From Schizochytrium sp. TIO01 (taxonomy: Eukaryota; Sar; Bigyra; Thraustochytrida; Thraustochytriidae), in the NCBI GenBank assembly GCA_004764695.1, contig SMSO01000037.1:3470337-3534336 (forward strand): a stretch of 64,000 nt of DNA, given 5' to 3'. Shown piece after piece: positions 1-64,000 of the stretch (within the stretch, counting starts at the first letter, position 1; each line of letters starts with the position of its first letter). The notes under the pieces were generated by a model. The model was not told the origin of the DNA and ran no database searches. It saw only the letters and a list, made by a program, of their open reading frames with translations. Both the position numbers and the translations under genes were made by a program.

Positions 1-1576
1 TCTTGATCTTTCGCTGCGCAGACGGTCTTCCTCTTTGCGGGTCTGCTTGCTCGCTAGCTTGCTCGCTTGCTTGCGTGTTTGATGAGTACGTGTGGTTTGG
101 CGCTTTGGTTTCTCCTCTTGTCCGCTGCACGTGAGAAAAAGAAAAGTAAAGAAAAGAAATATGTTTTTCTCCTCCGTTTCTTCCTGACAAGGCCAGTGAT
201 GATTATTTTTAAAAGCCTTTAAAAAAATATATTATTATATATATATATATACTTTTCTTTAATTGAATATAAATAAAAAGTGTCTCTGCGAATCTCTAAG
301 ACAAGTCCCTTGATTATCATTTTTTTCCAACAATTAATAAAAAATTATTTTTTATTGAAAAAAATAATAATAAATAAAAATACGAACTGTAGAAATCTTT
401 ACTTTAGCCACCGCTCTTCTAAAAAAAGTAGCGCAAGCTCGAATTGAGTAAACGCTAGGATCCAAAGCGAAGTTTCAGAGGTTGCAGCTGTCAATACAGA
501 CCATGGCCTTCCTTTTGAGTACGGCAATCGATCGCTCATAGCAGGAGCCATCCAAGGCAATACGGATGCTTTGTCACCTTTTTTCACCTTTTCATCTCAC
601 CGCGATCAAAAGCGCTTAGTCAAGTAAGTCTGAAGGCCTATTCTATTATGTACACCGCATTTCTAAAGGCGGTTCTGTTCATAATTAGAAACACGCGTTC
701 CTAAAACAGGATCTCTAAACTCACAAGTTCGCGCCCAATCCAAAGGCCAAAGGAATCGATCCAAAGGAATCGCCACGCGATAGTTAGGTACCTGAGGTAC
801 TTGCGTTTGATCTGCCATGGCGTGTATCATCCTCTGATGCTACATTGCCATTGCGCTCTTAATTGCGAGTGTGATCGGGCTCCCTCCTTGACGCAGATAA
901 AGCGCACATCTTGAGGAGAACTAAGCACTGCTTACTTCATCAGCGGAAGCATCGAGCCGTAAGGGATCCATAATGAATAGACAAAGCTCTTCGGAAACGA
1001 GGCCGAGCTCCAAGTTTTATTCTCGCTGCCGATTTGATTAGCTGATTGATTCATCGAGCGAGCGAGCGTTCTTGAAATCCTTGCTTTTGCTTTAGGGCGC
1101 GAGAACCTCCTCATGAGGACGGAGGCGAATTGGCTTTGACGCTTATAGGACAACCGACTGTGATGGTGCACAGAAGAGTCGGAGATTGCCTTCTGCCCTG
1201 CACTCATGACGTTCGTGCAATCCGCCTCCAAGAACGCCATGAAAAGGCGAATAATTCCTCGACTTTTATGTCACGTGAGGATGAATGATTCACCTGTTTT
1301 GGTTTTCGCTCAGTAGGTATGAAAAAAAGAAGATACCTCCATTGAGCCTTTATAGGCGTATGAAATGATGACAGTCATCCGCACGTGGCCAAAGAACCCG
1401 AACGAGGGTAATCGAAAGCCGAAAAGGCAACCAATATCCAAATGAAGGGCCCAAACCATAGGGCTTAGGGCGTACCACAGGCAGGCAGCATCACCCAGCA
1501 ACCAGAGATCCGGAGCCCCGCGTGGAGATGGCTCTCTCCTCAATTACTGACCTTTCATTCATTAATGATTCATTCA

Positions 1577-1697
1577 TTTGTTTGTTTGTTTGTTTGTTTG
1601 TTTGTTTGTTTGCTTGTTTGTTTATTTATTTATTTATTTATTTGTATTTATTTATTTGTTTATTTGTATTTATTTGTATTTATCTGTTTGTTTGTTT
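1577..1697. repeat. TTTG/TTTA tetranucleotide microsatellite
   Basis: About eleven copies of TTTG run into TTTA and mixed TTTG/TTTA units with a few TTTGTA interruptions. The tract is non-coding; the frame through it is only low-complexity Leu/Phe/Cys. Confidence 0.9.
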
Positions 1698-3033
1698 TCG
1701 TTTTCACTTTTCTTATGCGTGCAATAGAATAGAATCGAGATGGACCTTTGAAGTTTTGGCCATCTTTCAAACTCCTGATAATACCACCCTTTAACTCTGT
1801 AACGATGATCCTTCGCGGCTTTGAAGAACCTTTTGCAGATGTGGAGGAGTTATTTTGCTTTGCTTTGCTTTCCTTCTGTGCTGTGAGCGAGGCTTTCCAT
1901 CAGACAGCGAAAGGCTCTTCACGTTCAAGTTTGTTTGTTGGCTCCTTTCATGCGCCAGGAAGCGCAGCGGCGAACCTTGCGAATAAAAACAGGCTCGGAA
2001 AACAGCGACCTCAATTCAAGAGCCTGGACGCACGCTCGAATGCCCAAGAGGAACCGCGGCAGGAGGCTTTCCATGTACTGCCATAGAATCCAATCAGGAG
2101 CGAGCTGTCGGCGAGCTAGTCGGCAAGAAAGTTTGGAGGTGTTGATGATTGATTGTTGAAAAAGTGGGAAACTTTAGGACGATTTCTCTATGTCTTCAAG
2201 GTCTTCTTGGAGTTTGCTTTTTTAATTAAAACTCTATTTCTGTGAACTAGGAAAGTGTATCATACAGGCTATAAGAAGTTTTGTTTATTTTAAGAACACT
2301 TTACTTCCTTTCTGCTCATATAAATAGAATAAATATAGGCACAGTATTTTGTAAATGAAGGAAAGCACAGACGGACCAAGCCCGAGCCGTCTTGCCGCGA
2401 ATCGAGTGAGGATTCGAGTCCTCCAATAACATCCTCAATCTCAGCCTTGATTTCGTAAACCACCAGAGCCTTTTAGAAGAGCATAGATGGATTATGTTTG
2501 TTCGCTGTGCTAAAATTTTTGTTCCACTTTCAATGTCCGCGTAGGCACTATTATGCCTAACTCTTTATACGTCTTTTGGGGGGGTATGACAACTGCTTTT
2601 AAAGTTTTATTATATATTATTTTTAATTATATATATTTGTTTACCATACGAGCTCTGTCAAAAGACAAAATGCGCCGCACTACTAGGCTTCCATTTAGAT
2701 GATACTGTAGTGTGAAAGCCCACTTGAATCACGTGCCGTTTGTTCTCTGCTGAGCGGCTTTTCCCTCTTTTTCCCTCTTTTTCCCTTTTTTTCCCTTTTT
2801 TTTAAAAGTTAGTATGAAATTAAAATAAATGAATAGCTTTCAAACCTGATGGTTGGAAACGCCAATCAAAAGCCGCAACAAAACTTCGATTAGCTTGAGA
2901 TGGTGCAAATTAAGGTCAAAGGAGAGACCTAAGCAACAATTAGAACCAACAGAAGTTGCTCAGCTTGAATATAGGAAAGAAATCAAAGAAAGAACACATC
3001 AAAGTGGAAAGGGTGGTCGAATATTAATAGTAA

Positions 3034-3059
3034 GGTAGGTAGCTAGGTAGGTAGGTACT
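3034..3059. repeat. GGTA short tandem run
   Basis: AGGTAGGTAGCTAGGTAGGT followed by AGGTAC: five GGTA-like units with one GCTA variant. The same AGGTAGGTA core recurs at scattered non-coding places across the window. Confidence 0.8.
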
Positions 3060-5975
3060 ATCTCTCGGCCTTCTTCCTTGCAATAAGCAGTAATCGTTCT
3101 CCGCCTGTTGTGGCTGATTTCCAAAGTTCCCTCATGACCAGATAACCATCTGTGACCCGTTTAATTCCACGGTGTTGACGACACCTTCCTCGGTTGTCGC
3201 CCAAAGTTGTGGACCAGAGCCACGATGACATCGAATTCAGAGGGCCAAAGGCACAGTCTTCCGCTTGAAGCAATAACTTGCGCATTCACGTGTTGTTCTA
3301 TTCTTCAATTCTGAGCTTTCTTTTCTTTTATCCTCTTTTTCTTTCCCTTCCCAACTCCTTTTATCGTTCTTTTTCTTTCTCCTTCCTTTTCGAACCGATT
3401 CCGAGTTTCGGCATTCCTCTTTTCGGTCATAATGTGGGTAGATTGTCGATACGTACTGTGATATACATCTCTATGCATTGCTCGCTCGCTTACCTGCTGC
3501 AGCTCCAACTACTCGTAAGCAAATACTCCGCAAAACTATCGAAGACTCAGGGTCTCCAAGCGCCGCGCTTTTCAGAAGCATCGCCCGTCGTGAAAAGCTT
3601 TCAAGTCTCGAAGGGCTCATGATGTCCGCACGTGCAGCTCTTGAGGCAAGTGCCTACGCCCTTATACAATGAGCGCGTGAAATGAGACAATGAGGCAACT
3701 CGGAGATGGACAGATAGTTGAGGATGTCAGAATTGCAGATCTGCGCTTTGGTCACAGCGACGACCTGGGCTCGACTGGTTGCCGTGGAGCTGAGTTGCCG
3801 CAGCAGTTTGGTTGAGGCACGGGCAGTGTCAGAATGTTTGTCTGCAGAAGTTTTGGATTCTGATAAGGTTGAGGCAAAATGGGATTGCAGGAAGAGATTC
3901 CTTAACGGATTGATCGAAGGGCCGAGCGAGCTCAACGTACCTGCACGGATTTGATTGCACCGCCGCCATCACCGTGATATATATTCTCGCTTGCTTGTTT
4001 AGCAAACCCGAAGGATTGCTCGGGCCTCGAGAGTTGTAAATTCTGGGAACTGTAAAATCTCTAGAAGGCCTGGCAAAGCCTTGGACTTCTCGCAACGACG
4101 CAGAATTCCAAAGCCAATTGGGCAGAGAATGCCGAGGAAGGGTGCACAGTTGTCGAGTGCTGAAGGCATGAGATAGAGCCTATGGGCAAGAAAGTAGTTT
4201 TCTTTTGTGCCGACCACACATCTTCGCGGCGTACGAATTGCGAGCTCAGCGAGGGAATAAATAAACCATCGGCCGAGCGCACTGCATCGTACACGACGAC
4301 GACCTCGAGCACTCAACGGACTCGAGCCCAGTTTCGAGCCCAGCCAGCTATGCACATTGCGGGACAGCGGAACTTTAACTCGTACTCCATAGCGATAACC
4401 TGCACAGTTTGGCCAACGTGAACGTGAGCAACCTTGAGCAGTGGCGGTGCGATAGCTGCAGAGCAGATAATTGCGCTGAGCGGTAGGTGGCTCTGGAGAA
4501 TTTGCTCGTTGAAGTTGCTGTCTTCGTCCTCGGGTTTCTTTTATCATCGTCAGGGAGGCGAGTTTCTTGTGATCTGGGGCACCGATATTCGAGGTAAAGC
4601 GAGTGCAGCAAAGTCTGTGTACAAACGAGCTCGCATGCCACCTGGCCGAGATCAACGAACTTGGGTAGGCTGGTCTGAGCGGAGGCGATCAAGGACGATT
4701 CATCTGTGCGATCGCCGAACGATGAAATGCGCAGAGATGAGCTCGCCGATGAGCGAGAACGGCACTTCAGGCAAAATCTGCTGGCAAGGACAACTTTTAT
4801 TTTGTTGCAGAACATATCTCTTCCTTTTTTATATATTAGTTTTACATTTATTTTTGTTTTATTTCAATGTTTTTCATTACCTGTTTTAGTACAAAGTTTC
4901 AAGTTATAAGCCTTCCGTATTACAGTAACAAAGGGATTCTGCTTTTTTTCTTTTCTTTTTCCCCCCTTAATAATTTAAATTAAAAATTAGAATAATAAAG
5001 AACCAATAACAGTAGCCAGCTGAAATCCTCTATTAGGACGAATGAGAATTGAAGAGCAAAGAATTGCACAAACACTGTCGAGCAACCTAATAGAGGCGCA
5101 AAACGCATACATCAATGAAAGACACTCAGCTTTAATATTGGCAGTCTTTATGCACTCTGGCAAGAGCTAACCTATGATCTATTTTTCTTTCTTGATCGTG
5201 AAAAAGGCAGGGTAGGATAGGTAAACTTTTTGTGTTAAAGACGGTAGAATTAGTTGGGTCTTACTACTGATCAGATTCACGTAAGTATTGAAATATTCTA
5301 ATGACAATGTTGATTCAGTCGTCGTGCTTGAGATGAGAGCGCAACCTTCAAGTTGGTCAGTTGGACGTAGAAGGACCAATCGAACGGGCAACTGCTTTAT
5401 CTAGGGTTGGCAGCTAAAACAGCCATACTACCTATTATTGACAGCCCGATGATTCAGAAATGTACCCCTACATGAAATCGCGCCAGCACTAATTTTAAGA
5501 GACAACAAGATTATAGGCAATTGTTGAAAATCTAACCTCTCAGTGAGAATAGGTTTCATTGAAACATGGCAGCTCTAGCTGTCTTTTCAATATACATGCA
5601 TGCATTCGATGCCAACCCTGCAATGTATCATTGGTCGCAATTATCCATCCCTTAGGACCTATCTCACTATGTAATTGCAATGTAAAGTTCTGTTTTTGCG
5701 GATTTTCCCTACTAGTACCTAGCGATTCATTTCTTGGAAAAAAAAAAAATCCGTGGAAGAGTCATATAGATAATATTAACCATCAACTTAGTCAGGACTT
5801 TAAACATGAACAAGCACGTAATACAGGGCAGCCCATCTGTCTTTCTACCTGAGCATTAAGTTGCATTCACGATGGCCTTACCACACAGTGAGGTAATGGA
5901 ATTGGGAAAGTCTCACAGAATAAAAACTCACTCTTAATTTGCTTACATGACAAAAAAATCTACTTTTGCATCTAT

Positions 5976-8900
5976 TCAAAGATCCAAATCTTCGTCTTCC
6001 CAACCAGATTGATTGGCCAAATTACTATTGTCATTGTCTCCACGTTCACCACTTTCTTGATCTCCTGCACTTTGGGCAGAAGCTTCACGATGCAACTCGT
6101 GCTCTTGCATAAAGCTAGCTACAAGGTTAGGTGATACTTCTGCTGAGGACTCTTGGTGAGAAGACTCAGCCAGCCGTTCAAAATCTGTAGTATCATACGG
6201 CAGTTGTCCAGATTGCGTGCGGTGTGGCCTAGCAGCTTGAGATCTTGTGACATCACCGCCCAGGTTTCTACCTTGCTCAGAAGCTGAATGCAAAAACTCA
6301 CGTGTTTCTTCATGCCCGTTCGATTCAGCTTCCCCCAAAGGGACTCCAAATGTAGAGATTTCATAGTCTGAGCCATCAGAGTCAAGGTCATCATTAAGGC
6401 CCCATGCGTCACCTGGATCTGCCTCATTTACAACAACATCATGTACACTTTGCTCCAAGCCTCCGCGTTGTCGTGTGTTGGCAAAGGTTTGTTCTCCTGC
6501 GTCGACAAGATCATTTGAGTTTTCCAATTGCTCCAATCCGTTCAATTCTTCACCTGTAGAGCCACCAGCCCTAACTGTCAGCGTGCCACCAAAATCGCTG
6601 GTCTCCTGCGCACCATCTTCTGCAGTACTAGATGAGTTTCTTGCCTCAACTCCTTCAACAGCAGAATTCTCAGTATTATCCGCTGCTATACTGTTTGAGG
6701 CATTAATAGCAGCTGCTTCAGCATCATCGTCGCTATAGTTGACATTTCCGCCACCATACGTTGCGAACGGAGAACTTGCAGACCCTTCCCCGGCATTAAA
6801 ATGTTCTCTGAGTTGTTGACGTGCGTGCACACTCAAAAGCCGTGGGGACCCAAAGTCGCCTGACTCTGCTGGCTCTCCTGCTGTTGTTGTACTATGCGCC
6901 TCTTCAGCATCATCTTCACCTCCGTAATTGTCGGTTAGAGTCCCAATTTCCGAAACTGGATCATGCTCTTCAAAGGCAACACCGCCCTCATGTTGCCGTT
7001 GTTCAAGCTCCATTCCAGCCTCTACGCCAGCAGACTGATGGATATCATCCTCGTGCACTTCATCGTGTGCAACATCTTCTCTTGCAAGACGAGCTTCATT
7101 GGTATCACCATTTTCATCGGCAACAATAGTACCGAGCTCCCTTACTTCCTCGGAAGTTCGATCAAGATTGGACTCGCTAGAACTGTGTTCTTCATCCGCA
7201 TTCTCATCTTCAAAAAATCCTTGTCTTCGCTCTTCAAAAGTCACTTCAGATGCATTATGGTCAGCTCCCCCATGAGCTCCTCCAGCATTTGTAGATGTTA
7301 CGCGGTGCTGTATTTCGCTAGACTCAAGCCCCCCATCATGATCAGTACTGGCTACATGTTGGTGCTCTTGGAATGAAGATGCCGTGCCTTCACCTGCAAG
7401 GTCCTCCTGAGATGAATTGGAGTGCCCAGTAGCACCTTCGGCTGGTGATGAGTGATCTGCGCTCGAAGGACTTGGGAAGTCTTGGCTTAAATCTATTCCT
7501 TCCAAACCTCTAGCAAGACGATCCATTGTGCTAGCGTTGCCACCAATTGCTAAATCATCGATATCACCAGAAGCGTTGGCTCCATTCTCAGCAGACGGAG
7601 CACCATGCATGGTTTCGGCAGGGAAGCTATGGTATTCTACATCACGACCAGTACTGATTTCTGCCTCACTTGAAGGCATCTGCCTAACTGTTACACTGGC
7701 ATGGCTCGAGCGGGAACTGACCGAACCTGCATCAATATCGCTCTCATTGTCCTGCCAGCCGCTACTTTCCCCTGTGATTGCTGTCTGTACAAGGCCGTCC
7801 GAAAGATCACTGGTCGAATGGCGTGTAACCCCTCTAGATGTATCATCACGCAGAAAGGTCACAGCAGGAGCGTCTGTGGAACTGACTTGGACACTGTCGG
7901 CATCAATAGCATCCACGTCACCCAAACTACTCTGGTCTTCCCAAGCTCTTTCAGACTTTTTGGAATCTTTCAAAGACTCATCATCCGGCTGGAAAACCTC
8001 AGCTTGCTTTGCATCATTATTTGTTGCTTTCATTGTATCACAATTTTCAGCATCTCCGTCTATGTCGCCCAAACTACTCTGGTCTTCCCAGCCTCCTTCA
8101 ACACCTGTGCTTTCTTTCAATAGATCATCATCTTGCTCGAATAACTCACCTTCATATGTGGTGTCATTCGATGCTTCTTGGGAGGTACCATCAACCACAG
8201 CATCCTCTTCGTCAATATCGCCTAGACTACTCTGATCGTCCCAGCCTCCTTTGGAAATTTGGCGATCTTTTAAAGCTTCGCAACCTTGATCAAACAAGCC
8301 GCTTTCATTAACATCAGTGGATGGTGCTTCTTTAGGGTTGCATGAATCATCTGCATTATCGGCGATAGTATTCAAACTGTTTTGATTGTTCCCAAATTCT
8401 TCACAATCTTCCACTTTCTTAACAGGTTCTTCACCTTCATCTGACAAGCCGATATATCCTTCATCCTCGACCATTGATCTCATTTGATGATTTGAAACAA
8501 TAGTGACCGATGAAAGTGGAGGTTCAGGACCTTCAGCATTTGAAACTGAGTCATCAAATGAAGATTTCGATACCTCAGAGACCTCACCCGAAGCATGAAC
8601 AGGTGGATATGACACGTTCAATGAACTGATTTCTTTGGCCGCCTCGGAAGCTTCTTTATCATCAATGTCTTTTGCTACTTGAACTTCAGCATTCGCTTCA
8701 TCGCATTTTTTTTGTTCGCATGAAAGTTTTGTTATGCCGTCGTGCTCTTCATTTTCGTGAATGACCTCGGATTGATGAAAGGCATCCTCTTCCTCTTCTT
8801 GTTCTTCTTGTTTCCCTAGTCCAACAAATTTTGCAAGGCTATTTTTGTGTTCATCATCGCCTTGGATGCTACTTGTTTCGGCTGGTTTGTCCTTTGGCTC

Positions 8901-11900
8901 CTCGTGCTCCAAACATCCCGTAACTCCACTCTGAAAAGAGGTTGTAATGAAATCTTGGATTGCATTTTCAGCTGGGTTTTGCTCATTTTCACTATTTTGA
9001 GCCACGGCAGCGTCATGGTCATTACTAAAAAGTGCTACTTGTCCAGCTTCAACAGCCTCTTCAACAGATGATACAGTTAGTTCTTTTTCTGAAAGCTTCG
9101 AATCAATATCTGCATGAAAGTCATGTTGATCGCTTTCCCATCCTGGCTCCTTATCGGATGAATATTCATCAGCTGTGTCGTTACTATATGGTTCTTCTTC
9201 CCTGTTAATCTTATCACTGTCATCTACGACTTCTACTTCTTCTGACAATTCGGGATCTTCTCTCCCAAAATTGAGATCATCACTTTCGTCTTCCCAACTG
9301 CTACTATTGAGAGCCACCTGCAAATCAGATTCTGTATAGGATTCCTTCTGACCAGAGAATTCCAGAAGCTCATCAATGTCCACTTCTGAGTCTTCCGCAG
9401 TATTCTCTGAAGAGATATTTGCAGGGGGGTAAATGGGAAAGCTCTTTTGATTTCCACTCTCTGAGGTGAAGTGAGCATTGTCTGTGTCATCTTCATCGCT
9501 ACCATCGTCAACCCAATCTGCTGAGAGCATTGAAGATAATCGGGACGCTTGATCAACGTGCAACGCTTCTCCCTCTTTGTGGCCTTCATCTTGAAGGCTA
9601 CTTTCATACATTCCACTAGCCTCCTGGTCGAACTCTACATCATCTGCATCATCATCGTCTACCCAGCCAGCTCCCCCAAGTGGGGCTAAAGCCTGAGCTC
9701 CTGTAGACATTAGACTTTGTGCAGAATCATCATTGGGACCCGAATAGATTTTCTCAACAACATCTAAATCATCCTCTCCCTTACTAGCCCAGCCTGTGGC
9801 ATCACTTGAGGTCGATGTTTGAGCAGCGAGGTTTGACACGGTCTTAGATTCACCAACCTCAAATGTTGGGACATCACTTTCCATGTGAGAAGTTTCCTTG
9901 CCTTCACTATTATTAACACAACGTGTTAACGAACTTCCTGGGTATTTGCCAATTTGTTCACCGCCAGCTTCATTGGTTTCTAGTATCTGATCTTGCGAGC
10001 GAGAAATAAGATCGTCCTGAAGGCATAAGTCATCGTTGGATGATTTAGGCTCTTCGATGCTAAGGTCGGCATCCTCTTTTTGGGGCCTACCATTTGCAAT
10101 AATCGACGCAGATGAGTGCACCATTGAGTCTCCAGCGCCTTCTTTGGAGAAGTCCATGACGACAGACGAGCCATTCATATCGAAGTCTGATTCATCATCA
10201 ACGACATTGCTGGCCTGGCCTTCTTCTGTAACAGGGGGGTCATCATTAGGTGCCATGTTCGTCTTAAAGTCTTTGGCAACATTAAAATTGACATTTTGCT
10301 GCCCAGAAGCTACTAGCTTTAACGTTTCCATATCAGTTTGCGATGGCGACGAAATTGCCTCCGGCCTAAGCGAGCTCTCCCCAGCTTCGCTAAAGTCCAA
10401 ATCTGAGCCATCTTCGTCACCATTAGGCCAACCTGAAGTTGTACTCGGTAAGTAATCCTCAACAACGGCACCATCCATGGTTGTTTGGATACATTTCTTT
10501 TCTGTGGTTGTCTCGTCATCATTATTACCATCTAAACGGAGCTTGTTATCATGGACACTTCTCTTATCTTCGAGATAGTTGCCTTCGATTGAATTTGGTA
10601 TCTGATCTTGATGTTCAGAAAAAGTGTGACTAGTATGTGAAGTTAAACAATTCGATACGTCTCCACCAGAGCTTGCATCCTCGTCCTCATCCTGATCGCA
10701 GCCAGAACTAGTACCAATGACTCTTGAGGCCTGAACAGAGTCGACCGTAGCTCTTTGATTCAAAGATTCTCCTGCAGAGCCCTTATCATCTTCTTCAAAA
10801 CTTAGATCCTCGTCCTCGTCTTCGCCCCAACCAGGACCAGTACCAGTACCTGCATCTGTTGAGGCTTGGGTAGGATCTCGCATTGCACTTGGATTCAAAG
10901 ATTCTCCTGCTGAGCCCTTATCATCTTCTTCAAAGTTTAAATCCTCGTCCTCGTCTTCGCCCCAACCAGGACCAGTACCAGTACCTGCATCTGTTGAGGC
11001 TTGGGTAGGATCTCGCATTACACTTTGATTCAAAGATTCTCCTGCAGAGCCCTTATCATCTTCTTCAAAGCTTAAATCCTCGTCCTCGTCTTCGCCCCAA
11101 CCAGGACCAGTACCAGTACCAGTACCGGTACCTGCATCTGTTGAGGCTTGGGCAGGGTCCCGCATTGCACTTTGAAGCAAAGATTCTCCTGTTGAAGCCT
11201 TATTATCTTCTTCAAAGCTTAAATCCTCGTCCTCGTCTTCGCCCCAACCAGGACCAGTACCAGTACCAGTACCGGTACCTGCATCTGTTGAGGCTTGGGC
11301 AGGGTCCCGCATTGCACTTTGAAGCAAAGATTCTCCTGTTGAAGCCTTATTATCTTCTTCAAAGCTTAAATCCTCGTCCTCGTCTTCGCCCCAACCAGGA
11401 CCAGTACCAGTACCAGTACCGGTACCTGCATCTGTTGAGGCTTGGGCAGGGTCCCGCATTGCACTTTGAAGCAAAGATTCTCCTGTTGAAGCCTTATCGT
11501 CTTCTTCAAAACTTAGATCCTCGTCCTCGTCTTCGCCCCAACCAGGACCAGTACCAGTACCTGCATCTGTTGAGGCTTGGGTAGGATCTCGCATTGCACT
11601 TTGAAGCAAAGATTCTCCTGCCAAGCCCTTATCATCTTCTTCAAAGCTTAAATCCTCGTCCTCGTCTTCGCCCCAACCAGGACCAGTACCAGTACCAGTA
11701 CCGGTACCTGCATCTGTTGAGGCTTGGGCAGGGTCCCGCATTGCACTTTGAAGCAAAGATTCTCCTGTTGAAGCCTTATCGTCTTCTTCAAAACTTAGAT
11801 CCTCGTCCTCGTCTTCGCCCCAACCAGGACCAGTACCAGTACCTGCATCTGTTGAGGCGTGGGCAGGATCTCGCATTAAACTTGGATTCAAAGATTCTCC

Positions 11901-14900
11901 TGCAGAGCCCTTATCATCTTCTTCAAAGCTTAAATCCTCGTCCTCGTCTTCGCCCCAACCAGTACCAGTACCTGTACCTGCATCTGTTGAGGCTTGGGCA
12001 GGATCTCGCATTGCACTTGGATTCAAAGATTCTCCTGCTGAGCCCTTATCATCTTCTTCAAAACTTAAATCCTCGTCCTCGTCTTCGCCCCAACCAGTAC
12101 CAGTACCAGTACCTGCATCTGTTGAGGCTTGGGCAGGATCTCGCATTGCACTTTGAAGCAAAGATTCTCCTGCTGAGCCCTTATCATCTTCTTCAAAACT
12201 TAGATCCTCGTCCTTGTCGTCGCCCCAACCAGGACCAGTACCAGTACCTGCATCTGTTGAGGCTTGGGCAGGGTCCCGCATTGCACTTTGAAGCAAAGAT
12301 TCTCCTGCTGAAGCCTTATCATCTTCTTCAAAACTTAGATCCTCGTCCTCGTCCTTACCCCAACCAGTACCAGAACCTGTGATCGTCGAGGCATGGACAG
12401 GGTCTCGCATTGCACTTTGATTCAAAGTTTCACCTGCCGAACCCTTATCATCTTCTTCAAAGTCTAGATTATCTTCGTCATCCCCACCCCAACCAGTGTT
12501 AGTATCTGCGGTTTGGGTCGTATTTTGTAATGCACTTTGAATCAAGGTTTCCTTTGTCAAAGACTTATCGCCCTCCCCAAAATCAAGATCATCATCTTCA
12601 ACCTGCCAGCCTGATATCGAATTCACTTCTGATTTACCAGGATCAATTTTGGCAACATTAGATTGCACATCAAGTCGTGCATTGGCGTCTTCATTGTCCC
12701 ATGAGTCATCCCAGTTGTCACCACTTTCAACTTCCTCATGCGATTCAACAACCTTTGAAGCCTGTTTTAGAAAACTTAAGAATGAAGACGATTCCTGCCG
12801 ATCCTGACAGCATGACTCATTGAAACGCATCAATGCAACACTTGCAAGCTCAGCAGCAAACTCCCATCCTAACCCCTGAATCTCACACAGAGAAGCTTGC
12901 ATAATCGCGTGGCGCAATGCAACGTGCCAAGCTGAGCCTGAGCACATAAGTTTTGGTGTATTATTGGCGTGAAGAATAACTTGACCGGCCTCAACAAATT
13001 CCCCGCGAAGGCAAAAAATCAGCGCGAGATAAATGGGGGACCAAGCCAGTGGCTGGGAGGAAATGTTCGAGAATTGAGAAAGCTTGAGAGATCGTTCTGA
13101 TAAAGGCTGAAGCAACTCGGAAGGGACAGTTGTCAATATGCATGTGACGAGTACAAGTTGTACAAGATCATCATCATTATCCAAATCAATAGCATCTTGT
13201 TTCCAAAGACTTGTTTCTGCGCTTGTCCGAACCTTATAATAGCCTGAAAAGAGTCCGAAGACAGGGAGATCGTGTGTCTGGCTCAAATCATTTTCAGCAG
13301 CTTCCGAAAGCAAAGCGATGCCATCAATTGAGTATCGAATTGAGTTCAGAAACTCCTTTTCGTTGTTTTCTGCGGCAATTTGAAATAATCCTTCCCATAC
13401 CTCAGAGTAAGCGCTCAAACGCGAGGTAAAATCAACCTGGCTACTTAATGGCACTTCTGGTGAGACATACTTTGTGATCAGACCAGAAGCCACCTTTTGT
13501 GCATGAAATTGCACAGAGTGATAGAAGTCTCCAAAGGGGAGTTTTTCGGCGGACAGTGCCTCCCATTCAAGGAGAAGATGTGCAGCACGCAAACGACTGG
13601 TAGCATCCTCCGGGCACCCAAGGTCTTTTAGCAGCTCGCATCTCTGCTGCACGGAGCCAACTTGGTCAATATGAATATCAGATGTCAAGGTCAAAGGCCA
13701 AATATCTTGCACTGATCTTAGTGCCTTGAGATTTTGCATCAACTCCTGATCACCATCTTGATCTAATCCTGCGAGACTCAAAAGCTTCAAGACATCGATG
13801 CGGAGCTTCTCAGAACTCGACTCAGAGGTGAATTCTCGCAATGCTCGTAACATAGATTCTCCTGTTGCACGCTCATCGTCAGATTGCAAATCAATTAAGT
13901 ACGATGTGATAGAGACTAGGGCAGATATTTCATCCATTGATGTATCTGGTTGATTCAATACATGATTCGAGATATCATGAAACATAGTTACAGGAGACAT
14001 TTCCATAGCAGCACACGCGTGTACAAGAACCTCTGCAGAGCAGCCGCCAGAGAGAGCAGCACCCTCGAACGCCATTTGTATCAAATCTGCAGACAAGCCA
14101 CTTTTTTCAAGGTTGTTAATGAGCTGCGTAGAATTAGGCCGATCAAGATCAAGATTTTCAAGCAGGAATCGAATACCCTGCAGAAAAGCTCCAGCTTGAT
14201 TCAGTGTTGCAAGTAGCTCGTCAGCGTTATCGACGGGCTTCCTATTTATGGCCGAAAGCAGGGCAGTGCGGCAGTCCTGGATGATGGTTTCTCGTAAATC
14301 CAAATCAAGAAGATCTAACATTCCACCCAAAGCTGCACAACGTTGAGCAAGGCTAACAATGTCGATTGGTACAAGGATGTGTACCAGTTCTGCACATGAC
14401 GATTTGTACGTTTGACGACCTGCCATCGCAGCCGACTGAGTTACTTCGGTAAGAAGATTACGTGGGACTTGCGAATTCTGATCCATGGTGGAGGAACCCA
14501 CCCCAAGCAAATGACAGCAGAAGTGTAGCACGATCTCACTCGGCCGGAGCTTAGGCAAGCATTCTACGTTTGAACTCAATAGCTTAGCTAGGCGCTTGAC
14601 ATTCTTCTTGTCCATGAGTCGATCAATCTCTACCAAAGCAGTTTCACGATCCACGGTCTCGTTTTCTGCAAGAGGCATGCACAGAAATAGTTTGGCATTG
14701 GGATGATATGCAAGTTTTTCGATGCGACGAAGAAAAGCCCGACGGTCCTTCAGACGTTTGTGTTCCTCCTCGTTGGAATCATCGTCTAAAGCTCGAAGCA
14801 TCAGGTTTTCAACAATCAAAAGCTGTTCATAATTGGTACCATCAATACCACGCCAGAGCTTGCTAAGCATACTCTGAGTTGCAGCTCGCTGTTCAAGGAG

Positions 14901-17900
14901 ACGGGTAACACCGTCGTCCTTGCGAAGTTGAGACTCAATTTCCTTGACTGGAGCTCCACTTAAAATAAGACCAGCAACACGGGCTGCGTCAAGATCCCAT
15001 CTTGAAGCCCCACCACACTCTTCAGCGAGTTCAACAAGCCCTAACCAGCTTGCACCATCTAGCGGCTCAAACGCATGTCCAAGTGCTCGTGCAGCATCCA
15101 TTAAAGAACGCTTGCGATATTTCTCATCAGATTTGAATAATGCAATATTTGCGTGGGGTAGAAGACGGAGCAGCGAGTGATTATCAGAAAGAGCTTTGCA
15201 ATTTTCACAAAGCCTTTGTGCTAAACGATGTAAATCATCATCCTTTTCCTTCAGAGTAGGAAGATATGAGCTAAGTCTCCGCAAGACCTTAGATGGGGGT
15301 TCTTGTAAAATTGCAACAGGAGCATCGGAACTAGCCGTAGCTGCAACCGCTACGGCGCGAAGAGCGCTATGAATGATTTGGGTTTGTTTTGAAGAAGCCT
15401 CCGGAGATTGCATAGCTTGTTGAAGGTAGTCGAGACATTCATCTACTTGCACAATAGCATCTGGATTATAAGAAAGTATTTCAGCCAAAGCCATTGTGGC
15501 CAAGTGCGGATTATGTGCAAGCTCGGATGTGGCCCAGGCAACAGGGCAGGCACGCCTTAGCTTGCGGAATGAAACCATACCGGAATCTCCTTCGAATACG
15601 CTAACCCAAGGTAGGTTGGCCAGAGCAACATCTGAGTTTTCAGGCGTTTCAATTGATTCCATAGTAGCCAAGGCGTCCCTAGAGGTTTCACCATCTCTAG
15701 CAAGAAGAAGAGCATGAAGTGCATACTTTTTCGAGTCATCAAGTTGTTTAAGGAGACCCGAGTTTGCCAAATGAAGACAAGCTTCGGCAGAAACTTGTGC
15801 AGTTCGCTCAACTGCAGGTGTTTTGTTGCCTTCCAAAAGAACATTTGCCTTTTCAACCATAGAGACTACAAGGCGTTGCGCTGTTTCAAGATCATGGTGA
15901 GAAAGAGCAGCCTTGAGAACGCGCAAACGAATAGAAGCTGATTGATCAGGAGCATCTAGACCCATCAAATACGCAAGACGCAAAAGTTTGGAGTCACTTT
16001 TGTAAAGCGTTGGGTTGGCTTCGAGAACCTTGTCAATAATCTCTTCTGGGCTCTCTGAGGCAATAAACATACGGACCTGCAAGGGGACCATTGGAGCCCC
16101 CAGTTGATTGCTTAGAAGATCGAGGATTTGTACAAGGTTGGCTTCAGTTTGCACACGTTGAGAAGCAGCGAAAGGAAGCGTCTTAAGAACCTGTTTAGCT
16201 TTGGCCATTTCTTGACTTCCGTAATCTGCAGAACTGTTAAAATACTCCTGAGAAACCTCAATTACAAGTTCTTCCATTTCCTCACGCGATAGAATAGAAT
16301 TCTCACCAGCAGCTTCATCCATGTCAATGATGAGTTCGTGAGCCACATCGAACTGGCCTGCGCGTAATAGTGTGAAAAGGCACTGCCGAGCAATGAACCG
16401 ACGGGACAAGTAGGGAAGAGCCTTACGAAGACTCCAAACTGCAGCCAATGCTTGATCCCAGTACTTGCGATCTGCGCCTTCGTGTTTTGAAGCTTGATCA
16501 AGTACGCGCAAAACCAAAGCAGCTCCTGGTTCCGATTCAGCCCTCTTAGAATTCAAGCCTGCAGATAAAACTTCATTTCTATCATCCTCTGAGACACGCT
16601 CCTGTTCTGCTGCCGGTGTATAGGGTCCTGACGCTTCGCTGTGTCCATCGCCAATCATCCATCGAGTATCCTCAATATTTTGGTCATTGGTCATGAGTTG
16701 TTCTAGGGTTTTACTTTCTTCTTGGGGGATTCCTGACGCAAGTAGCTTCTCGGCGCGCCGGGCTTCATCAGCTTGACAGCAATCAACAAAAAATTGTAAA
16801 GGTACAGCAGAAGCAAAAGTCTCAAGCTGCGAGTTTACATCCAAATGGGTATCTAAGAGCTCTACTCGATCCTGAAGCGCTGCAAGGGCTGGGACCTTGC
16901 TCTCAATCTCCGGTTGACGAGCAGGCAGAGACTGGAAGATCTTATCAAAACTTGTGCGAGCATCGGGTACAGGACAAGCATAACAGCAGGCAAGTGCGGT
17001 TTCTATGAGTGCTGTGGAGAGTGGGATCAGCCTGTCTTGACGAGGGAGACCGCCTTCATTCACAGAAAGTGGACGCGACTGATAAATCACTTCTGCGCAA
17101 AGAGCAATACCTTCACGCGCAGAATCTAAATCCCAAGCAATATAGGCTCCATCGTTAGACACAGGCGTCCCAGAAACAGGCATGTCACGAGGATCTTCCA
17201 AACCTCTTGAACGAGCCCGCAGGTAGCGTCGAACATGCCCCAACCACGTAATCAATGGGGGAGGTTGAAGATTTCGGTACCATGGCAGGGCACGAGCAGA
17301 CATGACTTTGACGATACTATTAGACGTTGTGCCATCCAATGCAACACAAAGTCGGGCATATTCGTCCATCATGTTCCAGCTTGAGAGGGTCAAGGTGTCC
17401 CTGAGACCAGTTTGGTAGACAAGGCGATCAAGATCTCGCGTGTTTTGCACCAGGAGATTGAGTTGGACTCCAGCAGGATCAGCAGCGCAGGATTCGAGTC
17501 GCACATTCGCACATTGGCTCAATTCGAGAGCTAAGTCGAGCATGCCACTAGCTTGGTCAATTTCTAAGATACGGTGAGTGTACCATTCTGCAATTGTTTC
17601 TAAACGGGACACAACAAAAGGGAGAGGATCCATGTTGGCGATAGGTTTTACAGACCCATCGGCGCCGAGAATTTGGTATACGTTGGCACTGATCGTAGGA
17701 TCATACGCAGGTAGAATGTCGGCATATTCCATGGGGCTAGTAGTCTCGGGAAAGCAGGATAGTACTGAGAGAAGTTCTGGAGCAAGATCCACTGGAAAAG
17801 CCGAAACAAGTTTATGCACTGTGCCTACGTGTCCCTCTTCAGCAGCTTCACGTGCAATGCGAGCTATGTCCTGAGTTCGAAATATTGAGAATTCAACAGC

Positions 17901-19805
17901 CTCGTAACCTTGTTCACCACGAATAGCAAGAAAAACATCCAAACGATAACGAAGGTTTTCAATTTCCTGCATTATGCTTGTCTGTGATTCAGAAAGTGAA
18001 GTTTCACTTTGAGTACATCTTTCAATACCAAGATCGAGTAGTGCGCGTACTGCATCTTCCGAGGAGGGTAATTGGTTGACACACTGATCCAATACCCAGT
18101 CAAGGTCTTTCACGAGTGCTAAAGTTTGGCGAATGTGCACAGTTGTCTTGGGAGATGCGTTTTCCCACTGCGCCTTCGTCATCAAGTCTGCATCTAAGCC
18201 AAAGTTATCTAGCAAAATCTGCGCTTGCTCAAAGTCCGCTTTTTGAAGGTAGTGCTTATAAAGCTCCGGTGGACTGCGTCCAACAATTGCAGATAAGCGG
18301 TAATGGCGTAACAATAAATAACCACCTTTTAAAATAGTCGCGTTTGGAGGCCTTTGCTCGTCCTGAGGTATCCATTGTTTATCGCAAGTCAAGGCAAATG
18401 CCAGCGCAGAACTTGATCTACTTCCAGCTGCTGCAAGGCTCATGGGTCGACTGAGTCTACTGTCAAGAGTTTCTACCAATAACGAAGTCTTTGGCAATTG
18501 ATCTTCAAGTGGAACAAGGGTGAGCTTGCCATAACTTGAAGATGTTTCCTTCTTGGCAAGAATCAAATGGTGTTCATCCCACCAAGCAACATCTAGAACT
18601 GTTTCACCAACATCCGAACGTGCGACAACTGCATTTCCTAGATCGGTAGGTGCCGCAGCGTTAAACTGAAGACCCGAATAGCGCACAATGAGACGCCCAC
18701 CACGCGTAAGGCTAGCAAGGTACTGTCCCGTGGGTGACAACGCGAGCTGCACCACGCGCTCGCGCTGGGGAATTCGCGATATGCCGAGAGGGGTTAGAAA
18801 CCCTAGGGCTCCAGGCGGTGAAGGGTCCCCGGGAGCGCGAATAGGAAGTTCCCGAATCCTTTCGAAATAGGGAGCAGAGTCCAAAAGTAAAATCAGAAAA
18901 AGATTCTCATCACATGCCAGGGTGAGCACATCCCCGCCTTTCGGACCAAAGAAAACATCGTCTGACTTAGTTTTCCAAAGTGCAGTCCTTTGAACTGCCC
19001 CACCACCAATGTTCAAAATTCTTGAAAACTCCACACCAGGGTTGCCGACAAAATATGTTGGTGGTAAAGGTCGAACATCGGGTTCTCCACTTACAGCTAC
19101 ACGTAGAATACACGCTTGATTTGAAATAACAACAAGCTCTGATGATGAGCGAAAGTGGATACTAGCAACAACACCATGTTCTCCGCCAAGTTCAACAAGT
19201 TGACCGACCTTTGAGACGGACTGTGTTGCCACATTTACACGCAGAACAATCACTTGTGCTGATCCATGACAACAGCAAGCAAGCAGATTACCTTCTGTAT
19301 TCCATGCACATTCATCAACTGATTTTAACAACTTGAGGTCCACGTCGACAGTTCTTGCATGACGGCCTCCAACAGTAAAACACACGCCAACTGAACCAGC
19401 TTGGCGTTTCGCAATCGCGCACAATCCATTGTTTGTAGTTGCCACTCGCCACTTCAAAGGCTCTTGTAAATGCTGATCCGGTTGAGCACCACCAAAGAGG
19501 AAACGTACAAGTTGTGCCCACACAGTAATGCTTTCTGCCGCAAGCTCTTCTTCAGCTTCCTGAAAAGCTGCCGAGTTCATTTTGTCCTGACGAGCCTTCT
19601 CTTCTGCAGAAAGTCGCTCAAGCCCAAACATATGACCTCCACATTCCGGATACCATCCGTGTCCCACATCGTCTCTCGTCGCCCTGTACGCAGAAATCAG
19701 AACCAAGACAACATTATTTTCAGTCCGGTGCCGTGTTAATATAAAATTCGAGATAATTGGATCAACACCAGGCTTAACTTTCGTCAGTTTCTGCAACACA
19801 TTCAT
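5976..19805 (-). CDS. NBAS: NBAS/Sec39-like NRZ (Dsl1) tethering subunit with giant acidic tail
   Basis: This intronless frame encodes 4609 residues. The first ~2350 match the NBAS family in order and length (human NBAS is about 2.37 kb of residues). Residues ~90-480 form a WD-like N-terminal beta-propeller, including the segment VLDVAWWDEHH. The propeller-to-solenoid junction near residue 510 carries SPPELYKHYLQKADFEQAQ. A long Sec39-type alpha-solenoid follows. NBAS/Sec39 partners ZW10/Dsl1 and RINT1/Tip20 to capture COPI vesicles at the ER. From ~2355 onward comes a ~2250-residue Asp/Glu/Ser-rich tail with about 26 Trp-acidic motifs, fourteen of them in a tandem array, ending GWEDEDLDL. 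I place the start at ATG 19805; the upstream codon at 19820 is GTG. The propeller/solenoid call is firm; a function for the tail is inference. Confidence 0.9.
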   Translation of the reverse strand: MNVLQKLTKVKPGVDPIISNFILTRHRTENNVVLVLISAYRATRDDVGHGWYPECGGHMFGLERLSAEEKARQDKMNSAAFQEAEEELAAESITVWAQLVRFLFGGAQPDQHLQEPLKWRVATTNNGLCAIAKRQAGSVGVCFTVGGRHARTVDVDLKLLKSVDECAWNTEGNLLACCCHGSAQVIVLRVNVATQSVSKVGQLVELGGEHGVVASIHFRSSSELVVISNQACILRVAVSGEPDVRPLPPTYFVGNPGVEFSRILNIGGGAVQRTALWKTKSDDVFFGPKGGDVLTLACDENLFLILLLDSAPYFERIRELPIRAPGDPSPPGALGFLTPLGISRIPQRERVVQLALSPTGQYLASLTRGGRLIVRYSGLQFNAAAPTDLGNAVVARSDVGETVLDVAWWDEHHLILAKKETSSSYGKLTLVPLEDQLPKTSLLVETLDSRLSRPMSLAAAGSRSSSALAFALTCDKQWIPQDEQRPPNATILKGGYLLLRHYRLSAIVGRSPPELYKHYLQKADFEQAQILLDNFGLDADLMTKAQWENASPKTTVHIRQTLALVKDLDWVLDQCVNQLPSSEDAVRALLDLGIERCTQSETSLSESQTSIMQEIENLRYRLDVFLAIRGEQGYEAVEFSIFRTQDIARIAREAAEEGHVGTVHKLVSAFPVDLAPELLSVLSCFPETTSPMEYADILPAYDPTISANVYQILGADGSVKPIANMDPLPFVVSRLETIAEWYTHRILEIDQASGMLDLALELSQCANVRLESCAADPAGVQLNLLVQNTRDLDRLVYQTGLRDTLTLSSWNMMDEYARLCVALDGTTSNSIVKVMSARALPWYRNLQPPPLITWLGHVRRYLRARSRGLEDPRDMPVSGTPVSNDGAYIAWDLDSAREGIALCAEVIYQSRPLSVNEGGLPRQDRLIPLSTALIETALACCYACPVPDARTSFDKIFQSLPARQPEIESKVPALAALQDRVELLDTHLDVNSQLETFASAVPLQFFVDCCQADEARRAEKLLASGIPQEESKTLEQLMTNDQNIEDTRWMIGDGHSEASGPYTPAAEQERVSEDDRNEVLSAGLNSKRAESEPGAALVLRVLDQASKHEGADRKYWDQALAAVWSLRKALPYLSRRFIARQCLFTLLRAGQFDVAHELIIDMDEAAGENSILSREEMEELVIEVSQEYFNSSADYGSQEMAKAKQVLKTLPFAASQRVQTEANLVQILDLLSNQLGAPMVPLQVRMFIASESPEEIIDKVLEANPTLYKSDSKLLRLAYLMGLDAPDQSASIRLRVLKAALSHHDLETAQRLVVSMVEKANVLLEGNKTPAVERTAQVSAEACLHLANSGLLKQLDDSKKYALHALLLARDGETSRDALATMESIETPENSDVALANLPWVSVFEGDSGMVSFRKLRRACPVAWATSELAHNPHLATMALAEILSYNPDAIVQVDECLDYLQQAMQSPEASSKQTQIIHSALRAVAVAATASSDAPVAILQEPPSKVLRRLSSYLPTLKEKDDDLHRLAQRLCENCKALSDNHSLLRLLPHANIALFKSDEKYRKRSLMDAARALGHAFEPLDGASWLGLVELAEECGGASRWDLDAARVAGLILSGAPVKEIESQLRKDDGVTRLLEQRAATQSMLSKLWRGIDGTNYEQLLIVENLMLRALDDDSNEEEHKRLKDRRAFLRRIEKLAYHPNAKLFLCMPLAENETVDRETALVEIDRLMDKKNVKRLAKLLSSNVECLPKLRPSEIVLHFCCHLLGVGSSTMDQNSQVPRNLLTEVTQSAAMAGRQTYKSSCAELVHILVPIDIVSLAQRCAALGGMLDLLDLDLRETIIQDCRTALLSAINRKPVDNADELLATLNQAGAFLQGIRFLLENLDLDRPNSTQLINNLEKSGLSADLIQMAFEGAALSGGCSAEVLVHACAAMEMSPVTMFHDISNHVLNQPDTSMDEISALVSITSYLIDLQSDDERATGESMLRALREFTSESSSEKLRIDVLKLLSLAGLDQDGDQELMQNLKALRSVQDIWPLTLTSDIHIDQVGSVQQRCELLKDLGCPEDATSRLRAAHLLLEWEALSAEKLPFGDFYHSVQFHAQKVASGLITKYVSPEVPLSSQVDFTSRLSAYSEVWEGLFQIAAENNEKEFLNSIRYSIDGIALLSEAAENDLSQTHDLPVFGLFSGYYKVRTSAETSLWKQDAIDLDNDDDLVQLVLVTCILTTVPSELLQPLSERSLKLSQFSNISSQPLAWSPIYLALIFCLRGEFVEAGQVILHANNTPKLMCSGSAWHVALRHAIMQASLCEIQGLGWEFAAELASVALMRFNESCCQDRQESSSFLSFLKQASKVVESHEEVESGDNWDDSWDNEDANARLDVQSNVAKIDPGKSEVNSISGWQVEDDDLDFGEGDKSLTKETLIQSALQNTTQTADTNTGWGGDDEDNLDFEEDDKGSAGETLNQSAMRDPVHASTITGSGTGWGKDEDEDLSFEEDDKASAGESLLQSAMRDPAQASTDAGTGTGPGWGDDKDEDLSFEEDDKGSAGESLLQSAMRDPAQASTDAGTGTGTGWGEDEDEDLSFEEDDKGSAGESLNPSAMRDPAQASTDAGTGTGTGWGEDEDEDLSFEEDDKGSAGESLNPSLMRDPAHASTDAGTGTGPGWGEDEDEDLSFEEDDKASTGESLLQSAMRDPAQASTDAGTGTGTGTGPGWGEDEDEDLSFEEDDKGLAGESLLQSAMRDPTQASTDAGTGTGPGWGEDEDEDLSFEEDDKASTGESLLQSAMRDPAQASTDAGTGTGTGTGPGWGEDEDEDLSFEEDNKASTGESLLQSAMRDPAQASTDAGTGTGTGTGPGWGEDEDEDLSFEEDNKASTGESLLQSAMRDPAQASTDAGTGTGTGTGPGWGEDEDEDLSFEEDDKGSAGESLNQSVMRDPTQASTDAGTGTGPGWGEDEDEDLNFEEDDKGSAGESLNPSAMRDPTQASTDAGTGTGPGWGEDEDEDLSFEEDDKGSAGESLNQRATVDSVQASRVIGTSSGCDQDEDEDASSGGDVSNCLTSHTSHTFSEHQDQIPNSIEGNYLEDKRSVHDNKLRLDGNNDDETTTEKKCIQTTMDGAVVEDYLPSTTSGWPNGDEDGSDLDFSEAGESSLRPEAISSPSQTDMETLKLVASGQQNVNFNVAKDFKTNMAPNDDPPVTEEGQASNVVDDESDFDMNGSSVVMDFSKEGAGDSMVHSSASIIANGRPQKEDADLSIEEPKSSNDDLCLQDDLISRSQDQILETNEAGGEQIGKYPGSSLTRCVNNSEGKETSHMESDVPTFEVGESKTVSNLAAQTSTSSDATGWASKGEDDLDVVEKIYSGPNDDSAQSLMSTGAQALAPLGGAGWVDDDDADDVEFDQEASGMYESSLQDEGHKEGEALHVDQASRLSSMLSADWVDDGSDEDDTDNAHFTSESGNQKSFPIYPPANISSENTAEDSEVDIDELLEFSGQKESYTESDLQVALNSSSWEDESDDLNFGREDPELSEEVEVVDDSDKINREEEPYSNDTADEYSSDKEPGWESDQHDFHADIDSKLSEKELTVSSVEEAVEAGQVALFSNDHDAAVAQNSENEQNPAENAIQDFITTSFQSGVTGCLEHEEPKDKPAETSSIQGDDEHKNSLAKFVGLGKQEEQEEEEDAFHQSEVIHENEEHDGITKLSCEQKKCDEANAEVQVAKDIDDKEASEAAKEISSLNVSYPPVHASGEVSEVSKSSFDDSVSNAEGPEPPLSSVTIVSNHQMRSMVEDEGYIGLSDEGEEPVKKVEDCEEFGNNQNSLNTIADNADDSCNPKEAPSTDVNESGLFDQGCEALKDRQISKGGWDDQSSLGDIDEEDAVVDGTSQEASNDTTYEGELFEQDDDLLKESTGVEGGWEDQSSLGDIDGDAENCDTMKATNNDAKQAEVFQPDDESLKDSKKSERAWEDQSSLGDVDAIDADSVQVSSTDAPAVTFLRDDTSRGVTRHSTSDLSDGLVQTAITGESSGWQDNESDIDAGSVSSRSSHASVTVRQMPSSEAEISTGRDVEYHSFPAETMHGAPSAENGANASGDIDDLAIGGNASTMDRLARGLEGIDLSQDFPSPSSADHSSPAEGATGHSNSSQEDLAGEGTASSFQEHQHVASTDHDGGLESSEIQHRVTSTNAGGAHGGADHNASEVTFEERRQGFFEDENADEEHSSSESNLDRTSEEVRELGTIVADENGDTNEARLAREDVAHDEVHEDDIHQSAGVEAGMELEQRQHEGGVAFEEHDPVSEIGTLTDNYGGEDDAEEAHSTTTAGEPAESGDFGSPRLLSVHARQQLREHFNAGEGSASSPFATYGGGNVNYSDDDAEAAAINASNSIAADNTENSAVEGVEARNSSSTAEDGAQETSDFGGTLTVRAGGSTGEELNGLEQLENSNDLVDAGEQTFANTRQRGGLEQSVHDVVVNEADPGDAWGLNDDLDSDGSDYEISTFGVPLGEAESNGHEETREFLHSASEQGRNLGGDVTRSQAARPHRTQSGQLPYDTTDFERLAESSHQESSAEVSPNLVASFMQEHELHREASAQSAGDQESGERGDNDNSNLANQSGWEDEDLDL
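7905..8300 (-). repeat. Three-copy degenerate coding repeat (W-D/E-DQSSLGD units)
   Basis: Within the NBAS tail, three ~49-residue units each contain GWDDQSSLGDID or a close variant (AWEDQSSLGDVD in the third). They are spaced about 150 bp apart at ~8240, ~8090 and ~7940. Each is preceded by a segment of the type LF-x-QDDE-x-LKDS. Divergence is much greater than in the 45-residue array upstream, so this looks like an older expansion. Confidence 0.8.
10660..12615 (-). repeat. 45-residue (135 bp) coding tandem array, 14 units plus one degenerate
   Basis: The unit, read on the minus strand, is GWGEDEDEDLSFEEDDK followed by GSAGESL, a hydrophobic/Met segment (QSAMRDPAQASTDA) and a Gly-Thr run. 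The GWG codons sit at regular spacing: 135 bp for the basic unit and 147 bp where the Gly-Thr run is four residues longer. The N-terminal units (GWQVEDDDLDF, GWGGDDEDNLDF) and the C-terminal one (Trp replaced by Cys in GCDQDEDED) are diverged, while the central units are almost identical in DNA. This is the usual edge-decay picture of a homogenised array. The long plus-strand frames over this interval are antisense shadows. Confidence 0.95.
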
Positions 19806-21215
19806 CCGAAATTTAGACACTTTGCTTCAAATCCCCCACTGCTACAAACGGATTTTACTCTGCTATCTTCCGACCTTCAATGCTGGTGCATCAGAATAGT
19901 CTTCCCGTCTGAAGCACATCGAGAGAGTGCCTAGACGAATACGCAGACAGGATATTGCCAAATTCAACCTCGAAATCGCCAATTGGACTAGAAGGTGCCT
20001 CAAAAGCCGAGGGGCTCAAAATACGAGGATAAAAAGAAGACAGCAATATCAGGCCGCTTGCACTAAATTCATTGGAACAAAGAAGCCCAGGCTCGACAAA
20101 GTGCTAAACATGTCGAGGCCAAGTGAGGCGCTTGCCAAGAGCGTCTCAAAGGTCGCAAGTCAGGGCTAGCGACCTTCGTGAACTCGTCCTGTGCCAGTCT
20201 GGGCGGCATTTTGGCCGAAGAAAAACTTACATCCTGCGAGCATCGCCTACTACCTTGGGATCAGACGACCCAATGGAAGTTCCTGCCATCGCATCCAGTT
20301 GCATCGTGGGCCCTTGCGCCGCAAGGTCTTTGCGCCAAAGCGGATTTGCCTGCAACCTCAACTTTCTTCAACAAGTTTGTTCAACAACATGATTTTTTGA
20401 GAGAACTTCAAATTGTTATGAGGAAATAATGATCTTGTCCGAAATGCTTCTTTTCATACAATATTACTGACTTTCTTTCTTGAATTTAGGACAAGGCGGT
20501 ATTTTATATCATCTCAAGCATCTCTAAAGTGAGTTTAGTATGGCGTACTTAATGTCTCCTCAATCTCAATTCTGAGCTACTTTCAATATCTAGCCTACCC
20601 TACATAGTTTAAAGTCTTTGCTCTCCCCTGTCTGTCGTAAGGCAAGCTATCTTGGGCCTATCTCCACGTTTGCCTTTGTCGTTCGTTCATGAGTGTGGGT
20701 GGCATGACGAGACTGTGCTTCATGTCATAACTATGCCAATGTGGTTAAGTTTGTCTGATCATTTAATTATTTTTATTTGTAATTAAAGAATGTACGTACG
20801 TACATCATGATAATTAAAGAATAAAGAAGAATGAATAAGTGCTTTCTAAGCGGCAAATCCAAATCCAGAGCCGCTAGATCCGAAACTCCGAGACGAGAGA
20901 CGGCTCGAGACACACAGAGGCCGCGCTGTGGCGGCAAGGAGTTCGCTCGACGGAGGCTCAGACCCGAATCTGCTGGCGACACCGAGGATTTTGCCTCACC
21001 GTGCTAGAACCAACGGCCTAGAATAGAGGGACTTAGGCTGTTTGGCCCAAGTATCGAGGATCTCTGCTGTACTTGTGAGACTAGGTTCACAGATCAAAAC
21101 TGATTCTGTGTGAACATCGACATCGTGGGATTCGAGATCTACAAAACATCAAGCAACTTGGGCCGGGAGAATCTTGGGGAGCATTGTTTATTTCGGTAAC
21201 TAAATAGTTGCATAA
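19806..21215. other. Divergent intergenic region, NBAS-like / MFS
   Basis: This is the shared upstream region of the NBAS-like gene (-) and the MFS transporter gene (+). Frames of 60-90 codons exist at 19927-20429 but lack a suitable ATG or any domain. A 14-bp palindrome lies at 20791-20804. No other structure was seen. Confidence 0.6.
20791..20804. repeat. Perfect 14-bp palindrome flanked by direct repeats
   Basis: TGTACGTACGTACA is a perfect palindrome about 410 bp upstream of the MFS transporter ATG. AATTAAAGAA lies immediately before it at 20781-20790, and the same decamer recurs shortly after it near 20812. It could be a binding site; no function is shown. Confidence 0.6.
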
Positions 21216-22859
21216 ATGGAGGGTGGAGATATGAACAGTGAGCGGGCAAGACCGCTTCTGCTACCGAGCGAGGATAGTGACGAAGATAGTTTTCAGCGTA
21301 CGCGGCTAACACCAGTTGGCGCAGAGCTTCCACCGTCACCTAACGGCACTTCTGCTGGCCTGAGAAACTCAACATCTGATTCGCAACAGCCTTACAGCCA
21401 ATTGGGGGATCTTGAGGATGCACAGAATACCACTGGTGAACCCTCTCCCGATGCATGGTGGCACACATACAAGTACTCATATGCAGCGCTTACTTTCTTA
21501 GGTTTCGTGGATGCTGTTGAGTATGGAGTAGTAATGCCCTCATTGTTTACTTACTTGCTTCGACTCGACGATGGGACCAGATCTGATCGCGACATTAATT
21601 ATCAGTATGGTCTCATTATTGCTATATTTAGCTTGGCATCTCTGGCTAGTAAGCCATTAATTGGCTATCTTGCTGACAAAAGACCTTATAAAGAAACGAT
21701 TATTTGGTCCACGATGATCGCTATCATTGGCAACCTGTTATACTTTTCTGCAGATTATTTTGTGAACATGTTTGGGGACCATCGTCATGCGTTTGTCTAC
21801 CTTCTTACTGCACGAATTTTAGCTGGTGTAGGTTGCGCAAATACATCTCTGGTGTTCTCTTTTGTGGCAAGAACAGTGCCAGGAGAGCGGCGGACGAAAT
21901 ACATGACCATCTTATCTATGGGCAAGATCTTTGGATTTCTCCTAGGCCCGGGTCTCAATCTTATCACGGCTCATATGAAGTTTACGTTTGGCAACTTTCA
22001 TGTTGATGAGTATAATGCCCCTGGTCTTTTTGTAGCACTTGTACTACTCGCCCTCATTGCCCTGCTTTTTGGAGTGCTAGAAGAGCCTCCTTCGTACGAT
22101 ATAAATGCTGTAGGACGCAGTGAGTCTGAGATTGCGCAATTAGGGTCGGTTTGGCACTTGTATCGTTTGATGTCACTCCCTGTTCTGTTGAGCTTTCTCA
22201 ATATTTTTTATTACAACTTTCTTATTGGATGTGTTGAAAGCTTTGTGGTTCCTTTGGCGACTATTGCCTTTCAATGGTCAACCATTCAAACCTCTTATAT
22301 CTTTCTCGCAATCACGGCTTCTGTGTTGGTCAACTCGTTTCTGGTTATTGGCTGTAGTGGACGTATTGAGGATCGCACATTTCTCCTTGTTTCAAGCCTT
22401 CTTGCTATTGCTGGGCCTTCTGCAGTGCATTTCCTCTTCTATTATGATATGCCGGTGTGGCAATTTTGGTGTGGCACGGTCCTATGGGCACTGCCCATTT
22501 CCTTGGCTATCCCTTCAAACCGTGCGCTATTTACACGTCTTGTTGAGGAATCCCATCTGCAAGGATTTTTAAGTTCGGGGTTGAGCGTCTTTGCTTCATT
22601 GGGAGGAGCTGCAGGCCCAGCATTTGTTGGGTTTACGCTTGGAGAGCGCCCAACTGAGCCAGAACATATTCGAGTTGCTCCGATGACTGTGTTGGGTGTA
22701 TTCATTGGTGGTACTTTTATTTTCGTCGCCAATGTGCTGGTACTTTATGTTTTACCATCCAAGGAGCCAATATTGCGAGCAGAGGTACGCCCAACCACAA
22801 ACTACACATCTGATATGGATGAAGACGCTTCTGAGGAACAAGCTCTTCAGCAAGCTTAA
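21216..22859 (+). CDS. MFS transporter, MFSD8/CLN7-like
   Basis: This 547-residue protein has a ~80-residue hydrophilic N-terminus, then about twelve hydrophobic membrane segments split by a central loop near residues 285-315. The first half carries the MFS loop-2/3 pattern in SKPLIGYLADKRPYK. The run ARILAGVGCANTSLVFSFVAR, followed by ERRTKYMTI and GFLLGPGLN, matches the arrangement in lysosomal MFSD8/CLN7 transporters, including the YNAPGLF segment after the extra loop. The N-terminus contains ERARPLLL next to an acidic cluster; this resembles an acidic dileucine endolysosomal sorting signal, although the spacing is one residue longer than classical. The substrate is unknown. ATG 21216 starts the frame. 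The gene diverges from the NBAS-like gene and converges with Spc25. Membership of the MFS is certain; the CLN7-like assignment is likely. Confidence 0.85.
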   Translation: MEGGDMNSERARPLLLPSEDSDEDSFQRTRLTPVGAELPPSPNGTSAGLRNSTSDSQQPYSQLGDLEDAQNTTGEPSPDAWWHTYKYSYAALTFLGFVDAVEYGVVMPSLFTYLLRLDDGTRSDRDINYQYGLIIAIFSLASLASKPLIGYLADKRPYKETIIWSTMIAIIGNLLYFSADYFVNMFGDHRHAFVYLLTARILAGVGCANTSLVFSFVARTVPGERRTKYMTILSMGKIFGFLLGPGLNLITAHMKFTFGNFHVDEYNAPGLFVALVLLALIALLFGVLEEPPSYDINAVGRSESEIAQLGSVWHLYRLMSLPVLLSFLNIFYYNFLIGCVESFVVPLATIAFQWSTIQTSYIFLAITASVLVNSFLVIGCSGRIEDRTFLLVSSLLAIAGPSAVHFLFYYDMPVWQFWCGTVLWALPISLAIPSNRALFTRLVEESHLQGFLSSGLSVFASLGGAAGPAFVGFTLGERPTEPEHIRVAPMTVLGVFIGGTFIFVANVLVLYVLPSKEPILRAEVRPTTNYTSDMDEDASEEQALQQA

Positions 22860-23626
22860 AAATTTGTTGACAGGGGTCGTCGATCTTTGGTTGATATTTT
22901 CATCGATTTTTCATTTTTTCATTTTTTCATTTTTTTTTCCTTAAGAATTCGACTGGAGTTGCAGCTCTAGGATTTTCCTTGGTTTTATGTTGCGGTCTGG
23001 ATGAATTAAAATAGTTTAGTTAAACCCAAGGCATTATAAGAAATCAAAAGTACTGAGTTAAACATTGCTAATTGGACCATTGTGTCGCTCCAGTCCTAGC
23101 AAGAAGAAGACTTATAACAAATATAAAATCGCAGGAAAACAGACACAATAAACTTTTCATTTTTGAGTTTGTGCAATTTAAACCTCCCGGTTGAGTGGAC
23201 TAGTATTATTCCTTCTTTTTGAACAACCAATTGAGCGGTGGTAATCGGTGTTGTGTCTAACAAAGAATTTCGGCTCTTGCTTGAAAGGACGCTTCGAACA
23301 AGATTACCTAGCCATTGCTTGGACCTCGAAACAGGGATGTTGAAGGCTCGTCGCATGTCTTCCACATGTTTAAAAAAGAGATCGATAACAAAAGATAACG
23401 CAAAATCAGTAGCAGGCCAAAGGATTATAAACACAGTTGCAAACTCTGCTGTCTGTCGCGGGAGGAGGGAAGTTTACATTCAAGATGGCCGGGTAATTAT
23501 TAATGAAGGAAGGTAGCTTTCCCTCGATACAGCAAGCTTGGCCTGCTCATTTCAGATAGAACTCATGCATGGGCTAACATAAACCCATGAGTGCCTTGTA
23601 TGCCAATGACTAGGTAGGTAAATGCA
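22860..23626. other. Convergent intergenic region, MFS / Spc25
   Basis: This holds the 3' ends of two facing genes. It begins with a pyrimidine-rich stretch (CATTTTTT-like units at about 22903-22940), a likely 3' UTR element of the transporter. Small frames at 23096-23516 on both strands overlap and show no domain. No gene is called. Confidence 0.6.
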
Positions 23627-24334
23627 TCAATCCTCGGTGCAAAGGGCCTGAAACTTTGCCCGCATGCTGCGGACAAATCCTGAAAAGTCGTTCGTAGCGT
23701 TAAGCTTTCGGATGAGGTCTGAGATGCTGCCGACACCGGGTTGAACCTGCTCCACGTGGTAGCAATCGTCCTTATCAACAAAAATAACAAAAAAGAATAC
23801 CCGCTCGGGGTCACGAGGATCAATCTGAGTAAAGGAGAGCCTCAATCGAGAGTTATCCTCCCTGTGGAATTCGAGGCCCAACTTCTTGTACAGCATTGCT
23901 CCACGCGTAAGCTGAGCCACGCGGTACTGCTGAGAATTGCGTTCATTGACAAGAGCCTCTTCCTTCTCGCCAAGCTTGCTCAAGAGCTCCCCACGTCGAT
24001 CATTTGCAGTTTGCATGGAGTTCTCGGCATCCGTATAATTTGATCTCAGGCCTGCCAACTCGTCTTGTAGTGTAGCCACTTTCTTCTGCTGAGCTGCCAA
24101 ACGCTGCTCATTAGCCCAGCTCATTGATGCGAGTTCTTCACGTTCTTTAGCAAGGTTCTCAATTCGCTTGCGCAAGTCTTCAAGCCTTTTTTGTGCAGAC
24201 GATGCTTCTGCAGAGGTGGTTTGGGCAACGTCTTGGCAGAATTCACGCACATGATGCTCACGGGAGTCCAGCTTTGACCGCAAAGAAGCAAGAGCACCAC
24301 TCAGCATCGATCCGCTGTCACCCTCAACAGCCAT
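23627..24334 (-). CDS. SPC25: Kinetochore protein Spc25 (Ndc80 complex)
   Basis: This 235-residue protein has a two-part layout typical of Spc25. Residues ~15-135 are a heptad-rich coiled coil, and ~140-230 form the compact globular domain. The globular part reads MLYKKLGLEFHREDN, then LRLSFTQIDPRDPERVFFFVIF, and ends with LIRKLNATNDFSGFVRSMRAKF. This is the family signature of the C-terminal RWD-like fold that packs against Spc24 and anchors the Ndc80 complex to the inner kinetochore. Length is normal for the family, and ATG 24334 is the natural start. The gene has no visible intron and is divergent from the kelch gene with about 690 bp between them. Confidence 0.95.
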   Translation of the reverse strand: MAVEGDSGSMLSGALASLRSKLDSREHHVREFCQDVAQTTSAEASSAQKRLEDLRKRIENLAKEREELASMSWANEQRLAAQQKKVATLQDELAGLRSNYTDAENSMQTANDRRGELLSKLGEKEEALVNERNSQQYRVAQLTRGAMLYKKLGLEFHREDNSRLRLSFTQIDPRDPERVFFFVIFVDKDDCYHVEQVQPGVGSISDLIRKLNATNDFSGFVRSMRAKFQALCTED

Positions 24335-25025
24335 TTTAAGAGGCTGCGTGGATATTCCGACAATCCCAGTTTTACGTCGCTTTGCAGGGCGTGAATTTGT
24401 AGACTGATTTATGACATAAGCGAGGTTTCATTGACTGCTCAAAATGCGCGAAAATTAGCTAACCGCCACAAGTCCCGGATTTCCGTTTTAGCATTCTGAT
24501 ATATCGGAATTTCGGAGAAACTCCGTTCCAATTCGTGTTTTAAATCTGTGTTCTTTCTTTCCTTTCCCTTTTCATCATTTGTAATTTTAGCTTTCGTTTT
24601 ATTTTTATTTTTCAACAAAATAAAATAAAAATAGCATATTATTTTAATTTAAAAAAAAAAAAAAAAAAAAAACTCTAAATATTATTTTAAAATGAAACCC
24701 ATGATGTAGAACTGTAAAATGGCTACCTCAAATTTTGAACCAGAGCTTCTTTTTGCATGGGTCCTCGGAATCACTCATGTAAACCGAAAAGTTTTACTTT
24801 AAGATTTGAGTGTAAAGCAGAAGATTATCTCGAGGTTTGCTTCATTTCCTGTTCTCTACCAAAAAAAAGAAAAAAAAAAGAAAAAGAAAAAGAAGAGATA
24901 AGATGAAAGCTAATGCTTGTATGATCTGCATTGGGAAAAGTTGCCACAATTTGTAGGTGAAGAAAGCAAAGCAAAAGCTCATTTGCTGGAGCAAACCGAG
25001 CTTTGCTTGAGCGAGCTTGACCAGG
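24335..25025. other. Divergent intergenic region, Spc25 / kelch
   Basis: AT-rich region with a 22-base A run at 24651-24672 and a purine-rich stretch at 24866-24900. Several frames run in from the kelch gene side, but they are antisense or alternative-frame shadows. No RNA gene or additional protein was seen. Confidence 0.6.
24651..24672. repeat. Poly-A run, 22 bases
   Basis: Uninterrupted A homopolymer following ATTTTAATTT, in the Spc25/kelch divergent region. Confidence 0.95.
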
Positions 25026-26663
25026 ATGGCTTGGATCGAGCCCCCCGTCGGCCCAAGTGGAAACTCTTCTCCTTGGAGAGCATCGGTGTCGTCCAGTTCG
25101 CCCTCTCCACGCACGTATCATAGCTTGACATGGGTGCCAGAGCTGCACCAAGCTGTTCTTATTGGAGGGACACAGGGAGACCAACTTCTCGCAGACGTAC
25201 ACGTGTTCTCGTATACGGGAGATCAGGGATGGCATTGGAAGGAGATGGATGTCAAACTCAGTGGAACTCGAAATGCTCTCACACCACGTGCACGCCATTC
25301 TGCAATAACAATTGACGGCAAGATTTACGTTTTTGGTGGCATTGGAGGCGGAGAAGCTGTCTTCTCGCTGGATCTGCACAAGAAGAGATGGATTCGTCTG
25401 AAAACCACAGGCAGGGGACCATGTGCTCGCTTTGCGCATATTGCAGCTAGCATTCATGACGACATGATTATTGCTGGAGGCCATACTGGGGACCACTTTG
25501 TAATGGACGTGTTTCGATTCCAAACACAAACTCGGAAATGGTCGCAGCTCACTATCAAGCCTTCGGCTAATTTGCCACCATCTCTTCACTACGTGGGTTG
25601 TACAGTTGGTGATAGTGAAATTATTGTGCTAGGAGGATCCATCGGTGCTGAGATAGACCACGCTTATGTTCTTCGTCAGCCCAAAGTCGCAGAAACGGCG
25701 CCACAGGGCAGCCAGAGGCACCTTTCTTTTGCTTCTATGCACCGCGGAGGAACATCATCAACTCGTTTAATGCACCCAAATATGTCGATGCGAGAGCAGA
25801 TCATGCACAATAGCTCAAGTAGTCGTGCGTACAAGTGGGTTAAAGTTCACCTTGATGGAGCTCGCCAAGTTGGAGAACGCTACCCCAAGATAGGATATGG
25901 TCAAGCATTAGTATCCCGACTTATTTCGACAGCACGTGTAGCACTCGGCTCGGAGCAACAGCAACTTGTGTTTCTTGCCGGAGCTGTTCTACCTCCGTCT
26001 CAGTGTCCAGTCTCCAACCCTTTTGAGTCCCCACTTACTTCTATATGGACTCTGCGCATATCCATCACGGGATCTGGAAATATGAAAACAGGACGCCAGC
26101 GTGGTCTGCATGAAGCAAATTCACTTCAGTGGTCGGTGCAGCACACTTTAGGACAAATTCCACCAGTTCGAATTGGCACATCATGCGTAACAATTACAAA
26201 TTCTTCTTTGCAATCAGGGCTTCTTATATTCGGCGGTACTCTGGCCCCGACGCAACCAGTGTCAAAATATACAGACCCAAACCCTTTGCCTAGTCCTAAC
26301 AAATACTCTTCTCTTGCATTTGACACATCTAATACAAATAGAGAAAACCAAGCAGACAACGACCGAAACTTTGGACGGTATTTTACATGTACGACGCACA
26401 TTTGTGATTTATCAGCATATGCTATCTGGAGAAGTCTCACAGACACGCTCAGCGTCAAACAGAGTCAGTCTTGGTATGGCCATGCTCTTGTTTCACTCGG
26501 ATCTAGTCCAGAGAACCCTCATTTGGAGCAAGTGTTTATGTTTGGTGGCCAGACCATGCACGAGGGACTGGCGATACTAGTTCGTAACGTGCGAACTAAT
26601 CTATGGAGCTGGCAAACGCCCCCGCGTTCTACTTTGAAGGAGCTCAGAGACGCACCAAAATGA
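25026..26663 (+). CDS. Kelch-repeat protein, N-terminal reading frame
   Basis: This frame gives 545 residues from ATG 25026 (the frame opens nine bases earlier at a TTG). Kelch blades are visible: VLIGGTQGDQLLADVHVFSY near residue 45, then RHSAITIDGKIYVFGG, HIAASIHDDMIIAGGHTGD, SEIIVLGG and LLIFGGTLAP, and a last blade VFMFGGQTMHEGLAILVRN followed by LWSWQ. That is about six blades with diglycines and conserved aromatic/Trp positions, interrupted by a Ser-rich insert after residue ~215. The frame ends at TGA 26661-26663, directly after a complete blade. The next frame, overlapping from 26638, continues with further blades, so this is probably the first half of one ~976-residue protein. The binding partner is unknown. 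Confidence 0.85.
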   Translation: MAWIEPPVGPSGNSSPWRASVSSSSPSPRTYHSLTWVPELHQAVLIGGTQGDQLLADVHVFSYTGDQGWHWKEMDVKLSGTRNALTPRARHSAITIDGKIYVFGGIGGGEAVFSLDLHKKRWIRLKTTGRGPCARFAHIAASIHDDMIIAGGHTGDHFVMDVFRFQTQTRKWSQLTIKPSANLPPSLHYVGCTVGDSEIIVLGGSIGAEIDHAYVLRQPKVAETAPQGSQRHLSFASMHRGGTSSTRLMHPNMSMREQIMHNSSSSRAYKWVKVHLDGARQVGERYPKIGYGQALVSRLISTARVALGSEQQQLVFLAGAVLPPSQCPVSNPFESPLTSIWTLRISITGSGNMKTGRQRGLHEANSLQWSVQHTLGQIPPVRIGTSCVTITNSSLQSGLLIFGGTLAPTQPVSKYTDPNPLPSPNKYSSLAFDTSNTNRENQADNDRNFGRYFTCTTHICDLSAYAIWRSLTDTLSVKQSQSWYGHALVSLGSSPENPHLEQVFMFGGQTMHEGLAILVRNVRTNLWSWQTPPRSTLKELRDAPK

Positions 26664-27957
26664 CACTGGTTCAAGCTTTTTTAGTAATAGCAAGCCCTCC
26701 ACCCTAGTCGTTGCTACTCAAACCCGATCGTTGTCTTCAAAGGATGGGGCAGCTTTGATTTTTGCTTTTGGAGGGAATCGTATTAACTTACAAACAATCG
26801 GCGATACTCTTTGGGTGGTTGCTTGCAGTTCGTTAACAGATTATCAGTCTTCATGGGTTTCCGCGTCCCCAAAAGAAGTTGTGCACGATACAGCTGCTTC
26901 TGACGAAGGTTCTTTGCCATGTCAAGTCATATGCGCTTCTGAAGGATGGCTATGCGGTGACGATGCCTGGCCACGTGCGCGACGTGGTCACACTGTGTGC
27001 ATGCATCGGGACAATTTATTTGTAATTGGTGGTCTTTCTCAAGACGGGGAGTTGCTTGGTGATGTCTGGTCTCTGCGTACGGATGGTACCCTTTATAATC
27101 CTTCATTATCCTCTGAAAAGCAAGTGGATGTTGAAAATATTCGTTGGAAGTGCCACACTGCTCAAGGGGCAGATGGGAGCTACGTTCAAGAGGTTTTCAC
27201 ACCTCGTGTTGGACATTCCTGTGTATCTGTGAATTCCTTAAATAAGGTATTCGTTTTTGGAGGGTGCAGCGCAACTAATGTTCCTCGTATCGGAAGTAGC
27301 TCGAAGGCCGCCACTCGCAATGCAGACTGGGATGCTCCGAATGTGTCAAGTAAAAGCCTTTCTAATGACCTTTTCGTTTTAGATTGCAATAATAAAAAAC
27401 CCGAGTGGCATCGATTAGATACGTGCAGCTCAGGCCGTCCGCCATCACCTAGGTATCTGCACACGTGTACTGTAATTTCTGACCATACTAGCACAGGTGC
27501 CTTTGCACGTCCGCGCCTTTGCGTGGTGGGTGGCTGGGGACTGTCTCGGTCTGCTATGGAGTTGAACCTTGGCCCGTCTCAACCACAAGTTCAAAATGAT
27601 GTTTTTCTTTACGACATTGCAACGCAAACATGGAGTGACCTCCGTTTACAGACATCACCGGAGTGTCCTCTAAAATTTCCAGCACTTATTAACCTGAGGT
27701 CATGTACATTATCAACACCAAGTGAGGTATTGATTTTTGGGGGGGCACTGAACATCAGAACTGTGAACAGTAGTGCTAAAGAGAGCCAATCTGCCACAGA
27801 TGATCCATTAGTGCATGCTGTAGTCACAAAAAACGAAACGGCCTCCAAGACCTCTTTTCAGGTAGCACCTACTGAGCTTTTCAGTACAGCGACCAATAGT
27901 CAATTCATTCATATTGACACAAGGATGCGCTCTTTGCTTCTAGAAGAACATGTATAA
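26638..27957 (+). CDS. Kelch-repeat protein, C-terminal reading frame (probably same gene, +1 frame)
   Basis: This frame is open from 26638, just after an in-frame TGA, and overlaps the end of the preceding kelch frame. It has no ATG until about the second blade, so it cannot start a sensible protein on its own. Blades: ALIFAFGGNRINLQTIGDTLWVV, GHTVCMHRDNLFVIGGLSQDGELLGDVWSL, GHSCVSVNSLNKVFVFGG with a later NDLFVLD and WHRL, RLCVVGGWG with NDVFLYDIATQTWSDL, and VLIFGGALN. That adds about five blades, giving two propellers' worth in total. Joining at AAA-TGA-C (26658-26664) by skipping one base gives a continuous loop into the first blade. The break could be an assembly error, a genuine mutation, an intron, or a programmed +1 shift. 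Confidence 0.75.
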   Translation, partial: RSSETHQNDTGSSFFSNSKPSTLVVATQTRSLSSKDGAALIFAFGGNRINLQTIGDTLWVVACSSLTDYQSSWVSASPKEVVHDTAASDEGSLPCQVICASEGWLCGDDAWPRARRGHTVCMHRDNLFVIGGLSQDGELLGDVWSLRTDGTLYNPSLSSEKQVDVENIRWKCHTAQGADGSYVQEVFTPRVGHSCVSVNSLNKVFVFGGCSATNVPRIGSSSKAATRNADWDAPNVSSKSLSNDLFVLDCNNKKPEWHRLDTCSSGRPPSPRYLHTCTVISDHTSTGAFARPRLCVVGGWGLSRSAMELNLGPSQPQVQNDVFLYDIATQTWSDLRLQTSPECPLKFPALINLRSCTLSTPSEVLIFGGALNIRTVNSSAKESQSATDDPLVHAVVTKNETASKTSFQVAPTELFSTATNSQFIHIDTRMRSLLLEEHV

Positions 27958-28399
27958 TGCACAAATGTGTTGAGTAAATCCTAAAGCACAATAATTGTAC
28001 GAAACGTGACATATATTTATTTTAACCTTCTTTCGAGCTACCTTTGATTCATTTTTGTTTCTTTACTTCGAAAGAGGAAAGTAAAGTACATAAAGAAAGA
28101 AAGTACTTTGCACGAATTTTGCATGTAACTTTTACAGCAACGTACTCTTTACCGAATGGGTGACTCCTACCTTAATCCTCTTCTTTGCTTACTTTGCCCT
28201 TCTGGCTGGGATGCCTTTGTGGGATTTTAATTTTTAATTTTCAATTTTTTCCAATTTTAAAGGTCAGTCAGTATTTATTACTTACTCGTAGGACTCTTTC
28301 CCTGGGACTAATTGCGGGTGCCCAGTACACACCTTAGCTCATAGTAGGTGTATTCCGCGCTGTAGTGCAGGCAAGTCCGCGCTGTTGATACTCCGCGGG
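27958..28399. other. Intergenic region upstream of ODAD3-like gene
   Basis: AT-rich with AAAG/CTTT-like stretches at 28060-28110. Near the end lies a GC-rich segment with repeated CCGCGCTGT and its inverse. No reading frame was recognised. Confidence 0.6.
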
Positions 28400-28411
28400 A
28401 TGACAGCGCGG
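28355..28411. promoter_or_regulatory. CCGCGCTGT direct repeat plus inverted copy, hairpin-capable
   Basis: CCGCGCTGT occurs at 28355-28363 and 28377-28385, and its reverse complement ACAGCGCGG at 28403-28411. The last two can form a 9-bp GC-rich stem with a 17-base loop. The cluster stands out in AT-rich surroundings about 450 bp upstream of the docking-protein ATG. It could be a promoter-factor site or a structured 5' leader; this is inference. Confidence 0.45.
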
Positions 28412-28459
28412 GAAAGGCAATCCGAAAGGGGTTGGGAGCAAAGCATAGACGAAGCGCAG
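28400..28459 (+). other. Possible small first coding exon of the ODAD3-like gene
   Basis: ATG 28400 opens exactly 20 codons (beginning MTARERQSER, ending IDEAQ) and runs into CAG|GTAAGT at 28457-28465, a textbook splice donor in phase 0. Two downstream CAG acceptor candidates, ending at 28797 and 28842, are also in phase 0 with the main frame, which is open from 28792. Spliced, the protein would gain 27 or 42 residues ahead of the ATG at 28861. Pattern-based only; no transcript evidence. Confidence 0.35.
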
Positions 28460-28860
28460 GTAAGTTGTGCTGGCGTATGTGTGTTAGAAGCAGTTCTTTT
28501 TGCCTGGGAACGTATGATTGTTGCTGTTGTGGTTGTGTGAAAGAGGGGTTAGCTGAAGAAGCAGCAGATCACTGATCAACAGCCACGACCAGGACTGCCT
28601 TCAAGAGCAGACAAGCCCTTAAGAAGACACCCAATAAAGGGGCCAAGCTACTGAACGAAGGGCGCAAAGTTAGAAATTAGGAGAAGTGGTGAAACATAGC
28701 TGGTTCTCAAAGTTGAGGAGATAGTATTGTGAAAGAAACCTTACAGTACTTCTGGGGTTGCTGGCCAATTAAAAGTTGGCACTGTCCATAGCTACAGACA
28801 AAACCGAACCTTCGTGCCTGGCTCACATCAACGATCCATCAGAAGCAAAGCTTGGCGACT

Positions 28861-30774
28861 ATGATGACTCGATCGGAAAGCGGTCCCGTGGGGGGCGGGA
28901 AGTCACGTAAGAACAAGAATACCACGGAAGCTGAGCTAGTGGAGCTAAGACGGAAGTTCGAAGCTCTTGAAGCGGACCGCAAGTCATACTATGAAATATC
29001 AATGAAAACGATGATGGAAAACAAAAAGATTATTGGGTCCTTGCGTGAGCATAATAAAGCGCAGCGCAGACAATTAAAGGAAATGCGCAAGCTTTCTGCT
29101 CAAGGTAAGATCGCAAGTGAAGTGCCAGATGCGGAAGAGCATATGGACAAGTTGGAGCGCCACGTAGTTATGATTCGTAAAAACTTGGATTCTGTCACAG
29201 CTGCTGTTGAGGAAAAACGTAGTGATCTGGAGAAATTACGTGACCAAGCTGCTGACCTTGAGGCAGATGGCTTATCTTCACACGAAGCTTCAGTAGCCAC
29301 CCCACAAGAAGCTAAGTCAATTCGTTCATTGGAGAATCGTCTCGATCGGTCCATGATCAAGTACAATGAAACGCAAAGCATTCGAAAATCGTATGAGCAA
29401 ATTGTTGAGCGCTTGAAAGCAGAGCGTGATAACTTCGACAATCACATGAATTCACTTGAAAACACTCTTCAGGTAAAGGTTAAGGACTTGGACGATCTGC
29501 ATCTGCTCGGTAATGATGCTCTTCAGGCACGTGACCTGGCGTTGAGGAAGCTTCAGCAATCACAAGACAGGCTTGATGCTGATCGTAAGCAACGTGAGCG
29601 AGACCTTCGGGCTCGTCGCCAGGTAGCAAGTTCTGCTGCAGCTATGGTGTCAACCATGAAAGAGATGGAGGATAACCGACGTGAAATTGTTGCACGCGAA
29701 CGAGGCGATCTGAGTGAAGAAGAAGAAACTCTTCTGCGGCAGCGCACAATTATTGCATCAATCCAGTCTCGGGCAACCATGTTTAGCAAACAACAGGTTC
29801 AAGCAGAGGAATCTTTAGATCACCATGAGGAGATAATCACCAAGCTTATGAAGATTACTGGCACAAGCGACGTAAGTGAGGTTGTGTCTAAGATTGTGAA
29901 TCAGGACGAGGCTCGTGCAAATCTAGAGGCTCTTGTAGCAGAGAATAGTACGAAAATAGATGAACGACAAAGTACGTTGGAGTCTATGCAAGCAGAATTA
30001 GAGGATATTCGATTTCATGGAGTCAGACGAGGTTCTGTGGGCACGCGGCGTCGCCTTGACGATATAGAAAAGAAACTTGCTGATGCGCGCTCCTATGCCC
30101 AGGTTCGTCACAAGAAATATGAAAATATTGCTAAAATTATCCTGGATGTGCATGCAGGTATTGAGCATTTACTCGAAAAGCTTGCCCCGGTTCAGTCAGT
30201 TGAACGATTTACATATGTCTTAACGCACGAGACACTTCCATTGGCTGTGGAGCACTGCGAGCGCCTTCTTTTGAGCGCGTTGAGCCAAATTTCATCTGCA
30301 TCAAGTGCGAATTCGACAATATCATCTGAAGGTGCTGGCCTGAGTTCAGAAATGGCACGATCCACTTCAAATGATACTCGTAAACAGTCTGTTTCGTATG
30401 CTTTGCAAGATATCGATGGAGCCCAGTCACGTCGACGCGCCGGAGGCACTAGACATAGTGTTTCGCAAAACCAGCGTAGCGCTTCTGTACTTTATAGTAC
30501 ATCCTTGGTTGGTAAATCATCGTACGAGCAGAAAACTCTGGATTACGAGGATGATGAGGATGATGAGGATGCTGACAACAGCATTGCAGTTGGGGCTAAG
30601 GGTACCCTCTATTTAGATGAGACACACGAGGCCCCATTGTCCCGAGATAACATTAAACAAGCATCCCGAGTTCTACTTAAAGAGCACACATCACGACGTA
30701 AGGGTCTCAACCGGAGTAACGTGTCTTTTCAGCGTGGAAAACAACGATCTTCAAGTGCAAGCTACAATTCCTGA
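28861..30774 (+). CDS. Outer dynein arm docking complex coiled-coil protein, ODAD3/CCDC151-like
   Basis: This 637-residue protein is almost entirely coiled coil to residue ~445, with a disordered Ser/Arg-rich C-terminus and an acidic run (DDEDDEDADN). Family hallmarks are near the N-terminus: LRRKFEALEADRKSYYE followed by MENKKIIGSLREHNKAQRRQL. In the middle are SLENRLDRSMIKYNE and LLGNDALQARDLALRKL with DADRKQRERDLRARR. These match the CCDC151/ODAD3 pattern; CCDC63/ODAD1 is the main alternative. Such proteins seat outer dynein arms on axonemal doublet microtubules, so the organism should build motile flagella. The open frame reaches back through TTG 28852, but the first ATG is 28861. A possible upstream exon is described separately. 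Confidence 0.8.
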   Translation: MMTRSESGPVGGGKSRKNKNTTEAELVELRRKFEALEADRKSYYEISMKTMMENKKIIGSLREHNKAQRRQLKEMRKLSAQGKIASEVPDAEEHMDKLERHVVMIRKNLDSVTAAVEEKRSDLEKLRDQAADLEADGLSSHEASVATPQEAKSIRSLENRLDRSMIKYNETQSIRKSYEQIVERLKAERDNFDNHMNSLENTLQVKVKDLDDLHLLGNDALQARDLALRKLQQSQDRLDADRKQRERDLRARRQVASSAAAMVSTMKEMEDNRREIVARERGDLSEEEETLLRQRTIIASIQSRATMFSKQQVQAEESLDHHEEIITKLMKITGTSDVSEVVSKIVNQDEARANLEALVAENSTKIDERQSTLESMQAELEDIRFHGVRRGSVGTRRRLDDIEKKLADARSYAQVRHKKYENIAKIILDVHAGIEHLLEKLAPVQSVERFTYVLTHETLPLAVEHCERLLLSALSQISSASSANSTISSEGAGLSSEMARSTSNDTRKQSVSYALQDIDGAQSRRRAGGTRHSVSQNQRSASVLYSTSLVGKSSYEQKTLDYEDDEDDEDADNSIAVGAKGTLYLDETHEAPLSRDNIKQASRVLLKEHTSRRKGLNRSNVSFQRGKQRSSSASYNS

Positions 30775-33700
30775 TTCCATTTATTACACAATTTAATAAG
30801 CCCACAATTTGTAACTTTCATTGTCAACCATAAACATTAAACCATTACTGATATACATCGACTTGGGGTTTTCCTCAAGCCAAAGCATTGAAGAAGTAGC
30901 TTCTGACCAGTGAGAGCTGCGTATTTTAGATACGATATTGCACTAGCGTTATACCTTTTTGCAAGCCATTGAATGAGAGTCAAGGTCTAATGTTTTTTTC
31001 CATTTTGATCATCTTGGAGACCTTCGGTACTTGGTGTTAGCGAGAAAGTTAAGGAGCTGTCTTGACGTACGTATAGTTATCAGATAGGTTTGGCTGGACG
31101 CCAAAGTGCAGTAAACTCTTTTTTTTTTTCTTTTTCTTTTTTTTTAATATCTTTCGTTTAAAGAAGAAAAAAGTAATGACATAGTCATACATATTTCTAT
31201 TTCTATTATTTTATTTTATTTTAATGAATAACAAACCAACTTTTCAGTCTCCAGTGTAAAGAGAGCATTGTAACGACGCATAGAACGGGTCATGTCCACT
31301 CAGTTTTGGTTGCCATGTTGCAAGGTGCACGATTATGAATACCTAAAGGAGAGAAAACTCTGAGTTGTAATTCGGTGCCAGGCAGAACTAGCAAGCTTCC
31401 CCAGCAGCACTTTTGCACTGCGTGTTTTCATATTCAATATCCTCTTCTACTAGTGTTCTCATCATTTATAACAGAATAGTCGCAAGCATCGTGGTATTCG
31501 TCATAAATGCAGATTATCGCTGCCCCCGTCAAGTCATTCTCCAGTCTTAAGAAACTCCACACAATTGGACACCATTGGGAGTGGAGATGACTTCTGCATC
31601 GTTACGTAGATAGTACTGCTATCGCTTTTCAAGGTAGGTACTGTAGCGGCGCGTAGGAACCATTTGAGAGGTATTGGGCAAACAAACGAAGTTTCACTCA
31701 GACATCTGGTCTTTGGCATGTGATTCGTCACTTGGTCCACAAAGATGATCATGGGCATGACGATTATGGAGGCAGCTACCTTCTCTACCATTCGAAAGAA
31801 CTAGCCTACTACGATGATCCCCATGGAGTTCATTCGGCCATCAACACCTTTGCATCAATTCATTTGTCTTTATCGTGAACGATGGTATCTTCATCACTAT
31901 TGATTCGGATACGAAACCATTCGCAGCACGGAAGGTACGTACAGTATCTAGACGGTCGGCAAATCGTCGAGCTCACAGTTTTCTTCCTCTTCTTTTCAGT
32001 TTCTCGCTACGTTTCAAGGCCGGCCTTTCAGCTGGCCGAGGGACTTGAGAACTTAGTTCATACGTTTCTTGAAAACCGCCTAGCTTTCCCAATCGATCCA
32101 TCGCCTGCGATAAATACTTTTGACTCTAGAGACTCAGCGAAATTGCTGAGCAACATCGCTGATCAAGCGTACCAAGCTTCTGAAGAGTCCTTCAAATTGC
32201 CATCTTGCAAACAAACTAAGTGTGTACTAAAATGGAAATTCCAGTTCATGTGCTGATAAATTATACCTTTTCTTGGAGATGGTGCTGTAGTACTACCTAG
32301 CTACTCACTATAGCTCTTTCTGCTCTACCATGAAATTTAGTTAAGTTCTTCATAAAGACTGAGTTTTCCTTCGAAAGAGGGAGAACGCAAGTCCAGCACC
32401 CCCAACCGTACCCAGGTAGACTCTGCGAGAAGAAGGTAGATGGCTGACAGCTAGAAAACTCGGGTTTGCAATCTCAGTGTAGCGTCACTGTGTTGCGCAT
32501 TGCCTCAAAGTGCTGTTTATGTACAGATTGTGGTTCTCTGCTGCCATCGCTGTTGTAGATTGCCTTCGACCAGGTCTAGTGCTAAGTGGGTTTCCCTCTT
32601 TGCAGTAATAATTGGTTTTTAATTAATTTGGTACTGATTTTTTATTGTTCATTTGCTTTTACATCTTTCGATTTTATTATTATCATTATTCGCTTCATAT
32701 TTAGGTTTCACTATACCTTTATGATGCTATACATTGGTTGTCTATCTGCAAAGACTTTACCTGTATAGTCAGAGGCAACTCCTTATCATCTTTTAGCGTG
32801 GGTGTAAATACAAGCCAGAACAATCACTGCCATATAACAAGGGTAGCAAAGCCTGTAAAAAGTATTTCGGTCTCCTTCTTTGGTCTTCACAAATCTGTCA
32901 AAATAGTACTTTTGTTTATTTATTTACGAAACTTGGAAAGAAGAAGTTAAGATTAAAACCACTTGGATCGCAATTGAGCGTGCGAACAACTCCAACGCTA
33001 TCAATTTATTTAATGAAGTATCCTCAATCAGCAGTTCTGACGATTCTTTCAGCCTCCACAAAAGGATGTCCAAAGACACGTTTCTGCAGGACAGTATTTG
33101 CTTGCACGTTGCATAGAAACAAGGTAGGTACACCTACCGCGTTGACCTGAGTTTCGAACCAAGTCATTACGAGTCGCTCCAGAACAAGTGGTTCTTCATC
33201 TTATTGGTAGGTAGGTATTTACATAATAGCGGGTACGAGCTACTTTCTTGCTCTTCTCTAAGATATTGTGAAAAGTCCCTTCAGAAGCCTCGGTTTTTAG
33301 CTATTTGGTATTCAACCTCATTCAGAATAACTACTCGAAGCCCCGAGATTGTGCACGAGTTGATTTTAGAGAAATTACTATTTCCGTATTATCAGCTGAT
33401 GAGTGATTTCTCATGACTATTGTATTTGTTCTGTGGATAGGGCTTGTGCACACTATATTTTGCTATGGCGATTCAACATATCGGAGGAGAGGATACATTT
33501 GGTTTTTGAAAACCATGACCTTGAACTGATGTAGTGCTTGGGCCCCAGCTTTACCCATGTTAAACTTGCCTACGTATGACTCTGCGTAGTCTCGAGTCAT
33601 TATTGTCATTGTAGAAAACCTGTCGGGGTCGAGAACTGAAAGAGCAGAGCACAAAGCGGGGAACTTTAAAACTCCAAAGCGACTTGAAACAGCTTGAAGA

Positions 33701-35636
33701 AGTTAAGCACCCTACAAACAGCCTTTCCCACATCGGAAACCATCCTATATCTTAGACCATTTCCTTCTAATATGTATACACATATGATATGTTTCAATGT
33801 AAAATTAAATGGTTTGTTCTACTGCGTTAACTCTAAGCATTGTCAAATAATAATCATAATAATAATAATAAAGAAAAGAAATGCACAACTTTGCAAGTGC
33901 CGCGGCGGCTTCTTTGCACGCCTCCTCCTTCTCTCAGCATGTTTTCTGTCCTCTTAGGCGCTTTTGCAGGCTCATGACTCCTCCCTCATCCACGCCCAAC
34001 GCTCAGCGTGGGCCGGCGTTGATTCCCTTGTGCAACATTCAGAAGCTTCTCCGAGTGGCTCGGCGAATGGGTCTTCGCTTCGCGCTCATGAAAAGGATGT
34101 CTGTCTTTTTGTTGTGCTGCATCTCACTTTTTTTTTTTTTTTTTTTTTTTCGCTCTTCGTATCGCCATCGTGATATTCGAATCAATCAGAACTCCTGTTT
34201 CTTTGAGAATACTCACCTCGCTCCTGCCTGCACTGCGTGACGGAATACAGCGCAGAGCCTGCCTGTCAATCGCAAACTCTTCATTCCCGGAGAGGTCCTT
34301 TAGAAGTTGGTTGGTTTCTTCCTCAGCTTGGCCTGTGCATTTTCGATTTTCTCTGTAAGTCGAAAAGAAACGCTTTACTTTACTTGTGTAAACTCGGCAG
34401 TACATAGGTACCAGCACCCCAAGGCAATCCTACCAGTTATTGGTAGGTGTAGCTAAGGGCCCTGGCGCGTAAAGTACCCACGAACGAGTGAGTGAGCGCA
34501 TTTCAAGCTCGCTCGAAAGAAGGTGCCTCGAATCAGATAGGTAAGTACCTCTCGTCTATCTGGCAGCATAATTATAGGTGCACCGCCCAGATACTGCTGC
34601 CTCTTCTTGCGTAAACATTGGCGCCTGAAGAAGCTTGAAGAAGGGTATCTCAGTCACCTTGATCTTCTGGTTTCGAGCTGCTTAATTTCTTTTCTGAGCG
34701 TATAAAACGAAGACGCACTGGCCTTCTAAGGACAACCTACCCAGAACATGTAAGACTGGCATTTTAAAAAAAAAGTTCACGCATATTTCCAATACTTTTT
34801 ATTTTCTTGATTATATTACTTTCATGAAAAGTAAAAGCTTAAAAACACTATTAAAAATAGAAGTTATCAAAAGAGTGATAGTGCTCAGTAGGTATAACGC
34901 TATTCTGCAAGACTAAATGCTTTCGTACTAGCTTTAAAAGTAAAAGTCTATATATTATGCAGAAGTAAAAAACTCTTTTTAAAACTAAAAATTGCCACTG
35001 TGGTAAGAGCGCCTCTAGCAGTAGCTTAGCTGATTAGGCCGAAATAGGTTTTATTGCTTAGCGATGTCTATTTGGTACTAGGCAGTATTGTCATTGTTTT
35101 GTAGTGTCCTTTTTACAGGTTTGTCTGATTTTTCAATTTAAAAAATAATGACATAGTACTAGTACTACTTTAGAGGTAACAAGTTCCTCTCAAACTGCAC
35201 GCGCCGAGACGGAGGAAGGTCAGTCGCGGCAGCCAGAAAGCAAACTGGCGGAGCTGGCAGGCCCGCGAGGCTCGTGGGAGCTCGCAGCCGACGAGAACAC
35301 GGCCCTCCGCCGGCCCCAGGGCAACTGCGAAATCAGGAGAGGCGAGGGAGGGAACCCTCGCGACTCAGCCTCGTTCGTCTGGTGAGGCCATCAATCATTA
35401 CACTTTGTGTTCGTCTTCAACTTTTACGAGTACTTCGACGTCTTCGACTCGGGCTCTACTGACAGAGACGTCTTCGGGTCTTCATTCGCGCCTTCTGGCG
35501 AGTCTGGAAGGATACAATAACCTACGGCGAATCGGGATAGTTTGAGGAGCGTGTATCGTTCGTTTCCTGAATTGACTTTCCAGGGTCCTTGAGGGAGAAG
35601 TTTAATAAATCCCTAGGAAAACTGAGTTTCGACGAG
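30775..35636. other. Gene-poor region between docking protein and myosin
   Basis: Almost 5 kb without a convincing gene. It contains an AT-rich stretch at 31120-31230, a 23-base T run at 34128-34150, and repeated AGGTAGGTA-type motifs at 31631, 33121, 33206, 34439 and 34541. Between about 31657 and 32256, open frames of 70-90 codons are separated by intron-like signals (AAG|GTACGT at 31932-31940; CTTCTTTTCAG ending 31999). The 62-codon frame at 33463-33654 (-) lacks an ATG start. These could be a small intron-containing gene or gene remnants, but no domain is recognisable. Confidence 0.5.
34128..34150. repeat. Poly-T run, 23 bases
   Basis: Uninterrupted T homopolymer in the gene-poor region upstream of the myosin gene. 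Confidence 0.95.
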
Positions 35637-38600
35637 ATGGACACCCTCCGGAGAGGGTCCCTCCTGTGGCTTCCAGGGAAACAGGGGAGGTATGACCTTG
35701 GCGAAGTCTCGCAGCGCGAGGGCACAATGCTTAGCGTAAATGTTGCTTCCTCAGAACAGTCATTTACGCTGGACCTGAATAAGCTCGATGTGGAGGTTCT
35801 CAAAGCCAACAAGGATGTCGTGGAAGACATGACGGCCTTACGGCACCTGAACCTACCTGCTATTCTATACAATATCCGCGAGCGGGCTTTGCATGACGAA
35901 CCATACACGTTTCTGGGGAATTCGGTGTTGGTTGCTGTCAACCCGCTCAAGTTTATTCCTGACCCGGTCGGAGCACTGGGCTCATCGGATGCGCTCAAGT
36001 GCCCACACCCGTATGCCATTGCCGAAGTAGCTTTTCAGCAAATGAAGTTTGGTGCCGGCCGAAGGGAAGATCGCCGTGACACACCTGTCAATCAGAGTAT
36101 CCTCGTCAGCGGAGAGTCTGGAGCAGGCAAAACAGAGTCATCTAAAATGGTGCTGCGCCACCTTGTACATCGCTGTGTCAGCGACTATGATGAAGGACCA
36201 ACATCTCATATGGACCGGAGGCTCTTGGACAGCAATCCGATCTTGGAGGCATTTGGCAATGCTGCTACGAAACGAAATCATAATTCTTCTCGATTTGGTA
36301 AATTTTTAAAGCTTCACTTTGCCAAAACAATGACGAATAAAAAGACCAAACTCAAAATTTGCGGAGCCAGCATTGAAACATATTTGTTAGAGCGCTCTCG
36401 TGTGACCTTGCATGGGGAAGGTGAACGAACATACCACGTCTTCTACATGTTTTTAGCAGGCGCCACGAATGAGCATCGTGAAGCTTTTGAGCTGGACCAG
36501 CAATTTATCCTGACAAAACCTCGAAAGAGGCCTGCTGATCTCCCTCTACCCCGAAAGACCACGAAAAGTCTTCGTGTAAGCCTAGACCGCCTTGAATCCA
36601 ATGATAAACGTAGCTTTAGGGAACTCTGCGCGAGTTTGTCGACGTTTGATATTCCAGAGAAAAGTGATGAGGATGGTCTAATTTCACAGTGGGATATTTT
36701 TAGCATACTAGCTGCGATGCTTCACTTGGGTAATCTCAGGTTTGTAAATGACGAAGATACCAGTGAGGGGTATGTAGCGCTTATTGAGAATACGGATCCT
36801 TTGGAGAAGGCAAGTGAACTGCTTGGAGTCGAGGAGGGTTATTTGCGTAGTGTGATTACCGAACGAAAAGTCATCACAAGCCGGGAAGAGATCATTACGA
36901 GGCGTGATGCACATAGCGCTAAGGATGCTACGGATGCACTTATCAAATCATTGTATGTGCAACTCTTTGAGTGGATTGCTAAGCACTTGTCTGAAAAGTT
37001 GAGTGGCGAAATGGCGTCCAAGGACGAGACCTTTTTTATTGGCGTTCTAGATATTTTTGGATTTGAAGTCTTTTCTGTTAACGACTTCGAGCAGCTTCTG
37101 ATTAACTTTACCAATGAGGCCTTACAGAGCTCGTTTAAAAAGCAGGTCCTTGAGGCTGAATTAGAGCTGTACGCGTCTGAGGGCTTGCAGCTTCCGGACG
37201 ATATTGACCTTTATTTAAGTGACGATAGCCCTTGCATGGATTTGCTTCGTGGTGCAAATAAACGTGACCCTGGCATTCTCGGCACGATCGATAACGAGGG
37301 GCGCCAACCTCAGCCACTGGATGAAAAAATGTGCGCCCACCTCCATCGCGAGTTTAAAGGTCACCCCAAGTTTCCTGCCCCGCACCCTCTGGACCAGCGC
37401 ACAACCTTCAAGATCTTGCATTTTGCTGGAGAGGTCAAATACACTGTCGGGAGCTTTTTGGAGAAAAACTCAGACCGAATGCCAGCTGAGATGAACGATC
37501 TATTTAAGAGCAGCTCTCATTCGTTGGTAAACGAGCTATTCTGTGATGGATCTGATGACCAGAGTCGTAACTCGACAGATCGTGCTGCTGTGCGTGCTGG
37601 GCAAAATGTACGGAAACTGACCACCACCATCATCTCCAGGTTTCGTGAACAAATGGATATGTTACTTGCCACACTGAGCGGAACGCGCTGTTCCTACATT
37701 CGCTGTATCAAGCCCAATCCCTTGATGATTCGTGAGACAGAAGGTGATGAAGAGGAAAGCGAGGAAGAAAAGGCAAAACGATGGAGTAAGCGCGACCTTT
37801 TAGCCAAAGAGCGGGCTGAACGTGAAGGTGATTCGGGAGACTGGACTGAAGACTCGTGGTTCGATGGGCCCTTTGTGGCTGTACAGCTTGAGAATTTAGG
37901 TATTCTTGAAACGACGAAGGTGCTACAGATGGGATTTCCCACTCGAGTCCCATTTGATGTTTTTGTTAGTAGCTACAAGGGCTTAATGCCACCTGAGGTA
38001 CTCGATGTTTGGCGCACAATCGGCGGCGGTCATGATCGTGCGTTCATTAAAGCACTCTTTTTTGCTTTTCATATTGAACCAACAACTTATAAGCTAGGCT
38101 TGACCAAGGTATTTTTCCGCTCTGGCATGCTGGACCAATTAGGGCAGGTTTTAGATGCCGCTGTAGAGGATGTCCTCGATGAGGAGATTGTTCACCGTTT
38201 CCGTCACTCATTTGCACGTCAGTTGTGGCGTAACCTTCTTGCCAAGATTAGTGCTGCCAAAGAGTTTGAGCATTTGTTGATGTTTTGTCGCAAACGCAAC
38301 AGCGCATCTACCATAATCCAGCGACTGGCACGTCGTAAGCGAGCAGAACTGGAGGCCAAAGCAGAACTTGCTCGCCAACGGGAACTTAAACAAAAACGTG
38401 AGCAAGAGGAAAAGAAAGAGCAAGCCCGGTTGGCAGCCAAGCGCGAAGCAGAAGCTAAAAAGGCTGCTGCAGAAGCTGAGGCCAAGAAGCTCCGAGAAGC
38501 TGCGGAATTGAAAGCACGTGCCGAGCTTGAGAGTGAAATGCGCCGTGTCGCCGAAGAGGCAGCCCAGAAAGCAGCTGCAGAGCAAGCTCAGGCACGGGAA

Positions 38601-40808
38601 TATCGTCTCCAGGCTGAGAAAGAAGAACGCGAGGCACGGAAACGTGAAAAGGCTGAAACTAAACGAACTATCGCAGAACTTGGCGGTGAAGAGGCTTTTC
38701 GTAAGCAAATCGAACATGAGAAATCCGTGAGCTTTTCAGGTGCGGTTAAGGTCCAGGAATTTCCAAAGTACTTTTCGGATGAGCATGCAATGCCTGTGGA
38801 TCTACGTGCTGCAAGAAAGCGAGCTTTTGAAAAGCCCATTGTTGGAGACGACCTTGACGATATTGCTCCAACAGTTCGTGTTGTGCTCAGCCCTGAATCA
38901 GCTGCACCACTCCCTTCTGTGGAAGAGGAATTAGTCCATCGCAAGCCAAGAGACTCGCTAGCACGGCCTAATAAACCGAAAAGAGCATCGATTTCTCAAA
39001 CAATTAAAAGAGTATCATCACGTCTTCGTCGCCGTTCGTATGCGCCAACTATGGCTGATGCCAAAACGGATGAAGAAGCAGCTCGTGCCAAGTTTGCTTT
39101 GTTGCGACAGGGTATTCCCGAAACCGCGTTGACAAAATCTGGCGCTGCACTGGATCTGAAGCGCCTTGCATGCCCGGCAGTCGAATATTGCGTAGATAAG
39201 GGTCCAGCACGTGGGGAGCGTAGTTTCATGTCTTCTTCACGCGGAGCGAGGAGCCTGTTCTGCCTTGTGAATCGGAAGAAACATGATGATGATGATGAAC
39301 CTGACACTGCGCAGGAAGACGTCCCAGGTCATGTAATTCTTACCAGTTCGGGTCCAAGGTATAGTTTTGCACCATGCTTTGTCTCTGTAGAAGGCTTCGA
39401 GCTGGCGTACTTTGAGAGCGCTAAGGACGATCACAATGAAATGGTAGGAGTGACAGAGATCGGTCGTGTTCATGTAGGTAACATAGCTGACATTATTCGC
39501 TTCAATAGTGGCTCGACAGAGCGCAAGCTCGACGGTGTCGCAAATATAAGCCGTGCATTGCGCCTCCGAGTGCGAGATGTGTTAGGTTACAAGCTAGTGT
39601 TGCTGTTCCCAGACGAGAATATGTGTACGAGGGTAGCAAATCATCTGGAGCGAGCGACAAACCTTTGGAAGGCTGAGGCAGCTGCTTTGAAGCAAATGGG
39701 CCGCGGTGAACTTCGCGAATCTGTAAAGGTAGATGAGGCGAAAGAACTGTTTGACAGTGGTAGAATCTCCAGCAAAGCATACAAAGAGGCTATGTTGCAC
39801 CAGCTGAGCTCAGAAACTGAGTATGCTCAAATGCAAGTGGCTATGTTTGGTGAAGATGGATATGATAAGCGTGTACAATGCCCGAGCTGTGGTGCAGTGA
39901 ACTTTTTGGTCGAGGCTGGAGAGGATGGTGAGTATAAGTGTCATGTGTGTAAGGATGTCCTAGAGCTCCCAGGTGCTGGTGATGCTCACCATCGTAAAAG
40001 CCGGATAAACTCCACTGTTTTTGATAAACTTGATGCCGAGGAGCTGTCTTCGATTCCTCCTCCACCAAGCTTTCCTATCACCGTGCAATTGGCGGATAAG
40101 TCAAGCCTCACTGTTTTTGAGGTGGATTTGTTACCGCATCCCAGAAGATATGAAAAGACGCAGTCTAGAATGTACTTTTATACTTTTCGCTGTCAGTATG
40201 TAGAGCCAATTCAAGACAAGAATAAGGATAATGTCCACCACTGGTTCGTGGATCAGCCTTTCGAGGCCTTTGAAAACCTTCATAATGGTTTGCTTGGCTA
40301 CGCGAAGGAGTGGGGCAAGGAGCTTGAACTCCCCGATTTTACTGATGTAGAGCCGCAAAAGACAGAACGTGATACTGCTGAGTTACGTCTTAACTGCCTC
40401 AATGACTATATGGAAGAATTTCTTGAGGCTGCCAAAACCCAGGACTTTATCTTTCAGGCTCCACCTGTGCGAATCTTTTTCAACCTTCGCGCATTGAAGA
40501 TTGCACCTCTTGCTCCTGAAGAACTTGAGGATTTGCGGCCCGCGATGGAAGCTCTTGATGCTTTTCAGCGCGAACGCAAAAAGTGGTCTCAGGAAATTTA
40601 TGAGCTTTTTATCAACATTGTGGATATTGAACCTCGTCTGGAGGCAACCGCTGATGCCGACACTGTCTTCAACAGTATTGAGCACTCAATTGCGCGCTTG
40701 ACATATGAACAAAAAAGTGAAGTGTTTCGGACAGGTCAGCGTTATATGTCTATTCTTGACTCTGTGAATGCGCATATTGAGCGTCTCCTTGCTGCGCTCC
40801 CTCCGTAA
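35637..40808 (+). CDS. Unconventional myosin with PH, zinc-ribbon and PX-like tail
   Basis: This is a 1723-residue protein from ATG 35637; the frame opens upstream only at TTG 35589. An SH3-like N-terminus (LLWLPGKQGRYDLGEV) precedes a motor with P-loop GESGAGKTESSK (~159), switch I NHNSSRFGKF (~214; Asp of NDNSSRFG is His) and switch II DIFGFEVF (~472). The residue 16 before the DALIK motif, the TEDS-rule site, appears to be Glu. CSYIRCIKPN is followed by an unusual ~45-residue acidic/basic insert before LENLGILETTKV. One IQ motif lies at ~889, then ~110 residues of highly charged helix. The tail has a PH-like domain (~1230-1348), a SHOCT-like helix pair (~1375), a Cys4 zinc ribbon (CPSC...CHVC, ~1415-1445) and a PX-like domain (~1476-1618). 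The motor is certain. The tail suggests membrane cargo, probably endosomal. Confidence 0.92.
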   Translation: MDTLRRGSLLWLPGKQGRYDLGEVSQREGTMLSVNVASSEQSFTLDLNKLDVEVLKANKDVVEDMTALRHLNLPAILYNIRERALHDEPYTFLGNSVLVAVNPLKFIPDPVGALGSSDALKCPHPYAIAEVAFQQMKFGAGRREDRRDTPVNQSILVSGESGAGKTESSKMVLRHLVHRCVSDYDEGPTSHMDRRLLDSNPILEAFGNAATKRNHNSSRFGKFLKLHFAKTMTNKKTKLKICGASIETYLLERSRVTLHGEGERTYHVFYMFLAGATNEHREAFELDQQFILTKPRKRPADLPLPRKTTKSLRVSLDRLESNDKRSFRELCASLSTFDIPEKSDEDGLISQWDIFSILAAMLHLGNLRFVNDEDTSEGYVALIENTDPLEKASELLGVEEGYLRSVITERKVITSREEIITRRDAHSAKDATDALIKSLYVQLFEWIAKHLSEKLSGEMASKDETFFIGVLDIFGFEVFSVNDFEQLLINFTNEALQSSFKKQVLEAELELYASEGLQLPDDIDLYLSDDSPCMDLLRGANKRDPGILGTIDNEGRQPQPLDEKMCAHLHREFKGHPKFPAPHPLDQRTTFKILHFAGEVKYTVGSFLEKNSDRMPAEMNDLFKSSSHSLVNELFCDGSDDQSRNSTDRAAVRAGQNVRKLTTTIISRFREQMDMLLATLSGTRCSYIRCIKPNPLMIRETEGDEEESEEEKAKRWSKRDLLAKERAEREGDSGDWTEDSWFDGPFVAVQLENLGILETTKVLQMGFPTRVPFDVFVSSYKGLMPPEVLDVWRTIGGGHDRAFIKALFFAFHIEPTTYKLGLTKVFFRSGMLDQLGQVLDAAVEDVLDEEIVHRFRHSFARQLWRNLLAKISAAKEFEHLLMFCRKRNSASTIIQRLARRKRAELEAKAELARQRELKQKREQEEKKEQARLAAKREAEAKKAAAEAEAKKLREAAELKARAELESEMRRVAEEAAQKAAAEQAQAREYRLQAEKEEREARKREKAETKRTIAELGGEEAFRKQIEHEKSVSFSGAVKVQEFPKYFSDEHAMPVDLRAARKRAFEKPIVGDDLDDIAPTVRVVLSPESAAPLPSVEEELVHRKPRDSLARPNKPKRASISQTIKRVSSRLRRRSYAPTMADAKTDEEAARAKFALLRQGIPETALTKSGAALDLKRLACPAVEYCVDKGPARGERSFMSSSRGARSLFCLVNRKKHDDDDEPDTAQEDVPGHVILTSSGPRYSFAPCFVSVEGFELAYFESAKDDHNEMVGVTEIGRVHVGNIADIIRFNSGSTERKLDGVANISRALRLRVRDVLGYKLVLLFPDENMCTRVANHLERATNLWKAEAAALKQMGRGELRESVKVDEAKELFDSGRISSKAYKEAMLHQLSSETEYAQMQVAMFGEDGYDKRVQCPSCGAVNFLVEAGEDGEYKCHVCKDVLELPGAGDAHHRKSRINSTVFDKLDAEELSSIPPPPSFPITVQLADKSSLTVFEVDLLPHPRRYEKTQSRMYFYTFRCQYVEPIQDKNKDNVHHWFVDQPFEAFENLHNGLLGYAKEWGKELELPDFTDVEPQKTERDTAELRLNCLNDYMEEFLEAAKTQDFIFQAPPVRIFFNLRALKIAPLAPEELEDLRPAMEALDAFQRERKKWSQEIYELFINIVDIEPRLEATADADTVFNSIEHSIARLTYEQKSEVFRTGQRYMSILDSVNAHIERLLAALPP

Positions 40809-41416
40809 AGCAGCTGTGTGCTAACCCTACCTTTCTTTTTTGATCAGGAATGATTAGCCTAATGAACATCGCAGATCGGAGTATTGAAAGAAGAGAGGCT
40901 GCGAGTCGCACGAATTGTTCGTTTTCTTCCTGTTGTATCAAAAACTGTCATGGATCATACAAGACTCTGCTAACTGATCCTTAAGCTATTTGTTGATACT
41001 CAATCATTTGACTCTACTAACTCTCTCATCTCTCTTATGTTGTTTGTTTGTCTGAACCTTAATATTTTCTAAGAATAATTGTTGTTAATTTCTTCGTGAT
41101 TAAAATTGATATCACCACACTAGTTGTGAATTTAATAGTTCCAGAGGGATTCTTTTAAATGAGTTGAGCTGCAAATTGAGAGTGCCATAATAATAACGAT
41201 TCATGAGAATTTATTCTCAGATAGAGATTCCAAGCTGACATGATGTCTTGAGTCCTCCGCATGTTTGTGTAAATGAACACTGTGCAGATACTGCGCTGCT
41301 TTGATAACAAACTTGCATACAACTTCGGCTCGGTCGCTTGGTCAGCTAATATTCTGATTTGGAAAAGGTATAGCAAAGACTCCTGCCATATGTTCTTTCT
41401 TTCTAGCTCGTGCAGC
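40809..41416. other. Convergent intergenic region, myosin / RCHY1
   Basis: About 600 bp of AT-rich DNA between two facing stop codons. Antisense tails of neighbouring genes explain the small frames. No separate feature was seen. Confidence 0.6.
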
Positions 41417-42619
41417 CTAGTCAAGGTCATCTTCAGCCAACATATCATCCATAGTCTCGGTATGATGCACGCTCTGTTGATTATTGCCGGACTCACTATC
41501 ATCATCATCATCATCATCATCATCATCGTCATCGTCGTCGTCATTGCCACCGAAATCAAGTCCACTCACGCTGATGAAACCTTCTAAAGGGTTCGGGTTC
41601 GCTTGACCAGGAGTAAGGCTTTCAAGGATTTCATTAATGGGTCTCGAGGGGCTTGTTCTCGAAAGAACAACAGTGTTTGGAGACTCACAGTGAGTACATA
41701 TATGCCCTAGAAAGTGAAAAGGTACATCAGACTTCTTTCGACAGTCATCACAATGAATATTTGCAGTAACGTTTTGGAATTCAGGGGGCATCGGCTGCTG
41801 CGCTACTGCGTTGCGAATATAATTTGTTACTTCACGAAGACTCTCGTCATCAAGCATACTCACACGGCATGACGGGCACGTAAGGATGTCAGATCTCATT
41901 CTCTGTCTGTGGCATCCAGAGTGCAAAGCATGACCACACTTGAGCAGAACAACACTGGCAGTCGAGTCATAAAGTCTCTCATAGCAAACAACACACTCGC
42001 GGGATGAGTCGACGCACGTATGCTCTTCATAAACACTTGGTGGCAAACATAGCTTACATGCGTCACAATGAATGTAATCTTCACGTTTGCCAACTCGGCA
42101 AATTCCACAGCCTTCGCAATGGAAAATTGCTTTCGGGCCACCATCAATCCAAAGTCGGCAGGTCGTGCAACAATATGATGTACTTTCCCATGAGCATTCA
42201 GGGTTTTTACATTTATCCGCGATCTCTTGCGACAGCTTGCACTCTCGGCATACCATGATCTCAGTTGCAAAACGATCAATCTTGTGGTCTGCCACTTCAT
42301 CATGGCATAAGCGGCATGGAAAGACTTTGCCGCAGCACTTGCTAACAATTGAGCAATGACGTTTGTAATGTGTACACTCTCCGAGACCTAAAGGGGTGCC
42401 CATCTTAAGCTCTACTCCGTTCACCTCCTCGGAAACTGTGGAAGGCTCACTGCTTGGCTTTCTCAGCGAAGTATAGACTTCCTGGATCCTCTTGGTACGC
42501 TCTTCGGGCGAGAGAGTCATATCCAGGGCGATGGCACGAATTCGTGATTTTACATCATCAGATCTATCCACAGAGCTCACGTCTGCGCTGTCTTGTGCCG
42601 CATTTCCGTCGCCGTTCAT
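41417..42619 (-). CDS. CHY zinc finger and RING E3 ubiquitin ligase, RCHY1/Pirh2-like
   Basis: This 400-residue protein shows the full RCHY1 order. Residues ~82-155 are the CHY zinc finger (CTHYKRHCSIVSKCCGKVFPC...CHDE...H). Residues ~156-205 are the CTCHY finger (HCEGCGICR, HCDACKLCL). Residues 209-252 are a RING-H2 (CVVCYERLYDST, CGHALHSGCH, CPSC), and ~290-315 a zinc ribbon (CDDC, CTHC). RCHY1 proteins are RING-type E3 ligases acting with an E2. An N-terminal helical segment (IALDMTLSPEERTKRIQEVY) precedes the fingers. The C-terminus carries fifteen consecutive Asp residues encoded by a GAT/GAC run at ~41497-41543, then an acidic end EDDLD. The upstream in-frame TTG at 42679 is not used here; ATG 42619 is chosen. 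The substrate is unknown. Confidence 0.93.
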   Translation of the reverse strand: MNGDGNAAQDSADVSSVDRSDDVKSRIRAIALDMTLSPEERTKRIQEVYTSLRKPSSEPSTVSEEVNGVELKMGTPLGLGECTHYKRHCSIVSKCCGKVFPCRLCHDEVADHKIDRFATEIMVCRECKLSQEIADKCKNPECSWESTSYCCTTCRLWIDGGPKAIFHCEGCGICRVGKREDYIHCDACKLCLPPSVYEEHTCVDSSRECVVCYERLYDSTASVVLLKCGHALHSGCHRQRMRSDILTCPSCRVSMLDDESLREVTNYIRNAVAQQPMPPEFQNVTANIHCDDCRKKSDVPFHFLGHICTHCESPNTVVLSRTSPSRPINEILESLTPGQANPNPLEGFISVSGLDFGGNDDDDDDDDDDDDDDDSESGNNQQSVHHTETMDDMLAEDDLD

Positions 42620-43089
42620 GGTCAACTCCAAAGCCACCCAACTCTTAAGCGAAACGAGGGGTGAAGTTTTGATCTGCAAGGCTTAGACCTGGCTTTTGTT
42701 CCACTGGAAGGGGGGTTCAAAGAGCTGGAGAGTACAAAGATGCTTGCGCAGCAAGTCTGCCGCTGCTCCCGCTCGAGTAAAGAGATCACTTGTGCAGCTA
42801 GGAGCAGAATGAAAAAGAGAAAAGGGCTTCAATTTCATGACTTCTCCTTACGTCCCATTCCGTGCACGATATTATAAATGGGTTGCGCAGATGCTATCTA
42901 CCGCTTGCTATGGATAGTAAGCATGCGTTTTACCAAGAAAGCGAAAATTGCAGGTTGTGGGACGTTTGTAAAGAGAAATCTTTGCGTAGTTTTGGATCAA
43001 TATCTGATAGCTGCCTTGTTTCGAGCTATACTTTTCTAAATTAAACAATTTGCTTTAAGATTTGAAGTCTTGACGTACCTGTTGGTGGT

Positions 43090-43665
43090 TCAGTTTAAAA
43101 AGAAGGTGCGTATGATACCTACCTGCGCGTAATTAAATTTCCATTTGTATATACTTGTTACGATCTCTAGTTGTTCGGGTTGCTGATGAAGCCAACCAAC
43201 CAACCTGCCACGGCAATAAATAAATACATAAACAGGTAGACCAGCAGACAAGCAAGCTCGAACGAGTAAAATAGTTGATTGAGATAAAATCATCTCTGCA
43301 TCGAATGTCTCAGAGGACTCTACGACAAGCACCTGGGTGCTACACCTCCAGGATTTGCAACTTGTGCCATGCAAGAGTGCTACAACCTCGGCAACAAAAA
43401 TGTTCTCATCTAGTGCGATTCCTATGTACCAATAGGCAGAGCTAGTAAGGTGAGTGTTTTCCTTTTCAACTGCTTTCTTAAATTTTGATAGATAAAATAG
43501 AGCTCCTAAGAAAGAAAGGCAGGGACACAATTTTGAGGAATGAGAGTCGCTTATTAAATTCATCAATGTAGCAGCCTCTGCCTGGAGCGCCTTGAGACAT
43601 GATGAGACACGCAAGGGGGGAAGATGCCATGAACAGGAACTTGGGTCGTCATGCTCCTCTTTCAT
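43090..43665 (-). CDS. Hypothetical 191-residue frame, possibly a first exon
   Basis: An ATG at 43665 in an A-rich leader opens 191 codons, long for this AT-rich region. Near its end the frame crosses CAG|GTAGGT (about 43118-43126, minus strand) at NYAQ|VGI, which reads as a splice donor, so the true exon may stop there. I do not recognise the protein. The segment FVAEVVALLHGT...VLVVESSETFDAE loosely recalls the AE...DS part of RNase H-like domains, with the catalytic Asp missing, so a decayed retroelement piece is one possibility. It could also be a chance frame. Confidence 0.25.
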   Translation of the reverse strand: MKEEHDDPSSCSWHLPPLRVSSCLKALQAEAATLMNLISDSHSSKLCPCLSFLGALFYLSKFKKAVEKENTHLTSSAYWYIGIALDENIFVAEVVALLHGTSCKSWRCSTQVLVVESSETFDAEMILSQSTILLVRACLSAGLPVYVFIYCRGRLVGWLHQQPEQLEIVTSIYKWKFNYAQVGIIRTFFLN

Positions 43666-43723
43666 TTTGTTTTAAATTTAAAGTGTACCTATCTTCTAGC
43701 TGCTTTCTTATAAATTTAAAATT

Positions 43724-43746
43724 AAAAAAAAAAAAAAAAAAAAAAA
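43724..43746. repeat. Poly-A run, 23 bases
   Basis: Uninterrupted A homopolymer about 60 bp upstream (in minus orientation) of the hypothetical 191-residue frame. Confidence 0.95.
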
Positions 43747-45659
43747 GAGGAAGCGGAACTTAGAAGGGTCACAAGAATTAGGAAAATTCAAGATTTGTGA
43801 TATGCATTTGTTCCCCACGATGAACATTTTCTCGACTCGGCCTTAGGCATAGAAATAGGAGCACCCCGGCGCTTTTTTAGAATGCTGAGTTTTCATGTTT
43901 GGGATGCCTCTTGCCCCAAAATTATCGCGGTACGCGCACTGGAAGTAGTTGGCGCAAATGCAGTTAGTTGCAAATTGCCCTGATTCTGTCATCCCTCGTC
44001 GGGAGTGACTGTGCTACTTCAAAAGAGTATTCAGGTCGCAATTCCAAGTTCGATTCAAAAAGTTAATTTTGTAAAAGTGAGAAAAAATGATTAAATTTCC
44101 GTTCTTGATCGAAGAAATTGTTGTCGTACGGCAGTGGTAACTGGCGAAGGCTAAAAAGAATACCTGCGTAGGTTTCCTGAATGCTTAGCCAATACGAAAA
44201 TTGCTTCAGCCTGAAAGAATACTACCGTTGTGTGGATCTACACCTTGTATTCTTTAATTAATTACAACAAATAAGTAAATAATTAAATATATAGATATAA
44301 ATATGAATATAAATAAAGTTGAGACTTCGGTGGTAATTTCTAGATGTCTGCGCAATGTATCATCCTTGATACAAAATCTTAGGATCCAAATTTCAATTTC
44401 ATTTTTTTTTCTCACCGTTGGTTTTTTGTGTAAACGTTTCTTTACTTTAAATTCTTTGCGGTTCTTTCAAAATGCTCGTAGATGAGCTCTTCTGCCAAGA
44501 GAATCCGCCGACAGGAACTTCTCCTCGTGTCTTGAAAAAAATTATTTATCAAACTATGAACTGTCCTTAAACATACATTTGTGCCTACATCATGATGCTT
44601 ACTATAAACTATTACTTTCAACTCTGCAAAGGAGATTTTCTTTCCATGACATCGTTCGTTTCTGTCACCAGTAGCCCCAGCGTCCCTCGGATCATGCACA
44701 ACGTGTCCATCCCATCGTCAAATCTTCTTGTACATGATATTATCTAGTGCAATGCCGCAAGTACCGTACCGCCTTTTATTCTGAGGCCTTTCCTCCTAAA
44801 GAGCTGCTGCTTGCCTTATTCAAGTTCGCCTTGCTAACGCCCAATTTTCCCGTACAAGAGGCTACACATTTGGCGTTTCCATCTCAAATGAATATAGGTA
44901 CTGCATTTTCGTATTTCCGTTGTGCATCGTGAAGCCTAGGCAGCCAAGCAACTACACACCCGAAGACAAACAAGCTCGCCTCTCGGTTTTGCAGGGGCTC
45001 TTCTTCGTCCTGCCACGCGGTGGCTTATCTGCATCCTCACCTGCATATGCTACTGCCAGGGTTCTTGCAGACACACACACACACACACCCCTTGGATCTC
45101 GCCACCCACTGGGACGATGCGCTCTGTACTGGGACTCGAAAGCGCAGGAGCTCCCGCTGGCCTTTAGGCCAAGTTTAGTTTAGCTATTACTTCCCAGTCC
45201 GCTCTGCGTGTGGCCAGTTGTCTGGTTGTCTGGCTAGCTGGCCGGTTGGCTGGCTACCAAGCGACAACGGATGCTCTTTCCAAAGCCCCTGAGCCGGATG
45301 CTGAGGCTTGCTTGGCTTCGAGCTCAGGGTCTCCGACATCGCACATCTGTTCCATTAAATACTCTATTTAATTTTTCACATTTTTTTAATTAAAAAAAAT
45401 TAAAATTAAATAGTGCACTGCAGCGTTGCTTCTTCTTATAAAATAAACAAGAAGCTTAAAAACCCCCAAAACCTTGGACACATAGCAGTACTAGCAGTAA
45501 TACATAGCACCTTCTACAAGAAGATTAGAGGAGAGGAGAGAAAAGAAAAGAAAATACATTTCTTTCTTCGGAGGCCTCTAAGAAGGGTAAGGCGAGGAAC
45601 TCGGAGAGCGAGTTCAAAGCGCCGCGGTGCGCGTAGTATCCAGGATCCTACCGACGTAC

Positions 45660-45755
45660 GCATCTCTGCACAGGTCTGCTATCTCTGCGCAGGTCTTCTA
45701 CCTCTGCACACGTCTTCTATCTCTGCACACATCTGCACAGCTCTGCGTATCTCCA
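45660..45755. repeat. Degenerate ~19-bp tandem repeat
   Basis: Four to five imperfect copies of a unit like ATCTCTGCACAGGTCTTCT (variants CTGCGCAGGTCT, CTGCACACGTCT, CTGCACACATCT) run head to tail in non-coding DNA. Confidence 0.75.
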
Positions 45756-46369
45756 CATCCCGAGTTATCTGCATTCCTCGAGGTCTCTCAGCCTCCTCAT
45801 GTATTTATTATCAAATATATGTATGTATATAGAGAGAGAGAGACAGGCGCCCAGGCACCAGCGCAGGCACGCAGGCACGCAGGCAGGCAGGCAGGAGCGC
45901 CAGATACCTCGCTAGCTCTCCGCGGCTGCACCCTGCCAGGCCTCGGCCCTCTGGCGAGCAGCCCTGCCCTGCCAGCGCCGGCGGCCTCCGCCTCCAACGC
46001 AACGCCTGCGAGCCCCTGCAGTCCCGCTGCAACGCTCTTTGATTTAAGATTTACTTCATCGTTTCTTTGCGCCGCAAGATCAATCAGCCTTCAGCTGCTC
46101 CAGCACTTCTAAAGTATTTGATAACTGCATCTTACCACCCGCCTACCGCTGTGATTCACCATGAATTCTTTGCTCTCGTTGCTGATCTTGAAAAGGCCTG
46201 CAAAAGCTTGGTTGAGTTGGACAAAGCGAAGGATGGACCGTGATTTGGGGTCAATCATTGTGGGTCTTCGAAGCGAGGGCGCGAAAGGAAGGGGAGCACC
46301 AAACCCAGCACGAAGCAAAACCACTTTTTATTTAATTTTTAATTTTCGTAAGAAAACAAAGACAGATTC

Positions 46370-46543
<174 letters not shown>

Positions 46544-48960
46544 GCAGTCGGTACCGTACTCGGTACCACAGTACCGACCAGTCATTGCGAAATTGCCTCT
46601 ATCAACCAAAGCCAAGAACCTCATCTTCTGTCCACAGCGTTTTACAACTACTCCCCTCCTCGCCCAAAGACTAGGTCCATTTGGAAACGAAGAAACTCAC
46701 CAACCGCTCTCACTCCAGCGACGCCGCGCTTATATTTATCCTCGCACAGCCCTGCGTTGGCCTTCAACGACTCGAGTCTGCGCAATTTAGAGCTGCGCAA
46801 TTTAGAGCGACCAACCTCTTCAGCGTTTGCTGGTCTGGCAAGATGCCTGGGCGAGGCACTCCTACCGTAACGCCTACCTGGGTACTACCCGGCGGTCCAG
46901 CAAATGACGCAAAGACGATCGTGGTTCCTCTACCACTTATCTACTGAAAGCTAGGGGTGCGTGCACATGTCTACATCTATCTGTATCTGCGAATTAATCA
47001 ATCAACCTCGCATTTCAAGATCGCTGCGCATCAATTGGCTCTGCAGAGGTCGGTCAGACTGACTGAGAGAATGGCTCTGAGGCGAAAGGGCGAACGAAGG
47101 TCTGCCTTCTTTTGCGAGAGGCTTTTCGCGGCGAAGGGAGAAGAAAACTGCGGCGATGAGGATGTTTTTTATAATTTGTTTATAGTGTATTTATTTGTTT
47201 TCTTCTGCTGCCGCGTAGAATAATTATCGCCGACAGAGAAAGCCCCAAAAGGCCCAAGAAGAAAAGAGCTCCTGCCTAAGAGTTATGACTAAGCGGTGCT
47301 ACCAGGTGATCAAATCATCTCATTCCTTTTTTCTTTAAATAAATAAATTAAAATATTGTTTAAAGGAAACGTTTTCTTTCATGCTATATTTTAGGATTAT
47401 GAACGAACATGAAAAGCTATTCTTGACAAAGGAAAGTATTGAAAGACCTCAGTTAGAGGTCCTGAGTTTCCGACGTAAGACACACGAAGATCATAAACCC
47501 GGCTGGAAAGGGGTGAGGTCCACAAAATACCGCCGCAGCTGCTGCCGTTTTGACACACCGGTGGAGCAGCCTGTGTCCTCCAGCACGCAAAACAGCTGCG
47601 TTCGATTCGCACGAATTCGATGAGCAAATAAATAAGTAAACAAGTAAACAAGTAAACAAGTAATTCAATTAATTAGTGGCTTTCCAGAGGGAGCCTGATC
47701 CAGCTTTCGCTATGGAGGCGGGTATAAGCTAGAAGGCGCCTAGGAGTACCTAGCGGCATCGATCAGGTTGCAAAACGATAACGGCAGAGCAAGAGAACTG
47801 TGAAGGTTGGTTCACTCTTTGATTCATCGATTGATCCATTCATCCGTTTCAACAGAGAGAGCTCCGGGCCTCGCTTCGAGCGGCTGCAGAGCGAAATCCC
47901 GGGCCTCGAGACGCTACTTTCGCAAGTCTAGGCAGCGATTGCATTCGATTCGAGTCTGCAGAAGCTTGCGCTTTGGTACCCGGTCTTTGCAAACCTATGC
48001 TCACGTGCTAGATCTTAGTTACAGCGGCAAAGGGACAACCCCCTTGTTTCCCCGCCTGAGAATTCCTCAAGTTCTTGTGCATTCATTCATTCATTCTCTG
48101 ATGGTTTGATTCGTCTGTGGTCTTCCGCGGAGATTGAGCCGGAATGGCCAACTTGAAGCAGACACTCCTTCACTCTTTCATGCAATTGCGAGGGCTCCAG
48201 CTCGTCGCAGGATAGATGCAACGGTCGGCCTAAGAGGGCATTTCTTCGAAGGTTTCGGGTGCAGTGTTCAAGATTTTGGGCGGTTCTTTCGTTCTTTCGT
48301 TCTTTCTCGTGCTTTGGACACTCTACCGATGCGCTAAGGAACGGATAGTTCCGGGAGGGCTGCTAGGACGCGCGTAGCTACTGCTACTGAGCGGCGGTCA
48401 GACTTGAGAACGGAGAAATGAAGAAATGAAGAAATGAAGAAACCAATGAATCGATTGCGCATCGAGACGGATTGGTCGGTCAGGTGAAGGCGCGGAGAAT
48501 ACGTGCCGCTGGCTGCGAGGAGGTGCTTCATAGCCGTCGCTCGTAGCGCCGACCAGGCGTCCGAGGCGATCGGAGGCGCAAGATCCACGCGAGCGACAGC
48601 TTGGACCCCGAAGAACGAGCGATTGGTTGACTGATCGTTTGATGCCAATTGAAAGTTCTTCCTTCGACAAAGAACGACGAAAAGACTACATACGAAAGTA
48701 GTACTAGTTGGTGCGTAGGCGACTGCTAGCCCCTGCCTTCTGGGCAACAACGCCAAAGAAATCAAGAACTCAGGAATTTCAGATATGTGTCATTGCGCGT
48801 AACGGAGTGCTTTGCAGGCGGCGCATTCGAGGCATATGACAGCGGGTGGAAGCGGTTTGACACGCGTCTAAGCAGAGCTGGCGCTTTGCAACGGAGCGAG
48901 AGAAGAAGCTTTGCTGGAGTCCATTCCAAACCGATTTAGGAGTTAGCTTTATTTGTTTCA

Positions 48961-49010
48961 TTTTATTTATTTAGTTATTTATTTATTTATTTGTTTATTT
49001 ATTTGTTTCT
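48961..49010. repeat. TTTA/TTTG microsatellite
   Basis: Imperfect TTTA tetranucleotide repeat with interspersed TTTG and TTAG units. Confidence 0.85.
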
Positions 49011-49269
49011 CTCTCTTTCTAAAACATCCTGCGACTTCTCAATCTTTACCTTCATACCGATTTTCAAAAAGTGGTTTCGAGTTTTTTCGCTACCTTTACA
49101 GGTGTACTACATGTGAATGTATAATTTAAAAACTGTTTAAAACGATGTTTTATTTATTTAAATTGAAATTGAGAAAACGTTTTTTTATTTTTTGCGTACG
49201 AGCTTCCTTCCTTCTTCCTCGGACCTCTTTCGCTGGAAACTCCGGAGAGTAAGTAAGTAAGTGATGAAT

Positions 49270-49399
49270 AATGAATGAATGAATGAATGAATGAATGAAT
49301 GAATGAATGAATAAATGAATGAATAAATGAATGAATGAAATGAATGAATGAATAAAGAAATGAATGAATGAATGAAATGAATGAGAATGAATGAATGAA
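49270..49399. repeat. TGAA (ATTC) microsatellite
   Basis: About 30 copies of ATGA/TGAA with occasional ATAA variants and GAAATGA frame slips, flanked on the left by an AAGT run at 49249-49262. Confidence 0.93.
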
Positions 49400-49682
49400 G
49401 AGGTAACGCAAATCAGCGCCAAAGATGGAGAAGAGAGAGAACTCGGAGCCGCCTTTCTTTCGAGGAGGGAGGGAACTCAGGGCATCTCAGAGACGGTCGA
49501 ACTAGCTTTGAGAAGGGGCGTCGGGAAATGGGAAAAGCTGAAGAGTGCCGCGGATAATCAATCAGCGAGTGAGCTTGCGGGCGCTCGTAAGTGCAGCGTT
49601 GACAGCAGAGAAGAAAGAAAGAAGCCCACTTAGGGAGGGAACAAATTTTCGATGAATGAAAATTCTACTGAGCAAAGAATTT

Positions 49683-49726
49683 GAGAAAGAAAGAAAGAAA
49701 GAAAGAAAGAAAGGAAGAAGGAAGGA
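49683..49726. repeat. AAAG/AAGG microsatellite
   Basis: Six or seven AAAG units grade into AAGG units in non-coding DNA. Confidence 0.85.
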
Positions 49727-50093
49727 AGACAGAAAATACAAGCTGTTAGGGGTCATTACGCGTCGGCTAGCGGCAAGTGAAATTCGAATTTGAGGTTTGG
49801 AAAGAAGAAAGAGTCTTTGCAATTCCTTCTTTTCCAAGCTCGATGCTTTTAAATTTGAGCTTTCAATCAAAAACTGGTTGAAAAGAGCTTGGGATCTCAT
49901 ACCGTTCGGAAAGAAGACCCGTGGTTGGGAGGGAAAGAAGACGGCGAAGAGTTAAAGCTACAGTCACAAACGCTCATGGGTAACACATTCCCACCATTTT
50001 ACAAAATAATTAAGTTTTAACAAGAAAAGGCGAAGAAAAGAGCAAGAATTGGAGAGAATTTGAATAGTAGTAACAGACTAAAAAACAAAAATA

Positions 50094-50155
50094 CGCAAAG
50101 AAAGGAAAAGAAAGGAAAAGAAAGGAAAAGGAAGAAAAGGAAGAAAAGGAAGGAG
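50094..50155. repeat. Purine-rich AAAGG/AAAAGG tract
   Basis: Nearly pure purine strand built from AAAGAAAGG and AAAAGGAAG units. It is mirrored by a pyrimidine-rich tract on the same strand at 50388-50464, with a GC-rich ~230-bp segment between. Confidence 0.85.
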
Positions 50156-50387
50156 CAAAGCGGCTTTGCCTCGGCAGCGGAGACGGGCCTCGAGACCCAC
50201 GACCGGCGCGAAGAAGCTGACCAGCCAGCAGCCGTGGGCCTCTTGTCGCGGACCTTGACCTCGACCAACCTCGAGACGCCGCGTCGAAGGACCCTCGGCA
50301 ACAGCTCTCCAAGGCCCAGAGGGACCCAAAGCACGCAGACACGCAGGCTCGAAGCGGCGGCGTAGCCCACGATCGTTCCTTCGTCTC

Positions 50388-50464
50388 TTCTCTTTGTCTT
50401 TGTCTTTCTTTTTTCTCTTTCTTTTTTCTTTTTCTTTTTTCTTTTTCTGTTTGTCTTTCTTTAG
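50388..50464. repeat. Pyrimidine-rich CTTT/CTTTTT tract
   Basis: Irregular CTTT, TCTTTG and CTTTTT units, almost all pyrimidine. It is the opposite-polarity counterpart of the tract at 50094-50155. Confidence 0.85.
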
Positions 50465-50853
50465 TAGGAAGATCTCTACTGCTAGCACTACAAGTTTTCG
50501 TTCGTTCTATCTTACCTTTTGTTCTCGCTCGAATAACAAGGAGGGCTTAGGAAGGGATAGGGGACTGCTAGTGAGGGAAGAAGGCCCTGTTTTGCTTCGT
50601 TTGCTTTGCATTCATTCACTCAATTCCATTCGAAGATCATCGTCGTAGATCGTTGTGGATGAAGAGCAGGTGATTCGCGAGCTAGCTGGCTAGGAGGCAG
50701 CAGCAGAGCAGAACACGAGGGAGGTCGAAGGAGTGAGGGAGACGGAGGGCTCGGACGCGGCAAACCCGGATTTCCTCACGGCGGTGCGAAGGCATTGGAA
50801 TAGCTTCACTCGTTTGCTTTCCAATTCAAATATCTCCTGGCTTAATATAGGAT

Positions 50854-50876
50854 TTATATATATATATATATATATA
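50854..50876. repeat. TA dinucleotide run
   Basis: About ten TA repeats upstream of the UBR gene, followed by further simple repeats. Confidence 0.9.
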
Positions 50877-50990
50877 GTTGTATACATTATTCATGTATAC
50901 CTGTTGTTGTTAGATCATCATCATCATCGTAGGTACTTCGGTTCGTTCAATCCTCCGCCGAGTGCAAGAACGTGAGTGTTCAACCTCCGT

Positions 50991-51033
50991 TTGCTTGCTT
51001 GCTTGCTTGCTTGCTCGCTTGCTCGCTTGCTCG
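50991..51033. repeat. GCTT/GCTC microsatellite
   Basis: TTGCTTGC units grade into GCTCGCTT units, about eleven tetranucleotides in all. Confidence 0.9.
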
Positions 51034-51191
51034 TTGTGGTTTGGTCGATTTGTGGAATTCATTCTTCTGGGCGCCCACCTGTGCAACTCACTCGTCTACC
51101 GCTTCGGAGACTGTTTTTGGGCAAAGCAACTTGCTTGCTTACTCCTTTCTAAAGAGGCACAAACTGCGCTCGTGCACGGAGAGCGGAAACA

Positions 51192-51316
51192 AAATCGTCG
51201 GGAGAGAAAGCAGACACAAATCAATCAGTCAATCAAATCAATCACCCAATCAATCAATCAATCAATCAATCGATCAATCAAATCAATCAATCACCCAATC
51301 AACCAAATCGTCGGGG
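51192..51316. repeat. AATC microsatellite with nested duplication and flanking direct repeats
   Basis: AATC/ATCA units occupy 51217-51310. AAATCGTCGGG appears on both sides (about 51193 and 51305), and the phrase CAAATCAATCACCCAATCAA-like occurs twice inside. This suggests a local duplication of a repeat-bearing segment. Confidence 0.8.
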
Positions 51317-51561
51317 AGCACGCACGGTTAGATAATAGAACATTGTACCTAGAAGTGGCGAGGCAGAGGGCTGGGCACCTAGTAGGAGTAGCGGCCCATC
51401 TTCTATTGATTGATTTTGTTCACTACCTAGGTACAGACATCATCTATCTATCTACCTATTGTGGACTGATAGTGGCTGATTTATTTTCTTCTATCGCACT
51501 GGCACAATAATTAGTATTAATAGAATAATAAGGAGAGAAGAGCAGACTGCCAAAGTCGAGT

Positions 51562-54500
51562 ATGGCGCGCGGAGAAACGCTGGAGGTGGGCGTGCAGCAG
51601 GCCGTGGAGAACTCTGCAGCGGTGCCTTCACCCAACGCGACAAGTAGCAGCCTGAATAGTGGTGATAACGTAAATATCAACAGCGTTGGGATTGTCGGCA
51701 GCTTAAGCCCCATGGCAGCAGAGCAGGAGCGGATCTGCAGGCGAAGCCGTGTGCGGCATGCGTTGCTGGACGAGGAGCCTCCACTAGCTGTGCCTGAATT
51801 GCAATGGTGGCAAGAACCTGGACGAGGTCTTGAAGCTCTTTGCGACTCGATGATGGAAAGCCTCGAGGAAATCATCTACGATGACATCGACTTGGAGAAT
51901 GAAAATGAACTTTCGAGGACAATGCAACGCGCGTGCATGTGGTTTCAACACGTGGTATGCGCAGAAGCCATCGTCAAGAACCTCCCAGTCAACACCGGTT
52001 GGACCGAAAGTAGCTCGTTCTGTAATTCTCACATCCGGGCGGTCACGGCACGAGAACCACAGAGAGTTTGCTCAAGAGCATTTAGAGCAGGAGACATCGT
52101 CTGGAACTGCAAACAGTGTCAAATGGATTCCACATGCGTACTTTGCCAGGACTGTTTCCGAGACTCTGATCACGACGGCCATGACGTTTACTTCTACCAC
52201 GTCATGACTGATGCTGGAGGTTGCTGCGACTGTGGAGACCCTGGCGCATGGGACCCGCAAGGATTTTGCTCAAAACATGGCGAGTTCAATGTGCCAGAGC
52301 CAAAAGACTGGCTTCCGGCCAGCCTTGAAAGCGCAGTGCGGATCTTGCTGAAACGCGTTGTGAACCTTATGGCTCATTTCGCTTCCAATGGCCGAGCAGA
52401 CCTGATCCTTGAACCTAAACTCGATGCACTCAAAGCTGGCGCCGTTTTCACAGCGTCACCCTACCGTGAGGAGCTTGCGCGAATTTCTGAATGTCTCACC
52501 TTTGCTGTTGCACCGCATGCACCATTAAGACCACGGGAACCACGTGAGGAAATGTCTGTGCCCGTCCTCATTAACAACTGGTTTCGTAATGTCGAAAAGG
52601 AGGTTGCCAAAGCAGCCACGTCTGGAGAATCGCCCACTATCGAACCTTTTGTCTTTGCAGCAGTTATGCGTGATAATGTGGGGTTTTGCCGTGACTTTGC
52701 TGAGCAAATGAACGATATGGCCTTCTTCAAAATGTCTGTACGTAACTCAGTGTCTCTTGCTTGCTCGGTAGCGATCGAGGTGATGTCCTCATGGATCCGA
52801 AACCTTTGTAGTGAGTCAGACTCATTTTCAAGGCTGACAGCACGCGCACTTACCGAGGCCACACCTGTTTCTACTGAAGAAGAAGCGGATGTAGCCAATA
52901 CTGAGCTACAATGCTCTCTTCGCCCGTTGAAAGACCTTATTGTATATGACCTTTCTCTTCCTGGCACCACGAGCAAGTCTCTTCGTGCTGTGTACATTCG
53001 CCTTCTGGTTGACAGTTTGTTCAAAAAGAGATTTGCCGTGGCTTTTGCTAAAATGTATCGTAGTTGCTGTGCCACGCGTGTCAATGAACTTCCTGTTCTC
53101 GAGCTCACGGACACCGACATTATATTCGGTCTCTCTGTGCAGTTTCTAAACCGTCCTAAACATGTATTGGAGCTCGTTAGAGATTATGGGTTTCTTGAAT
53201 CCATAATGTATAGTTTAGAGAGCACTGTCAAGCATTGTCAACAGGAATCCCCTTCAGGTGGTAACCCCGAGCTTGACCTGCTCAGCCCTGTCCTCACACA
53301 TCGGAAAACAAAATGCGTTGTTACTGATCTCACATACGTCCTCAATGCGCCCTCAATGTCATTACGGCTCCTCGCTGCGCAACCTCGCGCCCTCAGCACT
53401 TTGTTTGATCTTTTTGACCTATTGTACAGTCTGCATCCGCAAACTCGCGTGTGTGCACCTGACTTGCCCATTCGTGATGAGCGCTGGATTCCAGCTTTTA
53501 ACCTTAGTCTCTCTGTGCACTCTCTGTTCGTTGACCTGACCCGCTACTTTACCTTTGGGCTTAAGAATACTAGTAGCAGCGTAACAAAGAATAGTGCAAA
53601 TGATGCCTCATCCATGAGTTTGCGCGACGTTCTAGAATCCCTGAACTTTCGAGGCAATATCCCTGAGTCCTCCACTCACGAAGTGGTCTCGTGTCAGATT
53701 GTGCAGGACTGTGCCGAACTCACAGCTCGAATTCTTGAAAGACATGCCCCAGCTGCACAGGTGATTGGGTTTACGGAAAATCTTCTCGGACGTCTACCGT
53801 ATATTCCTTGCAATGTTTCCAAAGATCCAGTCACATTTCACTGTGCATTGCAACGTTTTTTCTCTCTGGTTTTTCATCAAGCGATTGCATCTACTTTGCA
53901 AGAAGATGGTTATAGTGCTCTTTTGGATCGTGCATCAGCAGGGTTCTGGCTTGGTCTCTTACGGCAACCCCTTACTGCAGTTATTCTATCTGCACAATCT
54001 GCTGCATCTATGTGGCTCCGGAACGAGGATATGGCATCACAGTCAATGAATTATCAGGCTTTACCATTTGTTTCTGGCTTTTTTATGGACCTGCGTGTTT
54101 TGCAAGCTGCTGCTTTGGAGCTGCCAGGTACTACTTTTGTAAATTATCTCATCAATGGTTACAATATGGCTCGCTTTTTTAGCATAGATCGTGCGGAAGA
54201 TCCGCCTGCACCAGAGGAATACCAAGGTCAACTTGCTGAGCACTTGCTGGAGACGATTTGCCGTGTGGTTACTGAACTTCCATGCCCTACCCCTGCAGCA
54301 CTTGAGCGTATGGGTTACTCAAACGAAGATATCCTCTCTGCGTCCGATCTGCAGCTGCGTCGAGAAATTGTTCATCTCCTGGCAATCCGAAGCAGTAGTT
54401 TCAGTACAATTAATGACACCTGTACACACTTGCGTCAAGTTGGCATGCAGACTGGTGCTCATCATCTGAAACGAGTACTCCATCAAGTAGCGCAGACAAG

Positions 54501-57500
54501 TGGGTATGGTGACGGACTTCGGCCTGTTGAATATCGTCTTAAACCGGAAAGTTGGCTTGAGTTTGATCCTCTTTTCCATCGTTTGTCTCGCCACGATAAG
54601 AGTCAGGCCCGCGAACATTCTCAAACTTTTCGTCCTAAAGAAGAAGTTGAAAAACCATGCTTTCCTGGCGACTCTAAACCCCGTGGAGAGCAAACCCGAA
54701 GAAAACCACTCCCCCCTGCTCCATGGCACACATTTATTCATCCTGCCTATGGCCAGGTGCGAACCAAGGTCCTCCTGTGTGACGCTACTTTTCTACTACT
54801 TCATCGCGCCATGGTTCGTGCTGTTCTTGGCAAGGACGTGCAGTGTGGTGTTTTGTTTCTTGCGAACGCAATTCAGCTTCTGTCGCTTCAAGTACATCTG
54901 GTCCAAGAGCTCATTGAGTTCTCTAATGCCGAGGCCACACGTGCGGGCGACGGTAGCGGGGATTTTGATATGCGTTTGCAAGCTAGCGATGGAGCTGTCC
55001 ACCCGCCTGTGTCAGCCAGCGTTGGTATTCCCGCTGGAGTCCATTCTGCAAATTCTACTCCAGGATCAGACAATGCCATGGACTCTGATAATGTGTCCCC
55101 TTCAGGGGCTTTCCAAATTGGCACAGAATTGCCATGGGCTCGTTCGTGCCTCAGCAAGGCTCGCGCTAGTATCCCTGCAGAGTTTTACAACGAGGCTTCA
55201 TTAAGCCTCCCCCCAAGTGAAAACGGCAGCACACCTCTCCCCTCTCCCACAGCAGCATCTTCAGCGCGTCGCGCCCAACCAGATGTAACTTCTTACATTT
55301 GGTTGCCGAATGAGTCTGACGAGATCAAGGCTGCCAAAGCAGCTGCATCTATGTTAGCTGCAAACATTTCTCGTAATGCCAGTGGCAACAGCAGCAGTGT
55401 CAGTGGCGTTGATGTCGAAGATGGTGGCGAACAACTTCCACCACCTGATATCGGAGCTTCTTATGCGGCAAAGATCTTGTGCAAAGTTGAAAACTCAAAC
55501 TTTACTATCCTTGACTGCCTTCTTAAACTTTGGCATGACGATCTCGCGTTGGATGAGGTTACCCGAGATGGTGTCCGCTGGATTTTGACTCAATTGAATC
55601 AATTAGACCAGACCTGTCACAAACGCATCCGTGCAGAGTTTAAAAGCCGCAAGTCGGAATCCGTGTCCGAAAAAGAAAAGCAATCGCGAAAGCGCAAGGC
55701 ACAGCGCTTAGCGCAGCTTGCTCAACGACAGGCTATGTCGGCAATGAAGCAATCCCAGGCGAAAGCTGCGGAGCTTTTCGCTGATGAATTTGCAGGTGGT
55801 GGGTCGGATGCTGGTATTGATGGTGATATTATCGGGGATGATAGGGCAGCTACAGGAGCCCTTTCGCGAGAAAAGAAACATCGGTCTGGCGAGCTTGATC
55901 TGGAGGATTTCGATGATGACGAGGAGGGTTTTGCAGGCGCCGAGGCGACCACGCGCGGGGGAGCCGCTGGAGCCAAACAACGTCAAGCTTGGTTAGGCCC
56001 AAATTGTGTTGCGTGCCACGAACGCAAAAGTTTGGATGAAGAAGCAACGTGCTATATTGGATTTTATCATCGTAATGATGTCCTTGTGACACAACGTGAG
56101 GAGACCACTGCACAAGGTTGGTGCGTTTCTTGGCCTGCCGGCCCACCGAACCGATCAATTTTGCAGTTGTGTGGGCATGCAATTCACGAACACTGCTTGA
56201 CTAGCTTTCGCGCAGCTTCTGCTTCAGAATCTGCAAGAAATGGAGCTTTGTGGATAAACTCAAAGAGACACGAATTTCTGTGTCCGCTTTGTAAAACTTT
56301 GTCCAATTTTGTTGTACCTTGTGTCCCTGAAGATATTTTGCATGGTTCTGAGGGTCTAGCTTTGAACCCACCCCCGCCGGTACCTCTTTCTACCGCTGCA
56401 AGTTGGTTCAGCCAATTTGATGATGTGGATGAAGGTGATGTGGACAGCGTTGGCATGGAAGTGCAAGATTCTCTTGCAGATCGTGACCGTGATGAGTCTA
56501 GAAGCGACCTCATCCTTGCTGCCCCAATGTCACCTCGATCAGCGCCTGGCGGAACAACGACACGTCGTCGTGGCTTCAGTACCAACAGCTGGCATGGCGG
56601 ATCTCCAATTCGCTCCCGCTCTAACTTGCCAGCTTTTGTTGTTAAGGATCGCCATGGCGCCTTAGACCCACTCATTCCTGCAATCTCTGCGATGTGTGAT
56701 GCGCTGTCTCAGAATGAAATTGCTCAAAGCAGCCCAAGATCGCGCCGCATGAGTGAGATATTTGCAGCTCAGATGATTGCCTCAACGCCGACATCTGCTG
56801 CCGAGAAAATGGCCCTCCTGGACCAACTTGTCGGCCACACTCCTCGCGACGAAAAGATTTTGGAAACCCCGGCTATTCAGAGGTTTACGTCCCTTTGCTT
56901 TTCTTTTGCACTAACAGTCATATCTGAGCAGCGCGCACGTGCTGAGGGCGGCATAATGCCCCCGGGTCGTATTGAAAAGATGTCATATCTTTTTCGTGCT
57001 TGTCGAGCGGCATTGCTTGCTAACGCAGGAGCTGGATTGCACGCGTTGCAATCAGTTTTGCAAGAGTCAGTTTCGTCCACATCGCGTGAAATGCGTCATC
57101 ACTGTGTTTTGAACCAAAGTCCTGAACTGATCCTGGTCCTGTCTTGCCTGTTTGACCCGTCCCCTCAGAGCTGCTGGACTGCTATCCATGCTTTGTATTG
57201 CCTCAAGCTGGCGCAGAGTCTATTGGAAGGTGAAGTTATTGATCGCCCTTCCTCGGAGGATATTCCCAGCCAAATTTCAAGCGCCAAGGGTGCATTGGAG
57301 CTTTCTCGTGTGATGCTAGGCAAGTTTGAACGTATGTCAGAGCTTACCTCTCCTCGTGCCGTGCAAACTAGTAAGTATTTGCAACAATTGAAGAGCGGCG
57401 CAAAGGCGGATATTGAGCAAGAAAAGATCGATGCACACCTTACGATGCTAGCCACTTCGCATGTCATGGAGTTCTTACAGCTAGCGCAGGTTATGTTGGA

Positions 57501-58245
57501 GGTTGCCTCAGATAATCCAACAAAGGAGCCGCTTGAACTTATGCAATGGCCAAGTTCAGGTGTTGGAGCGGGCGCTTTGACACTCAATGGCGTAGAAATG
57601 CCAATGTCCGCTGAGGTTCTTGAATCGACTGAAATGATGCAACAGATCTCATCCTGGTTAGACCAGGTTCTGGCATGTGCACCCGGTTGGGCACCGCGTC
57701 CTCGAATGCAACCGCCACCTATATCAAGCGCCTTGCGCCCGCTTTCTGTCCGCAAGCTCATCAATTTGCGTCACTCTTATACAGAGCAATACGTGGAAGT
57801 GAAGCAAGCATTAGAGGAGCACGACCCGTCTCATGACAGAGCAATCTGTTTGGTTTGTGGCCATATGATGTTGGCTGGAAAGTCAAGCCGCGGTCTTCGC
57901 AATCGTCGGCAAGGTGCACGTGGAGAGTGTACTCGTCACACCGACGAAACTCATGATGGAGTTGGCGTGGTGCTTTTGTTTCGACGCTCAAGCACTGTCT
58001 TACTCATTCATGGAGCACATGCGGCCTATTGGGGATCCCTGTATGTAGACAAAAATGGGGATGACCAGCAGGTTGTGCCGTCTCTCCCTATGTATCTTGA
58101 CAAGAACCGTTTCGAAAAGGTCGAACAGCTATGGGCCGAGAACCGTATACCAGCTCAGGTTGCGTCTCTGCGTAACACTGGTCAGATTGTTAGTGGCTCA
58201 AGTCCTGGCTATCAACAAGTAGTCATTCGTGCTGATTACTATTAA
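51562..58245 (+). CDS. UBR-box RING E3 ubiquitin ligase (UBR1/UBR3/PRT6 type)
   Basis: This 2227-residue protein starts at ATG 51562 with no visible intron. The UBR box spans ~152-241: CSRAFRAGDIVWNCKQC, CVLCQDCF, HDGHD and GGCCDCGDPGAW, all expected zinc ligands present. A long helical middle follows. A basic segment with nuclear-signal character (SRKRKAQRL, ~1375) and an acidic stretch precede the RING at ~1481-1593 (CVACHERK, CGHAIHEHC, CPLC), with the large insert typical of UBR1-like RINGs. Residues ~2056-2227 match the C-terminal cap domain of these ligases (SVRKLINLRHSYTEQY, CLVCGHMM, GAHAAYWGSLYVD, ending RADYY). I see no ClpS-like domain, which points to a UBR3/PRT6-like form. The role is ubiquitination of N-degron or related substrates; exact specificity is open. 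Confidence 0.93.
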   Translation: MARGETLEVGVQQAVENSAAVPSPNATSSSLNSGDNVNINSVGIVGSLSPMAAEQERICRRSRVRHALLDEEPPLAVPELQWWQEPGRGLEALCDSMMESLEEIIYDDIDLENENELSRTMQRACMWFQHVVCAEAIVKNLPVNTGWTESSSFCNSHIRAVTAREPQRVCSRAFRAGDIVWNCKQCQMDSTCVLCQDCFRDSDHDGHDVYFYHVMTDAGGCCDCGDPGAWDPQGFCSKHGEFNVPEPKDWLPASLESAVRILLKRVVNLMAHFASNGRADLILEPKLDALKAGAVFTASPYREELARISECLTFAVAPHAPLRPREPREEMSVPVLINNWFRNVEKEVAKAATSGESPTIEPFVFAAVMRDNVGFCRDFAEQMNDMAFFKMSVRNSVSLACSVAIEVMSSWIRNLCSESDSFSRLTARALTEATPVSTEEEADVANTELQCSLRPLKDLIVYDLSLPGTTSKSLRAVYIRLLVDSLFKKRFAVAFAKMYRSCCATRVNELPVLELTDTDIIFGLSVQFLNRPKHVLELVRDYGFLESIMYSLESTVKHCQQESPSGGNPELDLLSPVLTHRKTKCVVTDLTYVLNAPSMSLRLLAAQPRALSTLFDLFDLLYSLHPQTRVCAPDLPIRDERWIPAFNLSLSVHSLFVDLTRYFTFGLKNTSSSVTKNSANDASSMSLRDVLESLNFRGNIPESSTHEVVSCQIVQDCAELTARILERHAPAAQVIGFTENLLGRLPYIPCNVSKDPVTFHCALQRFFSLVFHQAIASTLQEDGYSALLDRASAGFWLGLLRQPLTAVILSAQSAASMWLRNEDMASQSMNYQALPFVSGFFMDLRVLQAAALELPGTTFVNYLINGYNMARFFSIDRAEDPPAPEEYQGQLAEHLLETICRVVTELPCPTPAALERMGYSNEDILSASDLQLRREIVHLLAIRSSSFSTINDTCTHLRQVGMQTGAHHLKRVLHQVAQTSGYGDGLRPVEYRLKPESWLEFDPLFHRLSRHDKSQAREHSQTFRPKEEVEKPCFPGDSKPRGEQTRRKPLPPAPWHTFIHPAYGQVRTKVLLCDATFLLLHRAMVRAVLGKDVQCGVLFLANAIQLLSLQVHLVQELIEFSNAEATRAGDGSGDFDMRLQASDGAVHPPVSASVGIPAGVHSANSTPGSDNAMDSDNVSPSGAFQIGTELPWARSCLSKARASIPAEFYNEASLSLPPSENGSTPLPSPTAASSARRAQPDVTSYIWLPNESDEIKAAKAAASMLAANISRNASGNSSSVSGVDVEDGGEQLPPPDIGASYAAKILCKVENSNFTILDCLLKLWHDDLALDEVTRDGVRWILTQLNQLDQTCHKRIRAEFKSRKSESVSEKEKQSRKRKAQRLAQLAQRQAMSAMKQSQAKAAELFADEFAGGGSDAGIDGDIIGDDRAATGALSREKKHRSGELDLEDFDDDEEGFAGAEATTRGGAAGAKQRQAWLGPNCVACHERKSLDEEATCYIGFYHRNDVLVTQREETTAQGWCVSWPAGPPNRSILQLCGHAIHEHCLTSFRAASASESARNGALWINSKRHEFLCPLCKTLSNFVVPCVPEDILHGSEGLALNPPPPVPLSTAASWFSQFDDVDEGDVDSVGMEVQDSLADRDRDESRSDLILAAPMSPRSAPGGTTTRRRGFSTNSWHGGSPIRSRSNLPAFVVKDRHGALDPLIPAISAMCDALSQNEIAQSSPRSRRMSEIFAAQMIASTPTSAAEKMALLDQLVGHTPRDEKILETPAIQRFTSLCFSFALTVISEQRARAEGGIMPPGRIEKMSYLFRACRAALLANAGAGLHALQSVLQESVSSTSREMRHHCVLNQSPELILVLSCLFDPSPQSCWTAIHALYCLKLAQSLLEGEVIDRPSSEDIPSQISSAKGALELSRVMLGKFERMSELTSPRAVQTSKYLQQLKSGAKADIEQEKIDAHLTMLATSHVMEFLQLAQVMLEVASDNPTKEPLELMQWPSSGVGAGALTLNGVEMPMSAEVLESTEMMQQISSWLDQVLACAPGWAPRPRMQPPPISSALRPLSVRKLINLRHSYTEQYVEVKQALEEHDPSHDRAICLVCGHMMLAGKSSRGLRNRRQGARGECTRHTDETHDGVGVVLLFRRSSTVLLIHGAHAAYWGSLYVDKNGDDQQVVPSLPMYLDKNRFEKVEQLWAENRIPAQVASLRNTGQIVSGSSPGYQQVVIRADYY

Positions 58246-58693
58246 TTAGAACCTTCAAGCAAGTATTTTGTAAGCAAATTGGTTCAAACTTTGACCCAAG
58301 CTTTTTTTAAAACCTTACTTGAATTCTTTTTTAATTAAATTAGGATATGGATATTTCCTTCCCAATCAAGTCTTGCACAATTGTGCTTTCCTTTGTTTTG
58401 AACGTTCGACTTCACTCGAAAGCCGTGGGCCCTCTTGTAGTCACTCGAGCATACATAGCTCAAGTAGCAGAACTTAAAATTTGTTCTAACAAAAATTAGT
58501 TTAGACTCTTTCTTAAGAAAATAAAACTAGGAAAACAGAATGCTTTGTATCAAATTGCAAACTCTTTCAAAGATTACTGTGGAATGACAAAATAAAGAAG
58601 TGATGGTTTTAGGTCAAAGAGTCAAAAAGACATGGCATGGTCGTTTTGCAGGCCCGTCACGTTACATTGCAGGAGATGGGGGTACCCTACTAC
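58246..58693. other. Convergent intergenic region, UBR / secreted protein
   Basis: About 450 bp of AT-rich DNA between two facing stop codons. AATAAA occurs near 58591 on the plus strand, a possible poly-A signal for the UBR transcript. Nothing else was recognised. Confidence 0.55.
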
Positions 58694-61600
58694 TTAGGTG
58701 CTGCTGCCGCAAAGGTCACCAGAAAGAGTGTACTGATAAGAAATCGTAAAACCTTGGGCAGAAACACAAGAGGTAGCCAAGTTGCAACCATTGTTGGGTT
58801 GCTGATCACACTGACGGAAACGAATGCGGTTAGTAAAGAGAACAGGGTATTCGCTGTAGGGAACCGTAATTGATCCATCACATGGAAGTTGCAAGGCAGG
58901 CACGAAGAATACCTCCACCCAATCGCTAATTGTTTCGTTGTAGTACTCTACGAAGATTCCTTGTTCACACACATCGGTTGATAATCCATAGTCCGGGTCA
59001 GAAGCACAAACATTTGAGCTGTCACGTGCGCCAGTGCCATACATCTCGATGTACGTTACAATTCCAAAAGTTTCTTCGTAAATATCGTGAGAACATTGGC
59101 TTAGCCAGCGATTGAGGGTGTATGTTCCGCGGTTGGAGCTAATTGCAGTACAGTACTGTTCTGTCCAACGCTCTCCGACCTTCTCCATATTCTGGCCCTG
59201 GCCCCAAATTTTGTCAATGCATTTCTTTGTAGAGTTGTCGGCCGTGTTAAAGACATTGGCCGTAAGACACCACTCTTCAATTGCGGAAAGAATCGCACTA
59301 TCAGACATGATTGTTGAAGGGCGCACTAGAGCCTTAGCCAAGGTGAGAGCCTTGCCCCACTTTTGCCAAGTACATTGATAAAAGATTCCGTTAGAGCTGG
59401 TATCGGTGACAGTAGCGTTCTTAAAGTCGATGACATTTGTAGGACAGAATCCAGTTGCGTCACTTTCCGTAGCGCGAATCTCATCTGTATCAATGATGTG
59501 ATCAATATTCAGGCGATAGCCAGTGATTCCAGCAGCAGCACTACCTGTAGCGATCATCTTGACACAAGTCACCTCCATGTAAATCGAAGAATCGTACATG
59601 AATGACCAACGACGTGTGGAGCCACGACTTGTTGGGTTTTGGTCCACAGAGCTATATGTAATGTTGGTGAAGGCGTTGGAAATATCTCCAGTCCAACCGG
59701 ATCCGGCACTTCCAAAGCATTCGCTAGGGTCTAGCGTATAATCATCGCCGTTTACAGTGAAAGTTGCAGAGGTGATGACAGCACGTTCACCAAGTACAGC
59801 ATTGACAGAGAAGTCACCGTCGGGTGTAGTATATATTTCCATCGTAGCCGGTCCTGAAACAGGGTTGGATTGGCAAGGGGACCCAATAGCGCCGATGTTT
59901 GCTTGCGTGGTTTGATCAATTAACTCAGCACGGGTTTCGTTGTAATAGCATGGGTTGCCGTCCTGATCGAGCTGCGCCTCACATGCATCTTTTTGAATCG
60001 GACATACATTATCAAGACCAGTGTTCGCACGTCCATCACAAATGATCCAAACACTCACGTTAAAGTAGTTGGTTGTGAATGAAATCATCTCGGGATCACC
60101 ATATACGTTGCAATCTGGGCAGCAAGAGGTGATAACATCTTCAGAGTCATCATAGTCAATAATGATCTCAAGAGTAGCGCTATAATTTTGGAGTTGTTCA
60201 CAGTCCACAACCTCCTGAGAATCGCTAGCATCACAGTATGGCCGGGTGGTTTCCTGAGACCGACAGTAGCCCTCGTCGGTCAACTCTGGTAAAACTTCCT
60301 CTTCAAATGGACAGCACGTTTCGCACGTGCCGAGTTCCATAATCTCTCCTTCGATCGAGCAAACCTGGGGCTCGCGACCAGCAGAATAGGTGCAGTTATA
60401 GCAAGTTTCACCCACACTACCAATGGGGGCACCAGTAGTAGGTGCCACGGTAGGCCTATTCCCCTCATCAGTTGGGGCTTGTGTGGGATTGGGAGTTGGC
60501 AACATGGTCGGTACATCGGTAGGTGCTCCAGTTGGTGCTCCAGTGGGAGCTCCAGTTGGTGCTCCAGTGGGAGCTCCAGTTGGTGCTTCAGTTGGTGCTC
60601 CAGTTGGTGCTCCAGTGGGAGCTCCAGTGGGAGCTTCAGTCGGTGCTCCAGTGGGAGCTCCAGTGGGTGCTTCAGTTGGTGCTTCAGTCGGTGCTTCAGT
60701 GGGAGCTGCAGTCGGTGCTTCCGTAGGCGCTTCAGTCGGTGCTTCCGTAGGCGCTTCAGTCGGTGCTTCCGTAGGCGCTTCAGTCGGTGCTTCCGTAGGC
60801 GCTTCAGTCGGTGCTTCCGTAGGCGCTTCAGTGGGAGCTGCAGTCGGTGTTTCAGTGGGAGCTGCAGTCGGTGCTTCAGTAGGAGCTGCAGTCGGTGCTT
60901 CCGTAGGTGTTGCAGTTGGCGCTGCAGTCGGTGAGTCGGTCGGTGCTGCAGTCGGCTCAGGAGTTGGGCAAAAGTCCATGTTATATTCAAAGTTTACGAC
61001 AAAGCCATTTGTTGGAAGACATTCGTTCGCAGCGACACATTGAGTCTGGACAGATTCACACTGAATCAACCGGATAGGGCGCACCATAAGATCGGGGTAA
61101 TCAGAACCACTGATATTGAGAACCCCATCGCAAGGGGGGTAGGCAGCGGGGATAAAAAATGCGTCTTCGTACTCCTCCGTATCAGGGTTCAGCGACTGCA
61201 CTTGGGCACCTACTTCACACTCGTATGATTTGGTAGTGTTGTACTCTGCAGCATCGGCAATGCATTCTGTTGCAACGTTATTGGAGGACACAAGTGAAAA
61301 CGAAGGGCGGTCAGTGACATATTGAAACCAAGAGTAATCTTCAATGTCACCAAGGCATCTCATGTATCCAGCCTCATCATAGCTTGTTTTATCCTCGTTC
61401 ATGTTATCAATTTGGCAAACAATATCTGCCCAGTTGTAGCTGGTTTCTGTGCAGTTTTCGTCATCCATAATGCGTGAAACACAGGCATCAACCGTGTCAA
61501 TAGCTGGGGTTACTCCTGTAAGATCGTTGAGAGCGCACCATGAGCGGATGTTGTCGGCCAGATTGTCATCGACGCAAGTAGAGTCAATGAGAGCCTTGCA

Positions 61601-62758
61601 AGCCTCGATGCAACCACCAACCTCTTTTCGGAGGCATCGATCATCTTGAATGATTGACAGGGTGCCCGTGCCTCTAGAATCTTCAGTAATTTCACCAGAA
61701 CTGCAAAATCCGCTGCTATCTGTAGCATCGTCGTCGTCACCAGGAGTGGGGACCTTGAGGGAAATGTCAAGACGAGAAAGGTAGTCGGAGGTGGCTTGGC
61801 ACAGGATTGTAGTGAATACATTAGCATCGTCGTTTTCGATATTCCAGCGAACACGAGTGTCAGACTCTTGGGTTACAGTCCATGTATCAGGGATGCCAGA
61901 AGAGCCGGATGAGCTCCATGCAGACGCAGAAACATCGGAAAGGCAGTCTGCCGAGGTCAGTGTATAGATTGTTCCATCAGACTGAGTGACGTCCATCGAG
62001 ATGATGACTCCACGTTCTCCAAGTGTCAAGTTGAGGATTTGGCCATTACCATCGTACATCACCATGGTAGGGAACATTGTACCTTCCCAGATTGGAGTAG
62101 CTTGGCAAGGGCTTCCGTTTTGCGTGTGGTCGTACCACCAAGGCTGCGGGTCATCAGTATTAGGCTGACGTGTACGCCTGACAAATTCACATGAGTTTCC
62201 CCAGGGATCGAGCTGATTCCCACATCGCACAGGGCCATGGGTACAGTCACTGGCACGCCGGTCATCACAGATAAGCCATTTGTCCCGTGTTCCATCGAAT
62301 GCTGTACAGCGAGGATCGCCCCAGCATACGCAGGTAGAGCAGCAAAGTTCGTCAGAGGAGACGTTTTCGTACGTGAAGGCAAAGTCAAGTTTGAGATATG
62401 CGTTTTCCGGCTCGCAGCCCGTAGCATTTGAGTCACAGTATGCGTTGGTAATCTCAACCATCCGACAGCTGTCATCGCTTTGCAGCACACGGGAGGTATC
62501 GGGGGAAGCGAGCTTGTTATCTTTCACGCCCATAAGCATACGGCGCACATCTGTACTTGCCACAAGATTCGGGCAGCAAGATTCCAGTGTCGCAGGTCCA
62601 GCAAGTGACGAAGACTCGCCTAGGGCGGCGGTGGGGTCCAGACACGCAAAATTGCTCAGCTCTAGCTGCTGCGTAGTGCTTGTGCAACCGATGCTTTGAG
62701 CCGAAACTTTAGCCACGAGGACGGCCAGCACAACAACAGCGCTAGTGGGGGCCTTCAT
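58694..62758 (-). CDS. Secreted Cys-rich protein: two VWD-like halves joined by a Pro-Thr linker
   Basis: This 1354-residue protein starts at ATG 62758. Residues 1-20 are a clear signal peptide (hydrophobic VVVLAVLVA, then KVSA|QS). Two homologous halves follow, ~21-600 and ~785-1354. Each has Cys-rich N-terminal segments, a VWD-like motif (CWGDPRCTAFDGTRDKW in the first; VYGDPEMISF in the second), a shared block beginning LGERGVI/LGERAVI, and the same ending (FFIPAAYPPCDG...IRLIQC against FFVPALQLPCDG...IRFRQC). Between them lies a PTEAPT-type linker, likely heavily O-glycosylated. There is no C-terminal membrane anchor. It is probably a cell-wall, extracellular-matrix or secreted adhesive protein; this is inference, since the family is not one I can name. 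No partner gene is adjacent. Confidence 0.85.
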   Translation of the reverse strand: MKAPTSAVVVLAVLVAKVSAQSIGCTSTTQQLELSNFACLDPTAALGESSSLAGPATLESCCPNLVASTDVRRMLMGVKDNKLASPDTSRVLQSDDSCRMVEITNAYCDSNATGCEPENAYLKLDFAFTYENVSSDELCCSTCVCWGDPRCTAFDGTRDKWLICDDRRASDCTHGPVRCGNQLDPWGNSCEFVRRTRQPNTDDPQPWWYDHTQNGSPCQATPIWEGTMFPTMVMYDGNGQILNLTLGERGVIISMDVTQSDGTIYTLTSADCLSDVSASAWSSSGSSGIPDTWTVTQESDTRVRWNIENDDANVFTTILCQATSDYLSRLDISLKVPTPGDDDDATDSSGFCSSGEITEDSRGTGTLSIIQDDRCLRKEVGGCIEACKALIDSTCVDDNLADNIRSWCALNDLTGVTPAIDTVDACVSRIMDDENCTETSYNWADIVCQIDNMNEDKTSYDEAGYMRCLGDIEDYSWFQYVTDRPSFSLVSSNNVATECIADAAEYNTTKSYECEVGAQVQSLNPDTEEYEDAFFIPAAYPPCDGVLNISGSDYPDLMVRPIRLIQCESVQTQCVAANECLPTNGFVVNFEYNMDFCPTPEPTAAPTDSPTAAPTATPTEAPTAAPTEAPTAAPTETPTAAPTEAPTEAPTEAPTEAPTEAPTEAPTEAPTEAPTEAPTEAPTAAPTEAPTEAPTEAPTGAPTGAPTEAPTGAPTGAPTGAPTEAPTGAPTGAPTGAPTGAPTGAPTDVPTMLPTPNPTQAPTDEGNRPTVAPTTGAPIGSVGETCYNCTYSAGREPQVCSIEGEIMELGTCETCCPFEEEVLPELTDEGYCRSQETTRPYCDASDSQEVVDCEQLQNYSATLEIIIDYDDSEDVITSCCPDCNVYGDPEMISFTTNYFNVSVWIICDGRANTGLDNVCPIQKDACEAQLDQDGNPCYYNETRAELIDQTTQANIGAIGSPCQSNPVSGPATMEIYTTPDGDFSVNAVLGERAVITSATFTVNGDDYTLDPSECFGSAGSGWTGDISNAFTNITYSSVDQNPTSRGSTRRWSFMYDSSIYMEVTCVKMIATGSAAAGITGYRLNIDHIIDTDEIRATESDATGFCPTNVIDFKNATVTDTSSNGIFYQCTWQKWGKALTLAKALVRPSTIMSDSAILSAIEEWCLTANVFNTADNSTKKCIDKIWGQGQNMEKVGERWTEQYCTAISSNRGTYTLNRWLSQCSHDIYEETFGIVTYIEMYGTGARDSSNVCASDPDYGLSTDVCEQGIFVEYYNETISDWVEVFFVPALQLPCDGSITVPYSEYPVLFTNRIRFRQCDQQPNNGCNLATSCVSAQGFTISYQYTLSGDLCGSST
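60420..60960 (-). repeat. PTEAPT/PTGAPT coding microsatellite linker
   Basis: Inside the secreted protein, residues ~600-780 consist of four-residue units PTEA, PTAA and PTGA encoded by 12-bp and 24-bp DNA repeats. One block alternates GCTTCCGTAGGC with GCTTCAGTCGGT on the plus strand. The E-rich units cluster toward the N-terminal side and the G-rich ones toward the C-terminal side. Plus-strand frames here (GASVGASVGA-like) are antisense shadows. Confidence 0.95.
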
Positions 62759-64000
62759 TGTTCAAGGCAACTGCTTTGATTGCCCGTGATTCAAGGTCCT
62801 TCTTGATGAACCCTCTCCTGTTGTTATTACAACGTAGGAGTTATTCGAGATTTGATGTTGCCGCGGGGTGCACCAGGTTCAGGTGCCCTCGCCGTGGTTC
62901 GTCGGTAGCTGTGCTGGTCCAGAGCTCCTTTGCTGAGCCCTGGCTACACAATTTCAGGTTTGCTTTGCTTCTTCAGGATGCACGGACCCCGATGCATAAT
63001 TTTAACCAATCAAGCGCGCCTCGATTCTTGAAGAGGGCGGCCAAGATACTCTTTAAGCTGGGATGAGTTAGGATGAGAGAAAAGTGGGAACATCACTTTT
63101 TTTTAATTCAGACCATATTTTCTTACTTCCCGGGCTGTTAATGAAAATCAAGTGAACAAACAAACAAACAAACAAACAAGAAAAGCAAGTAATCATACAC
63201 AAGTATTTTCAAGCTCAAAGCAAATCCTTTGCAAGAAAGTCCAAAGCATATCACAAACCAGACCGTACTTCTGTGCCCAAGGTTTGAAACAGCTATAGGC
63301 GCCTTCGTCAGCACTCCACACGACAATATATACCCCATAATTAGTGCATTCCCGTCTATTTCTATTCCAGTTTCCGGCGGCCTTCCATTTTCATTTTATT
63401 TTCATTTTTATTAAATTAATTATTTTTTTTGCATTCAGTCACGAGACTGCCACTGTCGCCAGAGAGCCCTTGCGAGAACTGTTAACCCGCAGCCAGATTC
63501 ATCACCTTGTCTGTTATCGCCACCTCCTCTACTTTAGCCTGCGGTGACAGTACGAGACACGGTTCTGCTGGTTTTAAAACAAGAAAAAGCGCCAAAAGAG
63601 CAAAAACCAAAAAAACATGGCTCTCCAGTTTGTCTGTTGTAGTTCTGCTGTTCCAAGTGAGAGGATCTAACTCGCCTTCTCTGCGGACCGTGACAACGCG
63701 AAAGCGAGCGCTGAGAAGAGAGGTCCATGCACAGCTTTCTTTTACGGCCCGTGATGTCCACACGGGTGTTCTGAGCGGCCGTCGCACCGCAGAAGCCCTG
63801 AGATGCGGAGAAAGTGCAATTGCGTGAATGCATGAACAAACACGTTCTCTGCGAAAGCCACTTTTCCTCAAATCTAGAACGGCGTTCTCTTCGCGTGGAG
63901 AAGAGAACGGCGGCGAAGAGGAAGGAAGGAATTCAAACCATCAGTCGATCGATTCGAAAAGAGCGAAGGCGCACGCCCGCCTTTAGGCGGCCCTAGCGCA
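62759..64000. other. Upstream region of the secreted protein; no gene recognised
   Basis: Only short frames without a suitable ATG or domain. An AAAC run lies at 63155-63179 and AT-rich DNA at 63390-63430. The final 500 bases carry overlapping 60-130 codon frames on both strands; a gene continuing past the window edge cannot be excluded. Confidence 0.5.
63155..63179. repeat. AAAC microsatellite
   Basis: Six AAAC units in non-coding DNA. Confidence 0.9.

Follow-up and report, generated by a model that had tools for sequence, protein, structure and literature searches.

In the window (the whole 64,000-nucleotide stretch of DNA analysed), one open reading frame encodes a Sec39/NBAS homologue extended by a long acidic tail, which probably serves to capture coatomer multivalently, and possibly to uncoat it, from the Sec39/NBAS subunit and not from Dsl1/ZW10 as in yeast. 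In the proposed mechanism, the gene product would belong, as the Sec39/NBAS subunit, to the Dsl1/NRZ complex that tethers vesicles at the ER, and its flexible C-terminal tail would bait the COPI coat multivalently. The tail motifs, of the form W-(acidic)n-hydrophobic-x-hydrophobic, would each mimic the alpha-COP singleton Trp motif, the natural counterpart being the binding of the singleton Trp motif of one alpha-COP to the C-terminal domain of another. With a contour length of about 0.8 micrometre (2257 residues × 0.36 nm) and some 25 motif copies, the tail would use avidity to catch arriving COPI vesicles at distances well beyond the ~20 nm tether body, and competition for the same alpha-COP site could also loosen the coat.

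Reading of the open reading frame on the minus strand (5976..19820) gave 4614 codons plus a stop (4614 aa) with no internal stop. The earlier note's division into ~2350 and then ~2250 residues agrees with a head of 2357 aa and a tail of 2257 aa; human NAG is given as 2371 aa in the available text of PMC4206994. The frame matched the Sec39 profile (PF08314) at E=3.8e-28 (98.9 bits vs. a cut-off of 22), and both Sec39 matches in the whole genome fell inside it. A separate ROD-like gene (Rod_C, E=7.3e-25) is present as a 1892-aa frame without a tail. By these profile matches, the tailed protein is classed as an NBAS/Sec39 homologue distinct from its paralogue ROD; as a counterpoint, the KNTC1 ARM profile also matched the NBAS/Sec39 frame (E=1.3e-7). 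The Nbas_N profile (PF15492) gave no match, but its control was also silent everywhere, and the silence therefore cannot be read as absence of the domain. AlphaFold2 models of head residues 81-525 (mean pLDDT 33) and 526-1500 (mean pLDDT 42) were both of low confidence and too poor for structure search; their secondary structure was beta-rich and almost all alpha, respectively. The propeller named in the earlier note is accordingly no more than tentative. No relatives of the head were found in viral contigs, and a PDB sequence search with the whole frame or one repeat returned no matches. The partner subunits RINT1 (E=9.8e-56, 843-aa frame) and ZW10 (ZW10_C, E=3.3e-18; the Zw10_N profile alone matched nothing) were both identified in the genome.

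That the tail is a separate gene was rejected, since no stop lies between head and tail. Other genes read from this genome are also long single frames (alpha-COP 1269 aa, RINT1 843, ROD 1892, TMF 1236), and there is no need to invoke splicing. On the other hand, the match of one ArfGAP1-like frame contains a stop, so some genes may be interrupted and the head and tail would only probably share one transcript. Codon usage was discarded as proof of translation: the non-array tail correlated with the head at 0.70 and one reverse frame at 0.75, so the measure is not discriminating.

Table. Features of the tailed NBAS/Sec39 frame, in window positions.
Feature	Position	Strand	Remarks
NBAS/Sec39-tail ORF	5976..19820	-	first ATG = residue 6; further ATGs at 64, 81
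Head, residues 1-2357	12750..19820	-	about as long as an entire NBAS
ARM-repeat match, KNTC1/ROD first domain, residues 525-663	17832..18248	-	E=1.3e-7
Second Sec39 match	17271..17855	-	PF08314 positions 4-213
Sec39 match, residues 1101-1332	15825..16520	-	PF08314 positions 412-656
Acidic, predicted-disordered tail, 28 Trp	5976..12749	-	net charge -434
WDDSW at head/tail junction	12699..12713	-	fits delta-COP W-x(1-6)-[W/F]
Tandem array, each unit with GWGEDEDEDLSFEEDD or a variant	10753..12462	-	~12-13 copies, unit 135-147 bp
Scattered divergent motifs GWPNGDEDGSDLDF, GWASKGEDDLDV, GWVDDDDADDVEF, DWVDDGSDEDDTDNAHF, SWEDESDDLNF	9267..10433	-	
GWESDQHDFHADI	9105..9143	-	second site fitting W-x(1-6)-[W/F] (WESDQHDF)
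Smaller second repeat, 3x [GA]W[DE]DQSSLGD[IV]D	7914..8243	-	spaced ~50 residues
GWQDNESDIDA	7728..7760	-	
AWGLNDDLDSD	6375..6407	-	Trp-acidic site failing the motif rule
C-terminal GWEDEDLDL	5979..6005	-	motif forming the protein's final nine residues

The tail (residues 2358-4614, running from 12749 down to 5979 on the minus strand; 2257 residues) carries a net charge of -434, and all 22 of its 22 windows fell on the disordered side of the charge-hydropathy line. At least four acidic residues lie within the next 10 positions of each of its 28 Trp (28/28), and Gly precedes 22 of these. A motif was scored where W is followed at W+4..W+11 by an L/I/V/F standing directly after D/E/N, with at least three D/E in between; this rule was drawn up after the motifs had been seen, and shuffled sequences were scored by the identical rule. 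It was satisfied by 25 of the 28 tail Trp, in line with the "about 26 motifs" of the earlier note, vs. 0 of 30 head Trp. A genome search with the whole tail returned only the tail itself at E<=1.

Judged from sequence, the tail motif looks like the singleton Trp motif of both the genome's own and mammalian alpha-COP. The own alpha-COP (COPI_C, E=2e-103) has AWGGDDDDLDIEF / GAGAAWGGDDDDLDIEFDDDM directly before its C-terminal domain; by alignment, mammalian alpha-COP has GWDVEEDLEL (GGGWDVEEDLELPPELD) in the same place, and the PDB construct 6u3v contains GWGEDAELQL (GWGEDAELQLPPELD). A tail repeat for comparison reads GWGEDEDEDLSF / GWGEDEDEDLSFEEDD, and the protein ends in GWEDEDLDL. Gly/Ala-Trp, an acidic run, hydrophobic-x-hydrophobic and acidic surroundings are common to both, and the tail Trp, like those of singleton motifs, stand singly in flexible acidic sequence. 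The two differ in that the own alpha-COP has, by the rule, a single copy on the same chain as the binding domain, whereas the tail brings ~25 copies to a tether subunit, most of them spaced a little more widely: from W to the hydrophobic residue, 8 in the tail repeats, 7 in the own alpha-COP and 6 in the mammalian one. The alpha-COP singleton tryptophan motif is reportedly the subject of work by Travis et al. in PNAS in 2019. By alignment count, Arg1058 lies within ICREYI, which is identical in the own alpha-COP, and Cys1013 is replaced there by Ala. Singleton tryptophan motifs are described in the available text of PMC10866661 as bound by the alpha-COP C-terminal domain, with roles in coat self-assembly and ER tethering.

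Approximately half of the motifs belong to a single tandem array at 10753-12461 (unit of 135 bp, 12.3 copies, 90% matches) and are therefore not independent inventions; the number of copies may be variable or an assembly error. The array speaks for neutral expansion of low-complexity repeats lacking a dedicated partner, yet as an account of the tail such expansion is very improbable. Shuffling the tail 1000 times gave a mean of 3.3 motifs and a maximum of 9, against 25 observed. When residues 2501-3010, most of the array, were left out, 14 of 17 Trp still fitted the rule, exceeding every local shuffle (60-residue blocks; maximum 8, 0/1000 reaching 14), and the spacers of these 14 motifs differ by eye. 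Neutral expansion also leaves aside that the last residues of the protein form a motif and that alpha-COP and TMF carry similar ones. Among array copies, pN/pS was 0.11-0.16 in the motif core vs. 0.56-0.66 in the spacer, which is suggestive of purifying selection on the core; column permutation on 10 of the 13 copies was non-significant (p=0.13), a point in favour of neutrality, so that selection on the core is not claimed.

As to the partner, the earlier note had named both the delta-COP mu-homology domain and alpha-COP. Binding mainly through the former, as the yeast Dsl1 lasso does with its WxW motifs, is rather unlikely: although the junction site WDDSW and WESDQHDF are both acidic and of the form W-x(1-6)-[W/F], only these 2 of the 28 tail Trp fit, and 17 others have their next Phe 8-11 residues on. 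A di-Trp reading of the whole tail was thereby rejected on spacing, and alpha-COP is the better candidate. On the side of delta-COP stand the genome's own delta-COP, recognised by eye in the lowest-ranking of five matches to the adaptor mu domain (E=4.1e-29), and insect FAM114A, which binds COPI through WDDW according to the available text of PMC11441981. A blind genome scan with [GA]W[GDE][GDE][DE]3 gave 22 sites (5 with the reversed pattern as control), of which 11 lie in the tail, while alpha-COP and a TMF golgin have 1 each. Five others are in ORFs shorter than 80 aa, one is in an unclassified ORF of 442 aa, and three are in proteins that by eye have no obvious COPI link (RCC1-repeat, glycosyltransferase and WD-repeat). 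The 442-aa ORF, which has such motifs and matches no Pfam family, and the single W-acidic sites in proteins that show no evident tie to COPI would suit another partner that reads acidic and aromatic residues, such as kinesin light chain, an adaptor ear domain or another tether; we regard this as about equally unlikely. Several transport adaptors use short W-acidic motifs. Those of kinesin have acidic residues and Leu ahead of Trp, unlike the Gly that precedes 22 of 28 Trp here; adaptor-ear ligands use a short WxxF spacing, which is absent, the closest W-to-F/W sites being WDDSW and WESDQHDF. The likeness to alpha-COP is closer than either.

The yeast Dsl1 lasso, an acidic region with a few Trp motifs, binds delta- and alpha-COP. 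It lies centrally on Dsl1, the ZW10 relative, whereas the tail described here is not in the Dsl1/ZW10 subunit and is C-terminal on Sec39/NBAS, with 2257 residues and ~25 motifs; as far as the available texts describe the lasso, the two are alike in being unstructured acidic segments with Trp within an ER tether complex (PMC4868844, PMC4206994). The overall length of the head and the Sec39 domain are shared with animal NBAS/NAG and plant MIP2, while human NAG, at 2371 aa, roughly equals the head without the tail in length (PMC4206994, available text). The open-access literature searched yielded no description of an NBAS with such a tail. The earlier note had pictured the function as moved from Dsl1 or multiplied, and a move away from Dsl1 is probably the wrong direction: in the available text of PMC4868844, the Dsl1 homologues found in plants, animals and aquatic fungi are without such a loop, so that the yeast loop looks lineage-specific. 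We tentatively entertain a broader possibility, namely that interchangeable disordered arms, placed by evolution on different tether subunits, carry COPI capture at the ER, here as a several-hundred-nanometre Sec39/NBAS arm with ~25 motifs resembling the one by which the coat assembles itself. A single tether could then engage numerous coatomers and remove the coat by competing for it, and a condensate rich in coatomer might form where vesicles arrive at the ER; if true, the arm would stand in for a COPI-binding element that seems to be missing from non-yeast Dsl1 complexes. Recognition of COPI vesicles by the ER tether is best understood in yeast, through the Dsl1 loop; PMC4868844 names UVRAG as the mammalian link, and PMC4206994 asks what binds the NAG propeller and C-terminal extension. 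An NBAS tail that copies the coat's own assembly motif would be a concrete answer on COPI recognition for one lineage. The tail would also offer a naturally multivalent tool for probing the alpha-COP site, and it suggests that capture and uncoating could be a single event.

The distribution of the motif among the genome's own trafficking proteins bears on the COPI-capture idea of the earlier note, which gained from the likeness to the own alpha-COP and from ZW10 and RINT1 being without motifs, binding itself staying at the level of a prediction. The earlier note had pointed to ZW10 as a subunit that might lack acidic Trp motifs, and none of its 3 Trp satisfied the rule (836 of 850 aa read), one having acidic neighbours; the rule was likewise satisfied by 0 of 10 Trp in RINT1 and 0 of 24 in ROD, and the own delta-COP scored 0. 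The TMF golgin (TMF_TATA_bd, E=1.8e-17) has an acidic N-terminal half with GWDEEDDLELDID, GWGDADDDSIDL and GWDDQEDEI; it differs from the tailed protein in being a Golgi coiled-coil tether by homology, with three motifs only vs. ~25. Among 11 own ArfGAP frames (several incomplete), expected as COPI partners, none had the GW-acidic motif. One of these frames carries DFGDWDAFEE, which fits the delta-COP form.

The NBAS/Sec39 gene of the window was encoded in a single open frame of 4614 codons, with the first ATG at residue 6 and the next at residues 64 and 81. Pfam searches of this frame recovered the Sec39 domain (E=3.8e-28, best match at residues 1101–1332) and also the first ARM domain of KNTC1/ROD (E=1.3e-7); the two Sec39 matches in the host assembly (37 contigs, 64.06 Mb) both fell within it. 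Because NBAS and ROD are described as structural relatives in PMC4206994, ROD was searched for separately, and a Rod_C match (E=7.3e-25) was found on a different contig in a frame of 1892 aa that lacked an acidic tail. RINT1 (E=9.8e-56) and ZW10 (ZW10_C, E=3.3e-18; Zw10_middle, E=3.1e-10) were likewise found, while the Zw10_N profile on its own had no match in the host genome. Since a separate ROD-like gene exists and RINT1 and ZW10 are present, the window gene is best read, from its sequence, as the NBAS/Sec39 subunit. The Nbas_N profile did not match the frame, its control giving no match anywhere either, and structure models of the head were too weak as proof of an N-terminal propeller. In length the head alone (residues 1–2357) was comparable to human NAG (2371 aa according to PMC4206994), and the frame ran on to residue 4614, in agreement with the NBAS-length head and long tail described in the earlier note.

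The tail (residues 2358–4614) was acidic (D 12.5%, E 12.1%; net charge −434), and hundred-residue windows fell on the disordered side of the charge-hydropathy line in 22 of 22 cases, vs. 1 of 23 for the head. Each of its 28 Trp was followed by at least four acidic residues within the next 10, and 22 were preceded by Gly. An acidic run and then a hydrophobic residue followed 25 Trp, close to the roughly 26 motifs counted earlier; the rule applied (at least three D/E between W and an L/I/V/F at W+4 to W+11 preceded by D/E/N) was composed after the motifs were known, and shuffled sequences were scored identically. Whole-tail shuffles gave a mean of 3.3 fits (maximum 9 in 1000), and none of the 30 Trp of the head fitted. 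After removal of residues 2501–3010, 14 of 17 Trp fitted, with local block shuffles reaching at most 8. A tandem array accounted for about half of the motifs, the remainder comprising a further, smaller repeat with WDDQSSLGDI, present three times at intervals of about 50 residues, scattered divergent copies and the C-terminal GWEDEDLDL; the repeat copies were too similar to one another to prove selection on the motif. A whole-genome search with the tail returned only the tail itself at E<=1. Such tails may be more widespread among NBAS of other protists, plants and animals; no description of one was found in the open-access literature searched.

Location of the features discussed (window positions, or host locus and contig)
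Feature	Location	Strand	Remarks
NBAS/Sec39 frame	window 5976-19820	minus
Tandem array in tail	window 10753-12461	minus	12.3 copies of 135 bp, 90% matches
Kelch-repeat ORFs	window 25017-27957		two ORFs, common strand, 67 bases between
ODAD1-like docking coiled coil	window 28852-30774		outer dynein arm, E=6.4e-19
ORF of 1354 aa	window 58694-62758		PT disordered repeats, E=1.2e-22
ROD/KNTC1 homologue	L061:2714-8389 (G000:C13)	minus	in genome alongside NBAS, ZW10 and RINT1
TMF golgin	L029:2125-5835 (G000:C6)	minus	N-terminal MDWGSSW besides GW-acidic motifs
442-aa ORF	L059:4114-5442 (G000:C13)	plus	acidic, with acidic C-terminus; AP-3 beta-like ORF (by eye) upstream
WD-repeat protein (by eye)	L044 (G000:C30:7389669)	plus	acidic Trp motif AWEDDDDADIHVNL
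ArfGAP frame	L026 (G000:C35:1248998)	plus	DFGDWDAFEE

The lasso of yeast Dsl1 reportedly has a motif of the alpha-COP singleton type. Singleton tryptophan motifs are ligands of the alpha-COP C-terminal domain and serve coat self-assembly and tethering at the ER (PMC10866661). The host alpha-COP (1269 aa; COPI_C, E=2.0e-103) carried GAGAAWGGDDDDLDIEFDDDM directly before its C-terminal domain, where mammalian alpha-COP (PDB chains, including construct 6tzt_B) has GGGWDVEEDLELPPELD and construct 6u3v_B has GWGEDAELQLPPELD. We take 6tzt and 6u3v to be structures from Travis et al. (2019). The NBAS tail repeat, GWGEDEDEDLSFEEDD, and the terminal GWEDEDLDL shared with these the form small residue-Trp-acidic run-hydrophobic-x-hydrophobic. 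The distance from Trp to the first hydrophobic of the pair was 6 in mammalian alpha-COP and 6u3v and 7 in the host alpha-COP, compared to 8 in the tail repeats, with most copies in the tail lying between 5 and 10. Two residues, Arg1058 and Cys1013, are assigned to the alpha-COP site in the literature; by manual count on the alignment, the former was kept in the host protein and the latter was replaced by Ala. The published delta-COP form, W-x(1-6)-[W/F] inside an acidic stretch (PMC11441981), was fitted by only 2 of 28 tail Trp (WDDSW and WESDQHDF). For the COPI link that the earlier note drew from yeast Dsl1, the motifs point to alpha-COP rather than delta-COP as the likelier partner.

Gene structure, motif and likeness to the alpha-COP motif are the observed part of the proposal, in which the NBAS tail would bind the alpha-COP C-terminal domain and its multiple motif copies would confer avidity and reach. 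The tail contour is about 0.8 micrometre (2257 residues x 0.36 nm); the yeast tether complex is a tower of 20 nm. By competing with alpha-COP's own motif, the tail might also help uncoating; blocking of COPI re-polymerisation has been proposed for yeast Dsl1 (both yeast statements from PMC4206994, the latter citing Zink et al., 2009). The review PMC4868844 reports the lasso to be missing from homologues of Dsl1 in plants, metazoans and aquatic fungi, and ZW10 of the host, which the earlier note proposed to inspect, carried no Trp motif either.

Genome-wide, GW[DE]4 occurred at 9 sites vs. 6 for the reversed pattern. Five lay in frames under 100 aa and four in longer ones, namely the NBAS C-terminus, a golgin and two further frames, one of at least 580 aa and ankyrin-like by eye (GWDEEEISIPDEW) and one large (GWDDEELAERP). 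The golgin was TMF (TMF_TATA_bd, E=1.8e-17), with three GW-acidic motifs, GWDEEDDLELDID and two related ones, in its acidic N-terminal half. Capture of intra-Golgi vesicles by human TMF works through its N-terminus and its coiled coil (PMC5267433), and vesicle recognition by golgins is said to remain unclear in PMC11441981. The pattern [GA]W[GDE][GDE][DE]3 gave 22 sites vs. 5 reversed: 11 in the NBAS tail, one each in alpha-COP and TMF, and nine others, of which five were in frames under 80 aa, three in an RCC1-repeat, a glycosyltransferase-like and a WD-repeat protein (identified by eye), and the last in a 442-aa ORF with two WSDEDF and two GWGDD motifs. This ORF matched no Pfam family (best E=0.15) and may represent a partner of COPI or of adaptors that has so far gone unrecognised. 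Besides the coat, two vesicle tethers carry motifs of this class, as do some other proteins.

Among 36 proteins scored, a non-random sample in which several were chosen for matching a pattern, 14 had at least one match under the loose rule: NBAS 25, the 442-aa ORF 4, TMF and host protein L033 3 each, and UBR 2, as many as the glycosyltransferase-like protein; the other eight, including alpha-COP, had a single one. ROD, ZW10, RINT1 and the delta-COP frame scored 0. Requiring Gly/Ala before Trp retained seven: NBAS (23), TMF (3), the 442-aa ORF (2), and, with a single match apiece, alpha-COP, L033, the WD-repeat protein and the glycosyltransferase-like protein. A universal COPI code in the host is mildly disfavoured, because none of 11 ArfGAP frames was among these seven; four of the 11 had one loose match, and the DFGDWDAFEE of one of the 11, L026, fits the delta-COP form.

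Elsewhere in the window, the ODAD1-like coiled coil suggests, from its sequence, a motile cilium in the host organism, and the two kelch-repeat ORFs may belong to a single gene that an intron or a frame change interrupts.
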